The notes under the pieces are model-generated. The model saw only the letters and a list, made by a program, of their open reading frames with translations. It searched no databases and was not told the DNA's origin. A DNA stretch of 64,000 nt from assembly GCA_003290165.1 (NCBI GenBank), contig QNQO01000525.1, positions 372,001 through 436,000 on the forward strand, given 5' to 3'. Within the stretch, counting starts at the first letter, position 1. Each line of letters starts with the position of its first letter. Source of the DNA: Berberis thunbergii (Eukaryota; Streptophyta; Magnoliopsida; Ranunculales; Berberidaceae). A program made the position numbers and the translations under genes. Positions 1 through 64,000 of the stretch are shown here, piece by piece.

Positions 1-1980
1 CCACGATTTTGCAATCAAGATTTACAACAAGGATATATGTAAGGATCGAGAAATATTTACACATATCTTGAGGAATATATCATTCTCGTAAATCGTACCA
101 CGTCACCCTAGTTGTAAACATGATTGCAAAATTTTGATTCCCAAGTATTTTCAATGTTTTTGTTAGTATTAAAAAATTCTATTTGTTGGTCTAATCTATG
201 AAGTTTGGTTGCAGGCTATCTTTTAATCTTGCCAAATCGGATCCCCTGAGGTGAAATAGCTTGAAAGAAGTTCTAAGATTCTGTTAGATCCAAATGGATC
301 TGAAGAAGATGATGACATATACAATGATACAATCTCATGATTGATAATCTGAACATTGTGAGGGTTCCTGAAGAGCCTTTCCTCACACACAAATATTATG
401 TAATGATTTGGTGTCTGCAATATGGAAATCATGGAATAATTTGAATATGCTGTTGTAGATTTATGGTTTAATGGGTAGATCAGTGAATCAGATATTCCCA
501 ACTCAAGCCCAATAGGCCTAAGGCCACTATTTGAGCTTGGGCTTGTACAAACCCAATCAAAACGGGATGGAATCTGGTACATAATTTTCGAAAACCCGAC
601 TTGATATCATACTCATAATTCAAAACAAGGGTAAATTTGGGTTTAGCTACTACATTCCTGCGTCACTGGATTAAGAAAGACAAAATGAGTTTTATGGACA
701 AATTAAAAGGGACTCGAACTTCGGCCAGTTGACAAAAACTGACCCAAAGTCTAAACCCAAGCCCAAGCCATATATCGGTCGTGATAATTTTATTCTTATT
801 TGGATTAATAATTATGTTTTCCTTTTGTAAAAGTCTCACACGATATCCATTTATTCTCACACCATATATATTTGTAAGTCCAATAAGATAAAAAAGAAGA
901 AGCCCATTATGACTAACACATGGTTATGGTTATGTGATAAAGACAATAATCCCAATAAATAAGATACCAAGATGATAATGTTCTTTATTAACATTAGCAT
1001 GTAATTGGCTATATTAAAGCAGTGGTCAGGATTTTTTTTAAATCCCCTAAAGTAAACTCTTTAGATTGAGAGTTCATATTCCTGACCTAGCATCCTCCTC
1101 AGTCATCTATGCTCTTGGAGATATGTGTTATCACACATTTTTGAACCGTCCCTTTCTAATGTTATGTATCCCAAGGAAGAATAGATGGCATCTCTGGATG
1201 CTTAGCTAAATGTGTTTGGCTTATCTTGCGCTTGTTTTTTTAGGAGGTTAAAAGTTCTGAACAAGCTTCTAAATGAATTTTATTTTGCTTCTGATTGAGC
1301 TGTTGATTAGAAGTTGTAAAATTAAAAGATGTTTGTTTTTAGGTGTTGAAGTAGACTTGTTTGACAATTTTATCCCACGAATAAATATTGTGCTTAAAAT
1401 CATATCCAATAATAATCCAAATCCTAGATAATGGTGCAATATTTTTCAGTACAAGAATATCGAAAATACAGGGATAAAAAAAGCTTGGAAAATACATAAA
1501 GGGAGAGTTAGAGATATGACAAAAAACTTGAAAACTACTGAGAAATAAAACAAAGATGAATGAGAGAAACGTGATAAGTTTCTTACTGTTAAAGAGTCCT
1601 TATGAAGCTGGGTAGAGCGACAATGCTTGGTAAAGAAAATGAAGACATGACGTCAAAATTTAACTCAACTTGTTTTTAAGAAAATGTGATAACAATTGTC
1701 ATTACAAAATTATTTCAAGATTACTATTAGATTCATTTTTGAGTCAGCACTCAGTGCTAAGTGATCAACAACTCCCTTTTGTTTATTCTAATCAGAACTA
1801 AAAACAAACGCTCTTATTTAAGTGTCTCACTTCTTATTCCAAACTTCTGAAAACACCCTCTTAGCTTAATGCTTACTTTGCATTATAACATGTTTTTCTC
1901 CATGAGAATCACGTTTGAAAATATTGGAATATTTAGGATATTTCCACTTTTTGAGTAAAGGATAAAAATAATGATATTTT
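1..1980. other. intergenic, no gene seen
   Basis: AT-rich sequence without a convincing coding region. The open frames at 223-582 and 663-860 on the minus strand show no recognisable domain, no splice structure and no biased composition, so I treat them as chance. The right boundary is the first base of a copia LTR. Confidence 0.6.
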
Positions 1981-2724
1981 TGTTGGGACAAATACCAATA
2001 AAACAATACCAAGGAAATAATCTAAATCAATAATAAACGAGACACCAAGATTTACGTGAAAAACCTTTCAATGTGAAGGAAAAAACCACGGGTCAAATCC
2101 GAGAGAATCCACTAATCAAATAAGAAGAAGTACAATGACTTCTCAAGCTTTTTGCCCAAAGCTTGAGTAATACAAGGACTAAATAACACTGGTTACCTCA
2201 CAGCAAATTAACCCAAAAGCTCATTCAACTTCTTCTACCAAATCAATCGACAAAACTAAGTCGGTATCACTGCCACGCGTCACACTTTGTTGCACAAAAT
2301 CGCGCCCAAAGAATCAGACACAAAGTCACGGTCCATACGCACACAGCCGCACCAAACACCAAAGAGAATATTGCTTATTCACACAACAACTTCTCTGAAA
2401 ACTCTATATCATAAAACTCTGTATTATGTACATATTTATACTTGTTTGCAGCCACCCAAATAGAACATTGTTTCTATTTCATTACCAGCTGCCAAATAGA
2501 ATTTTTTTTCTATATTCAAATAGAACTTTGTTTCTATTTAATTAACACCGCCTCAAATAGAACTTTGTTTCTACTTAATTAACACCGCCTCAAATAGACA
2601 TTTGTTTCTATTTATTTTTGTTTTTGTTTCTTATTGAAAACAATTTTCCTTTATTCAACCAAACTTGAAATTATGTTTGATTACATACCAAAGTTGGATC
2701 CACCCTAATGGGCTGGACTCAACA
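1981..2724 (-). repeat. 3' LTR of the copia element
   Basis: This is a 744-bp LTR. On the plus strand it begins TGTTGGGACAAATACC and ends GGACTCAACA, giving the canonical TGTTG...CAACA ends. A C-rich stretch at 2725-2738 abuts it, which is the polypurine tract on the minus strand. The first 285 bp are repeated at 5483-5768. Confidence 0.93.
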
Positions 2725-2738
2725 AATCTCCCCCTCGA
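2725..2738 (-). other. polypurine tract of the copia element
   Basis: On the minus strand this reads CTCGAGGGGGAGATT immediately before the LTR start. It is the expected plus-strand primer site. It lies only a few bases downstream of the truncated pol stop, which shows how much of pol was removed. Confidence 0.8.
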
Positions 2739-2743
2739 GACCA

Positions 2744-4252
2744 TTAGGGAAGAATCACAGTCTTTTGGGCAAAACCTTTTACCACTAACCGAGCTTTGTG
2801 CTTCACATTCTTTTCATCACCATCATTTTTCAATTTGCACACCCATTTGTTCTTCAAAGGTTTTTCACCTTTTGGAATCTCAACTAAATCATAAGTACCA
2901 TTCTTATGCAAGGAACTCATCTCTTTTTGCATAGCTTTCATCCAACTATCTTTATTTTTATGATTTAGTACTTCTTGAAAATTTTCTGGTTCACCTTCTT
3001 TTATTAGGAAAACATATTCATCATTGGGGTACCTCTTTGAAGGTTGGCGCTCTCTGGTAGACCTTCTTAATTGAGGCTCTACTATTTTTTGCTGAAGGGG
3101 CCGCTCTTCATGCACAGTCCCATCTATTTCTACACGATCATCATTAACAACTTCATTTTCTGGCATATGGTCACTAACTATATCATCTGGCATCTCTCCC
3201 CCATTTTCAACATGCGACAAAGGAGAAGGAAGTGGTGTAAGATCTGCTACCTCATTATTTATCTGCCTGGGCTTTTCAATTTTCTCAAAATCTACAATGG
3301 TATGATTTTCATAAAATACCACATCTCTGCTTCTAATAATTTTCTTATTCTCATGATCCCATAATCTGTAGCCAAACTGTTCATCTCCATAACCAATGAA
3401 AATACATGTAGATGCCTTCTCATCAAACTTTAATCTCTTCTCTTTCGGTACTTGAACAAATGCTTTACAGCCAAATACCTTCAGATGAGAGTATGAACTA
3501 TCTTTCCATCTCCACACTCTTTCTGGAATGTCACCATCTAAAGAAAATGAATGAGACCTGTTGATGAGATAACAAGTTGTGCTAGCAGCTTCAGACCAAA
3601 ACTCTTTTGGCAATTTAGCCATGCGAAACATGCATCTCACATTTTCTACAATAGTCTGGTTCATTCTTTCTGCTACCCCATTATGATGTGGAGTGCCAGG
3701 AACTGTCTTTTCATGCCATATACCAAGCTTACTACAATAAGCTTTAAATTCTTTTGATGTGTATTCGCCACCATTATCACTGCGGAAACACTTTAAAACT
3801 CTACCTGTTTCTCTTTCAACCTTAGCATGAAACTGCTGGAATTGCTGAAAAACATGTTCCTTAGATCTGAGAAAATATATCCAAACATTTTTTGATGCAT
3901 CATCAATAAATGTCAAAAAATATCTACTACCACCAAGAGAATCTACTTCAATCGGACCATAAACATCAGTGTAAACCAAATCTAACAAACCATGTTTTCT
4001 TTTTGATGATCTAAGAAATGCAACTCTATGATGTTTACCAAATAAACAATAATTACAGGAGTTAAGAGGAGTACCTTTCAAGGAGGGAATTAATTTTTTC
4101 TTTTCTAAAAGTTGCATACCTTTCTCACTCATGTGTGCAAGTCGCATATGCCACAAGTTTGTAGAAGAACCATTTTCATCTCCATTCAAACCAGTCTTAC
4201 ACAATTTCACTTGAGTCTTGTATAGTGTGCAACATGCCTTACCCTTTGCCAC
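2744..4252 (-). pseudogene. copia integrase with truncated reverse transcriptase
   Basis: The open frame is about 500 codons. Near its N-terminus is the HHCC zinc-binding module of copia integrase (LWHMRLAHMS, then CNYCLFGKHHR). The catalytic core follows, with its aspartates in DVYGPIEV and FRSDNGGEY and its glutamate in HHNGVAERMNQ. Next come the usual VFGCKAFV and ARLVVKGF regions. The last is the very start of reverse transcriptase. After KGFAQK the frame reads four more residues and stops, directly against the polypurine tract. The YVDD catalytic centre and all of RNase H are therefore absent. What remains looks well preserved, with no stop across the integrase. The protein is a cut-down polyprotein segment, and the element must have depended on others to move. 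Confidence 0.93.
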
Positions 4253-4276
4253 AACAAGTGAACCTTTGGTAAGTTT

Positions 4277-5514
4277 TTATGTACCATTACCAAAATAATT
4301 AATATACCCTTGTTTATCCAAAACAAGTCCAAAAATCAGGTTCAGACGAAGATCAGGAATATGACATACATCTTTCAAAGTCAAAGTGCACCTCATATTA
4401 GTCTGGACACACACATCACATGTTCCTACTATTTTAGAGTTGTCAGTGTTTCCCATCTTCAAATTGCCAAAATCTCTTTTTCTATAAGTAGTGAAATAGT
4501 CTTCTTTCCTTGGGGTTGCATGATAAGATGCACAGTGTCAATAATCCATTTGCTTCCATCATTTGCATCATGCAAACATTCACCTTCGCCATACAAAAGA
4601 GCCACGAGTTTATCAGTAACAACAGCTGTAGCTTCTTTACTATCACCACTCTTCACTTTTACCTCTTTCAAATCTTTCCGGTAACTATAACATTGTTTTC
4701 TGAAATGGTCTGCTTTACCACAATAATGACACTTAAAACTTCTATCTCTTGACTTTGATCCCCCTTTTGACTTATCAAGGTTCTTATCATAATCATGATA
4801 TTTTATATATTTTTCTCTCCCCCTGTTTTCAGTCACAAGTGCTTGGGAATGATCAGTATCGGCAGACTTCCTTCTAGTTTCTTCATTAAATAAACTACCG
4901 GTAACCAACTCCATGGTAAGTTGTCCATTCGGTGCCGAATTACTAATCGACACCACCAATGTTTCCCAACTATCTGGTAATGACCTAAAAAGTAATAGTG
5001 CTTGCATTTCATTATCTAACACTATCTTCATGTTGGACAACTGATTCACCACACTTTGCACTTCATTCAAGTGCTCAATAATAGAACTACCTTATTTGAA
5101 TTTCAAGTTTACTAACTTCCTGATCAAGAAGGTCTTGTTTGCAGCAGTTTTTCTTTCATATAAATTCTGGAGTTTGGTCCAAAGAGCATGGGCAGACGTC
5201 TCAGCCGACACATGATGAAATACCGAATCATCTAACCATTGCCTGATGTGACCAATAGTTTTTCTGTTTAATTTCTTCCACTATTCTTCTGACATATCCT
5301 TGGGTTTAGCTGCATCTTCCTTAATTGGAGGGTACAAATCCTTACAGTATAATATGTCTTCCATTTTGGCTTTCCAAATAACATAGTTTGAGCCATTAAG
5401 GCTAATCATCCTTGTATTGTTGTTATTCTCCATGTCAACTCTTTTAATTGACAATCTCCCAACAATTGCTCTGATACCACTTTGTTGGGACAAATACCAA
5501 TAAAACAATACCAA
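4277..5514 (-). pseudogene. copia gag and protease region, broken frames
   Basis: Three minus-strand open segments make up the gag part. The first (5281-5514) has the typical copia gag start, with LNGSNYVIWKAKMED followed by DLYPPI. The second (4459-5070) has the gag core with the motif LLRSLPDSWETL (here LLFRSLPDSWE) and a CCHC zinc knuckle CHYCGKADHFRKQC near 4690-4730. The third (4277-4462) has a downstream stretch typical of the protease-integrase linker (VCHIPDLRLNLIFG). The segments are separated by stops at about 5070-5280 and near 4460. The protease active site region around 4500-4560 reads WIIDTVHL where copia elements normally have WILDSGA, so that catalytic motif looks lost. Confidence 0.85.
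5468..5479 (-). other. primer-binding site of the copia element
   Basis: On the minus strand this is TGGTATCAGAGC, three bases inside the 5' LTR boundary at 5483. It is the standard initiator-methionine tRNA primer site of plant copia elements. It fixes the orientation of the element and the inner LTR edge. Confidence 0.9.
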
Positions 5515-5768
5515 GAAAATTATCTAAAACAATAATAAATGAGACACCAAGATTTACGTGGAAAACCCTTCAATATGAAGGGAAAAATCACGGGTCAAAT
5601 CCGAGATAATCCACTAATCAAATAAGAAGAAGTACAATAACTTCTCAAGTTTTTTGCCACAAGCTTGAGTAATACAAGGAGTAAATAACACGGGTTACCT
5701 CACAACAAATTAACCCAAAAGCTCCTTCAACTTCTTTTACCAAATCAATCAACAAAACTAAGTCGATA
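5483..5768 (-). repeat. 5' LTR of the copia element, truncated
   Basis: It matches the first 285 bp of the other LTR, beginning TGTTGGGACAAATACC. Similarity stops at AACTAAGTCG, where the left LTR continues with GTATCACTGCC and this copy runs straight into TGGTATCAGAGC of another element. More than 450 bp of this LTR are missing. Confidence 0.9.
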
Positions 5769-6429
5769 TGGTATCAGAGCCGATGGTTCGGCGGAGACTT
5801 GGCAAGTGGTGCAAGACAACACATTGTTGAAGGGATCCAGCGCGAGGTAGCGAGCCATGTAGAGCATCGCATGTGCGCTGTCCGAGGTGGAGGTGCAGGC
5901 GGCACATTGTTCTGGGGATCAAGTGCGAGGTAGCGAGCCAGGTAGAGCGTCGCATGTGCGCGGTCCGCCAGATGAATGGATCCAGATTAGGTTCCAGATC
6001 CTTGCTAAAAGAATGTATCCTACAAGTCCAGACGAGATGGAGTTAGTGCGGTGGTTGCGATTAAGGTGGAGCCAATAACACCAGGATAACATCCCATACA
6101 CCAAGTGCTACCCATAGGATCATGCTCGCACATGAGACTCGAGGAGGATGTGTACTTCGAGGTATAAGATGTGTGACGATTCACGCAAACAGTGGAGATT
6201 GTTGGGATGAAGTTGACTTGAATAGTCCTACATCAAGTAAGGTGGAGTTGTCACTAAGATTTATAAGGGAGTGGTCCACTCCTTAATAAAAACGAAGCCT
6301 TTTAAAATTAAAAAAAAACCTCACACTCATGACCCGGATGGTAGGCCCACGTTGCGGTGCTTAAGTTGGAGACAATATCGTTGCTATGTATATTGACTTA
6401 GGTGCGCGCACGCACTGAGCGCGCTAACA
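5769..6429 (+). mobile_element. small plus-strand LTR element (TRIM-like), 5' LTR missing
   Basis: It begins exactly at a methionine-tRNA primer-binding site, TGGTATCAGAGC (5769-5780). About 420 bp of non-coding internal sequence follow, then a purine tract GTGGAGAT and a 3' LTR at 6200-6429. The internal part contains two copies of GCGAGGTAGCGAGCCA (near 5840 and 5923), a short internal duplication. No gag or pol is encoded, and the open frames at 5758-6104 are chance. The 5' LTR is absent because the copia LTR is joined directly to the primer site. Confidence 0.7.
6200..6429 (+). repeat. LTR of the small TRIM-like element
   Basis: About 230 bp, starting TGTTGGGATGAAGTT after a purine tract and ending GCGCTAACA, so the ends form TGTT...AACA. 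It includes the string ACTTGAATAGTCCTACATC, a pattern I associate with small plant LTR repeats. There is no second copy in the window, so the boundary rests on terminal motifs only. Confidence 0.65.
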
Positions 6430-8690
6430 ATTTTAGGTGATTTTGTCAATTATCAAGATATATTCCAATGTTATTCCAGAATGAACATACCCTGTCATCC
6501 TAAAACGTGGTTAACTTGGAGATAATAATAATAATAATATATAAGTAATGCATTGTTGGAGGACTTTGGGAGATATTTTTTTATCTCTTTATTTAATTCC
6601 AAAGATTATATAAGTTTATAAATGTTGATAGAAGAAGCTTGGTAAAACTTAAACGTACTTGCTAAAACATATCTGTGTATGTACGAGTTTATCTTTGATA
6701 AAACAATTATATATGGATTGTATTGAAATATTATCATCATAATTCAAAAAGGGCAAATGACAAGTATATAAATACATATGCATCCACATATAATTTTCAA
6801 ATTTAAAATCTTTTTTTAGTGAAAGGGGGCCAACTTGGCTAAGATCTGTCGAGTGATTAGTTTCAAGTAATAAGCTTCATGAAAATTTTTATTTTTTATT
6901 TTATTTAGAACATAATAGTATAAATCCCACAGAGAGATCTCTAGAACAGTTTTATAATACAGATTTATAACTTTTTAATGCTTATAAATAAAAAAGAAAA
7001 ACTAGCATATGATAAATATTTAAAGGAGCGAAATTTCTGAACAAGATAAATTGTCTACCGTGAACTCTCTTGCAAATATTTGTAGAAAATTACTAACTTA
7101 ATAACTATGTTGTGCATAATTTCGAACAGCAAGTCAATATATGTGAGGTATCGCATCAACTCGCTCGCTGTAATGACTGCTTTTCCACCAAATTGAGCTT
7201 ATTGTGAGGTCGTGACAATGCGACAAGGAACTCATACCAAAAGGTATTAGAATTTAATCAATATCAGACAATCCCTAATGTATTTATTTGGACATCATTA
7301 CTGAAATTAAAGAGAGTGATGTATGCTTATTTAGTTGGTTTGACCTTTGATGACCCCATCTAATCTCCAATCAAGGATGGAATAATTTCCATGCCTTGTG
7401 ATGTTATTTCCATGCCTCACAAAACATCACAAGGTAGAGTGAACAGAGAAATTTGTTGGTTACACCTAACAAATACAGGAGATAAGAACAAAATTCAAGT
7501 TACATGTTTTACAAGCCAATAAATACAACGTGGATGGTACGAGACCTCACTCAGCTTCTACATTTAGGGTTTAGAGTGTTAGAAGTGGTAAGTATAAAGT
7601 CACCTAAGTGAGGACAGTTTTGTATAAATACAATAATATACAGTGGTATACTAGACTCGTATTGTTCACGCCTGTTGTGACATCGTATGAAGCTCGTTAA
7701 TGGCTTATTCTTACTGATTATGATGGTTCAATGAAAGTATTAGTGACAAATACATGGTGGAGATGAGTTTTTAGGGTTGGAAAATGACGATTTCACTAGC
7801 CAAGGATATTGTAACTCTGTTGCTAAAAATGGATTAGGATTGTTCACGTGCAATGTGGTTAATAGACAAGAGGCGTGCTATTTGAACTAATTAATTATTT
7901 TTTTCATCATGATAATATTGGAAAATGACATGCAACAGATTATCGAGTTATTGTTGACATTAATGTGAAAGGGCACCTGCCCATGTTTTTCTACTTCTCT
8001 TGATTGTGTTAACTAGGAAGAAGAAAGACAGCTTTCTGTATGGCTTGTTTGGTTAAAGAAAAATGTACTGGAACTTAAAGGAGGTTGAGGAAGACATGGG
8101 GGATTGATTAGTAAGGAATTTTTAGAGCTAAATACTGATTTAGCTAGCATGAGAAACAATTGAGTATGTATATTCATTTCTTCACTAATTCTACAACAAA
8201 TTGGATATCATCCATGTTTTGCATTTATGAAAACCTGAATTGAAATAGACTGACTGAAAGATTTTGTAATTCATGGGACCGCCAGCAATGGATGACAGCT
8301 GCTTCATGGGATTGATGCATATAGATGTGTATTGTCATAAGTCTCAACGCAACATCTTTTTGTAAAATGGGTTTATACATACACCTTAATCTAAGTGTTC
8401 GCATCAATAAACAATCTTAAGTGGACAGTGTCAACACTCCCCGTCAGCAGCGAAAATGTTAGATAGTAACAGAAAAACGCCTTAGCAATTGTGTTGGGCC
8501 AAAATTGAACTCTCTGCCTATCAGAGCTTTGACGCTTTGTATAATATAAAACTTACAAGGTTTGTTCATGGACAACCAGAGTGAACTTAAATAAACATGA
8601 GTGCTCAACACCTCCCATACATAGCACCCCAAATGCGCATGCCAAGGGTAATCCTCTTTCCAAAACTCCAATATAAGTCATGAAAACCGA
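6430..8690. other. intergenic, no gene seen
   Basis: AT-rich sequence between the retroelement cluster and the NAC promoter. Open frames at 8225-8407 and 8459-8671 (minus) show no domain or splice context. I see no RNA gene or clear repeat. Confidence 0.6.
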
Positions 8691-8799
8691 AACTTGGGAC
8701 AGGGAAGAGGAGTGTGTCTGCCCCATAAAATTTGTGTGACATCAAAAAACGTACCGGCAGTTCTAACCCAAAACTTGTTGCCCTCCCCTTTCACTTGCT

Positions 8800-9047
8800 T
8801 GTTATGGAAATGCGGTCCCCACATCGACGACTTGACACGTGTTTGTCCCACCACCCCTCGAAGAATGACACGTGTCGAACGATTAACCTATCGTAGTTCT
8901 GTACTTCCACTTTACGTCAGCCACCCCCCCCAACCCCACCTGTTTAAAACCAACCTTTGCGACCCCTATACAACATTTATTTCCACCATCCCTCCCTTTC
9001 AAAGAAGAAGACTTGATTCAAGTTTGTGATCAAAACTCAATCAGATC
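8800..9047 (+). promoter_or_regulatory. NAC gene promoter and 5' UTR with two ACACGTGT boxes
   Basis: Two ACACGTGT elements lie about 35 bp apart, in TTGACACGTGTTTG (about 8833) and ATGACACGTGTCGA (about 8868). These are the G-box/ABRE core recognised by bZIP and bHLH factors; the second is a near-perfect palindrome. Downstream, around 8965, CCTATACAACA is a weak TATA-like match. A purine-rich leader AAAGAAGAAGACTTG precedes the ATG at 9048. An abscisic-acid or light response is an inference from the motif only. Confidence 0.6.
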
Positions 9048-9952
9048 ATGGAGAGCACGGATTCATCATCCGGCTCGCAGCATCCCCAGCTGCCACCAGG
9101 GTTTCGTTTCCATCCCACCGACGAAGAACTTGTAGTGCACTACCTGAAAAAGAAGGCTAGTTCTACTCCTCTTCCTATATCCATCATAGCTGAAGTTGAT
9201 CTCTACAAGTTCGATCCATGGGAGCTCCCAAGTAAGTAATCTAACAAGTCTAATTAATAGTATAGCCTTGGTTGTTCAGGTTCAACTAGATTACTTAGTT
9301 TATGTTGATGATAGGTAAGGCGAGTTTTGGAGACCAGGAATGGTACTTCTTTAGTCCTAGAGATCGGAAGTATCCTAACGGTGCAAGGCCTAATAGAGCT
9401 GCTACTTCTGGGTACTGGAAAGCCACTGGAACGGATAAACCTATACTGACTGCTGCACAAAAGATTGGAGTGAAGAAGGCACTGGTTTTTTACCGTGGAA
9501 AGCCTCCTAAAGGGATTAAAACCAATTGGATAATGCATGAGTACAGACTGGTGAATGGGAATACAGTCATGAAGCCTCCTTGTAATTTTACTAACAAGAA
9601 AAACTCATTACGGGTAAGTTTTAGATCAAAGTTTATTTGAATTTGGTTGTTTTGATTATAGAGATGATGTCAAGTATGTATGGGTTTTTTGCAGCTTGAT
9701 GATTGGGTTTTATGTCGGATTTACAAGAAGAATAATTCTCAGAGACCAATGGATAAGGAAGATTCAATAGACAACGGGTATGTGCCATCAGCAATTAATT
9801 GTGAACAAAATCTGGAACAACAGACGCAAAGGGCTACAAACTGTGGTATGTTGATGGAAAACAATGAGAGTTTTTTTCAAGGGCTGTTATCAGATAGTAT
9901 TAACAGCAACAACACGTTATCCCCAATTGGCGTCTTCAAGCTCAAAGCCTGA
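9048..9952 (+). CDS. NAC-domain transcription factor, NAM subfamily, C-terminus frameshifted
   Basis: There are three exons: 9048-9231, 9315-9613 and 9695-9952. The introns are GT-AG (GTAAGT...ATAG and GTAAGT...GCAG) at the standard NAC positions, in phases 1 and 0. The conceptual product is about 246 residues. NAC subdomains A to E occupy roughly residues 15-165. Visible motifs are [82 protein letters not shown] and [11 protein letters not shown]. This is a nuclear DNA-binding and dimerisation domain. The MESTDSS start and [15 protein letters not shown] stretch resemble Arabidopsis NAM, ANAC018 and ANAC056, which act in embryo and seed-coat development. The transactivation tail leaves frame at a CCCC run near 9919-9922 and stops after GVFKLKA. 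The ancestral tail continues in the next frame to 10127. The start codon has an upstream leader and a conserved N-terminus. Confidence 0.93.
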
Positions 9953-10127
9953 TATGTCTATGATTCCTGGGGGAAGTGGGATTAGTGCCCGAAGCAATTC
10001 TATCACTAATATGCTCAATCAAATCCCACAACCGAATCCTTATAACCCTCAAATGCTTCTTGGGACTCTTGGGGATGGTGTGTTTAGGCAACCATACCAA
10101 ATTAACGGCATCAACTGGAATTCTTGA
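9923..10127 (+). pseudogene. displaced C-terminal coding tail of the NAC gene
   Basis: Immediately after the CCCC run, the alternative frame reads [17 protein letters not shown] and ends with YQINGINWNS and a TGA. This is the serine-, asparagine- and proline-rich tail expected in NAM-type NAC proteins. Removing one C from the run would place it in frame with exon 3. It is either a true frameshift that truncates the activation domain or a homopolymer miscall. Confidence 0.8.
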
Positions 10128-10789
10128 TACATAGGTAAATAGCATCACATGATAGAAGCTTGAAATCAAAAGAAGCCTAGAAACCACTGCGTAGGCTTAG
10201 ACAACATTTGCCATGACTTGGTGTGACAAAGACACACTATGAATATCGAAGAACCTGTTGCGGATTATTCAAGATTCTACTATTTTTCATAGAAAAGCAT
10301 ACTGATTCATTGAAGAAGAAACCGAAAGATATTTTTCTCTGTGACAGTAAATATTTGGCGTGTCCATCCTAGACCATTTCTAATGTTTCCGAATATAAAT
10401 AGTTTGTTTACATGCATTTAGGAAGGAAATGAAAAACAAGGAAGATTATATTGAATCGCCATACTTTATTGAGCACTGTGGAGATCATTGTTGTAGATTT
10501 ATATGTTTGTTTTATTGTAGATAGTTCAAATGATTGTCTTTTTATTCGATGTTTGTTGTGCTGAAATACATAGCTACATAGTTCTTGTTCTTTTCCTTGT
10601 TTCTTCCATTTTTGCTCCTTACATAGGCAATATCATCAAGCAAATCATAAAATAGTGCATGAAGAACATCTAAATCTACAACTTATCAACTCAAAATCAT
10701 TTTTTATTTATAGTCTCAGTGAAAATTTATATATGAATATTTTGATCAATGGGCCTGGGTGGATTTGGTAAGTATTCGGCAGCACTTTT
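10128..10789. other. NAC 3' flank
   Basis: AT-rich sequence after the gene. It presumably includes the 3' UTR, though I see no single decisive polyadenylation signal. No other gene is visible. Confidence 0.5.
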
Positions 10790-11040
10790 TGTAGAATATA
10801 TGAGGCTTGCACAACATAGTTAAGTTCAAGTCCAAAATTGATTCACCTCTACAATAAGAAAAGTACAAGAAGAGGAAAGTTACAAGAAAAAAAGTCAAAA
10901 TATGACACAATTAGAATATCTTATATACGAAATTTTAAGTTTTCTGTTTCTATTAGGTTATGTCAAAGTTAGCTCTATATAAGTTTGTACCCAGTCAAGG
11001 AATAACACAACAATAATACAATTCTCAATTTTTTTTTACA
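10790..11040 (+). repeat. 5' LTR of the TRIM
   Basis: Starts TGTAGAATATATGAGG and ends ATTTTTTTTTACA. It shares long stretches with 11740-11995, such as TATGACACAATTAGAATATC. The second T of the usual TGTT start appears deleted. Confidence 0.9.
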
Positions 11041-11739
11041 TGGTATCAGAGCTACTTTCTTTGGTGACCTAAGACTCCGAGGATTCAAGCTCTTCCCCCC
11101 CTCCGATAACTACACAAGAGGCGGGGAAGAGATGACTGCAGTAGAAACATTATCAACAACAAGTTCATCCAAATTGAAAGGGATCTCACTCTGCAACATA
11201 GTCCACGCACAAGCACAAAGAAGCCTGATCCTCCACCTTTACGCCAAGTAACAAGCGCAAGGAGATATTCGAACAAAAAAAAAATAAGTTTTCAACTCAA
11301 CAAAAAATGATAGCAATGTCTCTCTTTGACGCACACAACAACAGCACCCAAACTAATGTAGACCACACGATCTTTTACATGTCCTCTCTTTCTCCCTGTC
11401 ACAAGTTCGATTGCACATCAGATCGCATAGCAGGGTAGAAACGAAGAAGAAGAAGAAGAAACAGAGGGAAAAAAAAGAAATTTGAATACCTTTCACTCCA
11501 CTATTCACACCCACCATCTTTGGTCACTACTAAAATCTGTGGATTTGAATTGAGCAATACCAAGACTTGAATTGAGTCATGATTTCTTCATACATGATTC
11601 ATCCATAATCTGTATTAACTCGAATTGAGAAGCTTCACTCGACAATCATGATTTCTTCACCAAATTGGACTTCAAACATTCCTCTAAGCGAACAAGCTGC
11701 ATATTTCGCTTGCATCTACATGTTCAACTTGCGGGGAAG

Positions 11740-11995
11740 TGTTAGAATATATAGGGTTTGCACTTAACATAGTCAAGCCCAAGTCCAAGATTCATTCACC
11801 TCTACAATAAAGAAAGTACAAGAAGAAGAACGTTACACGAAGGAAAATCAAAATATGACACAATTAGAATATCTTGTATAGGAAGTTTTAACTTTCTTGT
11901 TTCTATTAGGTTATATCAAAGTTAGCTCTATATAAGTTTGTATCCAATCAAGGAACAACACAACAATAATATAATTCTCAATTATTTTCTTTACA
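11740..11995 (+). repeat. 3' LTR of the TRIM
   Basis: Starts TGTTAGAATATATAGGG after the purine tract and ends TTTTCTTTACA. It contains AGCTCTATATAAGTTTGTA, a TATA-like promoter motif shared with the other LTR. Confidence 0.9.
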
Positions 11996-12165
11996 CTTTC
12001 AGTTTGATCAATTCAATTTCATGGATGAATTTATTTGCAGGTTTATTTCATTGATATTGATAATGATCTCTTCTTAGTGATAGTGTCATCTGTTACAGTA
12101 ATAAAACTGGAATCTGGTTATGAACTATGTCAGCACACATGAAGATGATCTCTAATACACAAAGC

Positions 12166-12970
12166 CAGGGGTGGACCTACCAAAGGGCGAGGGGGGGGGG
12201 GGGCAGCTATTGGTGTAGTGGTAGGAAGTTTGTAAATTTTTGTAAACAACCCGAGTTCGATACTCATCGAACGCATATTTTTTTTATGGTTATTGATAAT
12301 TACTATTTTTATCATTGTTACTTGCCTAGTTTTTTTTATTTTCAATACAATTTTATAATAATTGCAAACATTAAAAAAATTGTTTAGTTTAATAAAAATT
12401 TATTTTTGGTCCTCTCGGAGCGTATGATTTTTTTATGTTTATACAATTTTGTCATTGTGACATTTTCCTACTTTTTTGTTTTCAAAAAAATTTTATATGT
12501 AATTGCAAACATTATAACAATGAATTGCTTGTTCACAAGTGGCGTAAAACCTCCAACCAAAAAAATATTTGAAATTAATATCTAAAATAATAACTAAAAA
12601 ATTCAATGAAAATATATGCCACTAGCCAACTCGTACAAAATTTGAGCCTCATAAAACATTTTTTGATGAAATTGTATTATGATCTTATTATGTTTGTAAA
12701 TATTCGATTTTTTTTAGCTTCAATTAGATATTTATCCTAATTATTTTGTGATTTTCGTTATATATTTTAGTTATTACGCTCGTTTACCCCTTGTTAAGGT
12801 TATTGATATTTTGACCTTATTTTGGCTTAAAATTGAATTACATTTAATTCAATTTGGTATATACAATATATTTTTATAATTATATTTTTCTTATTTTACT
12901 AACTCGAGTAAATTTTTTTTTTTTTTTTTTGCCATTTTGCCCTCCTTTGACTAAAATCCTGGATCCGCTT
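12166..12970 (+). mobile_element. degraded non-autonomous DNA element, possibly hAT-like
   Basis: The left edge reads CAGGGGTGGACCTACC and is followed by a G-rich run. The right edge reads GCCCTCCTTTGACTAAAATC and then CTGGATCCGC. The pattern CAGGGGYGGA...TCCRCCCCTG with G-rich and C-rich inner flanks is common in plant hAT-type elements, but here the right terminus is degenerate. I could not find a target duplication. The inside is AT-rich and non-coding apart from the tRNA-like boxes at 12211-12265. Confidence 0.35.
12205..12275 (+). ncRNA. tRNA-like pol III promoter pair (SINE head or tRNA relic)
   Basis: TGGTGTAGTGG (12211-12221) fits the tRNA A box TRGYNNARNGG. GTTCGATAC inside GAGTTCGATACTC (12253-12265) fits the B box GWTCRANNC. 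The spacing is about 40 bp, within the tRNA range. A T-run follows at 12279. The sequence does not fold into a full tRNA by eye, so a tRNA-derived SINE head is more likely than a tRNA gene. It may also be coincidence. Confidence 0.35.
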
Positions 12971-15344
12971 AAACTCATTCAGATTCCTTAAAGTAATGCT
13001 TTTTAGGAGTTAGTCATCCTAATCAAAGTCGTGTCAGACGATTATTTGCTCTAGACACATCCATAAACACTAATTATCACTGGTCTTATTGATGACTAGC
13101 TAATTGGATCCCTGTTGTCCTCCTGAATCAAGTATTAATAATAAGAATTTTTCAGAACCGCCATGACCTAGCATTTAAACTATGGTCGATGACAACCCCT
13201 TTAGAGAATCTGGTTTTTGTACTAGTTCCTTTTGGTAAAATCTACAAGCTAGTTGACATGTATTAATACCTCAGGAGAAACCCTATGGGTCCTGATTGAA
13301 AGTTTATTTTCCATTAGCTATCATTACAGAAGAAACCTCATTTCTCGATCATCTCTCCAACTTGTTGATATTTATTGTGAAGATGTCAATATCTTTCCAA
13401 GACTGATAAGATGTTGTACAGCATATTCCATGATAGAGGTCTCACATATTGACAACAAGACTTACCTCATGGATAGTATCCCTTGTTGACAATGGTACCA
13501 TCTCTCCAATAAAAGGAATCCCATCTTAAATTATATAAAATGGCATCTCTAATCAAGTTTCCTTTTTGGAGAAAGTGAACAAAATGGCTTTATAAGGGTT
13601 TGTGGGTAATTTTGGGTTAGACAACAATAGCATGAAAGCGCTACTATTCTGATCTTGTGTGGGGGGTGCTTTCACTTGATCATGAAGTATTCAGCGAATT
13701 CAATATAGGTAAATGGAAAAATCTTAGTGGGTATCATTAATGTTGGATTAAAGCATTGTTGTCAATGATGATGGTAGCGCGTGTACTTAATCAAACAGTT
13801 CATGTATATATCTACCAAACATCTTGTATACAAAGAGATTACCTGTAAATGGTGGTTAGAGTAGCTATAGTCTTTCAACCTCAGTAACTGACCGAGTGGC
13901 TGTTAGTATTTCTAAGTTGGTAGATGGAAGAAGCTTATGATCTCCTCTCATGCAATGAGTGTTTCCCTGTTCATAGTCATGTGTTTTACTTTAGTACATG
14001 ATGATCATTTGCCTTTATAAGGTCACTATCTTATCCATCTCTTTAAAACTATGGTGGTTAGATGACCCCTTTCAGGGTCCCTTTATACACATTTGGTACT
14101 TCCCCAAGTCACTGGTAGCTATTATGCAGTCATGCTAAGAGCGTGGCCAGCTGAAGTGCTATAGGCCTATTTAGCCATATGGCTTTTGCATGGGACGCGG
14201 AAAAAGACTAGCAAAATGCCCCTAAGTCGGACTCCCTACATCAACAGAACCTAGAACAGTTGCCCCAAGTTCTTAAAAGCTCGACAAAATATTAAACAAA
14301 AAGTACTGATCGACCAGTTCGGCTCTGCTTTGAGAATTTTATATTTCTGATTAAAAAAAAATTGTGGGGTAGATATTCAAAGGGGTTGAGATCCACTGAT
14401 TTCAATTGTTAACTAAACTTATAATAATACACCCTACATACATATTTGAAATGCAGTAATTCTTGGTGGGCGTTCTACTTTGTTTTTGACAATTATTCAT
14501 CTCATAAACAATAATTTGGTCTCTCTATTTTAGGAACAAGTTAATTTTCCTTTCTCAATGTCTCTTCGACCTGTGATTCCATTCACACATATACCATTGA
14601 GCTGGTACTCCATTGGCAATGCCCTTTTATTTTTATTTGTTTGAATATTCTTTACAATTGCACCACCACTTTCTCATACTATAATTATATCAATCAAGAA
14701 GCGGCAAAAAATATAAAATTCTCAGGGGTTGATCCCCTTTTTATATGCGTCTGTGAGTTCTTAATGTACAAGCGGAATGTCTGATCCTCATTATTTATTT
14801 CTTAAGAAATGTATTACTTAGCCAAATCATTACATGCTGCAAAATCAAATGCAATATGTGCTCAATCATACATGTCAAATAAATAAATAATAACTAATTC
14901 ACACAGGCTTGGGTGCTAGTAGACATAAATGATCTTCCTAGTTGCAAATTTCAAAGTCATCGTAGAATCTTCTAAACAACTAATATTATTCCAAAAGGTT
15001 TTCTTGGCCTTGTCAAAATCTAAACTACTATAATGCACAATCCTTTTGGGAACAGTAAAATTGTGTGTATTTGTTCTGATTTCATCACGGATGAAAATGC
15101 TGCCAAATAATTCTAAGAATTACATTTAAAAAGTGATATAAAAAAAAAGAGGTAGAGTGAATAATATGGTAAAATTATATGAATTGAAGTGGCCATATGT
15201 AAAGAATTAACACCATTCTCTTTCTCATCTTACATATGGGCCTATTACTATAAAGGCAAAAATAAAAAAAGGTGTCTTCAACCACACTTTTTACAATTTC
15301 GAAAATACCCCTCACAAGATGACAAACAACTCGTATGTCTACAT
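12971..15344. other. intergenic, no gene seen
   Basis: Moderately AT-rich sequence. The frame at 13253-13489 has no recognisable domain. I see no RNA gene, LTR or terminal repeat. Confidence 0.5.
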
Positions 15345-15347
15345 TAA

Positions 15348-15571
15348 GGGTTTGCTTGTTTAACCATTTTCCTTAGGAAATAAAATTCATTTACTTTGAT
15401 ATATATATATTTTCGTTGTTTAGTTGTCTATTTACTGATAGGAAATCAAATTTTCTTAACATTGTTTTTCTACTACTCATGAGAATTCAAGTCCAAGGGG
15501 GAGGCCAGGAAATTGGATTCACGAAAACGGTTTTCATTCCCATGGCTATTTTCGTACAACCAAACAAACCC
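15348..15571. mobile_element. Tourist-like (PIF/Harbinger) MITE
   Basis: A 224-bp segment with inverted ends: GGGTTTGCTTGTTTAACC on the left, and GGGTTTGTTTGGTTGTACG when the right end is read in reverse complement. It is flanked by TAA at 15345-15347 and 15572-15574, the 3-bp duplication typical of Tourist elements. The interior is non-coding. The TAA flank is weak evidence in AT-rich DNA. Confidence 0.5.
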
Positions 15572-15574
15572 TAA

Positions 15575-16550
15575 ATGAAAATTAATTAATAAAAGTATTA
15601 AGGATGTTTATGTAATACAATGTTGAATAAACTTTAAAACATTTTGAATTTTAAGCGTCTCTTCAAACTTTTGCATAATTATATAAAAGTTCTTATAAAT
15701 AGTAATATAAAAGCCCTTCAATTATTCAATATCACAGTATTTAAAAAAATCTTAAAGAAAATTTGTTATTATAAAATGAAATAAAAAAACGTCATATTCT
15801 CACATTTCTAACGATAGCCATTTATAATATCCATGCGCATGGTGTGTATCTGATGTAATATTTCTATAATGCTCATCTCGCTCTCCTTTGGTAGCAATTA
15901 AGAGTTCGTAGCAAAATTTAGATGAGCCCGTCGCACCAAAGAGAGCTTTGGGTTTGCGTTTTACCAACCAAATTAGCGTTTACTCACCAAGATTAACAAC
16001 AAAAAGAAAGAGCAAAAAAAAAAGGTTTTTTTTAGTAGTGAAGGAAGGTGATCAAGACAAGAAGGCCAAAAATTTGTTGAAAGAATAATTGCCTGGACCA
16101 ACAACTTTAACGACCATGACGAGATGGCAAAAAATTTAATAAGTTGTTTTAGAAACTCAGTGTTTTCTTTTGGTTTCCTCTCATATTTCATTTATTGGTG
16201 GTAAAGTGTTAGGTTTTAATTTGCATGGAAAAATTTCCCTAATAGTAGTAATATGTGAAGACTTTGTTTTATTGGTGAAAATCATTTCAAAATAATGAAA
16301 TGCGATAATGAGGCACTAGCTGAGGTAGTAAACTAACGGCGAATGGTATCAAAAGTTTAGGTTTCAAATCATGCGGCGGTATTTGGGTGGAAAGGTTAAA
16401 TGATTAAAAATATATAATAAAAAATGAAATAATAGTCATGATTAGTATATAATACCATTGAATTTTGATTGAGAGTTTCATTTGTTAGGTTTAGTACTAA
16501 TGATACATCAAACCGTCTTTTAATCCACATTATATGTGTGTTATGATGAT
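15575..16550. other. intergenic, no gene seen
   Basis: AT-rich. The frame at 15973-16191 (minus) shows no domain. Nothing else recognised. Confidence 0.5.
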
Positions 16551-16699
16551 CTTGTCAGCAGAACAAAGAGTGTCTGACTACCCACCAAATCTAGCAAAGC
16601 CCAGGCAACATTAAGCCCAATTCAGCTGAATTCAAAAGGTCAAATCCAAATTGCAGCGCCTTACTAAGCCTATATGTTACATTGTAAGGCTCAATATTC

Positions 16700-16850
16700 A
16701 TAAGCCCAATAAATAAGACACAAGTTTGACGAAGAAAGATACACTACAAAACCCCATTTACAGTTTTAAGCCTTTCTCAAGCCTTGTCTAACTTTAACAT
16801 CGGAGTGCCATCAGCCACCACAACGGTGGTCCTTGGCTCACGTGCGTTTT
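16700..16850 (-). repeat. Tat-type LTR fragment, inverted relative to 27640
   Basis: TTTCTCAAGCCTTGTC...ATCGGAGTGCCATC, followed by an imperfect match to the CAACG tract, is the inverted counterpart of 27640-27730 (GCCGATGGCACTCCGATGC...GGCTTGAGAAAG). The motif of a cleared-up name, GGCACTCCGATGC, also recurs in the Tat LTRs at 30674 and 46260. I take it as a piece of a related LTR in the opposite orientation. Confidence 0.5.
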
Positions 16851-16889
16851 CTGTGTAGGTCTGGATCAAGGTCAATGAGAGCAGAATTC

Positions 16890-16956
16890 AACAACATCGG
16901 CTACCATGTTATTTATGTTTATTACTATGAAAAAACTAAGGTTTAGCATGAGTGGC
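16890..16956 (+). repeat. Athila-type LTR piece left of the solo LTR
   Basis: ATGTTATTTATGTTTATTAC, then AAAACTAAGGTTTAGCATGA. The same text occurs uninterrupted at 56970-57030. It resumes at 19441, on the other side of the solo LTR. Confidence 0.7.
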
Positions 16957-19435
16957 TGATAGTCACGTAATTATTAAATAATATATCCCTTAATTTATAC
17001 ATATTAGTGTTTCGATTATTATATTTTATTCAAATTATTTCGTTTTCATGTCTTTGTAGGAATTTGAGCGTGAATGATGAAATCGCATTAAGGCGACAAT
17101 TTGAGGAAAGATTAATTGGTTGATTCTAGAAGTGGTACAAAGTAGCGGGTCACATATCTAAACCTAACCCAAACAAGCCTAGGTCCACCTAATTTAACCT
17201 AAGCCCAAACCCAAAAAGCTAACCTAAAAACTCAAGCCCAACCTAACAAGGAAATAGGAAAATCCTATTTAGGTTTTTTTTCTTCTTTTCTCTTGAAACT
17301 CTGGCCATGTTTTGTTTTTGCTTCTCTTTTCCACAGCCACCACGCCACATCCACCATGCCGGTGATCCTCGCTCGATAGGAGGACCGACAGCGCGATCAT
17401 CCCGCCATCACCACCTCCTCCTCTTCCTCCACCATCAATCTTCACATCGCCACCGTCCAACAGCCAACCACCGAGCACCACCATCATCCATCACAGTCCT
17501 CGCGCAACAAAACAGGGAGCATCTCCTTGTTTTCCCTTAACGTTCCTCTCCCTCTCCCTGTTCCATCACGCCACACAGCCACCACCACCATCGGAGCACG
17601 ACCCCCTATTTTTCTCTCTGCCACCTCATCTTCTTTCCTATTTTTGTTTCTCTTTCTCACTCTTTCTCTCTCTCGTTCCTGTCACAGACAAGAGACCAAC
17701 AGGGAGGACTCTCAATTCTTGTTCTATTTCCATCGTATGATACAAATGACAGAAGTTCAATACCGTATCTTTTTCTTCTCTTTCTCGGCATTTTTATTCC
17801 ATTAGATTAATTTCAGTTTTACAATAGTTTACATATAAAGTCAAGAGATAATACTGAGATTCATCAGAAATACCATTATATTCATGGGAACAGTCTTATG
17901 ACTAGTGACTATAAAATCTCAGTCTTATGACTATAAAATTTAGTTTAGTGAATACTAAAATATAAGCGTGCTAAGCGGTTCTGAGTAGCAGAATGAAGCA
18001 GTCAAGTAACGCCAAGAACTCATTTTATAGTTACTGAAAATAGCATATATGGCCAAACCAAACCCATTTAGCGAGCATAAAAAAAGTGAGCATTTAAGAG
18101 AAGAGGCATACCTGTATACCAACAATCATACTCAAAACTTCTAGGCTATTATTTCCATGGTTAAGCTGAATTTTCTTGTTGAATGAGAAGCTCGCATCCT
18201 CATGATTACCATATCCAAATCCTGTCATGGTTCCCAAATTCAGCTTAAGAGTTGGTAAGCTATACTAATTGAAAAGGACAATCCCCTCATTCACCTCTCT
18301 CTCTTACAGGAACAGAAGAAGACGAAGGAGAAGCAACAACGCGAACTGCCATCACCGCCACTAGAGCCACTTCCCACCGCCATTAGCCACCACGAAACAG
18401 AGCTCGCAAGAGCACCGCCCCTGTTTCTCTATCTTTATGTTCCCCTTTTCGTTCTTCCCTCACCCTCTCTCTGTCTCTCGCAGGTACCGGAGCCCGTCAG
18501 AGGAAGAAGAAGCTCGCGAGGAGCAAAGAGGAATCAGCAGCAGCGCGTCTCGCTGAAGAAGAAAGCACAGGAGAAAGAGACAGGAACCAACTGTTTTTCA
18601 AAATAGTTGGCTATTTGCACCCCGGTGTTTGCTTTGAGCCTCCATAGTATATCAACGGTCTTTTCTCGGGACGCGTGTTATCCCTGAGATGGATTCCACT
18701 TGCACTAGTGCTGTGACGCCATCCACCATGATCTTCTAGACCTCGCGCCGTGGCGAAGATGAAACCACAGGGTTTCCTAGAGTTTGTTGTATTTGATTTA
18801 TTGTTTTCTATATACTTGAACGTTAAACACAGTTGATTTCTGAGTTTAAAAAATTTGCTTTCACCTATTATATCTGGATTAATTATCTAGACTAGTCGAT
18901 AGTTAGAAGTACCCTTTATTGATATTCAAAACATGCTTTAATCAATTAATTTGAATCTGTGATTGTGTGTGTTGTAAGAAGACATGCAATGCTAGGGGTT
19001 TATAATTAGTTAAAATAAACTTGTGATTGTGTGTGCCATAAGAAGACACACAATGCTAGGGGTTTATACCTTTGCTGAAATCAATTGCGAACTTAGATTA
19101 ATCTTTAGGTTAGTCATGTTAATTCTTGAAAACTATAATTTGGATTACACAAATATTGAAGAACCTGTGGTGGATTCGATGTCTCGGTCCCCTCTCTATC
19201 ATCTTATCATATTAATTTTAGTTGTCAATTTCATTTTTCTTAATTTAGTAATTTTCATCTTATGTAACCCCCAACTCTAAATTAGTTCAAATAAGTTTTA
19301 GAATTCGACTGTCTCGTCAATCCTCGTGGGATTGACCCGTATTTGCCCCTGTCTACTAGTTAGACAACCGTGCACTTGCGGTATTACAAGTATGGTTTAT
19401 TAGCTTATTAATTTAGGTTAATAAAAACTCCATCA
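16957..19435 (+). mobile_element. solo LTR of a gypsy-type retrotransposon (2.5 kb)
   Basis: It starts TGATAGTCACGTAATT and ends AAAACTCCATCA (TGAT...ATCA). It is flanked by a perfect 5-bp duplication GTGGC (16952-16956 and 19436-19440). An uninterrupted version of the target (CCATGAGTGACTAAACACCC) exists near 57020, which confirms the insertion. Near the right end is the typical LTR text GACAACCGTGCACTTGCGGT. The inside has pyrimidine-rich blocks (17270-17800, 18290-18600) that give open frames with serine, proline, histidine and leucine, which I do not count as genes. There is no internal gag-pol, so it is a product of LTR-LTR recombination. Confidence 0.9.
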
Positions 19436-19490
19436 GTGGCTAACACCCTCTTAGGATGTGAGTGAGCCCTATGGGAGGATCACCTCGATC

Positions 19491-19515
19491 AAGTTTTTGG
19501 CACCGAGGAGCGCAA
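19491..19515 (+). other. primer-binding region of the Athila-type relic
   Basis: AAGTTTTTGGCACCGAGG follows an LTR-like end GATCA. Plant Athila/Tat elements usually have AGTTTTTGGCGCCGTTG here, so the site is recognisable but mutated. Confidence 0.7.
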
Positions 19516-20469
19516 TGGAAAATGAGTTTTAAAATCAATTTTGAATGTTTATCACTAGTTTAATTTAGGTTTGTTTTCATAGTTTAAGTGCATTTGCATT
19601 GTTAATTACATTTTGTGGTTTGGAAACTCTAATGCATCTTCATGTTTTCATTTTTAGAGTATCAAACTTCCGTTGAATTATTTTTTTGAATGCATATGGT
19701 TCATAAAAAAAGTGGCAAAGCAAATAAAGAATCAAAGTAAATTATAGATCCTATTTTTTTTTTTCAAGAAATACTTTTATACCTCCTAGAAACTTTTTTA
19801 ATTAAACTCTCATTCATGTTTCTATTGATCTCTGATCATAGAGAGCTCAAACCCTTTTGTATAAATGGGCTATTCTATTTGTTTTTTTTGGGTAAATAGA
19901 CATTTTATCTAAAATTTAACAAACACATTTCCATTTGTGTATTGGATTAACGATTAGTGAGAAACAATTTTTTAAACTTGGACTATCTATGTTGAAGTTT
20001 TGATTGCTGCTGTTGTCTGATGTTCGAAAAGTTTTATCTGTAGATTTGTCGCGTTTCGAACTCCTTGGGACGACCGAAGTTGTAGGAGGCACTTCTCCTA
20101 AGTCGACGCCAATTATTTTGTACATCGTCATTAAAAAGGATTTGGTAACATTCTCATTTTACTTTGAAGCCCTAGTTAGAAGTGTTTCTTGAATGTTTGG
20201 TAATGATGGTTGTTAATTTTCATACAAATTAAGTGGAATTGTGTGGTGTGTTGACGTAATAATTTGACTAAGGTCTAGACTTGACCATCAAGGGATGGGA
20301 TTTCGTCACCCACTCATTGTTCATCTTGTTGTGCAACTCAAGCTCAATTAATTAAAATCAACTCATTAGCAAGCCTTAGGGTGTTCGGGCTCATAGGACG
20401 AACACCATTCCTTGAGGTTTTGTTAGAAATTGAAGATCTAATGTCGATTTAATTAATCTCTTGGAGTAG
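19516..20469 (+). other. untranslated leader of the Athila-type relic
   Basis: About 950 bp between the primer region and the first gag homology. The open frames at 19916-20192 on both strands show no domain. Long leaders are common in this group. Confidence 0.5.
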
Positions 20470-20493
20470 AGATTAGAGAAACCTCAGTCAATA

Positions 20494-21784
20494 TTGGTTG
20501 TAGAACGCTTCAAGATCAATCTCTTTGCCCCAATAAATCAAGGTCAACCCTCAAGCATTGTTTTGCTACTTAACACCACAACTCATTTCGAGTTGAAGCC
20601 ACATATCATCCAGTTGTTACCAACCTTCTATCGTCATTGGTTACATCGAGAGAATCTTTATTCTCATATCAATGAATTTTTGACAATTACTATCACCTTT
20701 AAATTTCAAATTTTCAGTGATGATTCTATTAGGCTTCGCTTATTTCCTTTCTCTATTAAGGAAAAAACAAAAAATGGGGTTAGACTCATTACCATTTGGA
20801 TCCATCACTCAATAAGAACAATTGAAATTGAAGTTCATCAATAAATTCTTCCTAATTTTGAAACTATTTCCCTTAGAAAGAAAACCAAAATTTTAAACAA
20901 AAAGATGATGAACAATTTTATGAAGGCATGAGAAAGATTTAAGGTTTTTTTGACTTAAATGCCCCTATCAAGCTTTTGACACTTGGAGGTTGGTATAATA
21001 CTTTTACAGTGGATTAGCCCAAAGTAATTGTCATATGATTGAGTCAATGAATGGAGGGAAATTTTTAAGTTTGAGTGGATATACAACCTTTGAGTTCTTT
21101 GAGAAATTGTCAGAGAACTCCCAACAATGCAATTTTATGAAAGAAGTGATAAAATCTCTACAACTAAGGTAGGTCTTTCTGAGGTAAAGGAAGAGGTAGA
21201 TCTCTAAGCCCAACTAGAAACATGTAGAGATAAATTAAGGTTTTATCCATGGCTCAAGTTAAATCAGCTGAGACTATTTACCCAGTCATGAAGGTTTCAA
21301 ACAGGGAACCTAACACATTTTCATGCACCATTTGCATGAAATCGATACATACGGCTCATTCATGTCCCATCTTTTATCCAGAAAAATCAATTTGGGAAAA
21401 GCACGTCTTGGCCATCAACCTTTATAAAATAGCTAACTTGTTCAAAAAACATACACTTCGGGTTGGTGAAACCATCCCAAGAGGCAAGATCAACCTTAAG
21501 TTCAGGGAAAACATCAATCCTATAGGGGATTAAACTAATTCCACTATCAGAGACAATCGTTCTCTATTAAAACTTACTAGAATAGTCAATTTGTTGCATT
21601 GGAACAAAACAAGTCATCCTTAGAAGAAATTTTGCAACAAATGATTCAAGCCCAGAACATGGGTATTCAAGTCAACACTCAAGCCATAGTGAAATTAGGG
21701 GAACAAATGAGTCAGCTAGCAACCATTGTTGGCGATAGAGAGAAGGGTATGTTTCCTAGCCAACCAATACCAAATCCCAAGTGA
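20494..21784 (+). pseudogene. Athila-type gag, fragmented
   Basis: The segment at 20494-20844 has the Athila gag core: THFELKPHIIQLLPTF, then FLTITITFKFQI and DDSIRLRLFPFSIKEK. A second at 21249-21533 has a cysteine-histidine cluster CTICMKSIHTAHSCP resembling the zinc knuckle. A third at 21599-21784 is the glutamine-rich tail (LEEILQQMIQAQN). Stops and frameshifts separate them. This was the virus-like particle protein; no functional product is possible. Confidence 0.8.
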
Positions 21785-22309
21785 AAATATGTGTCACAAC
21801 CACATCAACATCAACAACATCCCAAATGACAGCTTGAAATAGAAACTTGTTCAAACCAAGATCTCCAACATGAGGAAGTAAAGTTCATTACAACTCTGAT
21901 GAGTGTAAACAAGTTAACAATAAAATTGAGTTACCAAAGATCCACCAGTTCAACATTAAGAAAAGGAAAAAGAGACCCATATGTCCAAGATCCACCAATT
22001 GGAAACGGAGTTCCTAAGCAAAGCTAAGAACCACAACCAATGAAATCCTTTGTCCCAAAAGTTTCATACCCTGAGAGACTTTTACCACCAAAGAAAGGTC
22101 CTTTGAATGTTGACATCTTAGAAGTGTTTTAACAAGTGAACATCAACATACCCTTTATAGAGACAATCAAGCAAATTCTTTCGTATTGTAAGTTTCTCAA
22201 AGATGTGTACTATTAAAAAGAAAACCAATGTTCCTAGGCAAGCCTTTCTAGCAGAACAAGCTTTTCCGTAAAGTACAAAAACCCAGGTAGTCCAACCATT
22301 GCTTTGAGA

Positions 22310-22430
22310 AAAGGTGAGAATAAGATCAAGCAAGCTTTGCTAGATCTAGGAACTAATGTCAATCTATTGTCATTTTTCAATATACAACGCTCTAGGTTTT
22401 GGGGAGTTAAAACCAATTTTCATCATTTTC
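22310..22430 (+). pseudogene. aspartic protease remnant of the Athila-type element
   Basis: One frame reads KQALLDLGTNVNLLSFF, matching the active-site region ALLDLGASVNL of Athila protease with the catalytic aspartate present. It is flanked by stops. Confidence 0.7.
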
Positions 22431-23044
22431 TAGTTAGCTGATAGGTCAATCACGGTTCCAAGAAGAATCATTGTAGAATTCCTTGTTCAGGTTGATAAGT
22501 TCTACTTCCCAGTAAATTTTGCGATATTAGACATTTAGCTAGTTGCAATTATTAGGAACCAAATATGGTCATCCATTCTTATCAACATCAAATGCCATCA
22601 TCCAGTGCATAAATGGTATCATGAATTCGTCATTGGCAATATGACAGTTGAACTCAATGTATTCCATAGCAACCAACAATCGTCTGATGATGAAGAAAAT
22701 GACAAAGTCAATTTGATAGAAATCCTGGATCAAAAATTATTTTTGAAAGAATTCTATAGGAATTCACTTGAGAAATGTTTAACTCATTTTACATTGACCT
22801 TGATGATGATATTACCATTAGAGAAGTCAATTATCTACTTAAATTTGTCCCAATCCTTGATACTGACATGTGGAATTCAAAGGTTGAACCTTTGCCTATT
22901 GGGAGTAAACCACTAGTACCCTCCATAGCCGACCCACCAAAGCTTGAACTCAAGCCATTGCCCGCACCTTCAAATACACATTCTTGGTTGAATCTGACAC
23001 CTTCTTGTAATAATTTTGGTTGATCTTAATAGGAAGATAAGTTA

Positions 23045-23700
23045 GTGCAAGTGCTTCAAAAACACAAAGACGTCAGTGTCTATTCTATTATAGATATCAA
23101 GGAAATACGTCCTTATGTAGTGATACACATGATCTATCTCGAGAATAATGCAAAAACTTTTAGAGAACCACAAAGGAGACAAAATCCTACGATGAAAGAA
23201 GTTGTGAGAGGAAAGGTGATTAAACTTTTAGATGCGAGTATTGTATACCCAATCTCATATAGTCAATGGGTTAGCCCAGTTCAGGAAGTTTCCAACAAAT
23301 TTGGATCACTATTGTGAAGAATGACATTGATGAGTTGGTGCCTACTCGTGTCCAAACCAGATGGCGAGTATGTATTGATCATCGAAAGCTAAACTCGATG
23401 GCTAGTAAAAACCATTTTCCTCTTCCCTTTATTGATTTATGTAACACCCCACAACATTCCAGAAACACATGTTGAGTATTTTCTCCGATATGGTAGAAAC
23501 ATTGTTAGAAGTCTTCATGTATGATTTTTCTGTCCTCGGTTATGGCATTGATCAATGTTTAACTCATCCATCCCTTATGTTGGAAAGATGTAAGGAGAAA
23601 ATCTTGTACTCAATTAGGAAAAATGTCATTTCATGGTGAATGAGGGAATTTTGTTAGGTCACATTATTTCAGAAAGAGGCGTTGAAGTAAACATAGCCAT
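23045..23700 (+). pseudogene. reverse transcriptase remnant of the Athila-type element
   Basis: At 23045-23317 one frame reads IIDIKEIRPYVVIHMIYLE, then RRQNPTMKEVVRGKVIKLLD, then SQWVSPVQEV. These are the N-terminal blocks of gypsy reverse transcriptase. Further blocks follow in other frames up to about 23700 (for example MSWCLLVSKPDGEY-like text near 23330). The YxDD box region is broken: VFMYDFSVLGYG near 23515 stands where VFMDDFSVFG is usual. Confidence 0.8.
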
Positions 23701-23759
23701 AGTTGACACCATAGCTAGTCTGCCACTTCCAAGAACTGTCAAAGAAATCTTATCCTTTT

Positions 23760-24300
23760 AGGACATGTTAGTTTCTATCATCGGTTAATCAAAGATTTAA
23801 AAAAAATTGTGAGGCCTTTGTGTGCATTTTTGGTCAAGGAAACCTTGTTTGATTTTACTGATGAATGCCTGAATGCATTTGAGCGGTTAAAGTCTAAACT
23901 CACCTCAACATCCATTATTCATCCTCTTGATTTGAGTGTTCCTTTTGAGATGATGTGTGATGAGTTTGACTATGACATAGGCGCTGTATTGGGGCAGCAA
24001 ATAGACAAACGTCTTCAGGTGATCCATTATGTGAGTTAGATTATTGATGGTGCTCAACTCATTATTCCACCACGTAGAAAGAGTTGTTGTAATTGTTTTT
24101 GCCCTTGACAAATTCAGATCCTATCTTATTTGATCCCAAGTGATTTTCTACATTGATCATGCAGCTTCAAAATATCTTTTGTCTAAAAAGGATACAAGAT
24201 CATGTTTGATACGATGGGTTTTGTTACTTCAAGAATTTGATATTGAGATTCGAGACAAGAATAGAGAAGAAATGTGGTCCCTGACCACTTATCAAGGATG
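23760..24300 (+). pseudogene. RNase H remnant of the Athila-type element
   Basis: The segment at 23809-24039 reads LCAFLVKETLFDFTDECLNA, LKSKLTSTSIIHPLDLSVPF and FEMMCDEFDYDIGAVLGQ. This is the plant gypsy connection/RNase H start with the DASDYAIGAVLGQ block altered (S and Y replaced). Homology continues in broken frames to about 24300. Confidence 0.8.
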
Positions 24301-24399
24301 ATTGTCGAGTTGGAGAAAAAGTTGTTACCAATAGCAGAAACTTTTCTTGATGAGCATCTAATGATGATTGTTCATGTTCAATCACAACCCCCTTGGTAT

Positions 24400-25480
24400 G
24401 CTGACATTGTGAACTATCTTGCTATAAAAAAAAACTTCAGATCATTGGTTTAGGCAAGTTAAGTTCAAATTTTTATCCATGGTCAAGTATTTTTCTTCGG
24501 ACGATCCATATCTCCTCAAACATTGTCCAAATCAAATCATTCGCAGATGCATCCCGACCAGATAGATGTCTTCGCATTCTGCCATGGTCATGCCCGTGGA
24601 GTTCATTTTAGTGTAAAATGATTATTGCAAAAGTTTTGTAACGTGGTTTCTATTGGCCGACTCTTTTCTAGATGCCCATGTGTACTTCAAGCTTATGTAA
24701 AATGTAAATAGTTAGGACGTATATCTTGTAGACACATGATGCCTCTAATTCCAATCCTGATTGTGAAACTTTTTGATATGTGAGGTATGATTTCATGGGT
24801 CCATTTCCAACTTCATATGTTTTCACCTAGATCCTTGTTGCAGTAAACTATGTCTCAAAATGGATTGAAACTCTAGCTTGTAAAACCAATGACCACAGGG
24901 TAGTTGTCAACTTCTTAAAGGAGTACATATTTGCCCATTTTGACACAGTCTGTGCATCATCAGTGATGGAGATACCACTTTTGCAATAGAGTATTTGAGA
25001 AATTAATAAAAAAAAGAATTATGGAGCTACCTACAAGATTGTTACACCATATTATCCACAAAGGAGTGGTTAGGTAAAAGTTTCCAATCGGAAAATCAAA
25101 CAAATCTTTGAAGAACTGTTAGACCATATAAAAAGGATTGGAGTTTGAGATTGTCAGTCTCTTTAGGCCTACCACACTACATTCAAACCATTGGAGTGTT
25201 GCCCTACTGTCTAGTATTTAGTGAACCTTGTCTTTACCTCGAGCACAAAGTTTTTTTTGGCAATTAAACGTCTTAACTCTGACCTTGATAAAGATGGTCA
25301 AAGGGTATTTTTGTACAATACTTAGCTTCACATTTTTTTGCGAAGTTAAGACCCGTTGGTCATTTTACTGTCAAAACTGTTATCCCATGGGGTGCCAACA
25401 CAATTGAAAACCCAATAGACGCCAATAGCTTCCATGTTAATGGGCAACGTCTCAAGCCCTTTTTAGAGCTTCAAAACCCA
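24400..25480 (+). pseudogene. integrase remnant of the Athila-type element
   Basis: Fragments recognisable by order are a zinc-finger area around 24530-24610 (ending CHGHARGVHF), a core-like stretch near 24790-25100, and a C-terminal region near 25370-25480 (VNGQRLKPF-like). Several stops interrupt it. The call rests on position after RNase H and on short matches. Confidence 0.6.
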
Positions 25481-25764
25481 TAAATTGGGAGATCCTTCTA
25501 GAAGACCATGTTTACGAAGATTAATTTCCATTTGTACCCATTAATCGTATATACCATTCTATGTGTTTGTTTATTAGAATGTCTTGACAAACCCTATTGA
25601 TTATGCTTTGCTCATGTTTTGTGATATCTCAACATGCATTTGAGCATCAAACAAACTTATGATGATCTCTACCCTTGGCTCCATTATTAATATTTCTCTT
25701 TAGTTTATGTTTTACCTACAGTGTCTTATTTTAGAACATTGAGGACAATGTTTGATTTAGGTAT

Positions 25765-25793
25765 CTCGGAAGGGGGGGGGGGGGGGGGGGGGG
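25765..25793 (+). other. purine/G-run after integrase (polypurine tract-like)
   Basis: CTCGGAA followed by 22 consecutive G (25772-25793). Athila and Tat elements have a G-rich purine tract after pol (GTGTGGGGGG type). Such runs are unstable in cloning and sequencing, so the length is uncertain. Confidence 0.6.
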
Positions 25794-25800
25794 CATATTT

Positions 25801-27639
25801 AAGAGCTTATGTCTCATTTGAAAATAAGTTGTCCAAACATTGAGTCATTAACAAAAAGTTTTAGGTCTTTGTAACCTAAACTTATCCATGATGAAATCAT
25901 GTTCTATACATCTAGTTGCAAAGGCTTTTGAGTGTATATTGAAAATTTAAAGTTTATAGTTTGTCAATATTATATAATAGTTTGTACGTAGTACTCATAT
26001 GCTAGGCATTTTTTTAAAGAGGTTGTATTGAGAGTTGTGTTTTAGCTTCGATGTTCTTATTTAAAATTGAAAAGTGGATTAGTTATCTGGTGAATATGAA
26101 AACACTAGTGAAGACTTGACTCCTGCAAGATTTCTAGTATATCTTCTTTATGAGGGTTTCACGCTAATTTTGAATTTCTTGAGTCCGACATTATCTTGCT
26201 GCATGATCTCTATAATTTTCTTGTTTATCTTTAAACACTAAGAATAATATCAAACTTTAATCATACCAAATACCACCCAAGGCATAGAATCCAAGTTATT
26301 CTTGGGAAATGAAGAAAAAGTCATTATTTGCCTAAATTGAGCCTTCTTACCTACCCATGTATTGTTTACCATTGGAACTAGTTTGAAGCCTATCAAATGA
26401 ACATTTTTGTTGTTAACCCACTAATCGGTAATCAAGAAATAACCCAATTATGTTTTCCTTTACCTTTGTGCTATTGAGGAAGGTTGGAGATGAATGATTA
26501 ATAAATAAGGTTTTATCACCATCACTCACAACAACAAACATGGGTTAAGAGGACTTAAATTTACGACTTGCTTAATATGCACGTCTTCGCAATTTTTTTT
26601 GATGACATACATAAAACACATGTTGCAAACCAAGTCATTATATGATAATTTTGAAAAATAAAATTATGAATTGTTTTTAGAGCACGTCTTCTAAACGAGT
26701 CATGAAAAGATCCACTGCTGCTACATTTTTTTCCGCCAATTTAACTAACTAAAAACACCAACCCGCGAAACAAAAAAATAAATCTAGCCGCATCGTGCAG
26801 TCAATTCACGGAGGTCGTTATTCTTAGCTCCATGATTCCCACGTCCCCAACCTAAGCCTTAATTCTACCCATATTCATAAAGAAAGAGGAAGTGGAAAGG
26901 CCAAAAAGATAATCCATATTCATAAGGAAATAGGAAGTAGAAAAACAAGAAGGAAGAGAACGTGATTAGAGAAGTCTTGGTGTTGACTGTTGTGATCAGT
27001 GATTGGGTTCATATACTAAATCTATATCGTGGAAGCACTTAGGTTCAAGTCCGATCCAGATCTGGTTGTTGAATGGAACTCAAGTCTGATTCAGATCTGG
27101 CCGATCGGTGACGGTTGGTTGGTATTTTACCTCGATGAACAATGAGAGACAACGAGGGACGAGTAGATCCGAGCTACTTTAGGGTTCTGGTGTCTGTGAG
27201 CTGCCTTTCTATATTGCTGGTTGAGTTCATCTGCATTTTCTGCCTTGCTGGTCGAGTCGATTCGATGGATGAAACTCGTTGATAATGCGGATTGTTAGAC
27301 TTTTGACATGGCTACCATGGATAAGCCACCGAGAGCGGAGGAACCGTGGGTGGCACAATGATTGGCTCTCCTTTTTTTGTGCAGATTGTAGGACGCTTAA
27401 ACTTGTGAAGTTGATGAATCCCCCACAGACCATGTGTATTTTGCAATGTAACCGCTCGTTTCTCTTTCGAATATGGATCTTGATAGAGGAAAAGTGTACA
27501 TGAAGTATGATTTGGCGATGAAGTTTGCAACAAAGAGACCATTCATAAGTGACATTAGAGATGCAATAACTGATATTCACATTGATGGCGTCAAATCCTA
27601 TTATCCTTGACCTGCACAGGGAACATACATGAACCAAAG
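25801..27639. other. probable 3' untranslated part of the Athila relic and intergenic DNA
   Basis: AT-rich and non-coding. The open frames at 27227-27637 on both strands overlap one another and show no domain. I see no convincing 3' LTR. Confidence 0.4.
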
Positions 27640-27940
27640 ACCATCGTTGTAACGGCCGATGGCACTCCGATGCATAAGTCAGAAAAGGCTTGAGAAAGAT
27701 GTAATGTTGTAAAATGGGTTATGTAGCGTACCTTTGTACCTCAACCTGGTGGCTTATTTATCATGCGAAAGTCCTTGTTCGACTAGGCCTTTGGTGACGT
27801 AGTTTAGGGAAAGATATCTTGCTGGAGATCATTTCATTGTTAGGAGACGTCCATGTAGGAGAGTTTCCCTGCATGACTTGTGTTGTTAGATCTGTTGGGG
27901 ATTCTTCCCTTATGGAGTGTTGTCCATGCATGCGAGTTTT
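27640..27940 (+). repeat. Tat-type LTR fragment
   Basis: GCCGATGGCACTCCGATGCATAA, with GCGTACCTTTGTACC and GTGGCTTATTTATC further on. The same layout (GGCACT-CGATGC, CATACCTTTG, then CCTTTTATAG) occurs in the Tat LTRs at 30674 and 46260 and in a more distant fragment at 60180-60800. Ends cannot be fixed. Confidence 0.5.
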
Positions 27941-27944
27941 CATG

Positions 27945-29040
27945 CACGACTTATTATGTTTTTGTAGGAATTGGAGCTTAAATGATGAAATCGCATTAGC
28001 ATGACGAGTTTGGAAAAACAAGCCTGAAGTGGCATAGTCGGTGAAGTCAATGACAAAGTTCAAGCCTAAAAATTAACCGAAAAACCTAAATCCACCTTTT
28101 TCTTAACCTTAGCCCAAACCCAACCTAAAATCCTGAAAGAAAACTTATTGATTCTATCTCTCCCTCTCCGACAATTCTCCTCTCCTTCCTCCTCTCCTTT
28201 GGGGGCAACCACAACCTCTCCTCTCCTCTCCTGTTCCTCTTCCTCCCAAACAACTAACATCCTCTCATCTACAACTCGATCCCTTCTTCATCCTCTCTTG
28301 GCAGAGACATGTAAACCTTATTCTCTCGCCAACAACAGCCACTCACCATTTCGTCCTCCTTCCCATCTCTTCTTCATGTTCCTTGTTATTTATTTGAAGA
28401 CAGCAGATAAAAAGAATCTGACCTCTCTTCCTCTTTTCCATCTCTTCTTCTTCTTCCTCACGTCTGCTCATTCTTCTCCGACCCAAGCCAACCATCTCTT
28501 CCTCACGCGTCCATTAGAGAACAGGGAAATCTCTCCCTCACAAACTTTCGTCTTCATGTCTTCTTCCCTTCGACTTCCTCCTCTGTTCCATAACACATTC
28601 CACGCCACTACATTCCTTTCACCACCATCTTGAGCCATCGACTTTCTTCTCTCCCTAACAGCTTCCATCAGTCACTCTCCATCTCGTCCCCTGTTCCCCA
28701 CCTCACCACCAGTCCATCAACCTTCCTCTCTGTCAAACAGCCAATGTAACAGCACCTATCCACCATCGTTCTCAACAGACAACTCCCTCTCACTTCTTAC
28801 GGCAGCCAACAACCTCTTACGAACCTCACTCCCTTGTTTTTTCTCTCTCGCACCAGTGACAAAATCAAACACACATCTGCAGGCAAAACAGGGCAGGGAA
28901 GAAGAAGGAAAAAGGATGCTGGAAGAGAAAAAAATTTGAATTTCTTTCTATCCTCTAATGGCACCACATCTTCCATTCTGTACCACCACAAAACATCTAC
29001 ACCTCTTGGGGAAGCGCGTTTGTGAAGAGCTGGAGATGTT
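27945..29040 (+). repeat. second, partial copy of the 16957-19435 LTR family
   Basis: TGTTTTTGTAGGAATTGGAG and AATGATGAAATCGCATTA match 17050-17090 of the solo LTR. Both copies then run through an AACCTAAGCCCAAACCCAA-type stretch into a long pyrimidine-rich block. The open frames at 28066-28668 come from that block and are not genes. The left end of the LTR is missing. Confidence 0.65.
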
Positions 29041-30393
29041 CACCCATGCTACCGCTGTGATTACCTCTTTATCAGGTTATTAGCAACTTGTTACGTACCC
29101 TGATCTTTCATTGTATTGCAACCAATGTGGTCTTCAAAGACACACTGATTAGACTTGCTGGGTGAAACACCCTGAGTTGAAGGTGAAGAAAAAGACTAAG
29201 GAAATGTAGATGATGAAGGACTTTAGAAGGTAGAAATCAAGAAACAAAATAAAATCCAGCAAAATATAAACAAAAAATACCAAACTCTCTAATAATTCCA
29301 AACAACGTACAAGGTACAAATAAAAGTCTGATCTTACCAAATCCAGCTAAAAAGTACAATGAAGAAGTTGGTACTAGTGGGGCTAAGAACTAAGATGGAA
29401 CATAAATCAGTCCAATAGAAGAACCTAGCTTGTTGAACTCGGCTGAAAAGACTGAATCTCATTGTATATGCCCCTTAAGAAACACAACATTTGAAAAATG
29501 AAGACAAAGCTTTGCTCATGATTTGAAAGCCATTATAAAGTCTACTTGCCACTGCATACAACCTTTTCTCTGTCATCCAAGCGAGCTTGCAAAATTGAAA
29601 CCAACAGCAGGGTTTGGGGCATCTACGAGCGACTCGCACTAACTCATCAATTAAATCCCTCTCAATCTCTGTTTTATTTTTATGTATTGTCTTGGATTCA
29701 ACACGATGCCTTGCTATTTGATTTCTATGTTAATAACAAATGTATGTTATGTGTGTTTTCCTTTGATGCCAGCCAGCTCTTGCTTTTGATTCAGGTCTAT
29801 CCGTCTATCTGTTTGTCTTGGGTTTTGCATTGTTGATTGATATATTGCTATCATTTTCTTATTCTAGCTTGGGATTTGATTAGATTTATTAGTGGTTGTT
29901 CATCTAATCTCTTAGGTGGTGGTGTTGGTATCATCCTTAACCTTCGTCCAAAAACGTTTTGTGCCCTTTTTACCCTCATGTGAATAGAAAACAAATAAAA
30001 ATTACATCGTTTTTACAAGTAGCTGAGGCTTTGCTTGTAGTTATGTGATCGAAATTGGATTCAAATTTTTTTTTGATTGGTTTAGTGTGACGTCTATGAT
30101 TGAAAAAAAAAAAAAAAAAACCATGGAAAACCATAAAAATGAGGTGTTTTTTGTCCTTGGATCAAACAAGCCCTTAATATACATTAAACTTCATAATTCA
30201 AAAGGGAAAATAAGGGTTATAAATTGTTGTACGAAAAAGAAGAAGAAACTATCACAAGTCAGAGGTTTTGGACCTCCTCTCCCTAAAACTGTTTACTTAC
30301 TTCTTGGTAGGTTTCACTTTCCAAACAAAGCTATTGTTATTGTTATTGAATATTGATTCATTTTCTTCTCTTAATTTTCCTATCCGATGCCAG
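29041..30393. other. intergenic and probable upstream region of the RPS7 copy
   Basis: No recognisable exon. Plant RPS7 genes have an intron in the leader just before the ATG, and the AG at 30392-30393 (ATGCCAG) fits its acceptor, so part of this region may be the leader intron and promoter. The open frames at 29149-29836 and 30045-30356 show no domain. Confidence 0.45.
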
Positions 30394-30636
30394 GCTAGCC
30401 AAGATGTTTACGGCTTTGAGAAAGATCCAAAAAGACAAGGATGTCGAACCAACTAAGTTTGAGGAAACTGTGGCTCAGGTAATTATTTCATCTCCACTTT
30501 CCCTAGACTCTTTGTGTTCTATATGGACAAGTGTCAAATTCATCATTCATGTTTTCTTACAGTCATTATTTGATTTGGAGACTACAGACTCGAACCTAAA
30601 GAGTGAGTTGAAGGATCTCTACATCAATGCAGCGGT
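30394..30636 (+). pseudogene. RPS7: 40S ribosomal protein eS7 (RPS7) pseudogene, 5' exons
   Basis: Two exons encode the N-terminus of ribosomal protein eS7, a component of the cytosolic small subunit. Exon A (coding 30404-30478) reads [20 protein letters not shown] and on to ETVAQ, then a GTAATT donor. Exon B (30563-30636) reads [25 protein letters not shown] (two parts), then a GTAAGC donor in phase 2. The usual text is [21 protein letters not shown], so identity is high. The gene copy keeps its introns, so it arose by DNA duplication, not retroposition. The next intron is split by a 16.4 kb gypsy element; reading resumes at 47147. The downstream exon has two stops, so this copy is dead. Confidence 0.9.
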
Positions 30637-30673
30637 GTAAGCACTAACGTTAATATGATTCATGTATGGTTAC

Positions 30674-31190
30674 TGATGCGTCCAAAATCCAGTTTCCAGT
30701 AAGTTAAACCTGCAAAACATATGTTAGATTGCCAAATACCACCTTTTTGATGGCCGAAGGCACTACGATGCTTAAATCAGTAACTCAGTTAGAGATGAAA
30801 ATTAAACTGAACATAACTCAGTTAAAATTGCATACCTTTGGCGAGTGTTTCATTTCCTTTTATAGTGGTCGCTGTTAATTCCCTGCGTGACTTAAGCATG
30901 TGAGGTGCAACAAGTAGAAATGTCCTCTGTAAGAGTCTCCTCTATTATGAAGATATGTCCTTGGTGGCGTAATTCCCTCCACAACTCTTTGTCTCTATAA
31001 CGTTCCTCCTTTAAGAGAGAACTTTATTGGGTTGTGGTTTATTTTGATGGTCTTTGTTTGGGCTTTCTTTGACTAGATTTGCCTTTTTTGGGCTTTATGT
31101 ACTGGCCTATTTTGTGATACTTCATTCTCGTGATAGATAATTTCTTCCACATGTACAGCTATGATGTTAGTCTTATTTGATGTATCATCA
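30674..31190 (-). repeat. 3' LTR of the Tat-type element
   Basis: A 517-bp LTR. It starts TGATGCGTCCAAAATCC and ends TTTGATGTATCATCA. It aligns along its length with 46260-47087 once the hAT insertion there is removed. Confidence 0.92.
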
Positions 31191-31245
31191 GCAACTCCGT
31201 CCTTTAGTTAGTGGGTATGCAGACGTGGCCACTAACTCGACAATG

Positions 31246-31495
31246 CACTACACCAAAAGGCTTGTTTAGCTACGGGGAGGTGGCCACGGCTCTAAGCCGT
31301 TGGTTTATTTGTCACGGCTAAAAATCGTGGCTATAACGGCCAACGGTGTAAAATCGTGGCTAAAAAATAAAACCGTGGCAAAAAAACACTACACCAAAAG
31401 GGTTGCCACGGTTTTAAACCGTGCCTATAACTGCCAACGGTTTATAACCGTGGCTAAAACTGCCATTGATTTAAAACCGTAGCTAAATTTTTTTC
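31246..31495 (+). repeat. left terminal and subterminal repeats of the CACTA element
   Basis: CACTACACCAAAAGGC at 31246, a second CACTACACCAAAAGGG at 31387, and several forms of ACGGTTTAAAACCGTGGCTA in both orientations. The second terminal motif suggests that one element end inserted in, or duplicated next to, another. Confidence 0.9.
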
Positions 31496-31499
31496 ACTT

Positions 31500-33820
31500 T
31501 CGCGTTTTGGCCAAAATAGTTTTGCGCTTTGGCGAAAAAAATTGATGAAAAACAAATTCTCACAAGGGAAAAAGAAGGACGAAAGAAGGAGAGGACGATA
31601 GAAGAAGAAGCAGGGATGAAACAGATTCTCGAAGCAGGGAAAAAAAAGGACGATAGAAGGAGAGGACGATAGAAGAAGAAGAAGAAAAAGAAGAAAGTTT
31701 GAGAAGGTAAGATCTCCTTCTTCTTCTTTAGATCTCCTTATTCTTTAGATCTCTTTGTTGATCTCTTCTTCTTGTTTTTTTTTCTTCTTTCAGCAACGCA
31801 AACCCTAGAACTTACTTTCTTCTTTTCTCCAGCTCAATTTCTGAAGAGGAGAAGAAGAAAATTTCTCAGAATGGATCAATTTCTCCACTCCCGAAGAAGA
31901 TTGTTTATGATGAAGCCTGGTTTTGCAAGCCTGATATGATTTCCCAACAACCCATTGAATAAATTTTTGATTTTTATGTTAAATGTTAGATGAACTTCTT
32001 TGTTTTTCCTGTTGAAGACTGTCGGCATCCCAAGACTATGGAGGATTTCATCAGATCTACACCCTCATTGAAGGTTTTACTTTGAATCTCAATCAATTAG
32101 GGAGAAAGTTTAAATCGGGTTTTTGCTTGATAAAAATCGGATTGTTATTGTTTGGTTTTGTCATCAGTGAAGAAGCTTCACTATTGTCTATAAGTTATTT
32201 AGATGTTAAAATTGATAAGGAATGATATGTGTTTTGTATTTTAGGTTAGGTTTTCTCTGCACATACAAAACTTTCCATGTGAATCATCATCCAAAGTGTG
32301 CTTCAACACCTGACATGCTTTCAGTATTTCTCTACCACTTATGTTAGGTATTCACTTTTTAGTGTCATAACCTTCTTGTTTAGTGCTTATATCCTTGATA
32401 TATTTAGATAACAATGACTACCAAGCATTAATCTGCTAGTGCAATTGTACTCTAGCACTTCTGCGCGCCATGTTTGGGTACTAGATTTAATTATTTGAGT
32501 TTCTACTGTACCATAATTGCAATTGTTTATATGCTTTAAAATGTGTTTGACATCTCACTTTTCTTATGCCTTATGTTGAGCTTACGTTTCTATGCTTTAA
32601 ACTGTGTTTGACATCTCCTTTTTTATATGCCTCATGTTGAACCAATGTGAAACCTTAGGAAGAAGGGAGTATGGAGAAGTTTTTGTATGTGCAATTGAAT
32701 ACCTTGCCCTTTTACCAGTGGATAGGACAATGGAGAAGTTTTTGCATGTAAGTATTCTAGGTAGCAACTGCGCGCGCATGGTTTGTTTCCACTTAACAAT
32801 TAAAATCACTCATCGGTTTAAGGCTTTAAGCAAATGCATGCATTAGACAATTATGCCATATTTTAAAGTCAATCCATCAACCCACTCCTTCATTTATTGT
32901 TTGGGAATTTTTTTTGATTTATCCCTATATTTATGATTTATGTTTTTTACTTTGTTAAAGTTTGCTTCTTCAACTCCACTGATTTTTTTGGATACTTTGC
33001 AATATGTTTGATTCACTAAAAATCTTAACTTAACTCTTTGTTTTCCCTGTAAAAGGTTTGATTTAATGGGGGGTTCGATTGAGGAATAAATATTTCTCAG
33101 AGTTGACTACTTTATGCAGGCTTTTTGGCCTTCAATAGTAATGAAGAAATAGCTAAACATTAAGCCCAATGTGAACGAATTCAGTGAAGATGAAACCGAC
33201 ACAGAAACTGAGAGTGAGGATGATGGTATGCTGTTTAAATATCTCTACCAAGATTAGAGTAATGGAAATATTATGTATGTTTGATATTATCTTCTCCGAC
33301 TTTTGTCCAGCATGCTCCCTTAACGATGCAAAAACAGTTATCACCAAGGATCAAGTTCCAACAACTGGACAGAGTCGGTTCACAACTCCATATCAAACTT
33401 TAGGCAATAAGAATTCTCATCAAACTCAGATATTTAATTCATCAAACTTCTATGAGTTTTCTTGCTGGCATGGATCTTCGAATAATTAAAATGCCTTTTT
33501 GACCTTCTTGATGATATATGAACTGACATGATTTCTTTCTTTCTTTCTTCTTCTTCTTCTTATTTTTTTTTCATTGTACACGTATACCATAACTTGAGTA
33601 GTTCAAGACTGTTTGGAGTAATACTCGTACTTGGTCTGTCCAGGAATACCATTAAAACATAGAAGACGAAAATCAGAAACCATACGTGCTCAGTACATAA
33701 ACACAAAGGAAGTGAGGTCTGGGTGCTAAGTATTGTTATTATACTTCCTTTTTTCTTTTTTTGGAATATTAGAATTTGGTTTTGATTTAGCTCATCGCCC
33801 TTATTATGCTATTGTGTAAA
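31500..33820 (+). other. left internal region of the CACTA element, origin unknown
   Basis: The stretch contains purine-rich GAAGAAGAAG tracts (31560-31700), leader-like AAACCCTAGAACTTAC text (31800) and short open pieces, for example KKIVYDEAWFCKPDMISQQP near 31900 and DETDTETESEDDG near 33190. They could be exons of further captured genes, but I recognise none. The frames at 32604-32846 and 33184-33489 have no clear domain. Confidence 0.4.
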
Positions 33821-33821
33821 T

Positions 33822-35711
33822 TTGGTTTCCAAGAAGCCAAAGTCTGTTCAATCGAAATCCAAAATTTTTCCAAAGAAGGGATTGATGAAACCCTTTAATG
33901 AGTCCCCCTCCAAGCATAAAGACCAATCAGAGAAGGCGAATGAGCCGAAATCTAAGCGAGAAGCTCGTCTTCAGAGCAAGGTCAGTCACTTTTCAGATTG
34001 TTGCTGTTATCATTAAATATTTTGGAAATGGAAGTTTGTTTCATTTTTATCGCCAACATCCATATTTTATAATAATTATCATTGTTGGAATTAGTGTTGG
34101 TGTGTTTTCATTGATGTTCTTCATTCTGAAAATAGCTCGTACTTCTCATGTACCAGATTGTTAGTGGTTTCATTTGCAATTATATCTTTAACTCCTGCAC
34201 AAGCAGCAAAGCATAAATATTATCAATGAAGGGAAATATCTCTCTGTTCATGGGAGTTCATGTGGTATTTTATTTCAATTTTTTCGTGGATCAGCGTCCT
34301 AGTCTTCATAAAAATATCCTATAGGAGATTATGATATTTCTTGGTAATGTAGATTCGTGTAATGTCAGTGCTACATCAAGTCAAAGATGCATCATCTTTT
34401 TGGTTTTAACTTATTGTAGGCAGAAACAGAGGCAAAGAAGAAGAAGAGGAAGAAAAACTATGATCTTCAACATGTAAGCACCAAGTTCTTTTAGGGGTTA
34501 TGGATTTTTTTGATTGGTCAAAGGATTATTTTTAAAAAATAAAATTCTTTGTTACATTTCATATTTGGTTTGTATAGGAGCCCTATGGGAGAAAATGAGG
34601 CGGCGCAATATTGCTAAAGAAGACAGATCGAAGTAAGAAGTTCATTTTTAATAATGGGGTACTTTTGTAGAAATATTTTAGTAATATTGCTAACTTTGTT
34701 CACTTTAATATTTTAAGAATGGTGAGTGAAACTGTACAGAAGATGAAGGGGAAGATACCTGAAATTGCCATGTCCCATGTATCTTCTCAGGTTTTGCAGG
34801 GTAATATTATTCTCTTGCTGACTTCTCTTCCATTTTCATTTGATTTACTATTAACTGCAGTAGGGCTTTGCTTGTTTCATATTAGACTTGTGTCAAGTAC
34901 TGTACCCAACTTGAACGAGATGCCATATTTAAGGAGCTCCAGCCCGATTTTCTTACGCTTGCGCGTAACGCATATTCAGTTCATCTAGTGAAAAAGATGA
35001 TAGACAATGGTATGTTTCTGCAGAGAAAGTGGAAAATTGAAAGTTACGACAATGTTGATTGGAGATTTAGGGCATTGAAAATCTGATTTTCTTCTTTCTG
35101 ATTTTTTTTTCTTCATGATGCTGCAGCCAAACAGTTGGAAGGTTTCATCTCTGCCCTCCATGGGCATGTTGCCTCTCTTTTCCGTCATATGGTTGGATCT
35201 GTTGGTATGTTATAACCGATTCAGTTTACAGCAATAGAAATTTTCTTGTATTTTTATTCTTTGTGAAATTGCTTTATTTGTTAAATACATCCAAGGATTG
35301 TTAAAGTCAAAGTTTGAGTAATCTTGGGTATGGTGGATCATTATTTTGCTTGGATTTGTTTGACTTAGTTGAGTGATATCAGACTTTACTGATGTCTTTA
35401 ACATTGGTTGCTTTTGAAAATGGACTTTAGTTGCTCCCAGGCTAAGAAGTAGGGGAAAAGGGGCACAAAGTTTCTTATAGAAACATGTTTTCTTGTGAAA
35501 ACATTCTATATTTCTTTATTACATATTCGTGCATATTTGGTCGAACTTTGCAGACCTGATGTTTTTAATATTGCCTAATGGTTCTTATTTGGCAGTTGTT
35601 GAACATGCCTACCAATTGGAAAATGCATCTCAGAGACAAAATCTATTGTTCGAGTTGTATTCAACAGAGTTTCAGCTGTTCAAGGATTTGGCTTCATCTA
35701 AAGAAAAAAGG
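33822..35711 (+). pseudogene. captured fragment of Pumilio homolog 24 (PUM24/Puf6-type)
   Basis: Seven exons with mostly intact GT-AG borders, about 33822-33980, 34420-34473, 34578-34632, 34716-34800, 34886-35010, 35127-35203 and 35596-35711. Readable pieces are SKKPKSVQSKSKIFPKKG and SKREARLQSK (basic N-terminus), ALWEKMRRRNIAKEDRSK, MVSETVQKMKGKIPEIAMSH, TCVKYCTQLERDAIFKELQP, NAYSVHLVKKMIDN, KQLEGFISALHGHVASLFRH and VVEHAYQLENASQRQNLLFE. These match the N-terminal part and first Pumilio repeats of the nucleolar RNA-binding protein PUM24, which acts in ribosomal RNA processing. The C-terminal repeats and CPL domain are absent. Introns are kept, so genomic DNA was captured. Confidence 0.88.
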
Positions 35712-36089
35712 TTTGCTTCAAACGTTAAGCATATCCATATCTCCTATTTACATCTGTGCAATCAGCTTAGGCATTTTTCTATGAACACTGCCAAGATTTA
35801 GGCAAAGCTAAGACTCGGTCACTGCTTGGTCCAGTCCTCCTTGCACATGATGGTTCAATCGAAAACAAAAAGGAACCCCAGTAACACAAAGTTGTGATAT
35901 ATTCTCCGCTAATATAAGCTGATCTTTTTGAATGCTTGTTTCTTTTTGTGTATAAGTGATAATAACTGATATATTATCAAATAGAGTGTCATCAATTTCT
36001 CTGAATTGAGCCTCACCATCCAGATAAATTCTTTTGGAGGGGAAAGTTTTATGGGGAGCATGACGATTTCAAACGCTTCTCATTTTTCA

Positions 36090-36459
36090 GTCGTGCAGCA
36101 CTTGAGTTGCTTCTTCAAGCTGGCAAGAAACCGGATATAATTCATTGCCATGATTGGCAAACATCTTTTGTTGTAGGGTCAAATAACTTTGAAAATATCT
36201 TGCTTATAGTTGTTGATTTTATCTCAATTGGATAGTCTTAGTAAATTATGTTATTGCTTTCTAGGCACCACTTTACTGGGATCTGTATGCAACCAAGGGT
36301 CTTAATTCAGCTCGAATTTGCTTTACTCGCCACAACTTTGAATATCAAGGGAAAACACATGCTTCAGAGTTGGGATCTTGTGGCCTTGATGTTTACCGAT
36401 TAAACAAACCAGATAGAATGCAACACCATTCAACACGTGGCAGAGTCAATCCTGTAAAG
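36090..36459 (+). pseudogene. captured fragment of starch synthase 4
   Basis: Two exons, about 36090-36176 and 36265-36459, with an acceptor TTTTCAG before the first and CTAG before the second. The first reads RAALELLLQAGKKPDIIHCH and DWQTSFVV. The second reads APLYWDLYATKGLNSARICF, TRHNFEYQGK, ASELGSCGLDVYRLNKPDRM and RVNPVK, then a GTAGAT donor. This is the N-terminal GT5 catalytic domain of plastid starch synthase IV. The usual FTCHNFEYQG is FTRHNFEYQG here. The fragment lies only 380 bp from the PUM24 piece, in the same orientation. It lacks the ADP-glucose-binding KTGGL motif and cannot be active. Confidence 0.88.
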
Positions 36460-36484
36460 GTAGATAATATTTTGCCCTTCATTC

Positions 36485-36850
36485 AGCGATTTGTCTGAAA
36501 ATTCCCTTTACGGGGATATTCCATTTAGTGAGATAATAAGGTTTATTGATCCATTTGTATTCAGGTTTTCAAAGAGCAATCAGTTGACAGGTCCCATTCC
36601 TTCGACATTGTCACAAATTCCTAACCTTAAGACACTGTATGTATATTCACTATTCCATTGCACAACTTTAAGATGTTATGCACTTCTATTTATTGAAACT
36701 TTAGCCTATCTTCTCAAATATGTCCAATTAGATGTGGGAGACAAATTTTCAATTTTATGTCTGTATTTACTGCATTGACCTTGCTCAGAATCAACTCACT
36801 GGTGAGATTCCAAGGCTAATCTATTGGAATGAAGTTCTTCAGTATCTGTG
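36485..36850 (+). pseudogene. captured fragment of ERECTA-type LRR receptor kinase
   Basis: Leucine-rich repeat exons in order: DLSENSLYGDIPFS (about 36485-36526), SNQLTGPIPSTLSQIPNLKT (36566-36638) and DLAQNQLTGEIPRLIYWNEV LQYL (36780-36848; 24 residues in two parts). Introns lie between successive repeats, as in ERECTA. The string LTGEIPRLIYWNEVLQYL is characteristic of ERECTA-family receptors, which control organ shape and stomatal patterning. Only two to three repeats are present; signal peptide, membrane segment and kinase are absent. Confidence 0.85.
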
Positions 36851-36973
36851 AGTATTCATCCATCACTTCTAGTAGCTCTTAAACTATGTTTTATGTTTAA
36901 CTGAAATATTACTGTTAAGTTTGATCTTTAGTAGTCTTTTTATGCTAAAAGATAACGTATTTGCATTCTTATA

Positions 36974-37300
36974 CACTACACCAAAAGGCCTATTTAGCTA
37001 CTAATATTACCAAGGCATTCACTGGCCTTTAATATTATTGTTTTTGGTTTTCTGTATGGGGAAGCCAAGGCATTCACTGGCCTTTATATGTACTACCACC
37101 ACTGCTGTTGCTGGTTCTTCTGGGTCTTCTTCAGCTGTCAAGAAACCTAAACTGTTTCAAACTACAAATTCACATACTTCAACTTCTAATACTACTTCCC
37201 CTAGAAGCTTAGATACTAGCTCTAGCCACCAAGGTATGTTAAGATTCGTCTCTAGCTCTTTATTGGTTGTGATTTCATAGATCAAAACACTTCAAATGGT
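36974..37300 (+). repeat. internal CACTA terminus with unidentified exon-like piece
   Basis: CACTACACCAAAAGGCCTATTTAGCTAC at 36974-37001 is (in two overlapping reads) the same end as at 31246, in the same orientation. Just after it, CCAAGGCATTCACTGGCCTT occurs twice (about 37010 and 37066). The following frame at 37080-37235 is serine- and threonine-rich (AVAGSSGSSSAVKKPKLFQ, then TTSPRSLDTSSSHQ) and ends at a donor-like GTATGT. It looks like coding sequence from a fifth gene that I do not recognise. Confidence 0.6.
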
Positions 37301-37759
37301 GTTTTTTTATTTTTTATTTGTGATTTTATCAAATTCTAAAAAAAATTCAGTGGGCATCTCTCCTATGATATTGTAGAACAATGGGTATCTCTCTTTTTAT
37401 TGAAATAAGTTCAAATGAGTGTTTTCTGTTGTTGTTCACATCTTATACATGAAAAATCCAAATTAGTACTATTGGTCACAAGAAGTTGAAATGGGTTTCT
37501 CTTTTGATGTAGTCTTATAGGGTCAGAAGAAGTTGAAATAGATTTCTCTTTTGATGCAAGTCAATAAAGAAGTGATCAAAGTCACAAATAAACAGGCCTT
37601 GATCTAGTAAACAGGCCTGCTTGGTACAAGGAGAAAGTCTACCCTGCAAATAAGGTGATATTGATAAACCAAAATCGTCTTACACCATAACGTGTTCTTT
37701 GAAAACACATTCTCAATCTATTTGATTGTCCACTTATACAAAAGTTCCATTTTTACAGG

Positions 37760-38597
37760 TACCTGCATTGGAACATAATAATGAAATCAGAGGAGAGAGT
37801 ATTGATTTGATGAAGTATATCGATGGGCACTTTGAAGGACCAGCCCTTGTCCCTGAGGTAAATATGCCTAACTTATGTTTCTATGCTTAATAGCAAATTC
37901 ATGCTATAGGCCTTGCATTCTCACTAGTTCATGTTTATTCTGCACAATTTAGGATCCCATAAAAAGGGAGTTTGCGGAAGAGTTGTTGTCCTACACAGAC
38001 ACCTTCACTACCGTCGTGATGGCTGCACTAAAACAGAATGCAAATGCTGGTAAGACTAAACACTTTATTTTATAAATTTAGTCTGAAATAGACTTCAAGT
38101 ATATACATGATCAAGGACTGATTTGCATCATTTACCTGCGTCAGATCCTACCTTTGATCACCTGGAAACTGCTATCACCAAATTCGATGACGGGCATTTC
38201 TTCCTTGGCCAGTTCAGCCTGGTAACTTATATATCTTTTCCTCCGCGTTAGATATTTTCTGTTTTATCTTTTTCAGTTCATCCTTATTGTGTCTAATGAT
38301 TGAGTTAACATTTGTATGTGACCTTTAGGTGGATATTGCCTACATACCATTCTTTCGGCGATACACTCGCTTATTGTTGGATGTAAAGAATTATGACATC
38401 ACAATAGGAAGACCTAAGCTGACATTATGGCTTGAGGTGTGCCATCAATTCCTTTACATATTTTTTTAGGTCTATTAAGGGATAAACTTATAAGATCGAT
38501 ATTTTACCAATTGCTGAATCTATTATGTAGGAGATGGAGAAGGTTGAGGCATATACACAAACAAGATTAGATCATGAGGAGATCATTGCAATCTAAA
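37760..38597 (+). pseudogene. captured fragment of lambda-class glutathione transferase
   Basis: Five exons with GT-AG borders, about 37760-37857, 37953-38049, 38145-38220, 38328-38435 and 38531-38597. The readable text is VPALEHNNEIRGESIDLMKY, FEGPALVPE, DPIKREFAEELLSYTDTF, DPTFDHLETAITKFDDGHFF, LGQFSLVDIAYIPFFRRYTR, YDITIGRPKLTLWLE and MEKVEAYTQTRLDHEEIIAI with a stop. It covers the end of the thioredoxin fold and the all-helical domain of GSTL/DHAR-like proteins. The N-terminal catalytic cysteine motif (CPFAQR) is not included. The natural 3' end and perhaps a polyadenylation region (AATAAACTGTATC near 38870) came with it, so it could supply a transcript end to the composite. Confidence 0.88.
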
Positions 38598-39104
38598 AGA
38601 TGCGCCTTTTGGTACAGTCTTTCTCTACATATACTTAAAGTTCATTACAGAATGATACAAATTTGATAGTCTGAATACTAAGCTTCTCCTGTTTTTTTCT
38701 CTTGCAGAAAACAAGCTGATGATTTGGCTGCACCAAGCTGTTGTTTTACTTAATTTTAATGTGTTTGTACGTAATAGAGCTAGTGAGGATGATATTGTTG
38801 TGCAATGTAATAAATTCGAGGTGGATGGTTTAATTTGTATTTCCTGATTTGTACATGATGTTTGTCATCAATAAACTGTATCAAAAATCAAAATTACTCG
38901 AGTTGATGGTCAATGGAACCAAATTGATATTGATTCACTCTTCTCTTATTCACACCCAGAAGTACCAAATATTTAGTCCCATGGTATGAAGTGGGATCAA
39001 TATATTTGTTCCATGTGACCCGACTTTGATCACTTATTTATTGGCTTATAGTGGGTCAAAATGTCAGTAGAACTGCATTGGCTTAACACCGTGACCAAAC
39101 AAAA

Positions 39105-39427
39105 AAAAAAAAAGCAAATTGCCACGGTTTAAAACCGTGGCTAACTATTACAACGGCTAAGAACCGTGGCCATACCTTGCAACGGTTTTAAGCCGTGGCT
39201 ATTCCTGGACATGGCTTAAAACCGTGGCTAACATTTTTGCAATGCTTTAGAACTGTGGCTAAATCATCAACTGTCCTCGAGTATAAAACCGTTGCTAATA
39301 TTTTTGCCACGGTTTTTAGCCGTTACTGGGGATTTAGCGACGCCTCTACAGCCCACGGCTCTAAGCCGTGACAATGGGCTACCCCCACGATTCAAAATCG
39401 TTGCTAATGGGCATTTTTGGTGTAGTG
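39105..39427 (+). repeat. right subterminal and terminal repeats of the CACTA element
   Basis: Seven or more copies of CCACGGTTTAAAACCGTGGC-like palindromic units, ending GCATTTTTGGTGTAGTG. They mirror the left array. Confidence 0.9.
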
Positions 39428-39600
39428 ATGGTTGGACTTTTGACTCGTCATTGCCTCATATTCAATGCTACTAGCAGCTTTTAGTGGGTTGATATCTTGA
39501 TCTCTTGTTCCTCCGTTTGTTATAGCGCATACTTTGGGATTTCATGCAATTATCATATCTTGCACGTCGTCCTCTGAGCAATTTCTTCATTGCTCGGCTC

Positions 39601-39707
39601 TATAAAAAGGGGCGTGATTGATTTATTTCTCTTTTACGATATCTTTGAAATTAGGGCTTATTCTTCTTCCCTATTTTTTGTTTTCCTTGCTCCTTTGTTC
39701 CTTCATC
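39601..39707 (+). promoter_or_regulatory. TATA box and leader of the antisense gene in the Tat element
   Basis: TATAAAAAGGGGCGTGATTG begins at 39601, preceded by GCTCGGCTC, with the first ATG of the downstream frame (39708) about 100 bp later. The spacing fits a plant promoter and short 5' UTR. It points opposite to gag. Confidence 0.55.
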
Positions 39708-42190
39708 ATGTCTGTTAGTAATATGCTAGATGGCGAGGCGTTTACTGCTTGCGAAGGTTACTTCTCACCCAAGAAGGCTTCTCAGGTGACATTGGACAAT
39801 ATTCATTCCAATTATAGCATGCCATCTAACCTCGTGATCATTCTGCTTAGGCAAAATGATAGTCCTTGTCGTCCAAGAACTGGGTATATTGTGCTCTGCT
39901 CGTGCATGTTCTTGTCCGACATTCAATTTCCAGTTCCAGAGCTGTTTTGGGAATATCTTGTTTTTTAAGCATTCCTCCTGCTCAGATAAGTCCTAATGGT
40001 TGGAGGTTATGGTTTGTACTTATGCGAGAGCCATTCTCTCCGGCATTCCCTCAACTGATACAATCATGCATTCAGTGGTTGGTCTATTGGTGACCAAAAA
40101 CATTTGTTTCCTTCATTTTCCCACCTGTTTTGGGAATCTCAATGATGACATCAGAGGCTGGTCGAAATTATGGTTTTATGCTTCTCTTAGCTCTGGCTAC
40201 TTCAGATTGCGAGGTTGTCAGATTGCGCGGTTATTCCGAGTCCCTAACAAATGGAACGACCAACAACTAACTGTGGAAGAGCAAATGATCGGGGATCGTT
40301 TCTTGTGATCCCCTTGGAGGCGATTTCTCTTTGGGAATATTGTGAGGCGTAATGGCTTATATACTATGAACGAGGCGGAACGGGCTTTGCTTACTGAATC
40401 CCAAGTTGAGGAGATCGTTGCTCGCGCTGTTATTGCTGGTGTCAATAATGCTAGCATTGATGGGGAAGTGAGCTTGGGCAAACATGTTATGGATCTCGAT
40501 GTTCCTACTTGCACTAGCATCGCTAGCCCGACTTCCAGGAAGAGAAAGCTTCCAAGGCCTGTTAGCCCGTCCAAGCAATTGATGATATATCCTAGCCGTG
40601 TTCCGAAAAAGAAACTGATTTCCTCTTGTGGTACTGTTCGGGTTGCTTCTCACCCGGGCTCTTCTAATAAGGAAGTTGTGAAGGAGGATCGTTTATCCCT
40701 CAAAGAGGCTGAGGAAATGACTTTGGCAATGGAGAGGAGTAAGAAGGAAACTACTCGTCCGTTGGACAATAATAAAAAAGGCTTCTTTTTCCATGGTGTG
40801 CCCGACATTGTTGAATGCTTTGATGATGATCTTTGAGTTATCCATGATAAGATTCTTCAACTGGCAGTGGAACAATCAAAGGAGGTTGGTGACCGTGTTC
40901 ATAATTTTTAGGTTCTTCCTCCTCGATCTCCTTCCGTTCCTGTCAATGATGCGGTTGGGTTCTTATCATCTTCTCCCACTCGTTTGGATCCTTCTGTTCC
41001 TATCGCCAATACTACTGGTTATGTTCCTAGTGCGACCACTTTATAGTGAGAAGGCAAGAGTAATTTTTCTGTTATCACCGATGTTCCTCTCGTTTTTCCC
41101 GCTATTTGGAGGTGGTTCCTCTATGCTTCTGGATCCTTTTGCCTTCACCCACAAATTAGTTGGAAGGAGCCCAACCCGGAGGACATCCGTATCAAGTCAG
41201 ATGGAAAGTTTTGTGGGTTTACCCAACTTGACGTACAAGATGATGCACATAGGTTGGTCAATGAATGGCATAGGCATGCGGTAGAAGGGCCTTCAATGCC
41301 TATGCTGAATCTCAGCACTCATATCGACTATTGTCTCAAGCAGATAATGGATGGGATGAATGATCTTGCTTATACTGCGGTTATGGGTCGGAGTACAGGA
41401 CTGTTCGTGGCCAGGTGGTTGCTCTTGAGAGGAAGTTGGCAGCGTTGTTGCTAGTGTTTTCTCACGTCTTTAATCAATTTGACGTGTTGAAAACACAGTG
41501 CGTGGAGCAGAAGATGGCAACTGGGGTTGCTTTGGCCTCTTTAAAGGAGGTGGAAGATGCCCGAGATAAGTCTGTGGCGGAGCTTGAGACTTCGACGACC
41601 CACTTTATACGAGGAACATGCACGATTGGACTAGTTGGAAAAGAGTTGTCTGTCGAGAAAGCTGACCATGATAAGGCCATGCGTTCCGTTGTTGAGCAGT
41701 CGGTCAGTCTTAGGATTGCTGAAGAGCGGGTGGAGCAGTTGATAGTTGTACTTGATGAAGTCAAGTCCGATATTTTCGCCATGCTAGCCACTGCTGAAGG
41801 GCAACTGATTTCAACTAAGTGTGAGCTTGCTGCATCAAACGATAGGCTAAGGATTGTGGAGGTGGAAGATTGGAAGAAAGTTGTTGATGGGCGAGTCGAG
41901 CTCCTTGACTATATTGAGGGGTTCGGTGTCGACTTACCCGAGTATCGTCACTTGGTTGATCAATTCTTTGAGAATGAAGATGCTGAAGAAGGTATTTAGG
42001 ATTTCCCGAGGGATCCTGTAGAGGAAGAACCGTCATCCCCTCCTTCTGATCAGGCTCCATTACGTGTTCTTGTCGTTGAAGGGAAAACCTTGTCTCCTCC
42101 TGTTACTATTGCTTCAGTCTCTCTTCCATCGGAAGGCCTTGTTGCTACTTCGAATGTTCTATCTTCTCCTTTGGATGTAGTAGAGTGATT
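39708..42190 (+). pseudogene. antisense ORF of a Tat-type element (putative gypsy type transposon domain)
   Basis: The likely start is MSVSNMLDGEAFTACEGYF. Next come LFWEYLVFLSIPPAQISPNG with WRLW, then GNLNDDIRGWSKLWFYASLS and LFRVPNKWND, the pattern of the plant domain called putative gypsy type transposon (PF04195). A lysine-serine-rich middle (SRKRKLPRPVSPSKQL) follows. The C-terminal part (41415-41999) is a long predicted coiled coil: ALERKLAALLLVF, KADHDKAMRSVVEQSVSLRI, then a tail LPEYRHLVDQFFENEDAEEG. Frameshifts occur near 39950-40100 and 41420, and stops at 40306 and 40836, so it is broken. Such genes run antisense between pol and the 3' LTR in Tat elements; their role is unknown. 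Confidence 0.75.
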
Positions 42191-42699
42191 TTATGAATGA
42201 GAGAATTTTCTTTTAGACAATATTGTATTGCCTTTTATACAATTTCCACTTCGCATGCTTTCTATTTGAAGTCGTGACTTGTCTTGGGTCGTGTGTGTTG
42301 ACTCATTGTATATGATACATGTGTTCCCCTCATCAAGTCATTTGAAGTATAGTGGTAAGTATTGGCGATTTAGGCTTATCCGTATTTCTGTTTTTTCCCT
42401 TGCTTGGACCATCCTAAGTCTTTGTTTCTTTGTTCTCGTCAATCGAGGGATTTTCCTCATTCGGATCCTTGAGTATTTGCATGCCAAAGTGTTCTGTATT
42501 CCGAAGTATTGGCTGATTTTGAATGGTTTTGTGAGTGGGTTGACTCGTACCTTAACTTTTAGGTCCATCGTAGTTGTTGAAGCAAATCGTACTACGTATT
42601 TCCAGCTTTTGCTTCTTGGTCCAATATTTTGATCGGCCAGGGGGCCTATATGGCTATATTTTGACTTATGTGTCTAGATTTCTTGATTTGATGTATAGG

Positions 42700-43300
42700 G
42701 CTAAATAAGTTGACTCATTCGTTCTTGCCTCATTGGTTTGACGCGTTAGTCGACCTGAGGTTTTTCTGAGTAAGTTGACTTGTTCATCCTAACTTTTACT
42801 TCATTGGTTTGACATATTAGTCAACTCAAAATTTACTTAAGTAGACTGGTTCATTTCAACTTTTACTTTGTTCGTCTGACGCATTAGTAAACTCGAAGTT
42901 TATTTGAATAAGTTGACTTGTTTTTCCTAACTTTTACTTCGTTTGTTCGACATAGAAATCGACCCAAAATTTGTTTTAGTAAGTTGACCGGTTTGTCCTA
43001 ACTTTTATTTCGTTTTTCTATCATATTAGTCGACTCAAAGTTTATTTGAATAAGTTGACTTGTTCATCCTAACTTTTACTTATTTCGTTTGACGTATTAG
43101 TTGACTCAAAGTTTATTTGAATAAGTTGACTCGTTCGCTCTAACTTTTACTTCGTTGGTTCGGTATATTAATCGACCTGAAATTTGTTTGAGTAAATTGA
43201 CTGGTTCGTCCCAACTTTTACTCATTTCGTCTTACGTATTAGTCAACTTAAGTTTGAATAAGTTGACATGTTCGTCCTAATTTTTACTTCTTGGTTGATC
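42700..43300. repeat. tandem repeat, about 69-bp unit, nine copies
   Basis: Unit type: TAAGTTGACTTGTTCATCC, TAACTTTTACTTCGTTGGTT, TGACGTATTAGTCGACTCAA, AGTTTATTTGAA. Starts are near 42709, 42770, 42838, 42908, 42978, 43049, 43120, 43191 and 43257. Copies differ at many sites. It lies inside the Tat element between the antisense gene and gag, where such elements often carry tandem repeats. Confidence 0.88.
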
Positions 43301-43439
43301 AGACTAGAAGTTTTGTGTCTGATTTATACGTCCTAACATTTTGTTTGTGGCTTAGTATGTCGACTGTTTCTCATTGTCTGGCTTTGAAGCCACAATTTTG
43401 GATGTAAGATGGAGAGTTTTGAACTCGAAATTTATTGAT

Positions 43440-43685
43440 AACCCTATTTCGGGTGTTTAACAATCTATAGTAGTAGTAGTCATTATTTTCTCATAAAGTT
43501 ATGTTGTGGAGTTTGCATTGTATCTTTTTAATTGTTGTTTGATTTGTTCTGCCTTGAGTGGTCTTAGCATTTTCACTGTAACTTCTTCATCCATGATTCT
43601 TTGTATTTTTTTTTGTTTGTGTATTGTTGTCGTAAGGTAGCTAATAAACTCGGAATGCTCATTGTTCGAATCACTGGGCGTGTGC
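43440..43685 (-). pseudogene. end of gag of the Tat-type element (left of the hAT insertion)
   Basis: Joining across the MITE, the minus-strand frame that ends NQPINGT continues as RPVIRTMSIPSLLATLRQQY before decay. So the MITE split one continuous region. No protease or reverse transcriptase follows, and the sequence passes into the tandem repeat. Confidence 0.55.
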
Positions 43686-44334
43686 TAGGGGTGGACACAG
43701 GACATGATGGACCTCATCCCTATACCATCCCGTTCATTCGGGATCGGGACTGGATATACTTCATCCCGACCTCGTCTCTTCGATCCCAAGCGGGATCGGG
43801 ACGGGATGGGATCAGCAGAAAATAAAACATTTTGTTTATTTCACATTGATGTTATTCTTTGTTTTCAAATGAAAATAACTGTATTATCTTTACTAGTACT
43901 TATATGAAAGGGTAGATACATATGATTGTATGTATGAATATGTTTCGCTATGCATTTTTAGCATGTGAACTTTTATAAGAAAGATTTAGTAAATTGAACT
44001 TTTTGTGAATGAACATTATTTGGTACACAACTTTTGTTTTATCTAGATAGAATACATGTGTTATTATTTTCATGAATGTGACAACAATAAAAACAATTCC
44101 TACTAGAATAGAATCCATGTGTTATTATTTTTATGAATAACATTAAAATTATTAATCATAAATATTTAAAAAACAAATTCGGGACAGGATGGGATGGGCG
44201 GGATTGAAAATCTCCATCTCGATCCCATCTCACTCTAGATCGGGACGGGATCGAGATTGGATTGATCAATCCCAATGCCCGAAAAAATCGTAATGGGTCA
44301 GGATCAGGATCTTGACATGGGATGCCCACCCCTA
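43686..44334. mobile_element. hAT-type MITE with 8-bp duplication
   Basis: Inverted ends TAGGGGTGGACAC and, reversed, TAGGGGTGGGCATC. It is flanked by a perfect 8-bp duplication GCGTGTGC (43678-43685 and 44335-44342), diagnostic of hAT. The 649-bp inside has GGGATCGGGACGGGATGGG repeats at both ends and an AT-rich middle. The frames at 43601-43907 are not genes. It lies in the gag region of the Tat element. Confidence 0.92.
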
Positions 44335-46259
44335 GCGTGTGCCATTGATAGGTTGGTTTGGACGGGCATAATAGAATATAGTCCCAAATTGTCCAATCAT
44401 ATTCACATCAGTACCTGCTGCCAAGGCTTCGTTCGTTGATTCAAAGAATTTATTTGCGTTGTCTTCATTGTCAGTAATGTAGGAGGCGTTGTTGGCATTG
44501 TCATTGACAATGGTCAAGCTTGTGAGCTTCTTTGGATTTTGTCTATTGTTTGGTCTTATTCGAATTGCCAATTTCCTCCATGCTCCTTGTTTGCGTTGTC
44601 GTATCAATTCATCTAGTCTCGTTTGACAATGTCGGCGCTCCTAATTCTATATAGATCAGCTCGAGTGGGAGATGTCACTGGTTGTCTCTTCGGTATGCAC
44701 AATTGGTTGCTTTCGCAGTGTAAGGCATATATCAGCTCTCTTGGTTGTTCATTTGATCCTGTGGTGGTGTTCGCCTTCTCTTTCCCTTTGGGTTGTTTAT
44801 TAGGTGACCCGACAAATTTGTCGTCGTCCCCTTTGAACTCAGAAATCGATTTCATCTTCAAGTTGTAGCATTCTTTCATGTCGTACTCATGATCCTTGTG
44901 GGAAGAGCAGTATTTGCTCTTATCTTGCCCCTCGTGGTCTCCTTTCATCTTGAGTAGCCAGTTGACATCATTCCATTTAGTCATGTGTTTCAGTATGTTT
45001 GTTTGGCTAGCTTTCAAGGTCGTATATGGTTTGTAAGTCTTTTTGTCATGATTGTCACTTGCTCATGTCTGGGCCTCGTTGAATGCGGCTTTTCGGGTTC
45101 TTGCTGGTTGAACTCAGGCCTCCTGTTAGTTTGGTGTTTTTTTTACTAAACGTTTTCTTCCCGAGTCTATTGTATCTCCTTCTTTCTTCCCTCCTTTCTT
45201 GCCTCTTTGAATGGGATTCCCTTTCGGATTCGTTCTTCTTCATAGCGGCTATCATTCCTCTAAAGTGACATGCTTTTGAGTGGTCTTCAATAGAATAGCC
45301 ATTTTCTTTGGGGGTTCTAGGTTCAGAGCATAGAAAAAGGGTCATCATTTCAGTTCGGCGGTGCAAGTAGAGGTGGCTGTGTCGTTGCTGCAACCATCGA
45401 TCATTGTTAAGTCGTTAGTGAAACCAGTAACATACTCCCTTATCATCTCCTCAGGTTTCTATTTGATGTGAAACAAGTAGTGTGGCCCCTTCCTCATCCG
45501 TTGACTGCCGATGAACCTTGTAATGAAGGCGATAGCCAACACCTAGAATGAGTCTATCGATCTTGGTGGTTGGCTATTGAACCAGTTCATTGTTGTGGAA
45601 GTGAGACTTGTCGGAAACATTCTGCATAGGATGAATTATGTGTTTTCCTTCAACGACATCATGTGGTGAAAGTGTCGTAAGTGGTCGGTTGGATCGGTGG
45701 TACCATCATAAGCTTCAAACTTTGGTGGGGTGAACTTATTTGGCATATGAGTCACCATGAGTAAGTCGGAGAATGGTGGTTTGGATAGTTTGTACAAGAC
45801 ATTGGGATCTATGACCCCAATCCTGAATAGGATTTCAGCAGGGGTCACGTCGTTTTGGGGGGTCCCTTCTTGAAGTGGTTCACTGCTTTCGAGATTTACC
45901 CATTGGGGTTTGGTAGGAACTTTGTTAGCCAGGTTTTGTTGGGGCGGTACTTGGAGAACGTCGGGGGACTGAGCATGCTCCTGGGTGAACTTTTCCATCG
46001 CTTTGATCATACGCTCCATCTAGATCATGCGTAAGTCGACATGAGAGTCCGTGGTGGCGCCTCGAGGCATCTGAGATGTTTGAGCCTCTTTGTGTGGCGA
46101 CTCTCTATGTCGGGCATGACCGACCAGATGTTTGTCGCTGGGTATGAGGTGTGTGCTATTGGTGGCACAATTTCTTTGATGGGAGGATTGTTTTGATTGT
46201 TGTCGGTTATAGGGTCTGTAGAATGTGTCATTTATCGTTTTCCATGAACGGGGCAAGAT
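44335..46259 (-). pseudogene. gag of the Tat-type element, broken
   Basis: The minus-strand segment at 45636-46019 reads MERMIKAMEKFTQEHAQSPD, then MPNKFTPPKFEAYDGTTDPT and DHLRHFHHMM, the gypsy gag core (usual form: F-YDGTxDPxxHL). The next, 45055-45393, is highly charged (ESHSKRQERREERRRYNRLG). The one at 44613-45017 has a zinc-like motif KYCSSHKDHEYDMKECYNLK near its middle, as in Tat gag. The one at 44332-44607 is the C-terminal region. Stops separate them. A leader frame at 46025-46349 lies just inside the 5' LTR. Confidence 0.8.
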
Positions 46260-47087
46260 TGATGCATCCAAAATCCAAGTTCCAATACGTAAAACCTGCA
46301 AAACAAATTTTAGATTGCCAAAAACCACCTTTTTAGTGGATGAAGGCACTCCAATGCTTAAGTCAATAACTCAGTTGGAGATGGAAATAAAATTGGACAA
46401 AACTCAGTTAAAATTACATACCTTTGTCGAGTGTTCATTTTACCTTTTATAACATTGTTAATTCCCTGCGTGAATTAAGCATATGAGGCGCAACAAGAGC
46501 AAATATTCTCTGTAATAGTCTCCTCCTTTATGGAGATATGTCCTTGGAGGTGTAACTTCCTCCACGACTCTCTTTCTCTGTAATGTTCCTCTTTTAACGG
46601 AGAACTTTATCGGGCCTCGGTTGGGGTGGTTTATTCTAACGGCTATGTTTGGGCTTTATTTTATTGGATTTGCCTTTTTTGGGCTTTATGCACCGGTCTG
46701 GTTTTGGGATACTTGATCCTCGTGATTAGGATTGAAAACCGTAACCGACTAAAACTAAACCAAAACTGAAATAAAACCAAATCGACCAACTATTTTAAAC
46801 ATATTATATTATTTTTATATAAAATATATATTATTTATTATATATATTCAGTTGGTTCGGTTTGGTCAGTTACAATCACATAGAAACTGAAAACCGAATC
46901 GACCACTTCGGTTTTGAATTTTTTTTAAACCAAAATCGAACTGAACCTAAACCGAACTAATCGGTTCGATTTTGATCAGTTCAGTCGGTTTAATCAGTTT
47001 GGTCGATTTTTTGTTCAACCCTACTCGTGATGCATAATTTTTGCCTCGTGTACAAATGTGATGTCGATCTTATTTGATATATCATCA
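46260..47087 (-). repeat. 5' LTR of the Tat-type element, interrupted by a hAT MITE
   Basis: Starts TGATGCATCCAAAATCC and ends TTTGATATATCATCA. It is 828 bp including a 297-bp MITE plus 8-bp duplication, so about 523 bp without them, matching the 517-bp partner. Confidence 0.92.
46727..47023. mobile_element. hAT-type MITE nested in the Tat 5' LTR
   Basis: 297 bp with ends TAGGATTGAAAACCG and, reversed, TAGGGTTGAACAAAAAATCG. A perfect 8-bp duplication CTCGTGAT flanks it (46719-46726 and 47024-47031). The partner LTR at 31120-31135 shows the empty site TTCTCGTGATAGATAATT. The inside is full of alternating AACCGAAC/GGTTCGGTT motifs. Confidence 0.94.
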
Positions 47088-47146
47088 GTTACCATAATAG
47101 TTATTACTCACAATAGAAATAACTTTTACGTATTGCTAATGTGCAG

Positions 47147-47270
47147 TCAAGTTGACATTTCTTAGAACTGAAAGGTTGTTATCATCCATGTTCCATATAG
47201 ACTGAGGAAAGATTTTCACAAGATTCATGTGAAACTTGTTAGAGAGCTTGAGAAGAAGTTCAGTGGAAGG
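47147..47270 (+). pseudogene. RPS7: eS7 (RPS7) pseudogene, next exon with two stops
   Basis: After an AATGTGCAG acceptor, the phase-2 continuation reads VQVDIS, then stop, N, stop, [18 protein letters not shown] and [14 protein letters not shown]. The functional protein has GNRKA where the stops lie, so the TAG (47163-47165) and TGA (47169-47171) replace the codons for G and R. The rest of the exon is well preserved. The following exons (about 100 residues, including RRI-RPPKKG) are not found before 48000, so the gene is also truncated at its 3' end. Confidence 0.9.
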
Positions 47271-47280
47271 GTGCAGTAAG

Positions 47281-49079
47281 AATGATGGTCGTCTTGTTCT
47301 AAACATGTTTAATTAAGCACCAATACCCTTTTACAAGGTATACATACCCTTTTCTTTTCTCCTTTCATTTTATAATATTCCAATCAAAACTCATTTACTT
47401 ACAATATTTCTTAAGCCAAGCATTGACTATAATGTTGCAACTGAAACATTAGACTATTATGTGTCACATATTGGGGAATTTTGATATTTTTTTCCTCCTT
47501 GTCCATTGAATAACAAAGAAGGCTCAAGCAATATGATTAGAAGTCAACAATACCAAGGTTAGATTGAGCAATTTGAATTTTGTGTTACTACTAAGCATTC
47601 CTCAGTTAGGTGTTTCCCAAGTTGATTTCACTTATGTTTAGTTGATTGCTTCATGGTTTGTTATATGTTATTTTAATTGTTATTTCTATGAGTAATTCAT
47701 TGTTATTATCTGTTCAATTTTTAATTTCTTTGTCTCTCTTATGATCAATTGATTGTTTTAATTACTTGCTGATTTTTTGATAGCTTTAGTTTCCATGTTC
47801 TGCCACCAACTTGGTACAGTTAATGCCATTCTTGTTGTGCATATATAATAGCTTGTATTTAGTCTACATAGAACTAGTATTGCTACAAAAAAAAAGAGTA
47901 GAAAACAATCTATCACCAAAGGAGCAATGTCTATTGTACGGATTGAGCTGGGTCGCACAAAGGTTTCTAAATGAGTAGCGTACCAGTGTCTAGCTTGACA
48001 AACATTCTTGTCTGACACTTCGTGAAATGTAACATATTATGAGAATTGATTACTTATCATAAGTTTTATATTGATTATGTGCATCAAAGTATAATTGGTG
48101 AATACAACCCCTTTGCACTGAATCTTCCTTGGTAAGAATTCAAAACTGGAATTAAGATGCATAAGTATGATAAAATTAGTGAAAATAAAATGTTGACTCC
48201 CATAGAGGTATTGTAATTCGGTCCTTGTTTATATGCTTAGGCACATAGTCAGTAATTTATTTGTGGTTCATTGCTTGTAGAATGCATAAAAGAATGAGTT
48301 TTTGGATCTAGAATCTGATTCCCTGATTTCAACTTCATTCTCCATTTCTTTATGGTATTGCTCATTATGGTAGAACGCAACATCAGTTGATGAATTTAGG
48401 TATCTTAATATTTTTACCAGATCTTTGAAAGTCATATCCATCATATATCATACTTCCATTATTAGGTATCTTAATGACTAGCCAAACAGATAACTGAGGT
48501 TTTTTTTTCTCAAAAAGTTGGTAAATGATGTTTCATTTTGCATACTTTTTCTTTCTTCTGTTCTACACACTAATAAATACTGCCATCTACTTATTGAGAA
48601 CGATAAAGCAAAATTGGCCTCATCATTTTTCCGTTTCTTGGAACAAGGAATACACCGAAGACAATGTAAACCAGAAATTTACTTCTAGTTCGAGTTTGGT
48701 GAAGGATTGTTTAATTACTTAGCATTTTAGTTTTCGTAGTTAAAGCATGAAATTATCCTTGTAGAATACTTTGTCTAATCATAATGGTGAACTCCTTTAT
48801 AATATTGACTTTGTTTATTAATTTTTATAAGTTTTTTAACCTTGATTATTTGTTGGTTTTTTCGAAGTCTCAAAGTAAAAGTATATAGTTTGGATGGTGT
48901 AAGAAATTGTGGTTGGTGCAAGTGAGCATGCGTACAGGTTCAAATAGTGTGTATGAGTGTTGTAGAGAAAGAACGATGTGGAGATAGGTGTATGGTGTAT
49001 CGTTGTTGGGGCAAAAGATTTTGAGGGGGGGGGGGGGTACAAATGGGGCACATAGATAATACATATAATTTTTTTATTT
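47281..49079. other. 3' flank of the RPS7 pseudogene, no gene seen
   Basis: AT-rich. I searched for the missing last RPS7 exons and found none. The frames at 47758-48018, 48525-48722 and 48836-49064 have no domain. A 13-G run lies near 49024. Confidence 0.5.
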
Positions 49080-49472
49080 TACCAAACCATTTGATGACAT
49101 GCATTCGGCATCATTGTTCACAATACGACGTCGTGCATTACATGCCCTCAACGATTAGTTAAGTCGTGACCAACACGTCGTTATTCATCAATTACATCTT
49201 TCCCAATGACATTCAAAGCACGTCGTTAATTCATCTTTTTAACAACTTGCCAATGGCATCATTGAATAAACTTACGATGTGCAAATTAAGTCATCGTATA
49301 TATTAGCGAGTCACATAAAACATATGAGGACATGATTTGACGATGCAAAATGCACGTCGTAGAATGCACCACACCTATTACAATCTTTGATTTTTTGACG
49401 TGCGGAGCAACAACTTCATAAGCATTAGAATACGTGCAGTGCACGTCATCATATCCTATATATGTAGTAGTG
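49080..49472 (+). mobile_element. right-end fragment of a CACTA-type element
   Basis: The stretch ends ATATATGTAGTAGTG (reverse complement CACTACTACATATAT), a CACTA-type terminus. Upstream are many ACGTCGT/ACGACG motifs (49125-49440), a subterminal repeat array of a different family from the two complete CACTA elements. No matching left end is seen, so it is truncated. Confidence 0.6.
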
Positions 49473-50380
49473 ACTGGATAGATATATACTTATTAGTGTC
49501 AAAACAAATCCATTACCATTTTGTACAAGGCTACCAATTGAAAAATAAATTAATAGATAAAAAATTTCAACAAGTAGTCTTCATTTTTTATATCAATGAA
49601 GATCTAAAGCTCTTGAATAGAAAATGAGTTAAGCCGATCCATGAACTTCAACACTTATAGAAGACCTATAACCTTACCATAAAAGGTGGCTGACGTGTGG
49701 AAGGTGAATTAAGAAATAATTTAGTGCATGAAGTTAACATTCTTAGTGGATGATATTCATTCTTGATATCATAATTATTATACTTTTAATTTTGGTCTAT
49801 TGGTTTGTATATGAATTATCTCTTATTTATAGTTTTATCTTATGTACATACATTTGAGAGAAAAATAGCCAAATCTCTTAGTGATTTTATTCTGAGCGAT
49901 TATATATCTTGTAACATTTGAAGTTGAAACAAATTTTTAGAATGTGATCGAGATATGTCCACTTTTAAAGTGAAATTTGTAAGAAAGAAGATGATCAAAT
50001 TCTTAATGTAAACTTGAATGAATGATCCCTATGTCTTTTAGTTAATTATTACTAAAGTCATTTGTTGACTTAACAAGGATCGATAAGTTAAAGGAATACA
50101 TTTCTTAAGGCTTATGCAATCAAGTAGGAACTCTCTGAGGTTAAATAAGGAAAAGTTACTTTGACCAAATTTTTTTGAGTCAGACTCCTAAATATCACTA
50201 ATGTTTGTGGGTATCATTTATGAAAATTCTTACAAGACTACAACTCGCCCATTAGGGGAAACTAAGAGGTTCAAAGGGTAATTGCATTTTACTAAATGCA
50301 ATGGTGATTCCTACCAAGTTAATTACTTTTATTCTTGTTTGCTTGAAAACAAGCAAAATGTAGTTTTTTTTTTTTTTTTT

Positions 50381-50411
<31 letters not shown>

Positions 50412-50556
50412 GGGGGGGACATATTAAGCCTCTAATTCTATTTCGTTATTTTCAATTAATAAATAAAATTTTCTCATTACGTGTACTTTGTTTACAATGC
50501 AGAAATTCAAGTGTTAATCATCAAATACACACAAATGGATACAATAGCATGTGAAA
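49473..50556. other. intergenic with a T-run/G-run junction
   Basis: AT-rich with no gene. At 50364-50418 there are 27 T followed by 28 G, then ACATATTAAG. The text after the G-run resembles that after the Athila G-run at 25793 (CATATTTAAG), so this may be another polypurine tract, but it is also a classic site of assembly error. Confidence 0.45.
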
Positions 50557-50559
50557 AGT

Positions 50560-50860
50560 CACTACTACAAATATAGCTTGCATAGCGCTTAAAAATAGGC
50601 TTAGATAGCGCTTTTTAGCGCTATGCAAGGCGCGTACTTGAATAGCGCTTCGTTAGATAGCGCTTTATTAAGCGCTATGTAAGCGCTAATTTTTTTTTAA
50701 ATTAGCTTGCATAGCGCTTTATTAAGCGCTATGTAAGCGCTAATTTTTTTTTAAATTAGCTTGCATAGCGCTTTTATGAGCGCTATTTAATTTTGTTGAT
50801 TTTTTTTTATTTTTATTTTTATTTTTTTTAATTAGCTTCTAAAGCGCTATTTAATTTCGG
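50560..50860. repeat. left terminal and subterminal repeats of the second CACTA
   Basis: CACTACTACAAATATAGCTT, then repeated TAGCGCTTTATTAAGCGCTA and relatives. A block of about 60 bp (GCTTGCATAGCGCTTTATTA and following) is duplicated in tandem around 50640-50760. Confidence 0.9.
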
Positions 50861-51019
50861 TGAATTTTTTTATAACTACCATATAATATTTTTTATATAA
50901 TATTTAATATAATAATGACAACGTTCAATCAATCAATAAAAACACAACATGATAACTAACTGTTTCTCATTCATTCAAAATATAATTTAAGCATTCATAC
51001 AAAATTGTTAATATGCTAT

Positions 51020-51215
51020 CATATATATACACCAACTTTTTTGGCCACGAAATGAAATGGCCAACAGCTTCTCCTACAGTCCTAACTTCGTCTGTACATT
51101 GCGGCACCGCTGAATGTTTCTCAGATTCTACCGCCACTTCAAATTGTATCCTCGCATAACCTGAAATTGCATCATGGCATTGTATAAGTATAACAACACA
51201 CACACACTAAGTCGG
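51020..51215 (-). pseudogene. transposon ORF relic (plant En/Spm-associated domain)
   Basis: The minus-strand text CHDAISGYARIQFEVAVESE and VGEAVGHFISWPKKLV resembles a domain found in plant CACTA-associated ORFs (GYARVQV...VGDAVGSFVAWPK pattern). It is the only piece in this element that looks like its own gene. Short and incomplete. Confidence 0.5.
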
Positions 51216-51412
51216 TATATAAATCTTAACCTGAAATACAAGAACACCTATTACTGCTACTATATATATGCAAACCACTGCCAAACACAAAGGGTTTTGT
51301 ATCAGTAAGATAAATGTAAATGACTAAAGGTCCAACTATATTTCTTGATAGCACCCTTCTCAACTAATATATATATATAGTAGCAGTAATAGGTGTGGAA
51401 CTTACCCCAGAA

Positions 51413-51715
51413 TAACCAATTCCAACGAGCTCAAGAACTCCGGGAACTAAAGGAAGCCTATCAATGGCCTGCATAAACAGAATGCACAAATTAAACTTTC
51501 GTTCAATAAATATCATACAAGCTATCAATAACTCTTAAGCTCGCATATAACAGATATGATCAGTATTAATCTTTTAACTGCAATGAAATCTGAAGGGCAG
51601 TAAATATTAGAAAGATTTTATGCTCACAGAAATCATCCTGTAGAGCCCCATAGAGCAACTCCACCAGCAACTACAAGTGAAGTCGTGGCATACTTGTCTT
51701 CCATCTTGTCCCACT
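51413..51715 (-). pseudogene. captured CURT1-like (curvature thylakoid 1) fragment
   Basis: Two minus-strand exons. The first (51640-51715) reads QWDKMEDKYATTSLVVAGG, then VALWGSTG. The second (51413-51473) reads AIDRLPLVPGVLELVGIGYS G with a GTAAG donor and an AG acceptor. This is the helix and first membrane segment of CURT1 proteins, which bend thylakoid membranes (usual text: AIDRLPLVPGVLELVGIGYT). The transit peptide and second membrane helix are missing. A degraded duplicate of the first exon lies at 52985-53050. Confidence 0.83.
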
Positions 51716-51817
51716 GCAAAAACAATCAGAAAACTAAACTAATAACACTATTGTTTAACACAAATAATGTCAACATTTTACTAATCCAACTTTTAAGTTC
51801 CAAAACCTTTCAACTTT

Positions 51818-52035
51818 CTATCTGCTGTTTTTCTCCAGATTCATCCCCCAATTGCAAAATGACAGTTGGATAATTCTGATAATAAGGTAAGCCTTGCATA
51901 GGGTAGGGATGATAGACTGGTGGCACACCAGGCGGTCATTGAGGATACATTGGATGCTGTGGAAATTGGCCTTGAAAATAGTCCTGATTGCTTGCTGGTA
52001 CTTGGGCATCCAATGGAGGTTTTCCATCTAACCAA
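51818..52035 (-). pseudogene. captured CIP7-like fragment (proline/tyrosine-rich exon)
   Basis: The minus strand reads KPPLDAQVPASNQDYFQGQF, PQHPMYPQ, a TGA, then PPGVPPVYHPYPMQGLPYYQ NY. The YPMQGMPYYQNY string is typical of COP1-interacting protein 7 (CIP7)-related proteins, nuclear factors of light signalling. The in-frame TGA sits where W would fit. Confidence 0.72.
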
Positions 52036-52591
52036 ATATAAAAGTAAATAAAGTTCTTAGTTGCAATTAATTATCTTTTTTCCCCCTGGATAATTGAAGT
52101 TGCTCGAACTCAATTAAGGAAAAGAACAAAACAGTGCATGGCCCAATTTACATTATTATACTTTGTGTTTTATAGATGTAGTGTACAATGGTTTCAAAAT
52201 ATGGATATATTTCTAAGCCAAAGATGTGATGGTGTAATTTGTACTAGACCAATAATTTGTTTCCTTCATGGCATACTTCTCCAATGGGAGTGCTACATGC
52301 AATGGTTGTATTAAACATGGATATGTTTCTAAATGAGGGAAGAGAAAGAATAATATTGACTATCAATTAAGAATTGTTAAAGGCGAAGAGATTAAGAACT
52401 TGTCGTACTGTTAACACAAAAAATTTCTATTCTACCAGCTAATTCCTCCAAAGGAAATACTTTAATAATTTCTAATGACATTTTGTTATGGGCTTCCCAG
52501 AGCTTTCAGAGGTTTAGTCCATGTTGAAATATGGGTCACGTAAAAGAAATGTAAATAATCACTATGTGCCTCCAAAGATCAGAGCTTATAC

Positions 52592-52745
52592 CTGTGCTAC
52601 CATTATTGGCCGCCTTCCCATTACCATCAACTTCCAATTCAGAAATGGACCTAGGCCATGCTTCCTTTAGATCATTCTTTGTCTCAACATTCATTGCAGA
52701 GAAATCTGACCGACTGGACATTGCTTCAGCTGACTCAATATCAAG
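52592..52745 (-). pseudogene. captured CIP7-like fragment (acidic/serine exon)
   Basis: The minus strand reads DIESAEAMSSRSDFSAMNVE, TKNDLKEAWPRSISELEVDG and NGKAANNGSTG, then a GTATAAG donor. The composition and the link to neighbouring CIP7-like exons support the same source. Identity is less certain than for the other pieces. Confidence 0.5.
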
Positions 52746-52984
52746 CAATTATGAGAAGGGACAAAAAAATATCTTGTTGTTTCTTAAGCAATTATGATTT
52801 CTATGGACCTCCCAATAGGAACCCAAAATGAAACCTATTTGGAGTTTTGCCCATTTAGTAGAGAAAAAAAATCATCTTGCAGAAGTCACCAATTTACCCA
52901 AAAAGGGAACTACGAATCCAACAAAAGTCACCAATCTACTATGAAATAATCAAGAGCATACTCTCCAATTTACCAGTTTAAATG

Positions 52985-53060
52985 TGAGAAATCATCCCTG
53001 TAGAGCCCCATAGAGCAACTCAACTAGCAACTACAAGTGAAGTCGTGGCATACACATTAA
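52985..53060 (-). repeat. duplicate of the captured CURT1-like exon
   Basis: TGTAGAGCCCCATAGAGCAA and CAACTACAAGTGAAGTCGTG occur here and at 51640-51690. It is an internal duplication within the element, missing the rest of the exon. Confidence 0.85.
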
Positions 53061-53159
53061 ATGAATAAATACACAAATATGTGGCATTGAAAATGCAGTT
53101 AGTGGCCAAGAATTGAAAGAAATGTACAAGTAGTAGGGAGTTTTCGATTGGTACTTTAC

Positions 53160-53330
53160 CTCAAGTTATGAAGAAACACCATAGGGAAGAAGTGCAGCAG
53201 CTGTGATCCTTCCTTCCTCGTTCAATATGTTGAAAGTAGATGATGCATTTCTCTGGACAATCAGAGAGAAAAGGAAACAATTCAGGATATGTCATAAGGC
53301 CCTCCTTTTGTCAATACTTCCTTGAAATCA
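53160..53330 (-). pseudogene. exon-like piece of unidentified origin
   Basis: The minus strand reads RNASSTFNILNEEGRITAAA, then LLPYGVSS, after an acceptor-like TTGTCCAG. It looks coding but I do not recognise the family. Confidence 0.4.
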
Positions 53331-53390
53331 AAGCTTAGAAAATGAAACAGTGTTCAAACACCCAAAATGAGGGTAGTGCAAACACACAAA

Positions 53391-53675
53391 CCTCTTCGGC
53401 AAGCTTGTGCAGCTTCAGCATCAGCTTCTGCTTCCTCTGCCTCCCTTGCTGCCTGTTCAGCTTCTGCAATGGCAGCTTCTGCTTCTGCAACTGCTCGGGC
53501 AGCAGCTTCCTGTGGAGTCATAGTCCTCATTTTTGCAAGTTCTGCATCGATTTGGGATTTTGTAACTTCCATTCTACGAAAATCCTGCTGCCTTCCTACC
53601 AGGACTGGCATTGTACTACTTCCTCTGGCTTCTGACAAAGCCCTACTTGGTGTAATCCTGTAGTTTCTATTTACC
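53391..53675 (-). pseudogene. captured TRB / single-Myb-histone fragment
   Basis: The exon follows an acceptor TTGAACAG and reads NRNYRITPSRALSEARGSST, KSQIDAELAKMRTMTPQEAA, ARAVAEAEAAIAEAEQAARE and AEEAEADAEAAQA before a GT. The alanine-glutamate coiled coil after TPQEAA is the C-terminal signature of telomere repeat-binding (TRB) proteins, which bind telomeric and promoter DNA through a Myb domain. The Myb and H1/H5 domains are not in this fragment. Confidence 0.82.
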
Positions 53676-54306
53676 TGTTCAAACAAAGGGCAGCAAAATG
53701 ATCTTCAAATATTGAAAATTTAAACAACATGAGAAATCCAAAATTTTAATAGAACAGAGAAATTGCGTACAGATAAGCAATGCATGCATCCTTGTAGTTA
53801 TTTTTTATGCAACTTTTCCATTTTCAGTTTGAACGATAGATTGAACACACAAGACCTGACATACCGTACAAAATTTTAATTTTAATTTTTGTTCACATTA
53901 TTTCATCTTCAGAAAATGGTCAAGGAATTTTTTTGTTCTTTACATCACTGTTGTAAGAAAACATTCTTATGCATTTCCCCTTCTCTTATTTTAGCTATCA
54001 ATGCATGCAACTGCATATTCAGTATCTCTAGATTTGCTTGAAATAGACGAGGCCTAGTCACAACACATCAAACAAAGCCTCGCACGAAGACTTATTACAA
54101 CAAAGGCTTACACCTTTTGTAAGCTTCAACACTAAGGTGTGTCTTTTTTGTGGTATATTTCCCTGTTGCAACAGAACCGAAGAAGAATTATTAGCAGATG
54201 ACTCACAAATTTCAAAACATAACGGTAAAGGCCAAATCAAATCTAAAACAATAGTGAAGATGACCCAAAAAAACAGAGAGAGAGAACATAAAGGAGCACA
54301 ACTTAC

Positions 54307-54459
54307 ATTAGACGTGTGGCCCCGAAACTTTCACCAAATGATATCAAGTCCTCTATGTGATCCATGTCGAAACTGGCAGCTACAGCACGTGCAAAGGCCA
54401 TGCCTTGCTCTTTCTGTAGTACAATTTTGCGAGTCTCTAAAACTTTCAACAGCTGAACT
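54307..54459 (-). pseudogene. captured CIP7-like fragment (conserved N-terminal exon)
   Basis: The minus strand reads VQLLKVLETRKIVLQKEQGM, AFARAVAASFDMDHIEDLIS and FGESFGATRLM, then GTAAGT. The usual CIP7-family text is LLETRKTVLRKEQGMAFARA, so the match is close. It is the first captured exon in the direction of transcription. Confidence 0.85.
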
Positions 54460-54479
54460 CTAACAAGATAAATGCACAC

Positions 54480-55850
54480 TGAATAAGATTTACAACCCCA
54501 TGAAAGTGCCTCATCATGTATAGCAAAGAACCTATCACATTTGAATTATCACATTACAACTTAAATAATGTTCCCCCGGCGCCATACTTGCTTTCCAAGA
54601 GCATCTCCAATGGATAGCAGTAGCACAAACAATGTATGCAGGTATACACAAAGATATCTAATTGATTTCATGTTTATGGCTATCTAATTGATTTCATATT
54701 TTAGTTATATAGATATGGTTTTCACTGACCCCACAGAAGAGCAGATGTTTAAAATTTACTTCCTTGTTGCAAAGATACACAAAGAGACATCTTCATAAAC
54801 GCAAGGAGTGACTTTTGACACCTAGGCTACACTTGGTTCCACCGTAACTGTGGAATGTTTTCACAGGAAAATCTTTAAATATAGGCAGGATTGTACACCT
54901 CTGGAACATACCTTGTTTTCTCACACCTCCCACAATAAATGAATTTCACATGGGGATGATAAAACAATGGATATTCACTAGTCATATGATAAAAAAGACA
55001 CTAGTTCCCTCACAAATTTGGATGTACAAACAAGACTATATTTTCCTATCAAAGACCCCTCAGTGGTCTTGAATAAACAAGTAACTTAAGTTGCAATATC
55101 TATATCAATAACACTGCTAAAAATTGCTTACACCTATGTATGATTTATGAATTTTATTACATGATCAGTTGTTCAGTGACTGCTACTATATATGTTGTTT
55201 CGAACTTAATAGCATCTGGATACCAAGGAATCTAAATCAGTAGGAAGCTGAAGGTAGATATTAAATCATGTTATTTATTACAAAGTTTAAAGAGAAAATT
55301 TTACCAACCAGTAAGTGAGACACACAAACAATGAAGTTCGAGTTACCAAAAATTAAAGTTGGAATTGTTATATTCTTTCGTAATCATAGTGTGGTCCATA
55401 CTTTGAATTTTCCTCCTTCAAAGTAGATCTGTTAGACTCAGATTGATGCGCTCCAGGCTACCATAAACCCAAAGAAACGAAAATCAGGATACAAGTAAAA
55501 GAATCATAATATGAGTGAATAAACTCATACCTAGATGATATCAAACAGTCCTCTGCTCCTCAAATCATGCTTCACTTCATTCCCATTCTCTCCTTCTCCT
55601 CTTCCATCCTTCAAGTCTGTTTCACAAAAAATCACAAATTTAAGCACCATAATCAAAGTCCATTGTCAATTTCATAAAAATAAACCAAAACAATCAAACC
55701 CCATGTAAACATAAACATGATTCAATTTCGTTTCAGAAAATCAAAAAATTAGGGCACAAAAGGCAAATCAAAACCAAACTAATGAAAACCCATTCAAAAT
55801 CAAAGCATGCTTAACCAACCCGGTTCTAAAGATATAAACTTGAAACAAAA
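54480..55850. other. non-coding interior of the second CACTA
   Basis: AT-rich, no recognised exon except a short acidic piece DLKDGRGEGENGNEVKHDLR on the minus strand near 55560-55620, which may be another captured fragment. Confidence 0.4.
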
Positions 55851-55859
55851 TACCCAGAT

Positions 55860-56050
55860 TTAAATGAGCTTCCGACTCCTCGGTTCCTCGCCTCCTCGCC
55901 TCCTCTGGTTCCTCGCCTGAGTCGCCTCCTTCCTCGGTTCCTCGCCTCCTCTGGTTCCTCGCCTCCTTCCTCGGTTCCTCCCCTCCTCGCCTCCTCTGGT
56001 TCCTCGATCGCCTCCTCGCCTCGGTTCCTTGCCTCCTCGCCTCATCGCCT
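55860..56050. repeat. CCTCGCCTCCTC simple-sequence array
   Basis: Imperfect repeats of GTTCCTCGCCTCCTC and related units. It gives an open frame on the minus strand (arginine-glycine-glutamate-rich) that I take to be a by-product. It lies in the transcriptional upstream part of the element. Confidence 0.75.
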
Positions 56051-56189
56051 CTGTGGTTTGGAAATGGGAATTCTTAATGTCGAGGAAACCAAAATCTGAA
56101 AAAATGAAAAAATGAGAGCTTGTGATCTTAACCGTTCGATCATATCAAGATCTGAAACAATGAGATTTAACTTGATATTTGATCAAAAT

Positions 56190-56475
56190 CGAAGCGCTAT
56201 CCTAAATGGAAGTAGCATAGCGCTTCGAAAGCGCTATGCAAGCACTTTAAAAGCGCTATGGTAGCTTCGGTAACGTTTTTTCGCATAGCGTTTTTTAAAG
56301 CGCTATCTAAGACATAACTAAGATAGCACTTAACTGAAAAAAAGAATTAAAAGCTATTGTAGCGTTTTTTTTTTTTTTTTAAAGACAAATAAGCGCTATC
56401 CTAGTGCCCACTTGGATAGCTCTTTAAAAAAGCGCTATCTAAGTGGCGTTACCTAAGCTAATATTTGTAGTAGTG
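56190..56475. repeat. right subterminal and terminal repeats of the second CACTA
   Basis: AGCGCTATGCAAGCACTTTA and similar palindromes, with the terminus AATATTTGTAGTAGTG. Confidence 0.9.
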
Positions 56476-56478
56476 AGT

Positions 56479-56940
56479 GGTCATTTAATCATCTTGCAAA
56501 AATTGAGGAGAAGTCAAAGTTCAAAGACCATGGATATTTTCAAGCCCATAAGCCATTAAGACTTTCCAACCCATTTTGACTGAACAAAGCCCAATATACA
56601 AAACCTAATCTCTTAATGGTTCAAATTCATTTTTTTCTTACCAAGTCAAAATTCAACCAACAGATTTTACCATTATAGAAAACACATAAGTTCAACAACG
56701 AGCCACTAAATGAATATTCCCTAATGTCCATTTGACATGTATTTCTCACAAGTTTCTTATACTTCAAAATTACTATGCATATGATGCATTCACATGAGAT
56801 TTCTTACCTTTGGTCAAATTTTGAGGCGAAATAGTCATACCTATTGCCAACTACCTTACTAGCATATCACCATTATATAAAGACATATTCATCCTATCCA
56901 AAGATGACATAAGAGTTGTGAATCAAATTGTGAGAAGTTA
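56479..56940. other. intergenic, no gene seen
   Basis: AT-rich sequence between the CACTA element and an Athila-type LTR relic. Confidence 0.5.
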
Positions 56941-56944
56941 TAGA

Positions 56945-57780
56945 GATATGAGAGTTAATTTGTAAGGTTAGTATCATGTTATTTATGTTTATTACCATGA
57001 AAAACCTAAGGTTTACCATGAGTGACTAAACACCCTCTTAGGGTGTGAGTGAGCTCGATGGGAAGATGACATTAGATTAGGTTTTCTCAACTTAGTTTAT
57101 TCTATGTTTATTAGACCTATATTGTGATTAGCATCATCTATGCACTTGGGAGGTATTGTCTAATGAAATCAACAGAAGTTGTGTTTTTTTATCATCATAG
57201 ATACATTTCTTGCTTTTATTTTCAACTTTCTAAAAATCATAGATTAAAGACGTCTTTACCATATATGAGTCAATCAAACCCACATCTTAATGTTTTAAGT
57301 ATAGTCAAAGTATAAGGTTATACATGATCTGTTAGATATTAAGTGTTTCATTTAAGTATGAATTATTTTTTATGGTTTTAGACCATGAATATATAAACTT
57401 CATTGTCATAATTTTCATAGGTATGTGAGGTAAGAACCTATGTACGGATGAATTAAGATTTGGAAGAACATAAATTTGATATTAGCTTAAGAGAGTCGTC
57501 AACCCATGGTGGTAATCTCTAAAGCCCCAAGTATCTTCACACTTAGTTTTAACTCATTTGCTAAGCATTTTGTATTATCATTGAATCCAAACAGTTAACC
57601 AATCAATTACATTCTATCTAGGCTATCTTTAAAAATAGATCTAAAAATTAGTTTTTCCATTTTATAGCTCTCCTTGTAGGATTCAATCCATACTTGTTAT
57701 CTAACTCAATAGATAATCATGCACTTGCGGTATGATTTCAAATGGATAATCGTGTGCTTGTAGGTATGTAAAAACTATAA
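56945..57780 (+). repeat. Athila-type LTR relic
   Basis: ATGTTATTTATGTTTATTAC, AAAACCTAAGGTTTACCATG and AACACCCTCTTAGGGTGTGA match the sequence split by the solo LTR at 16890-16956 and 19441-19470. Near 57720 it has the typical end text ATGCACTTGCGGTATG. It shows the undamaged target of the solo LTR. The frame at 57124-57315 is not a gene. Confidence 0.7.
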
Positions 57781-57929
57781 TGTTGTTTGCTTGCTTTTTT
57801 CCTGACACCCATCATATGTGTTCAGGACGATTTGTAATCCAAATATCTAAAAGTTGGATTTTGAAAAAAATTGCTCTTGATGAAATGTGAATCCTCGTCA
57901 TAACTATTAAGTTACTTTGAATATAAATA

Positions 57930-59208
57930 AAGTTGTTTGCATTTTGGTCCCCCATTAGTTTATAAGTATATCACTTTGATGCCCAAATTTTAGTCTAATA
58001 TCATTCGAATCCCCAAAATGGATGGAAATCATCCAGTTGTGGGCGTTGACTAGTCAAAACCAATTTAAACATAAAAATATCCACCACCATCTCTTCCCTC
58101 TTATTTTCATTTTGACCCCATTAGTTATAGGTATGTCATTTTGGCTCCAAAGTTTAGCCTAATATCAGTCTAACCCCCAAATTTGACTGAAATTGTAAAT
58201 TTGTGGACGTTGTTTGGTTAAGACCCATTGAAGAAAAAACTACGCATTGCCATCCTGTTTCCCTCTCCTTGCAAAGAAACTCCACCAACACTTAAATCCA
58301 TCTTTGGAAAACTTCTAATAAAAATTTCAATTCTATCTCTATAGGGAATGAAGGTGGAGGTGGGAGATGGTTAGGTGGGTGTGTGGCTACAGGCTGCCGT
58401 GGTTGTTGGGTCGAGACGGTAGTTGGAGGTGGTCTCTTGGCAATTTAAGGGTGGGGATACTTGCCAAAGGTGAAGTTGAAGAAGGTGGTGGAAGTACTTT
58501 GAGAGGGGAGAGTGGTATATGGATAAGAGACGTACAAATGGATAAATTAGGATTAGGTTGCGGATGACAATTACAGGTGACATTAGTGATGGGTTGCGAA
58601 TAGTGGTTGCAGAGTGAGGTATGATGGGTGGAGATTGTCATAGGTAGGAATGACAATGGGAGGTTGTGAGGAAACTAAGTGGGTTGATTTTGTAGGGGTA
58701 GGTGGGTGAAGGTAATTGTGGTGGTGATGATAAAGGGAGGTTGAGAGTTAGGTTTTACAGGGAAAAAAAAGGCGGAAGGAAGATGGCATTTATGTTTAGA
58801 AGAAGATGAGATTTTCAATTTTTTAAGTTTACAAAATTAAATTGAAATCTATGGAGGCTCCCATGTGTATTACGCGTGCTGTTAATATGAAAATATTTTT
58901 TCCTTAAAAATTTATTAACCAGTCAACGTCCACGACTGACGGTTTTCATCAAATTTGGGGATTCGACTTATCTTAGACTGAACTTTGAGGGACAAAGTGA
59001 TAACATATAAACTAATGGGGTCAAAGTTCAAATAAGAGGGAAGCGAGGCTGGCTAGAGGATATCTCTGTCTTCAAATTGGTCTTGACCGATCAACATCCA
59101 CAACAGACAGTTTTCATCCATTCTGGGGATTAGAATGATATTAAGCTAAATTTTAGATACCAAAATAATATACCTAAAAATTAATTGGGACCAAAGTGAA
59201 AATAACCC
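57930..59208. mobile_element. MULE-like element with doubled inverted arms and 9-bp duplication
   Basis: The outer arms at about 57931-58062 and 59075-59208 are inverted copies (GCATTTTGGTCCCCCATTAG against, reversed, CACTTTGGTCCCAATTAATT). Inner arms at about 58108-58232 and 58917-59035 are further inverted copies of the same unit. A 9-bp duplication ATATAAATA flanks the whole (57921-57929, 59209-59217), as expected of Mutator-like elements. The G-rich centre gives frames at 58367-58656 on both strands with no recognised domain. Confidence 0.82.
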
Positions 59209-59217
59209 ATATAAATA

Positions 59218-60170
59218 TCCAATAGTCCTTGATAGGCAAAATGGGAAACTCTTGCTAGAACGACATGCCCAAAGAACAAACAAAACCCCTTAAGCTTGAA
59301 GCCAAACTCTTTAAGTAGCTCAATATCCTCAAAAGCAAAGTTTTGAAGCCCGCCCAATGGAAAATTTTGAAGGTTTTATTTTTATGTAATATTTTGACTA
59401 CCTAGCCATTATTTAGTTTCATATGTTATGGTCGGATATTTGAAATTTAAGAAACATAATAAATGAATAAGTTGAGATGGTCAATTAGTGATTGTAATCT
59501 TATAGCCTGGAATTTTTTGAAATGTAATAATTATGGGTGAGGGTAAAAATACATGCTCCAATTTAACTTGGCCTCTCCCTTCCTCATATATTTGGGGGCA
59601 TTTATGCCATCCCAAATCATAAAAAATATTTAAAAACTCCCAACTCTTTTAATTTTTCAAATTAAAACTAAGTTGAAATTAATAATAGTATATATTTAAT
59701 AATAATATAGTAGTATAATTGAAATTAATAATAGAATAATTATATGAAGTTGAAATTAATAATAGTATAATTTAAATTAAGTTGATATAAAAAAATTAAG
59801 ATATATTTAAATAATGATGAAAAAGTTAATAGGGAATGTGGTTGGAGTGATGAAGAAATATGGTATCCCTAAATTAGCTTTTGGTTAAAATGTGGTATGG
59901 TTGATACTCCAATTTAACTTTTACCCTTGGGTGCTCTGAATATATAGTTTCAACATGAAATACCTATTTCACCATGCAAATTACGTGGGAGATAAACTAA
60001 TGCAATATTTAACTTTTATCTTTATAAGAATATATACTTCTAACAAGAAAAAGTTGTGCTACAGTGTCGCCAGTGTATGTCTTGGCAGGACCCACGTCCA
60101 TTAGAAATACAAAAATATTTTCACCCATTACTTTAAGGGTTATTCTGTCAACAACTAGAGATGGAGTTCA
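59218..60170. other. intergenic, AT-rich
   Basis: No gene recognised. 59690-59820 is a simple AT-rich stretch with repeated TTGAAATTAATAATAGTATA. Confidence 0.5.
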
Positions 60171-60179
60171 GTGTCCCTA

Positions 60180-60800
60180 AATAGTATTATGCTTATTTTT
60201 AATACATTTATGTTGGGGTAATTCTGCCTTCAACTTATCGAGATGTCAACCAAAAGCGGGAACTATTGGGATTGATGGATCTAGGGAATTCCTTGAAGTG
60301 CTAGCTTCGAACAAGTTGATGGAAAGGGTGAGGGGTGTACTTGCAAAGACACTACAACGCTCAAGTCAGTTCATAGCTCTAGAAGTGTGCAAGTACAAAT
60401 GGTGAAAATGACATACATTGGAATGTGCATGACAATAGTATTTATAGTAAAAGTCTGTAACTACCCACATTTGTGAACGTTCCAAAATTCAAGTTGTAGT
60501 AGAGGACATGTCCTTGTCGTACGACTACCATGGCCTATGCGGCAATGCCCATTTGTTAATTTGAGACTCCTTGCTCACGAGAGGATTTTCCATAATGAAA
60601 TTTCCTAGTCATGGAGTTTTGTCCATACTATTCGATGGTTAATAAAACATGGTTAGTCGATTAGACTTTTAACCTTTATTGTGATTGTCCATTATGAGAT
60701 TTCGAGTACCATACGACTAACCTTATTCGTTGCACTTCTCAAGGCATATCAACTTGAAAATCGAGGCACATGTAAGATAAGTCCACACAATTTATAAAAG
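60180..60800 (+). repeat. Tat-type LTR fragment
   Basis: GACACTACAACGCTCAAGTCAGT with GTATTTATAGTAAAAG further on has the same layout as the Tat LTRs (CACTCCGATGCTTAAGTCAATAACTC, then CCTTTTATA). The ends could not be placed. Confidence 0.4.
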
Positions 60801-60805
60801 GAAAC

Positions 60806-60885
60806 GACTATTTGGCACCACAAGTTACTCTCACCCACACTGCTCATTTTTCTTACCTGCTTTCCCACACCACCCATTTAAATCA
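60806..60885 (+). repeat. direct repeat, left copy
   Basis: CTATTTGGCACCACAAGTTA, CTCACCCACAC and CTTTCCCACACCACCCATTT. The same order of words occurs at 62143-62225. The two copies flank about 1.26 kb containing the hairpin at 61587-61988. Confidence 0.7.
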
Positions 60886-61309
60886 CTATTCATCTTCTTA
60901 TTCTTTCACCATCTCTTCTCAAAAACAACATCAACAACATGGAAGGGGGTAGCGAGGAAGGGGTGATTGATTGTGAGGGACGGTAAGAGACGAACTACGA
61001 TGGTGAGAGATAGAGGAGAGACGGAGCTACAACCACCGTCGCCCCTTCTCCATCTTTTTCACCTCCTACCCCTCTCCCAGATCTCTCACTATTCTTCTCC
61101 CGTACTCTTTCAGTTTCCCTATCTTCTTCTTCCACTCTTTCTTCTTCTCGCACATGCCATCACCCCCCCCCCCCCTTTCATTTTTCTCCTTCCCCTCTCC
61201 TTTCAGTTCCCCTATTTGTTTTTGGCAGACCATGCGAGGGCAAAAATATTTGACCATCGTAGAGGTATCTGTGAGTGGAAGACTCGTTATCGCGGAGTCA
61301 CTCAAATCT

Positions 61310-61660
61310 GTCCAGTAAAGAAAATAAGGTATTGTCCCTGACTTTTGACCAAATTTGACGCTTGATTGAGACCGATTATCATAATCATCAAAACACGAAA
61401 AATGTAGTGCTCTGAGTTATGTACGAACGCAATTTGGATCACCTAAAAATGTTTTGAAATGAGAAAATTATGGTTATTTAACTAAAGTCAGTCAAATATT
61501 TTCAATAAAGAAAACATGTCCTTGACTTTAGCCAACTTTGATGCTCGATTGAGACCAATTTTCAAGCTCAACAAAACATGACTCTGACTTATCTAATGAA
61601 TACAATTTGAATCACTTGAAAATTTTTGAAATGAGCAAATTATGGTCATTTTACTACAGT
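61310..61660 (+). repeat. two tandem copies of an about 175-bp unit
   Basis: Units begin at about 61310 and 61485. Shared words are GACGCTTGATTGAGACC/GATGCTCGATTGAGACC and TTTGAAATGAG-AAATTATGG. The second copy also forms the left arm of the hairpin. Confidence 0.75.
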
Positions 61661-61988
61661 CACTCAAAAGTGTCCAGCAACGACCAAGTCGCAAAGGATC
61701 ATGCGAATGTAAGTCTCCCACTTGCAAAATCCTATGCGAGTTTAACTCTCTCACTGGCATGATCCACTATGAGTTTAAATCTCCCACTCACAGTTGTAGT
61801 AGGTCATGCAAGTGAGATACTTACACTCGCATAGGATCATGTGAGTGGGAGACTTACATTTGCATGATCCTTTGCGACTTGGTCGTTGCTGGACACTTTT
61901 GAGTAACTATAGTAAAATGACCATAACTTGCTCATTTCAAAACATTTTCAAGTGATTCAAATTGTTTTCATTACATAACTTATAGTAC
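61587..61988. repeat. long inverted repeat (hairpin), arms nearly 190 bp
   Basis: The left arm 61587-61770 pairs with 61797-61988. Examples are AAAAGTGTCCAGCAACGACC and AAGTCGCAAAGGATCATGC on the left, with exact complements GCATGATCCTTTGCGACTTG and GTCGTTGCTGGACACTTTT on the right. The loop is about 26 nt. If transcribed, it would form a long double-stranded RNA. Confidence 0.85.
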
Positions 61989-62142
61989 TACATTTTCCAT
62001 GTTGATGAAACACTTTTATAAACTCTCTTTGGTAGATAAAAAATCCAAAAGTGTTTTCAACAGACTCATTTAAATCCTATAAGTATTACCAGGTTGCATG
62101 AAGTAAAACAGGGAAATGGGAGAAAGATTTTTCTTTAGGCAG

Positions 62143-62225
62143 CTTCTATTTGGCACCACAACTTGCACTCACCCACACCACCCATCTAATATTTACTTTC
62201 CCACATCATGCATTTTCTCTCCCGG
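62143..62225 (+). repeat. direct repeat, right copy
   Basis: CTATTTGGCACCACAACTTG, CACTCACCCACACCACCCAT and CTTTCCCACATCATGCATTT, the partner of 60806-60885. Confidence 0.7.
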
Positions 62226-62229
62226 ACCA

Positions 62230-63100
62230 ATGTTTTTTTCCACCACACTCATATAAGAAAAACTCCCTTTCCTCCCAACTTTAAATGCTCAAAAAAGAAA
62301 CCTTCCAATTTCCTTCCTCTCCTCCCAACTTCGAAAGTTCGCACTGAACCTCTCCCTCCCAACTAAATCGCTACTCTCTCCCCCAATCTCTCCCATTCCT
62401 TCAACTTCCATTCGACTTACCCTAAACCCAAAAGGGTTCATCGTCCCTCCCACTCTCTCAACAGGTTATTCTCTCCCCCACTCTCTCAATTTGGAATGAT
62501 TTTTTCACGAAGGAATGTGTGTGTGTGATTTGGTTTGGCATTTGGTGTGCGATTTCGGGTCATTCAATGAAGGCAAACCACATTGTAGAGAGGTAATTTC
62601 AATCTCAAACCCTAAATTGAACTAATACCAAGTGATGTGCAATTAGGTATTCGATTAGTGAACTCTGAACACTGTAAACAAATTTGAATATTTTTTTCAA
62701 GGATTATTTAGCACTGTAAATTGGCATTAATTTTTTTCAGGGATTATTTAGCACCCTAAATTTGCATTACATTGTTTCAAGGATTGTTTATGTAAGTTTG
62801 AATTGATTGTGTTGTATGGCAAACACGACTAAAGACTTTTTGTCTTCACGGTTGGTGGTGGTGATGGTGGTGGGGATGATCGAGTTGATAAAGTTGATAG
62901 AAAGCCAATGATAGTGTCTAACCAAAAGAAGATTGGAGAAAAACGTAAAGAAAATATGGAAGATAAAAAAAAATAGAGAGAAATTAGTGAAGAAGAAAAC
63001 GAGAGATGATGAAATGGAGAGTAGTTTGATAAACGCAGAAGGAGCGGCAAGACTCCTAATCCTATTGCAAATTAATTCAAGCAAAATCACAATCTCAAGT
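62230..63100. other. non-coding, leader-like
   Basis: Pyrimidine-rich 62270-62480 followed by AT-rich DNA. It may be the upstream region of the coding-like piece at 63105-63552, but no promoter is clear. Confidence 0.35.
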
Positions 63101-63104
63101 AGAG

Positions 63105-63345
63105 GGTGTTGACCATGAGCATGAGGGGTGTTGGATATGAGTGTGAGGATGTTGGACATGAGGGTGAGGCTATTGGACATGAACGTCAAGCCGTTGGACA
63201 TCAGGGTGAGGGTGTCAGACATGAAGGTGAGGTTGTTGGGCATGAGGGTGAGGCTGTTGAGCATGAGCGTGAGGATGTCCGGCACGAGCATGAGGTTGTT
63301 GGATGTGTGGGTGTTAGACATGAGGGTGAGGAGTTAGAGGCGGGT
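63105..63345 (+). repeat. 21-bp minisatellite, open in frame
   Basis: About eleven copies of a unit such as TTGGACATGAGGGTGAGGCTG. Because 21 is a multiple of 3, several frames stay open; the frame 63106-63384 gives seven-residue repeats of the form VGHEGEA and ends in a glutamate-rich tail. It could be a repetitive exon or just a minisatellite. Confidence 0.85.
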
Positions 63346-63404
63346 GAGGAGTTAGAGAAGGGTAAGGAGTTAGAAGAAGGGTGACCTGGTTGTTGGTAAT
63401 GATG

Positions 63405-63552
63405 TGAACTAGTTATTTCTATTGAACCTGGACCTGATGAAATTGAAGAAAATGTAAGGAAGGAGTATTATGGGGGTCCCAAGGATGGCTATATATTAGA
63501 GGATTACTACGGCCATGTGGCTGGCTCCATTTGGGATGGTGAGGAGGTAATT
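63405..63552 (+). other. coding-like segment of unknown origin
   Basis: One frame reads ISIEPGPDEIEENVRKEYYG, GPKDGYILEDYYGHVAGSIW and DGEE before GGTAATTATT, a possible splice donor near 63547. The acidic, tyrosine-rich composition recalls N-terminal regions of plant MULE transposases, but I cannot confirm this. It follows the minisatellite after a TGA. Confidence 0.35.
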
Positions 63553-64000
63553 ATTTTATTTTCCATCTTTTAAAATATCTTAGTTTATTTGTGTTTATAT
63601 TATTTGGAAATTGATTTAGTTTTATTTTTATTTTTATTTAGGAACTAGGTGAATTGAGATGTAGGCATCAATATAAATTTCTTTTAGTTTGACAGTTTAG
63701 ACATAAACTCAAAGAAGTGAGGTAAATGGTGTATAGTAGATGTCTCCGACCCTTGATATCCCATTGTAAGGATCATGTTGATAAGGTGGCGATTTGTGCT
63801 TTCGTAGAGCGTTGGCAATCTGAGACCAACATTTTTCACCCCCCCCCCCCCTTTTGGAGAGATGACCATCACCCTCGACAACTTCTATTGTATAACTAAG
63901 TTGTCGATCATTGGTAAAGTTGTCGATCGTTTGTAAGTCGCTTACTGTGAAAAAAAAACTCAAATGAAGGCGGATGAATGTGTGAAATTATTGGTTAATG
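63553..64000. other. intergenic, no gene seen
   Basis: AT-rich, with a 13-C run near 63839. The minus-strand frames at 63684-63963 have no domain. Confidence 0.5.

Follow-up and report, generated by a model that had tools for sequence, protein, structure and literature searches.

A Pack-type CACTA element family carrying intron-bearing fragments of several host genes in Berberis thunbergii

The 64,000-nucleotide stretch of Berberis thunbergii DNA analysed here (the window) contains an 8,182-bp CACTA element at 31246-39427, which is a member of a repeated family in a 2.24-Gb genome. The best explanation, to which a probability of roughly 0.8 is given, is a multi-gene Pack-type CACTA family with 40 or more copies, counting allelic contigs, and with cargo that keeps its introns, likely mobilised in trans and likely recombining its fragments by internal deletion. 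Direct observation covers the ends, the duplications, the copies, the internal joins, a donor gene for PUM24 and a fossil internal end at 36974. The family is a well-documented further case of the already known Pack-type CACTA elements.

Classification and features

The features that delimit the window copy are as follows (unstranded features are marked as such).

31243..31245, unstranded: target-site duplication ATG, left, adjoining the left end
31246..31258, plus strand: left terminal inverted repeat, 13-bp CACTACACCAAAA, a perfect match to the right end
31281..31488, unstranded: left subterminal palindromic repeats GCCACGG/CCGTGGC, from repeat comparison
31387..31399, plus strand: a repeat of the left end in the same orientation, lying 141 bp farther in and present in other copies too
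39076..39408, unstranded: right subterminal palindromic repeats (CCGTGGC/GCCACGG), from repeat comparison
39415..39427, minus strand: right terminal inverted repeat, the reverse complement of CACTACACCAAAA
39428..39430, unstranded: target-site duplication ATG, right, adjoining the right end

Terminal inverted repeats of 13 bp starting with CACTA at both ends, a 3-bp target-site duplication (ATG/ATG) and short repeated units in both orientations beside both ends place the element in the CACTA (En/Spm) superfamily, and confirm the inverted ends, ATG duplication and subterminal palindromes from which the first-pass annotation had made the same assignment. Pack-MULEs have long MULE ends with a 9-11-bp duplication and Helitrons have ends without a duplication; both identities were ruled out by the 13-bp ends and 3-bp duplication. 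No transposase domain was found in the three plus frames of the window copy, and the longest open stretch on its minus strand is 101 aa. By these frames the element is non-autonomous, and it is multicopy (40 scored places), as Pack-CACTA elements are, and its movement was likely driven by transposase supplied in trans. The end sequence had 0 matches when viral contigs were scanned. An LTR reading of the flanks was also rejected: the left flank is repeated at 46260-47088 but the right flank is not, so that no empty site was demonstrated.

Host-gene cargo

The cargo consists of plus-strand, intron-containing fragments of PUM24, starch synthase 4 (SS4), an ERECTA-family kinase and a lambda glutathione transferase (GSTL); protein and structure database matches agreed with the first-pass annotation on all four genes and on their orientation. 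The inner features, all on the plus strand, are listed below.

33120..33712, plus strand: fifth host-gene-like fragment, AFWPSIVMKK.LNIKPNVNEFSEDETDTETESEDD ... RRRKSETIRAQYINTKE
33826..36008, plus strand: PUM24 fragment, exons P1-P7 with introns kept (donor C2486:18177-21446)
34578..34632, plus strand: PUM24 exon P3, frameshifted by a 7-bp deletion that is private to this copy, from comparison with other copies
36005..36008, plus strand: apparent PUM24-SS4 deletion junction with 4 bp (ATTG) shared, from comparison with copy L027
36005..36459, plus strand: SS4 fragment, catalytic-domain exons S1 (start cut off) and S2, from PDB and protein matches
36487..36973, plus strand: ERECTA-family LRR exons E1-E3 with introns, from matches to the ERL1 and ERL2 ectodomains
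36974..37001, plus strand: fossil internal left end CACTACACCAAAAGGCCTATTTAGCTAC, a module boundary, from repeat comparison and other copies
37002..37595, plus strand: stretch between the internal end and GSTL, with no useful Pfam or PDB match
37596..38900, plus strand: GSTL fragment, exons G1-G6, with the probable last exon and 3' region
38594-38596, plus strand: private stop in GSTL

For PUM24, the 120 matches listed of 2,412 have 58-73% identity, and all of those listed carry the Pfam domains PF22493 and PF00806; where their names are informative, they read pumilio 24, PUM-HD or Penguin. The SS4 fragment matched PDB 6gne at 2.2e-29 and 1.8e-28, with 81-86% identity among the 120 protein matches listed of 465, and the GSTL fragment matched poplar GSTL1 and GSTL3 (120 matches listed of 693). 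The fragment at 33120-33712, putatively the N-terminus of a plant type I inositol polyphosphate 5-phosphatase, had no Pfam match and only chance-level matches in PDB. Pfam and PDB searches with the leader and with the piece after 36974 returned nothing useful, a hit to PNO1 at E 0.3 being at chance level. This fifth probable gene fragment and two additional copies of the left end inside the element (31387 and 36974) go beyond the first reading of the element.

The alignment of fragments with parental genes that the first-pass annotation had proposed recovered, for PUM24, a donor at C2486:18177-20116 and 20251-21446, matching the family majority sequence at 97.8% and 95.6%, introns included; for the window copy itself, two alignments of 317 bp and 275 bp give 97.5% and 97.1%, respectively. 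Because the match covers introns, it was genomic DNA that was captured. The donor has more PUM24 exons beyond the captured part, a PUM24 paralogue stands at 81-89%, and a search of C2486 15600-24600 around the donor, allowing up to 1 mismatch, found no CACTA end. The element thus holds host DNA copied from a gene located elsewhere (C2486), as in Pack-CACTA elements, and with the ends, the duplication and the copies elsewhere this intron-bearing donor upholds the earlier proposal of a Pack-type CACTA containing host genomic DNA. The genome search for an ERECTA donor was swamped by other LRR genes, and none was singled out.

Copies in the genome

The left end was present in 40/40 scored candidates, 39 of them outside the window copy, where 401 bp align in full or for the most part at 86-95% identity, and parts of the SS4-ERECTA cargo and parts of the GSTL cargo were each found at 40 scored places, these counts per query including the window and allelic contigs. 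Such recurrence of left end and cargo means that the structure is not due to chance. A lack of copies with the same ends had been named beforehand as grounds against an element; the genome check for matching ends yielded 40 scored places, which favours one. Where both ends were in hand, a perfect 3-bp duplication was seen at 8 of the 9 non-allelic places, with one base off in L035 and likewise in L026 (an allelic contig of L021). The tree of copies is star-like.

Internal joins and the boundary at 36974

At the PUM24-SS4 join, L027 has 1,760 bp, belonging to PUM24 and SS4, that the window copy is missing, which is read from this comparison as a deletion in the lineage of the window copy. Against L027, 20 distinct internal joins of at least 80 bp were counted in the sampled copies, several of them fusing different genes; since L027 is the comparison copy some apparent deletions could be insertions in L027, and direction was set by the donor gene only for joins inside PUM24. 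At 36526/36527 about 90 bp have been lost, taking away the end of exon E1 and its splice donor; this loss is polarised by L036, which retains the whole exon and the splice donor. Repair errors after excision, or replication errors, may have removed internal segments, frequently where short sequences were shared, and deletions spanning two fragments would have produced exon fusions between different donor genes. A more far-reaching version is put forward tentatively: a cassette of four or five genes would have been spread in one burst and turned by deletions into a library of exon fusions (PUM24::SS4, PUM24::ERECTA, PUM24::GSTL and more, over the 2.2-Gb genome), with left ends stacked at module boundaries recording successive fusions and with some products transcribed. 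This would be combinatorial exon shuffling through deletion, not repeated capture, and the fused exons of family copies can be checked in RNA.

The piece at 36974 is 90% identical to the outer end over 31 nt, its joint is present in 40/40 scored places, and it is preceded by TTATA in 13/20 fetched stretches and in 10/10 further loci. In L034 and L036 there is no internal end and the sequence continues from that point into other DNA; both sit within the star of the tree and are not basal. In L040 the outer end is followed by a sulfate-symporter-like fragment and then by an inner left end that agrees over 185 bp with that of the window copy. The fossil inner end and the L040 pattern agree with a fusion of neighbouring elements; L034 and L036 are not basal, and no stand-alone second module was seen among 40 scored junction matches (of 270 first-look candidates), which leaves the fossil end and L034/L036 as the basis for the fusion step. 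A clean insertion with duplication lacks support, because TTATA, the pentanucleotide in front of the internal end, differs from the TAATT of L034. By the neighbouring-element fusion model for Pack-CACTA (PMC8903248), an older element with pieces of PUM24, SS4 and ERECTA would have been joined to a second end-plus-cargo module containing GSTL, and the joined element would then have been amplified in a burst.

It is also conceivable, though doubtful, that the fragments were collected singly in one element by gap repair with filler DNA, the 36974 end being such filler and not part of a second fused element. The bases ahead of the internal end form no clear duplication and just about 105 bp past 36974 are common to GSTL and non-GSTL versions (L035, L040), as gap repair would allow, but the resemblance of the piece to a real outer end and the repetition of outer end, cargo and inner left end in L040 argue for fusion.

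Comparison with described CACTA elements

Tgm-Express1, a CACTA element located in the soybean wp allele of F3H, is close in holding five unrelated host-gene fragments with exons and introns kept, and its chimeric transcripts, which start at the host gene promoter, have been demonstrated (PMC1947982). What the present case adds is a repeated family of large size, numerous internal joins and one identified donor gene. In Arabidopsis, rice and maize, Pack-CACTA (Pack-TYPE) elements are likewise non-autonomous with captured host DNA, and are proposed to gain new DNA when neighbouring elements fuse using their outer ends (PMC8903248); the present family differs in having four or five genes in one element of 8-10 kb, in its retained fossil inner end and in copies diversified through internal joins. 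The Tpn1 family of Japanese morning glory has conserved ends with inner parts replaced by host genic DNA, comprises 339 non-autonomous copies and gave chimeric transcripts in one case (PMC5105172). Its 28 types are reported to have different captured genes (PMC8195511), whereas the sampled copies here share one multi-gene cassette, cut differently; captured fragments are also described for the LsC1/LsC2 CACTA families of lettuce (PMC8195511). In Chenopodium, each CACTA element listed with captured fragments drew them from a single gene family (Neprosin or AP2), unlike the cargo of the window copy, and the terminal inverted repeats and subterminal units differ too (PMC8978399).

The family bears on how Pack-type elements acquire several genes and on how often new exon combinations result. 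Since one genome holds a donor gene, the cassette common to the copies, a fossil inner end and many joins, its sequence allows capture, fusion, amplification and deletion to be put in order.

Decay and coding potential

The window copy has lost the acceptor of the third ERECTA exon (E3), in addition to the frameshift in P3. The GSTL stop at 38594-38596, which had been taken as the natural stop of the last fragment, is private: TTA stands there in all 12 remaining rows that have data, 7 of them non-allelic. The natural stop is probably a later TGA in the next exon. When the 15 predicted exon segments were joined (S1, E1 and E3 left out), the longest ORF was 191 aa, of which 146 aa are PUM24 and the remainder is out of frame. 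A stop or frameshift was present in the compared exons at 12 of 13 non-allelic places, some single-base indels among which may be assembly errors, and the exception (L029) is without several exons. From a reading of exon boundaries, splicing of SS4 to ERECTA is out of frame in the family majority sequence.

Coding constraint was counted exon-wise against majority bases, with 7 allelic rows left out (L025, L026, L028, L030, L031, L036, L037); an earlier count from a single whole-element alignment (pooled non-coding distance 0.21) was discarded because non-homologous stretches had been aligned. The raw ratios (0.71 overall, ERECTA 0.42, GSTL 0.49) suggested constraint, but under a mutation-spectrum control this was not significant (P = 0.108 overall), with a weak, non-significant shortage of amino-acid changes in GSTL (P = 0.054) and ERECTA (P = 0.090). 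C-to-T change is elevated at CG and CHG across copies, a methylation-like footprint, and the copies were probably silenced by CG/CHG methylation after amplification while their coding content drifted.

Any present-day RNA would most likely be non-coding or a source of small RNAs, and not the template of a chimeric protein. That the family acts as RNA, with transcripts or small RNAs lowering the PUM24, SS4, ERECTA and GSTL parent genes in trans, is unlikely: the many near-identical gene pieces, the 97.8% identity to the PUM24 donor and the footprint of silenced DNA would suit it, but silencing of the element need not extend to the donors. Very unlikely is the proposal of the first-pass annotation that transcription from one end gives a spliced chimeric RNA, if this is to encode a protein joining PUM24, SS4, ERECTA and GSTL parts. 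Most splice sites are indeed intact (acceptors AG 18/20, donors GT 16/17, in a list of positions chosen by hand), and such chimeric transcripts are described for Tgm-Express1 of soybean (PMC1947982). The P3 deletion, the lost E3 acceptor, the private GSTL stop, the joined ORF of at most 191 aa, the lesions at 12 of 13 non-allelic places, the out-of-frame SS4-to-ERECTA splicing and changes that fit neutrality tell against a working chimeric protein, a reading that was rejected. Nothing was found in favour of an assembly error or of broken host genes clustered locally in place of a transposon, and both are refuted by the perfect ends and duplication and by copies with the identical structure on many contigs with different flanks.

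Element structure and host-gene cargo

The element at window 31246-39427 (8,182 bp) belongs to a large family of Pack-type CACTA transposons. The first-pass annotation had described 13-bp inverted ends, an ATG duplication and subterminal palindromes, and the sequence bears this out, with a perfect inverted repeat CACTACACCAAAA at both termini, ATG on each side, and arrays of short palindromic units based on GCCACGG/CCGTGGC at both ends. The left end recurs twice within the element in direct orientation, at 31387 and 36974. The three plus frames gave no transposase domain, and no minus-strand open stretch is longer than 101 aa. The cargo between the ends lies entirely on the plus strand.

Cargo fragments of the window copy
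33120-33712, plus: fifth fragment, reading AFWPSIVMKK.LNIKPNVNEFSEDETDTETESEDD...RRRKSETIRAQYINTKE
33826-36008, plus: PUM24 exons and introns
36005-36459, plus: starch synthase 4 (SS4) catalytic domain, two exons, the first one cut
36487-36847, plus: ERECTA-family LRR, three exons, nearest solved relatives ERL1 and ERL2
37596 to about 38900, plus: lambda glutathione transferase (GSTL), six exons and 3' part

The four pieces reported earlier (PUM24, SS4, ERECTA and GSTL, all on the plus strand) were thus recovered and a fifth was added, which we take to be the N-terminus of a plant type I inositol polyphosphate 5-phosphatase; the fragment had no Pfam match, and its PDB matches were at chance level only. 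The claim that many splice sites are intact also held in our list of tested positions, with AG at 18/20 acceptors and GT at 16/17 donors. The misses were the acceptors of exons P1 (PUM24) and E3 (ERECTA) and the donor of P4 (PUM24), and P1 should not count as an acceptor, since comparison with the donor gene places the start of the capture inside exon 1.

Copies in the genome

The 2.24-Gb assembly, in which the window is C525:372001-436000, was searched for copies sharing the same ends, a check proposed with the first description, and the left end (401 bp) was present in 40/40 scored candidates (4,291 at first look), the 39 others at 86-95% identity. The stretches 35720-36973 (mostly at 95-97%) and 36974-39060 were each found, whole or in part, at 40 scored places (780 and 817 at first look, respectively), all these counts being lower bounds that include the window and allelic contigs. 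Twenty stretches from 19 places were fetched, and comparison of their flanks (L032 on the right only, L038 left out) showed seven to be allelic to others, leaving at most 12 non-allelic places. A perfect 3-bp duplication was present at 8/9 non-allelic places having both ends, the window included, and the duplication of L035 has one mismatch.

PUM24 donor gene

A protein search of the genome, using PUM24 residues that lie beyond the captured part, matched the C-terminal exon on contigs C8084, C483, C2486 and C1311 (the last with stops). The family majority sequence, composed of the majority bases of the copies, matched C2486:18177-20116 at 97.8% (1,944 bp) and C2486:20251-21446 at 95.6% (1,218 bp), introns included, and the captured material is therefore genomic DNA, so that the acquisition proposed earlier is supported for PUM24, the fragment for which alignment with a parental gene was added. 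The C2486 locus runs on into the remaining PUM24 exons, and no CACTA end (up to 1 mismatch) was found within 15600-24600. In the part compared, the window copy is 97.5% (317 bp) and 97.1% (275 bp) identical to C2486; the paralogue on C8084 reaches 81-89% only. The captured segment starts within exon 1 and stops within an intron, with a short T run at the 3' break, and about 134 bp of one donor intron is absent from the element. More than 20 other places hold later PUM24 exons, matching query residues 3-137, and lack the C-terminal one (for example C9:387038, C290:774921 and C148:666130), and are perhaps another set of element-borne fragments.

Internal joins and gene fusions

The copy L027 (C6288) carries 1,760 bp between PUM24 and SS4 that is absent from the window copy, comprising additional PUM24 exons, up to residue 375 of the matched protein P0001, and preceding SS4 exons that start at residue 560 of P0308. 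The donor gene has the PUM24 part of this stretch, and the loss there therefore took place in the window's lineage. The window copy is, judged from these alignments, a deletion derivative, with 4 bp (ATTG) shared at its PUM24-SS4 join. In the ERECTA part, exon E1 is truncated by a ~90-bp loss common to the window and L027 and not found in L034, L036, L035 or L040; L036 retains the whole exon, reading DLSENSLYGDIPFSISKLKRLQEL then a donor.

When L027 was compared with the fetched copies, with the window and with 14 more short stretches, 20 different joins of 80 bp or more emerged (a pair differing by one base counted once); their polarity is assumed except in PUM24 and E1, and some may be insertions in L027. 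The joints share 0-9 bp (15 bp in L040) or contain as many as 12 additional bp. Joins fuse PUM24 to SS4 in the window and L034/L036, to ERECTA in L045-L048 and L050/L051, and to GSTL in L054/L055 and L057. The joins 4748-6153 (L034/L036) and 4748-6509 (window), in L027 element coordinates, have a common left breakpoint at 4748, which may reflect a site prone to breakage or an initial event in common.

Among known systems, soybean Tgm-Express1 is described as having five gene fragments and chimeric transcripts (PMC1947982), Tpn1 elements as bearing captured genes (PMC5105172), and Pack-TYPE elements as widespread (PMC8903248). Deletion-made fusions within one multi-gene CACTA family were not found among the titles and abstract openings listed, with the subscription literature mostly outside that search. 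The more notable side of the case is the family as a whole, with a single cassette, a donor gene identified for one of its fragments, a fossil internal end and numerous internal joins between different genes.

The internal left end at 36974, a proposed module boundary

TTATA stands before the internal left end in 13/20 fetched stretches (the region is deleted in L024, L025, L037 and L038, and L023 stops short of it) and at 10/10 further loci. The ERECTA-to-internal-end joint was present at 40/40 scored places (270 at first look), and among these scored junction matches no stand-alone second module was found. L034 and L036, which are not at the base of the tree, carry PUM24, SS4 and ERECTA, lack the internal end and continue there into other DNA. 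In L035 and L040 a different cargo of 1.9 kb comes after the internal end; it lacks GSTL and had no Pfam match. L040 (G000:C23:745900-755800) is a composite with an extra outer module. Behind its outer left end, which forms a TAC/TAC duplication with the right end, come first a sodium:sulfate symporter-like fragment (PF00939, E 7.1e-34) and then an inner left end that matches the window's over 185 bp. A close tandem pair of CACTA elements was observed in L023 (G000:C2132, oriented positions 3938 and 4110), where the left end is preceded at a distance of 171 bp by another element's right end, in the same orientation. In a model outlined in PMC8903248, outer ends mobilise neighbouring elements; the internal end, the L040 layering and the L023 pair would agree with it, whereas the lack of a stand-alone second module among the scored junction matches and the non-basal position of L034/L036 speak against it.

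Divergence and coding potential

The tree (18 rows) is star-like, with non-allelic rows or allelic groups on branches of 0.012-0.026 and inner branches between them of 0.001-0.002. Substitutions were counted as changes from the majority base in 14 rows from 13 non-allelic places. Non-coding sites showed 1.7% change, and C-to-T on either strand reached 6.7-7.4% in CG, 4.7-8.3% in CHG and 1.1-1.3% elsewhere, the raised CG and CHG values being the footprint that would be expected for methylated, silenced DNA. Coding changes fit the same mutation spectrum, and constraint was not significant (P = 0.108 for all, 0.666 for PUM24, 0.344 for SS4, 0.090 for ERECTA and 0.054 for GSTL).

A stop or frameshift was present at 12/13 non-allelic places (4 to 23 exons compared at each), although single-base indels vary between allelic contigs too and some may be assembly errors; the sole exception in the compared exons, L029, is missing several exons. 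With allelic rows counted, the window copy has a 7-bp deletion in exon P3 that is not in the 17 other rows with data, an E3 acceptor changed from AG to AT (AG kept in 15/15 other rows), and a stop at 38594-38596, a position at which TTA stands in all 12 other rows with data. This stop had been taken for the natural stop of the last fragment; among these rows it occurs only in the window copy and is therefore a new mutation, and in our reading the natural GSTL end is likelier the TGA in the next exon. The 15 predicted segments joined (without S1, E1 and E3) gave a longest ORF of 191 aa, of which 146 are PUM24. The suggestion that a spliced chimeric RNA could join RNA-binding, glycosyltransferase, LRR and GST modules is weak.

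Surroundings of the element

The element lies within or next to an older repeat: its left flank (window 30674-31191) recurs 15 kb away (46260-47088) at 80-82% identity. ORFs at 40342-41999, between the two flank-repeat copies, had no Pfam match. A one-mismatch CACTA end lies at 12208-12220 on the minus strand, its partner not being found within the window. A minus-strand stretch at 1979-5769, bounded by 289-bp direct repeats at 92.7%, is presumably Copia-like, its ORFs 2744-4252 and 4459-5070 being taken as integrase/reverse-transcriptase-like and gag-like, respectively. A tandem-like repeat block of several overlapping copies at 72-78% identity occupies 42704-43296.
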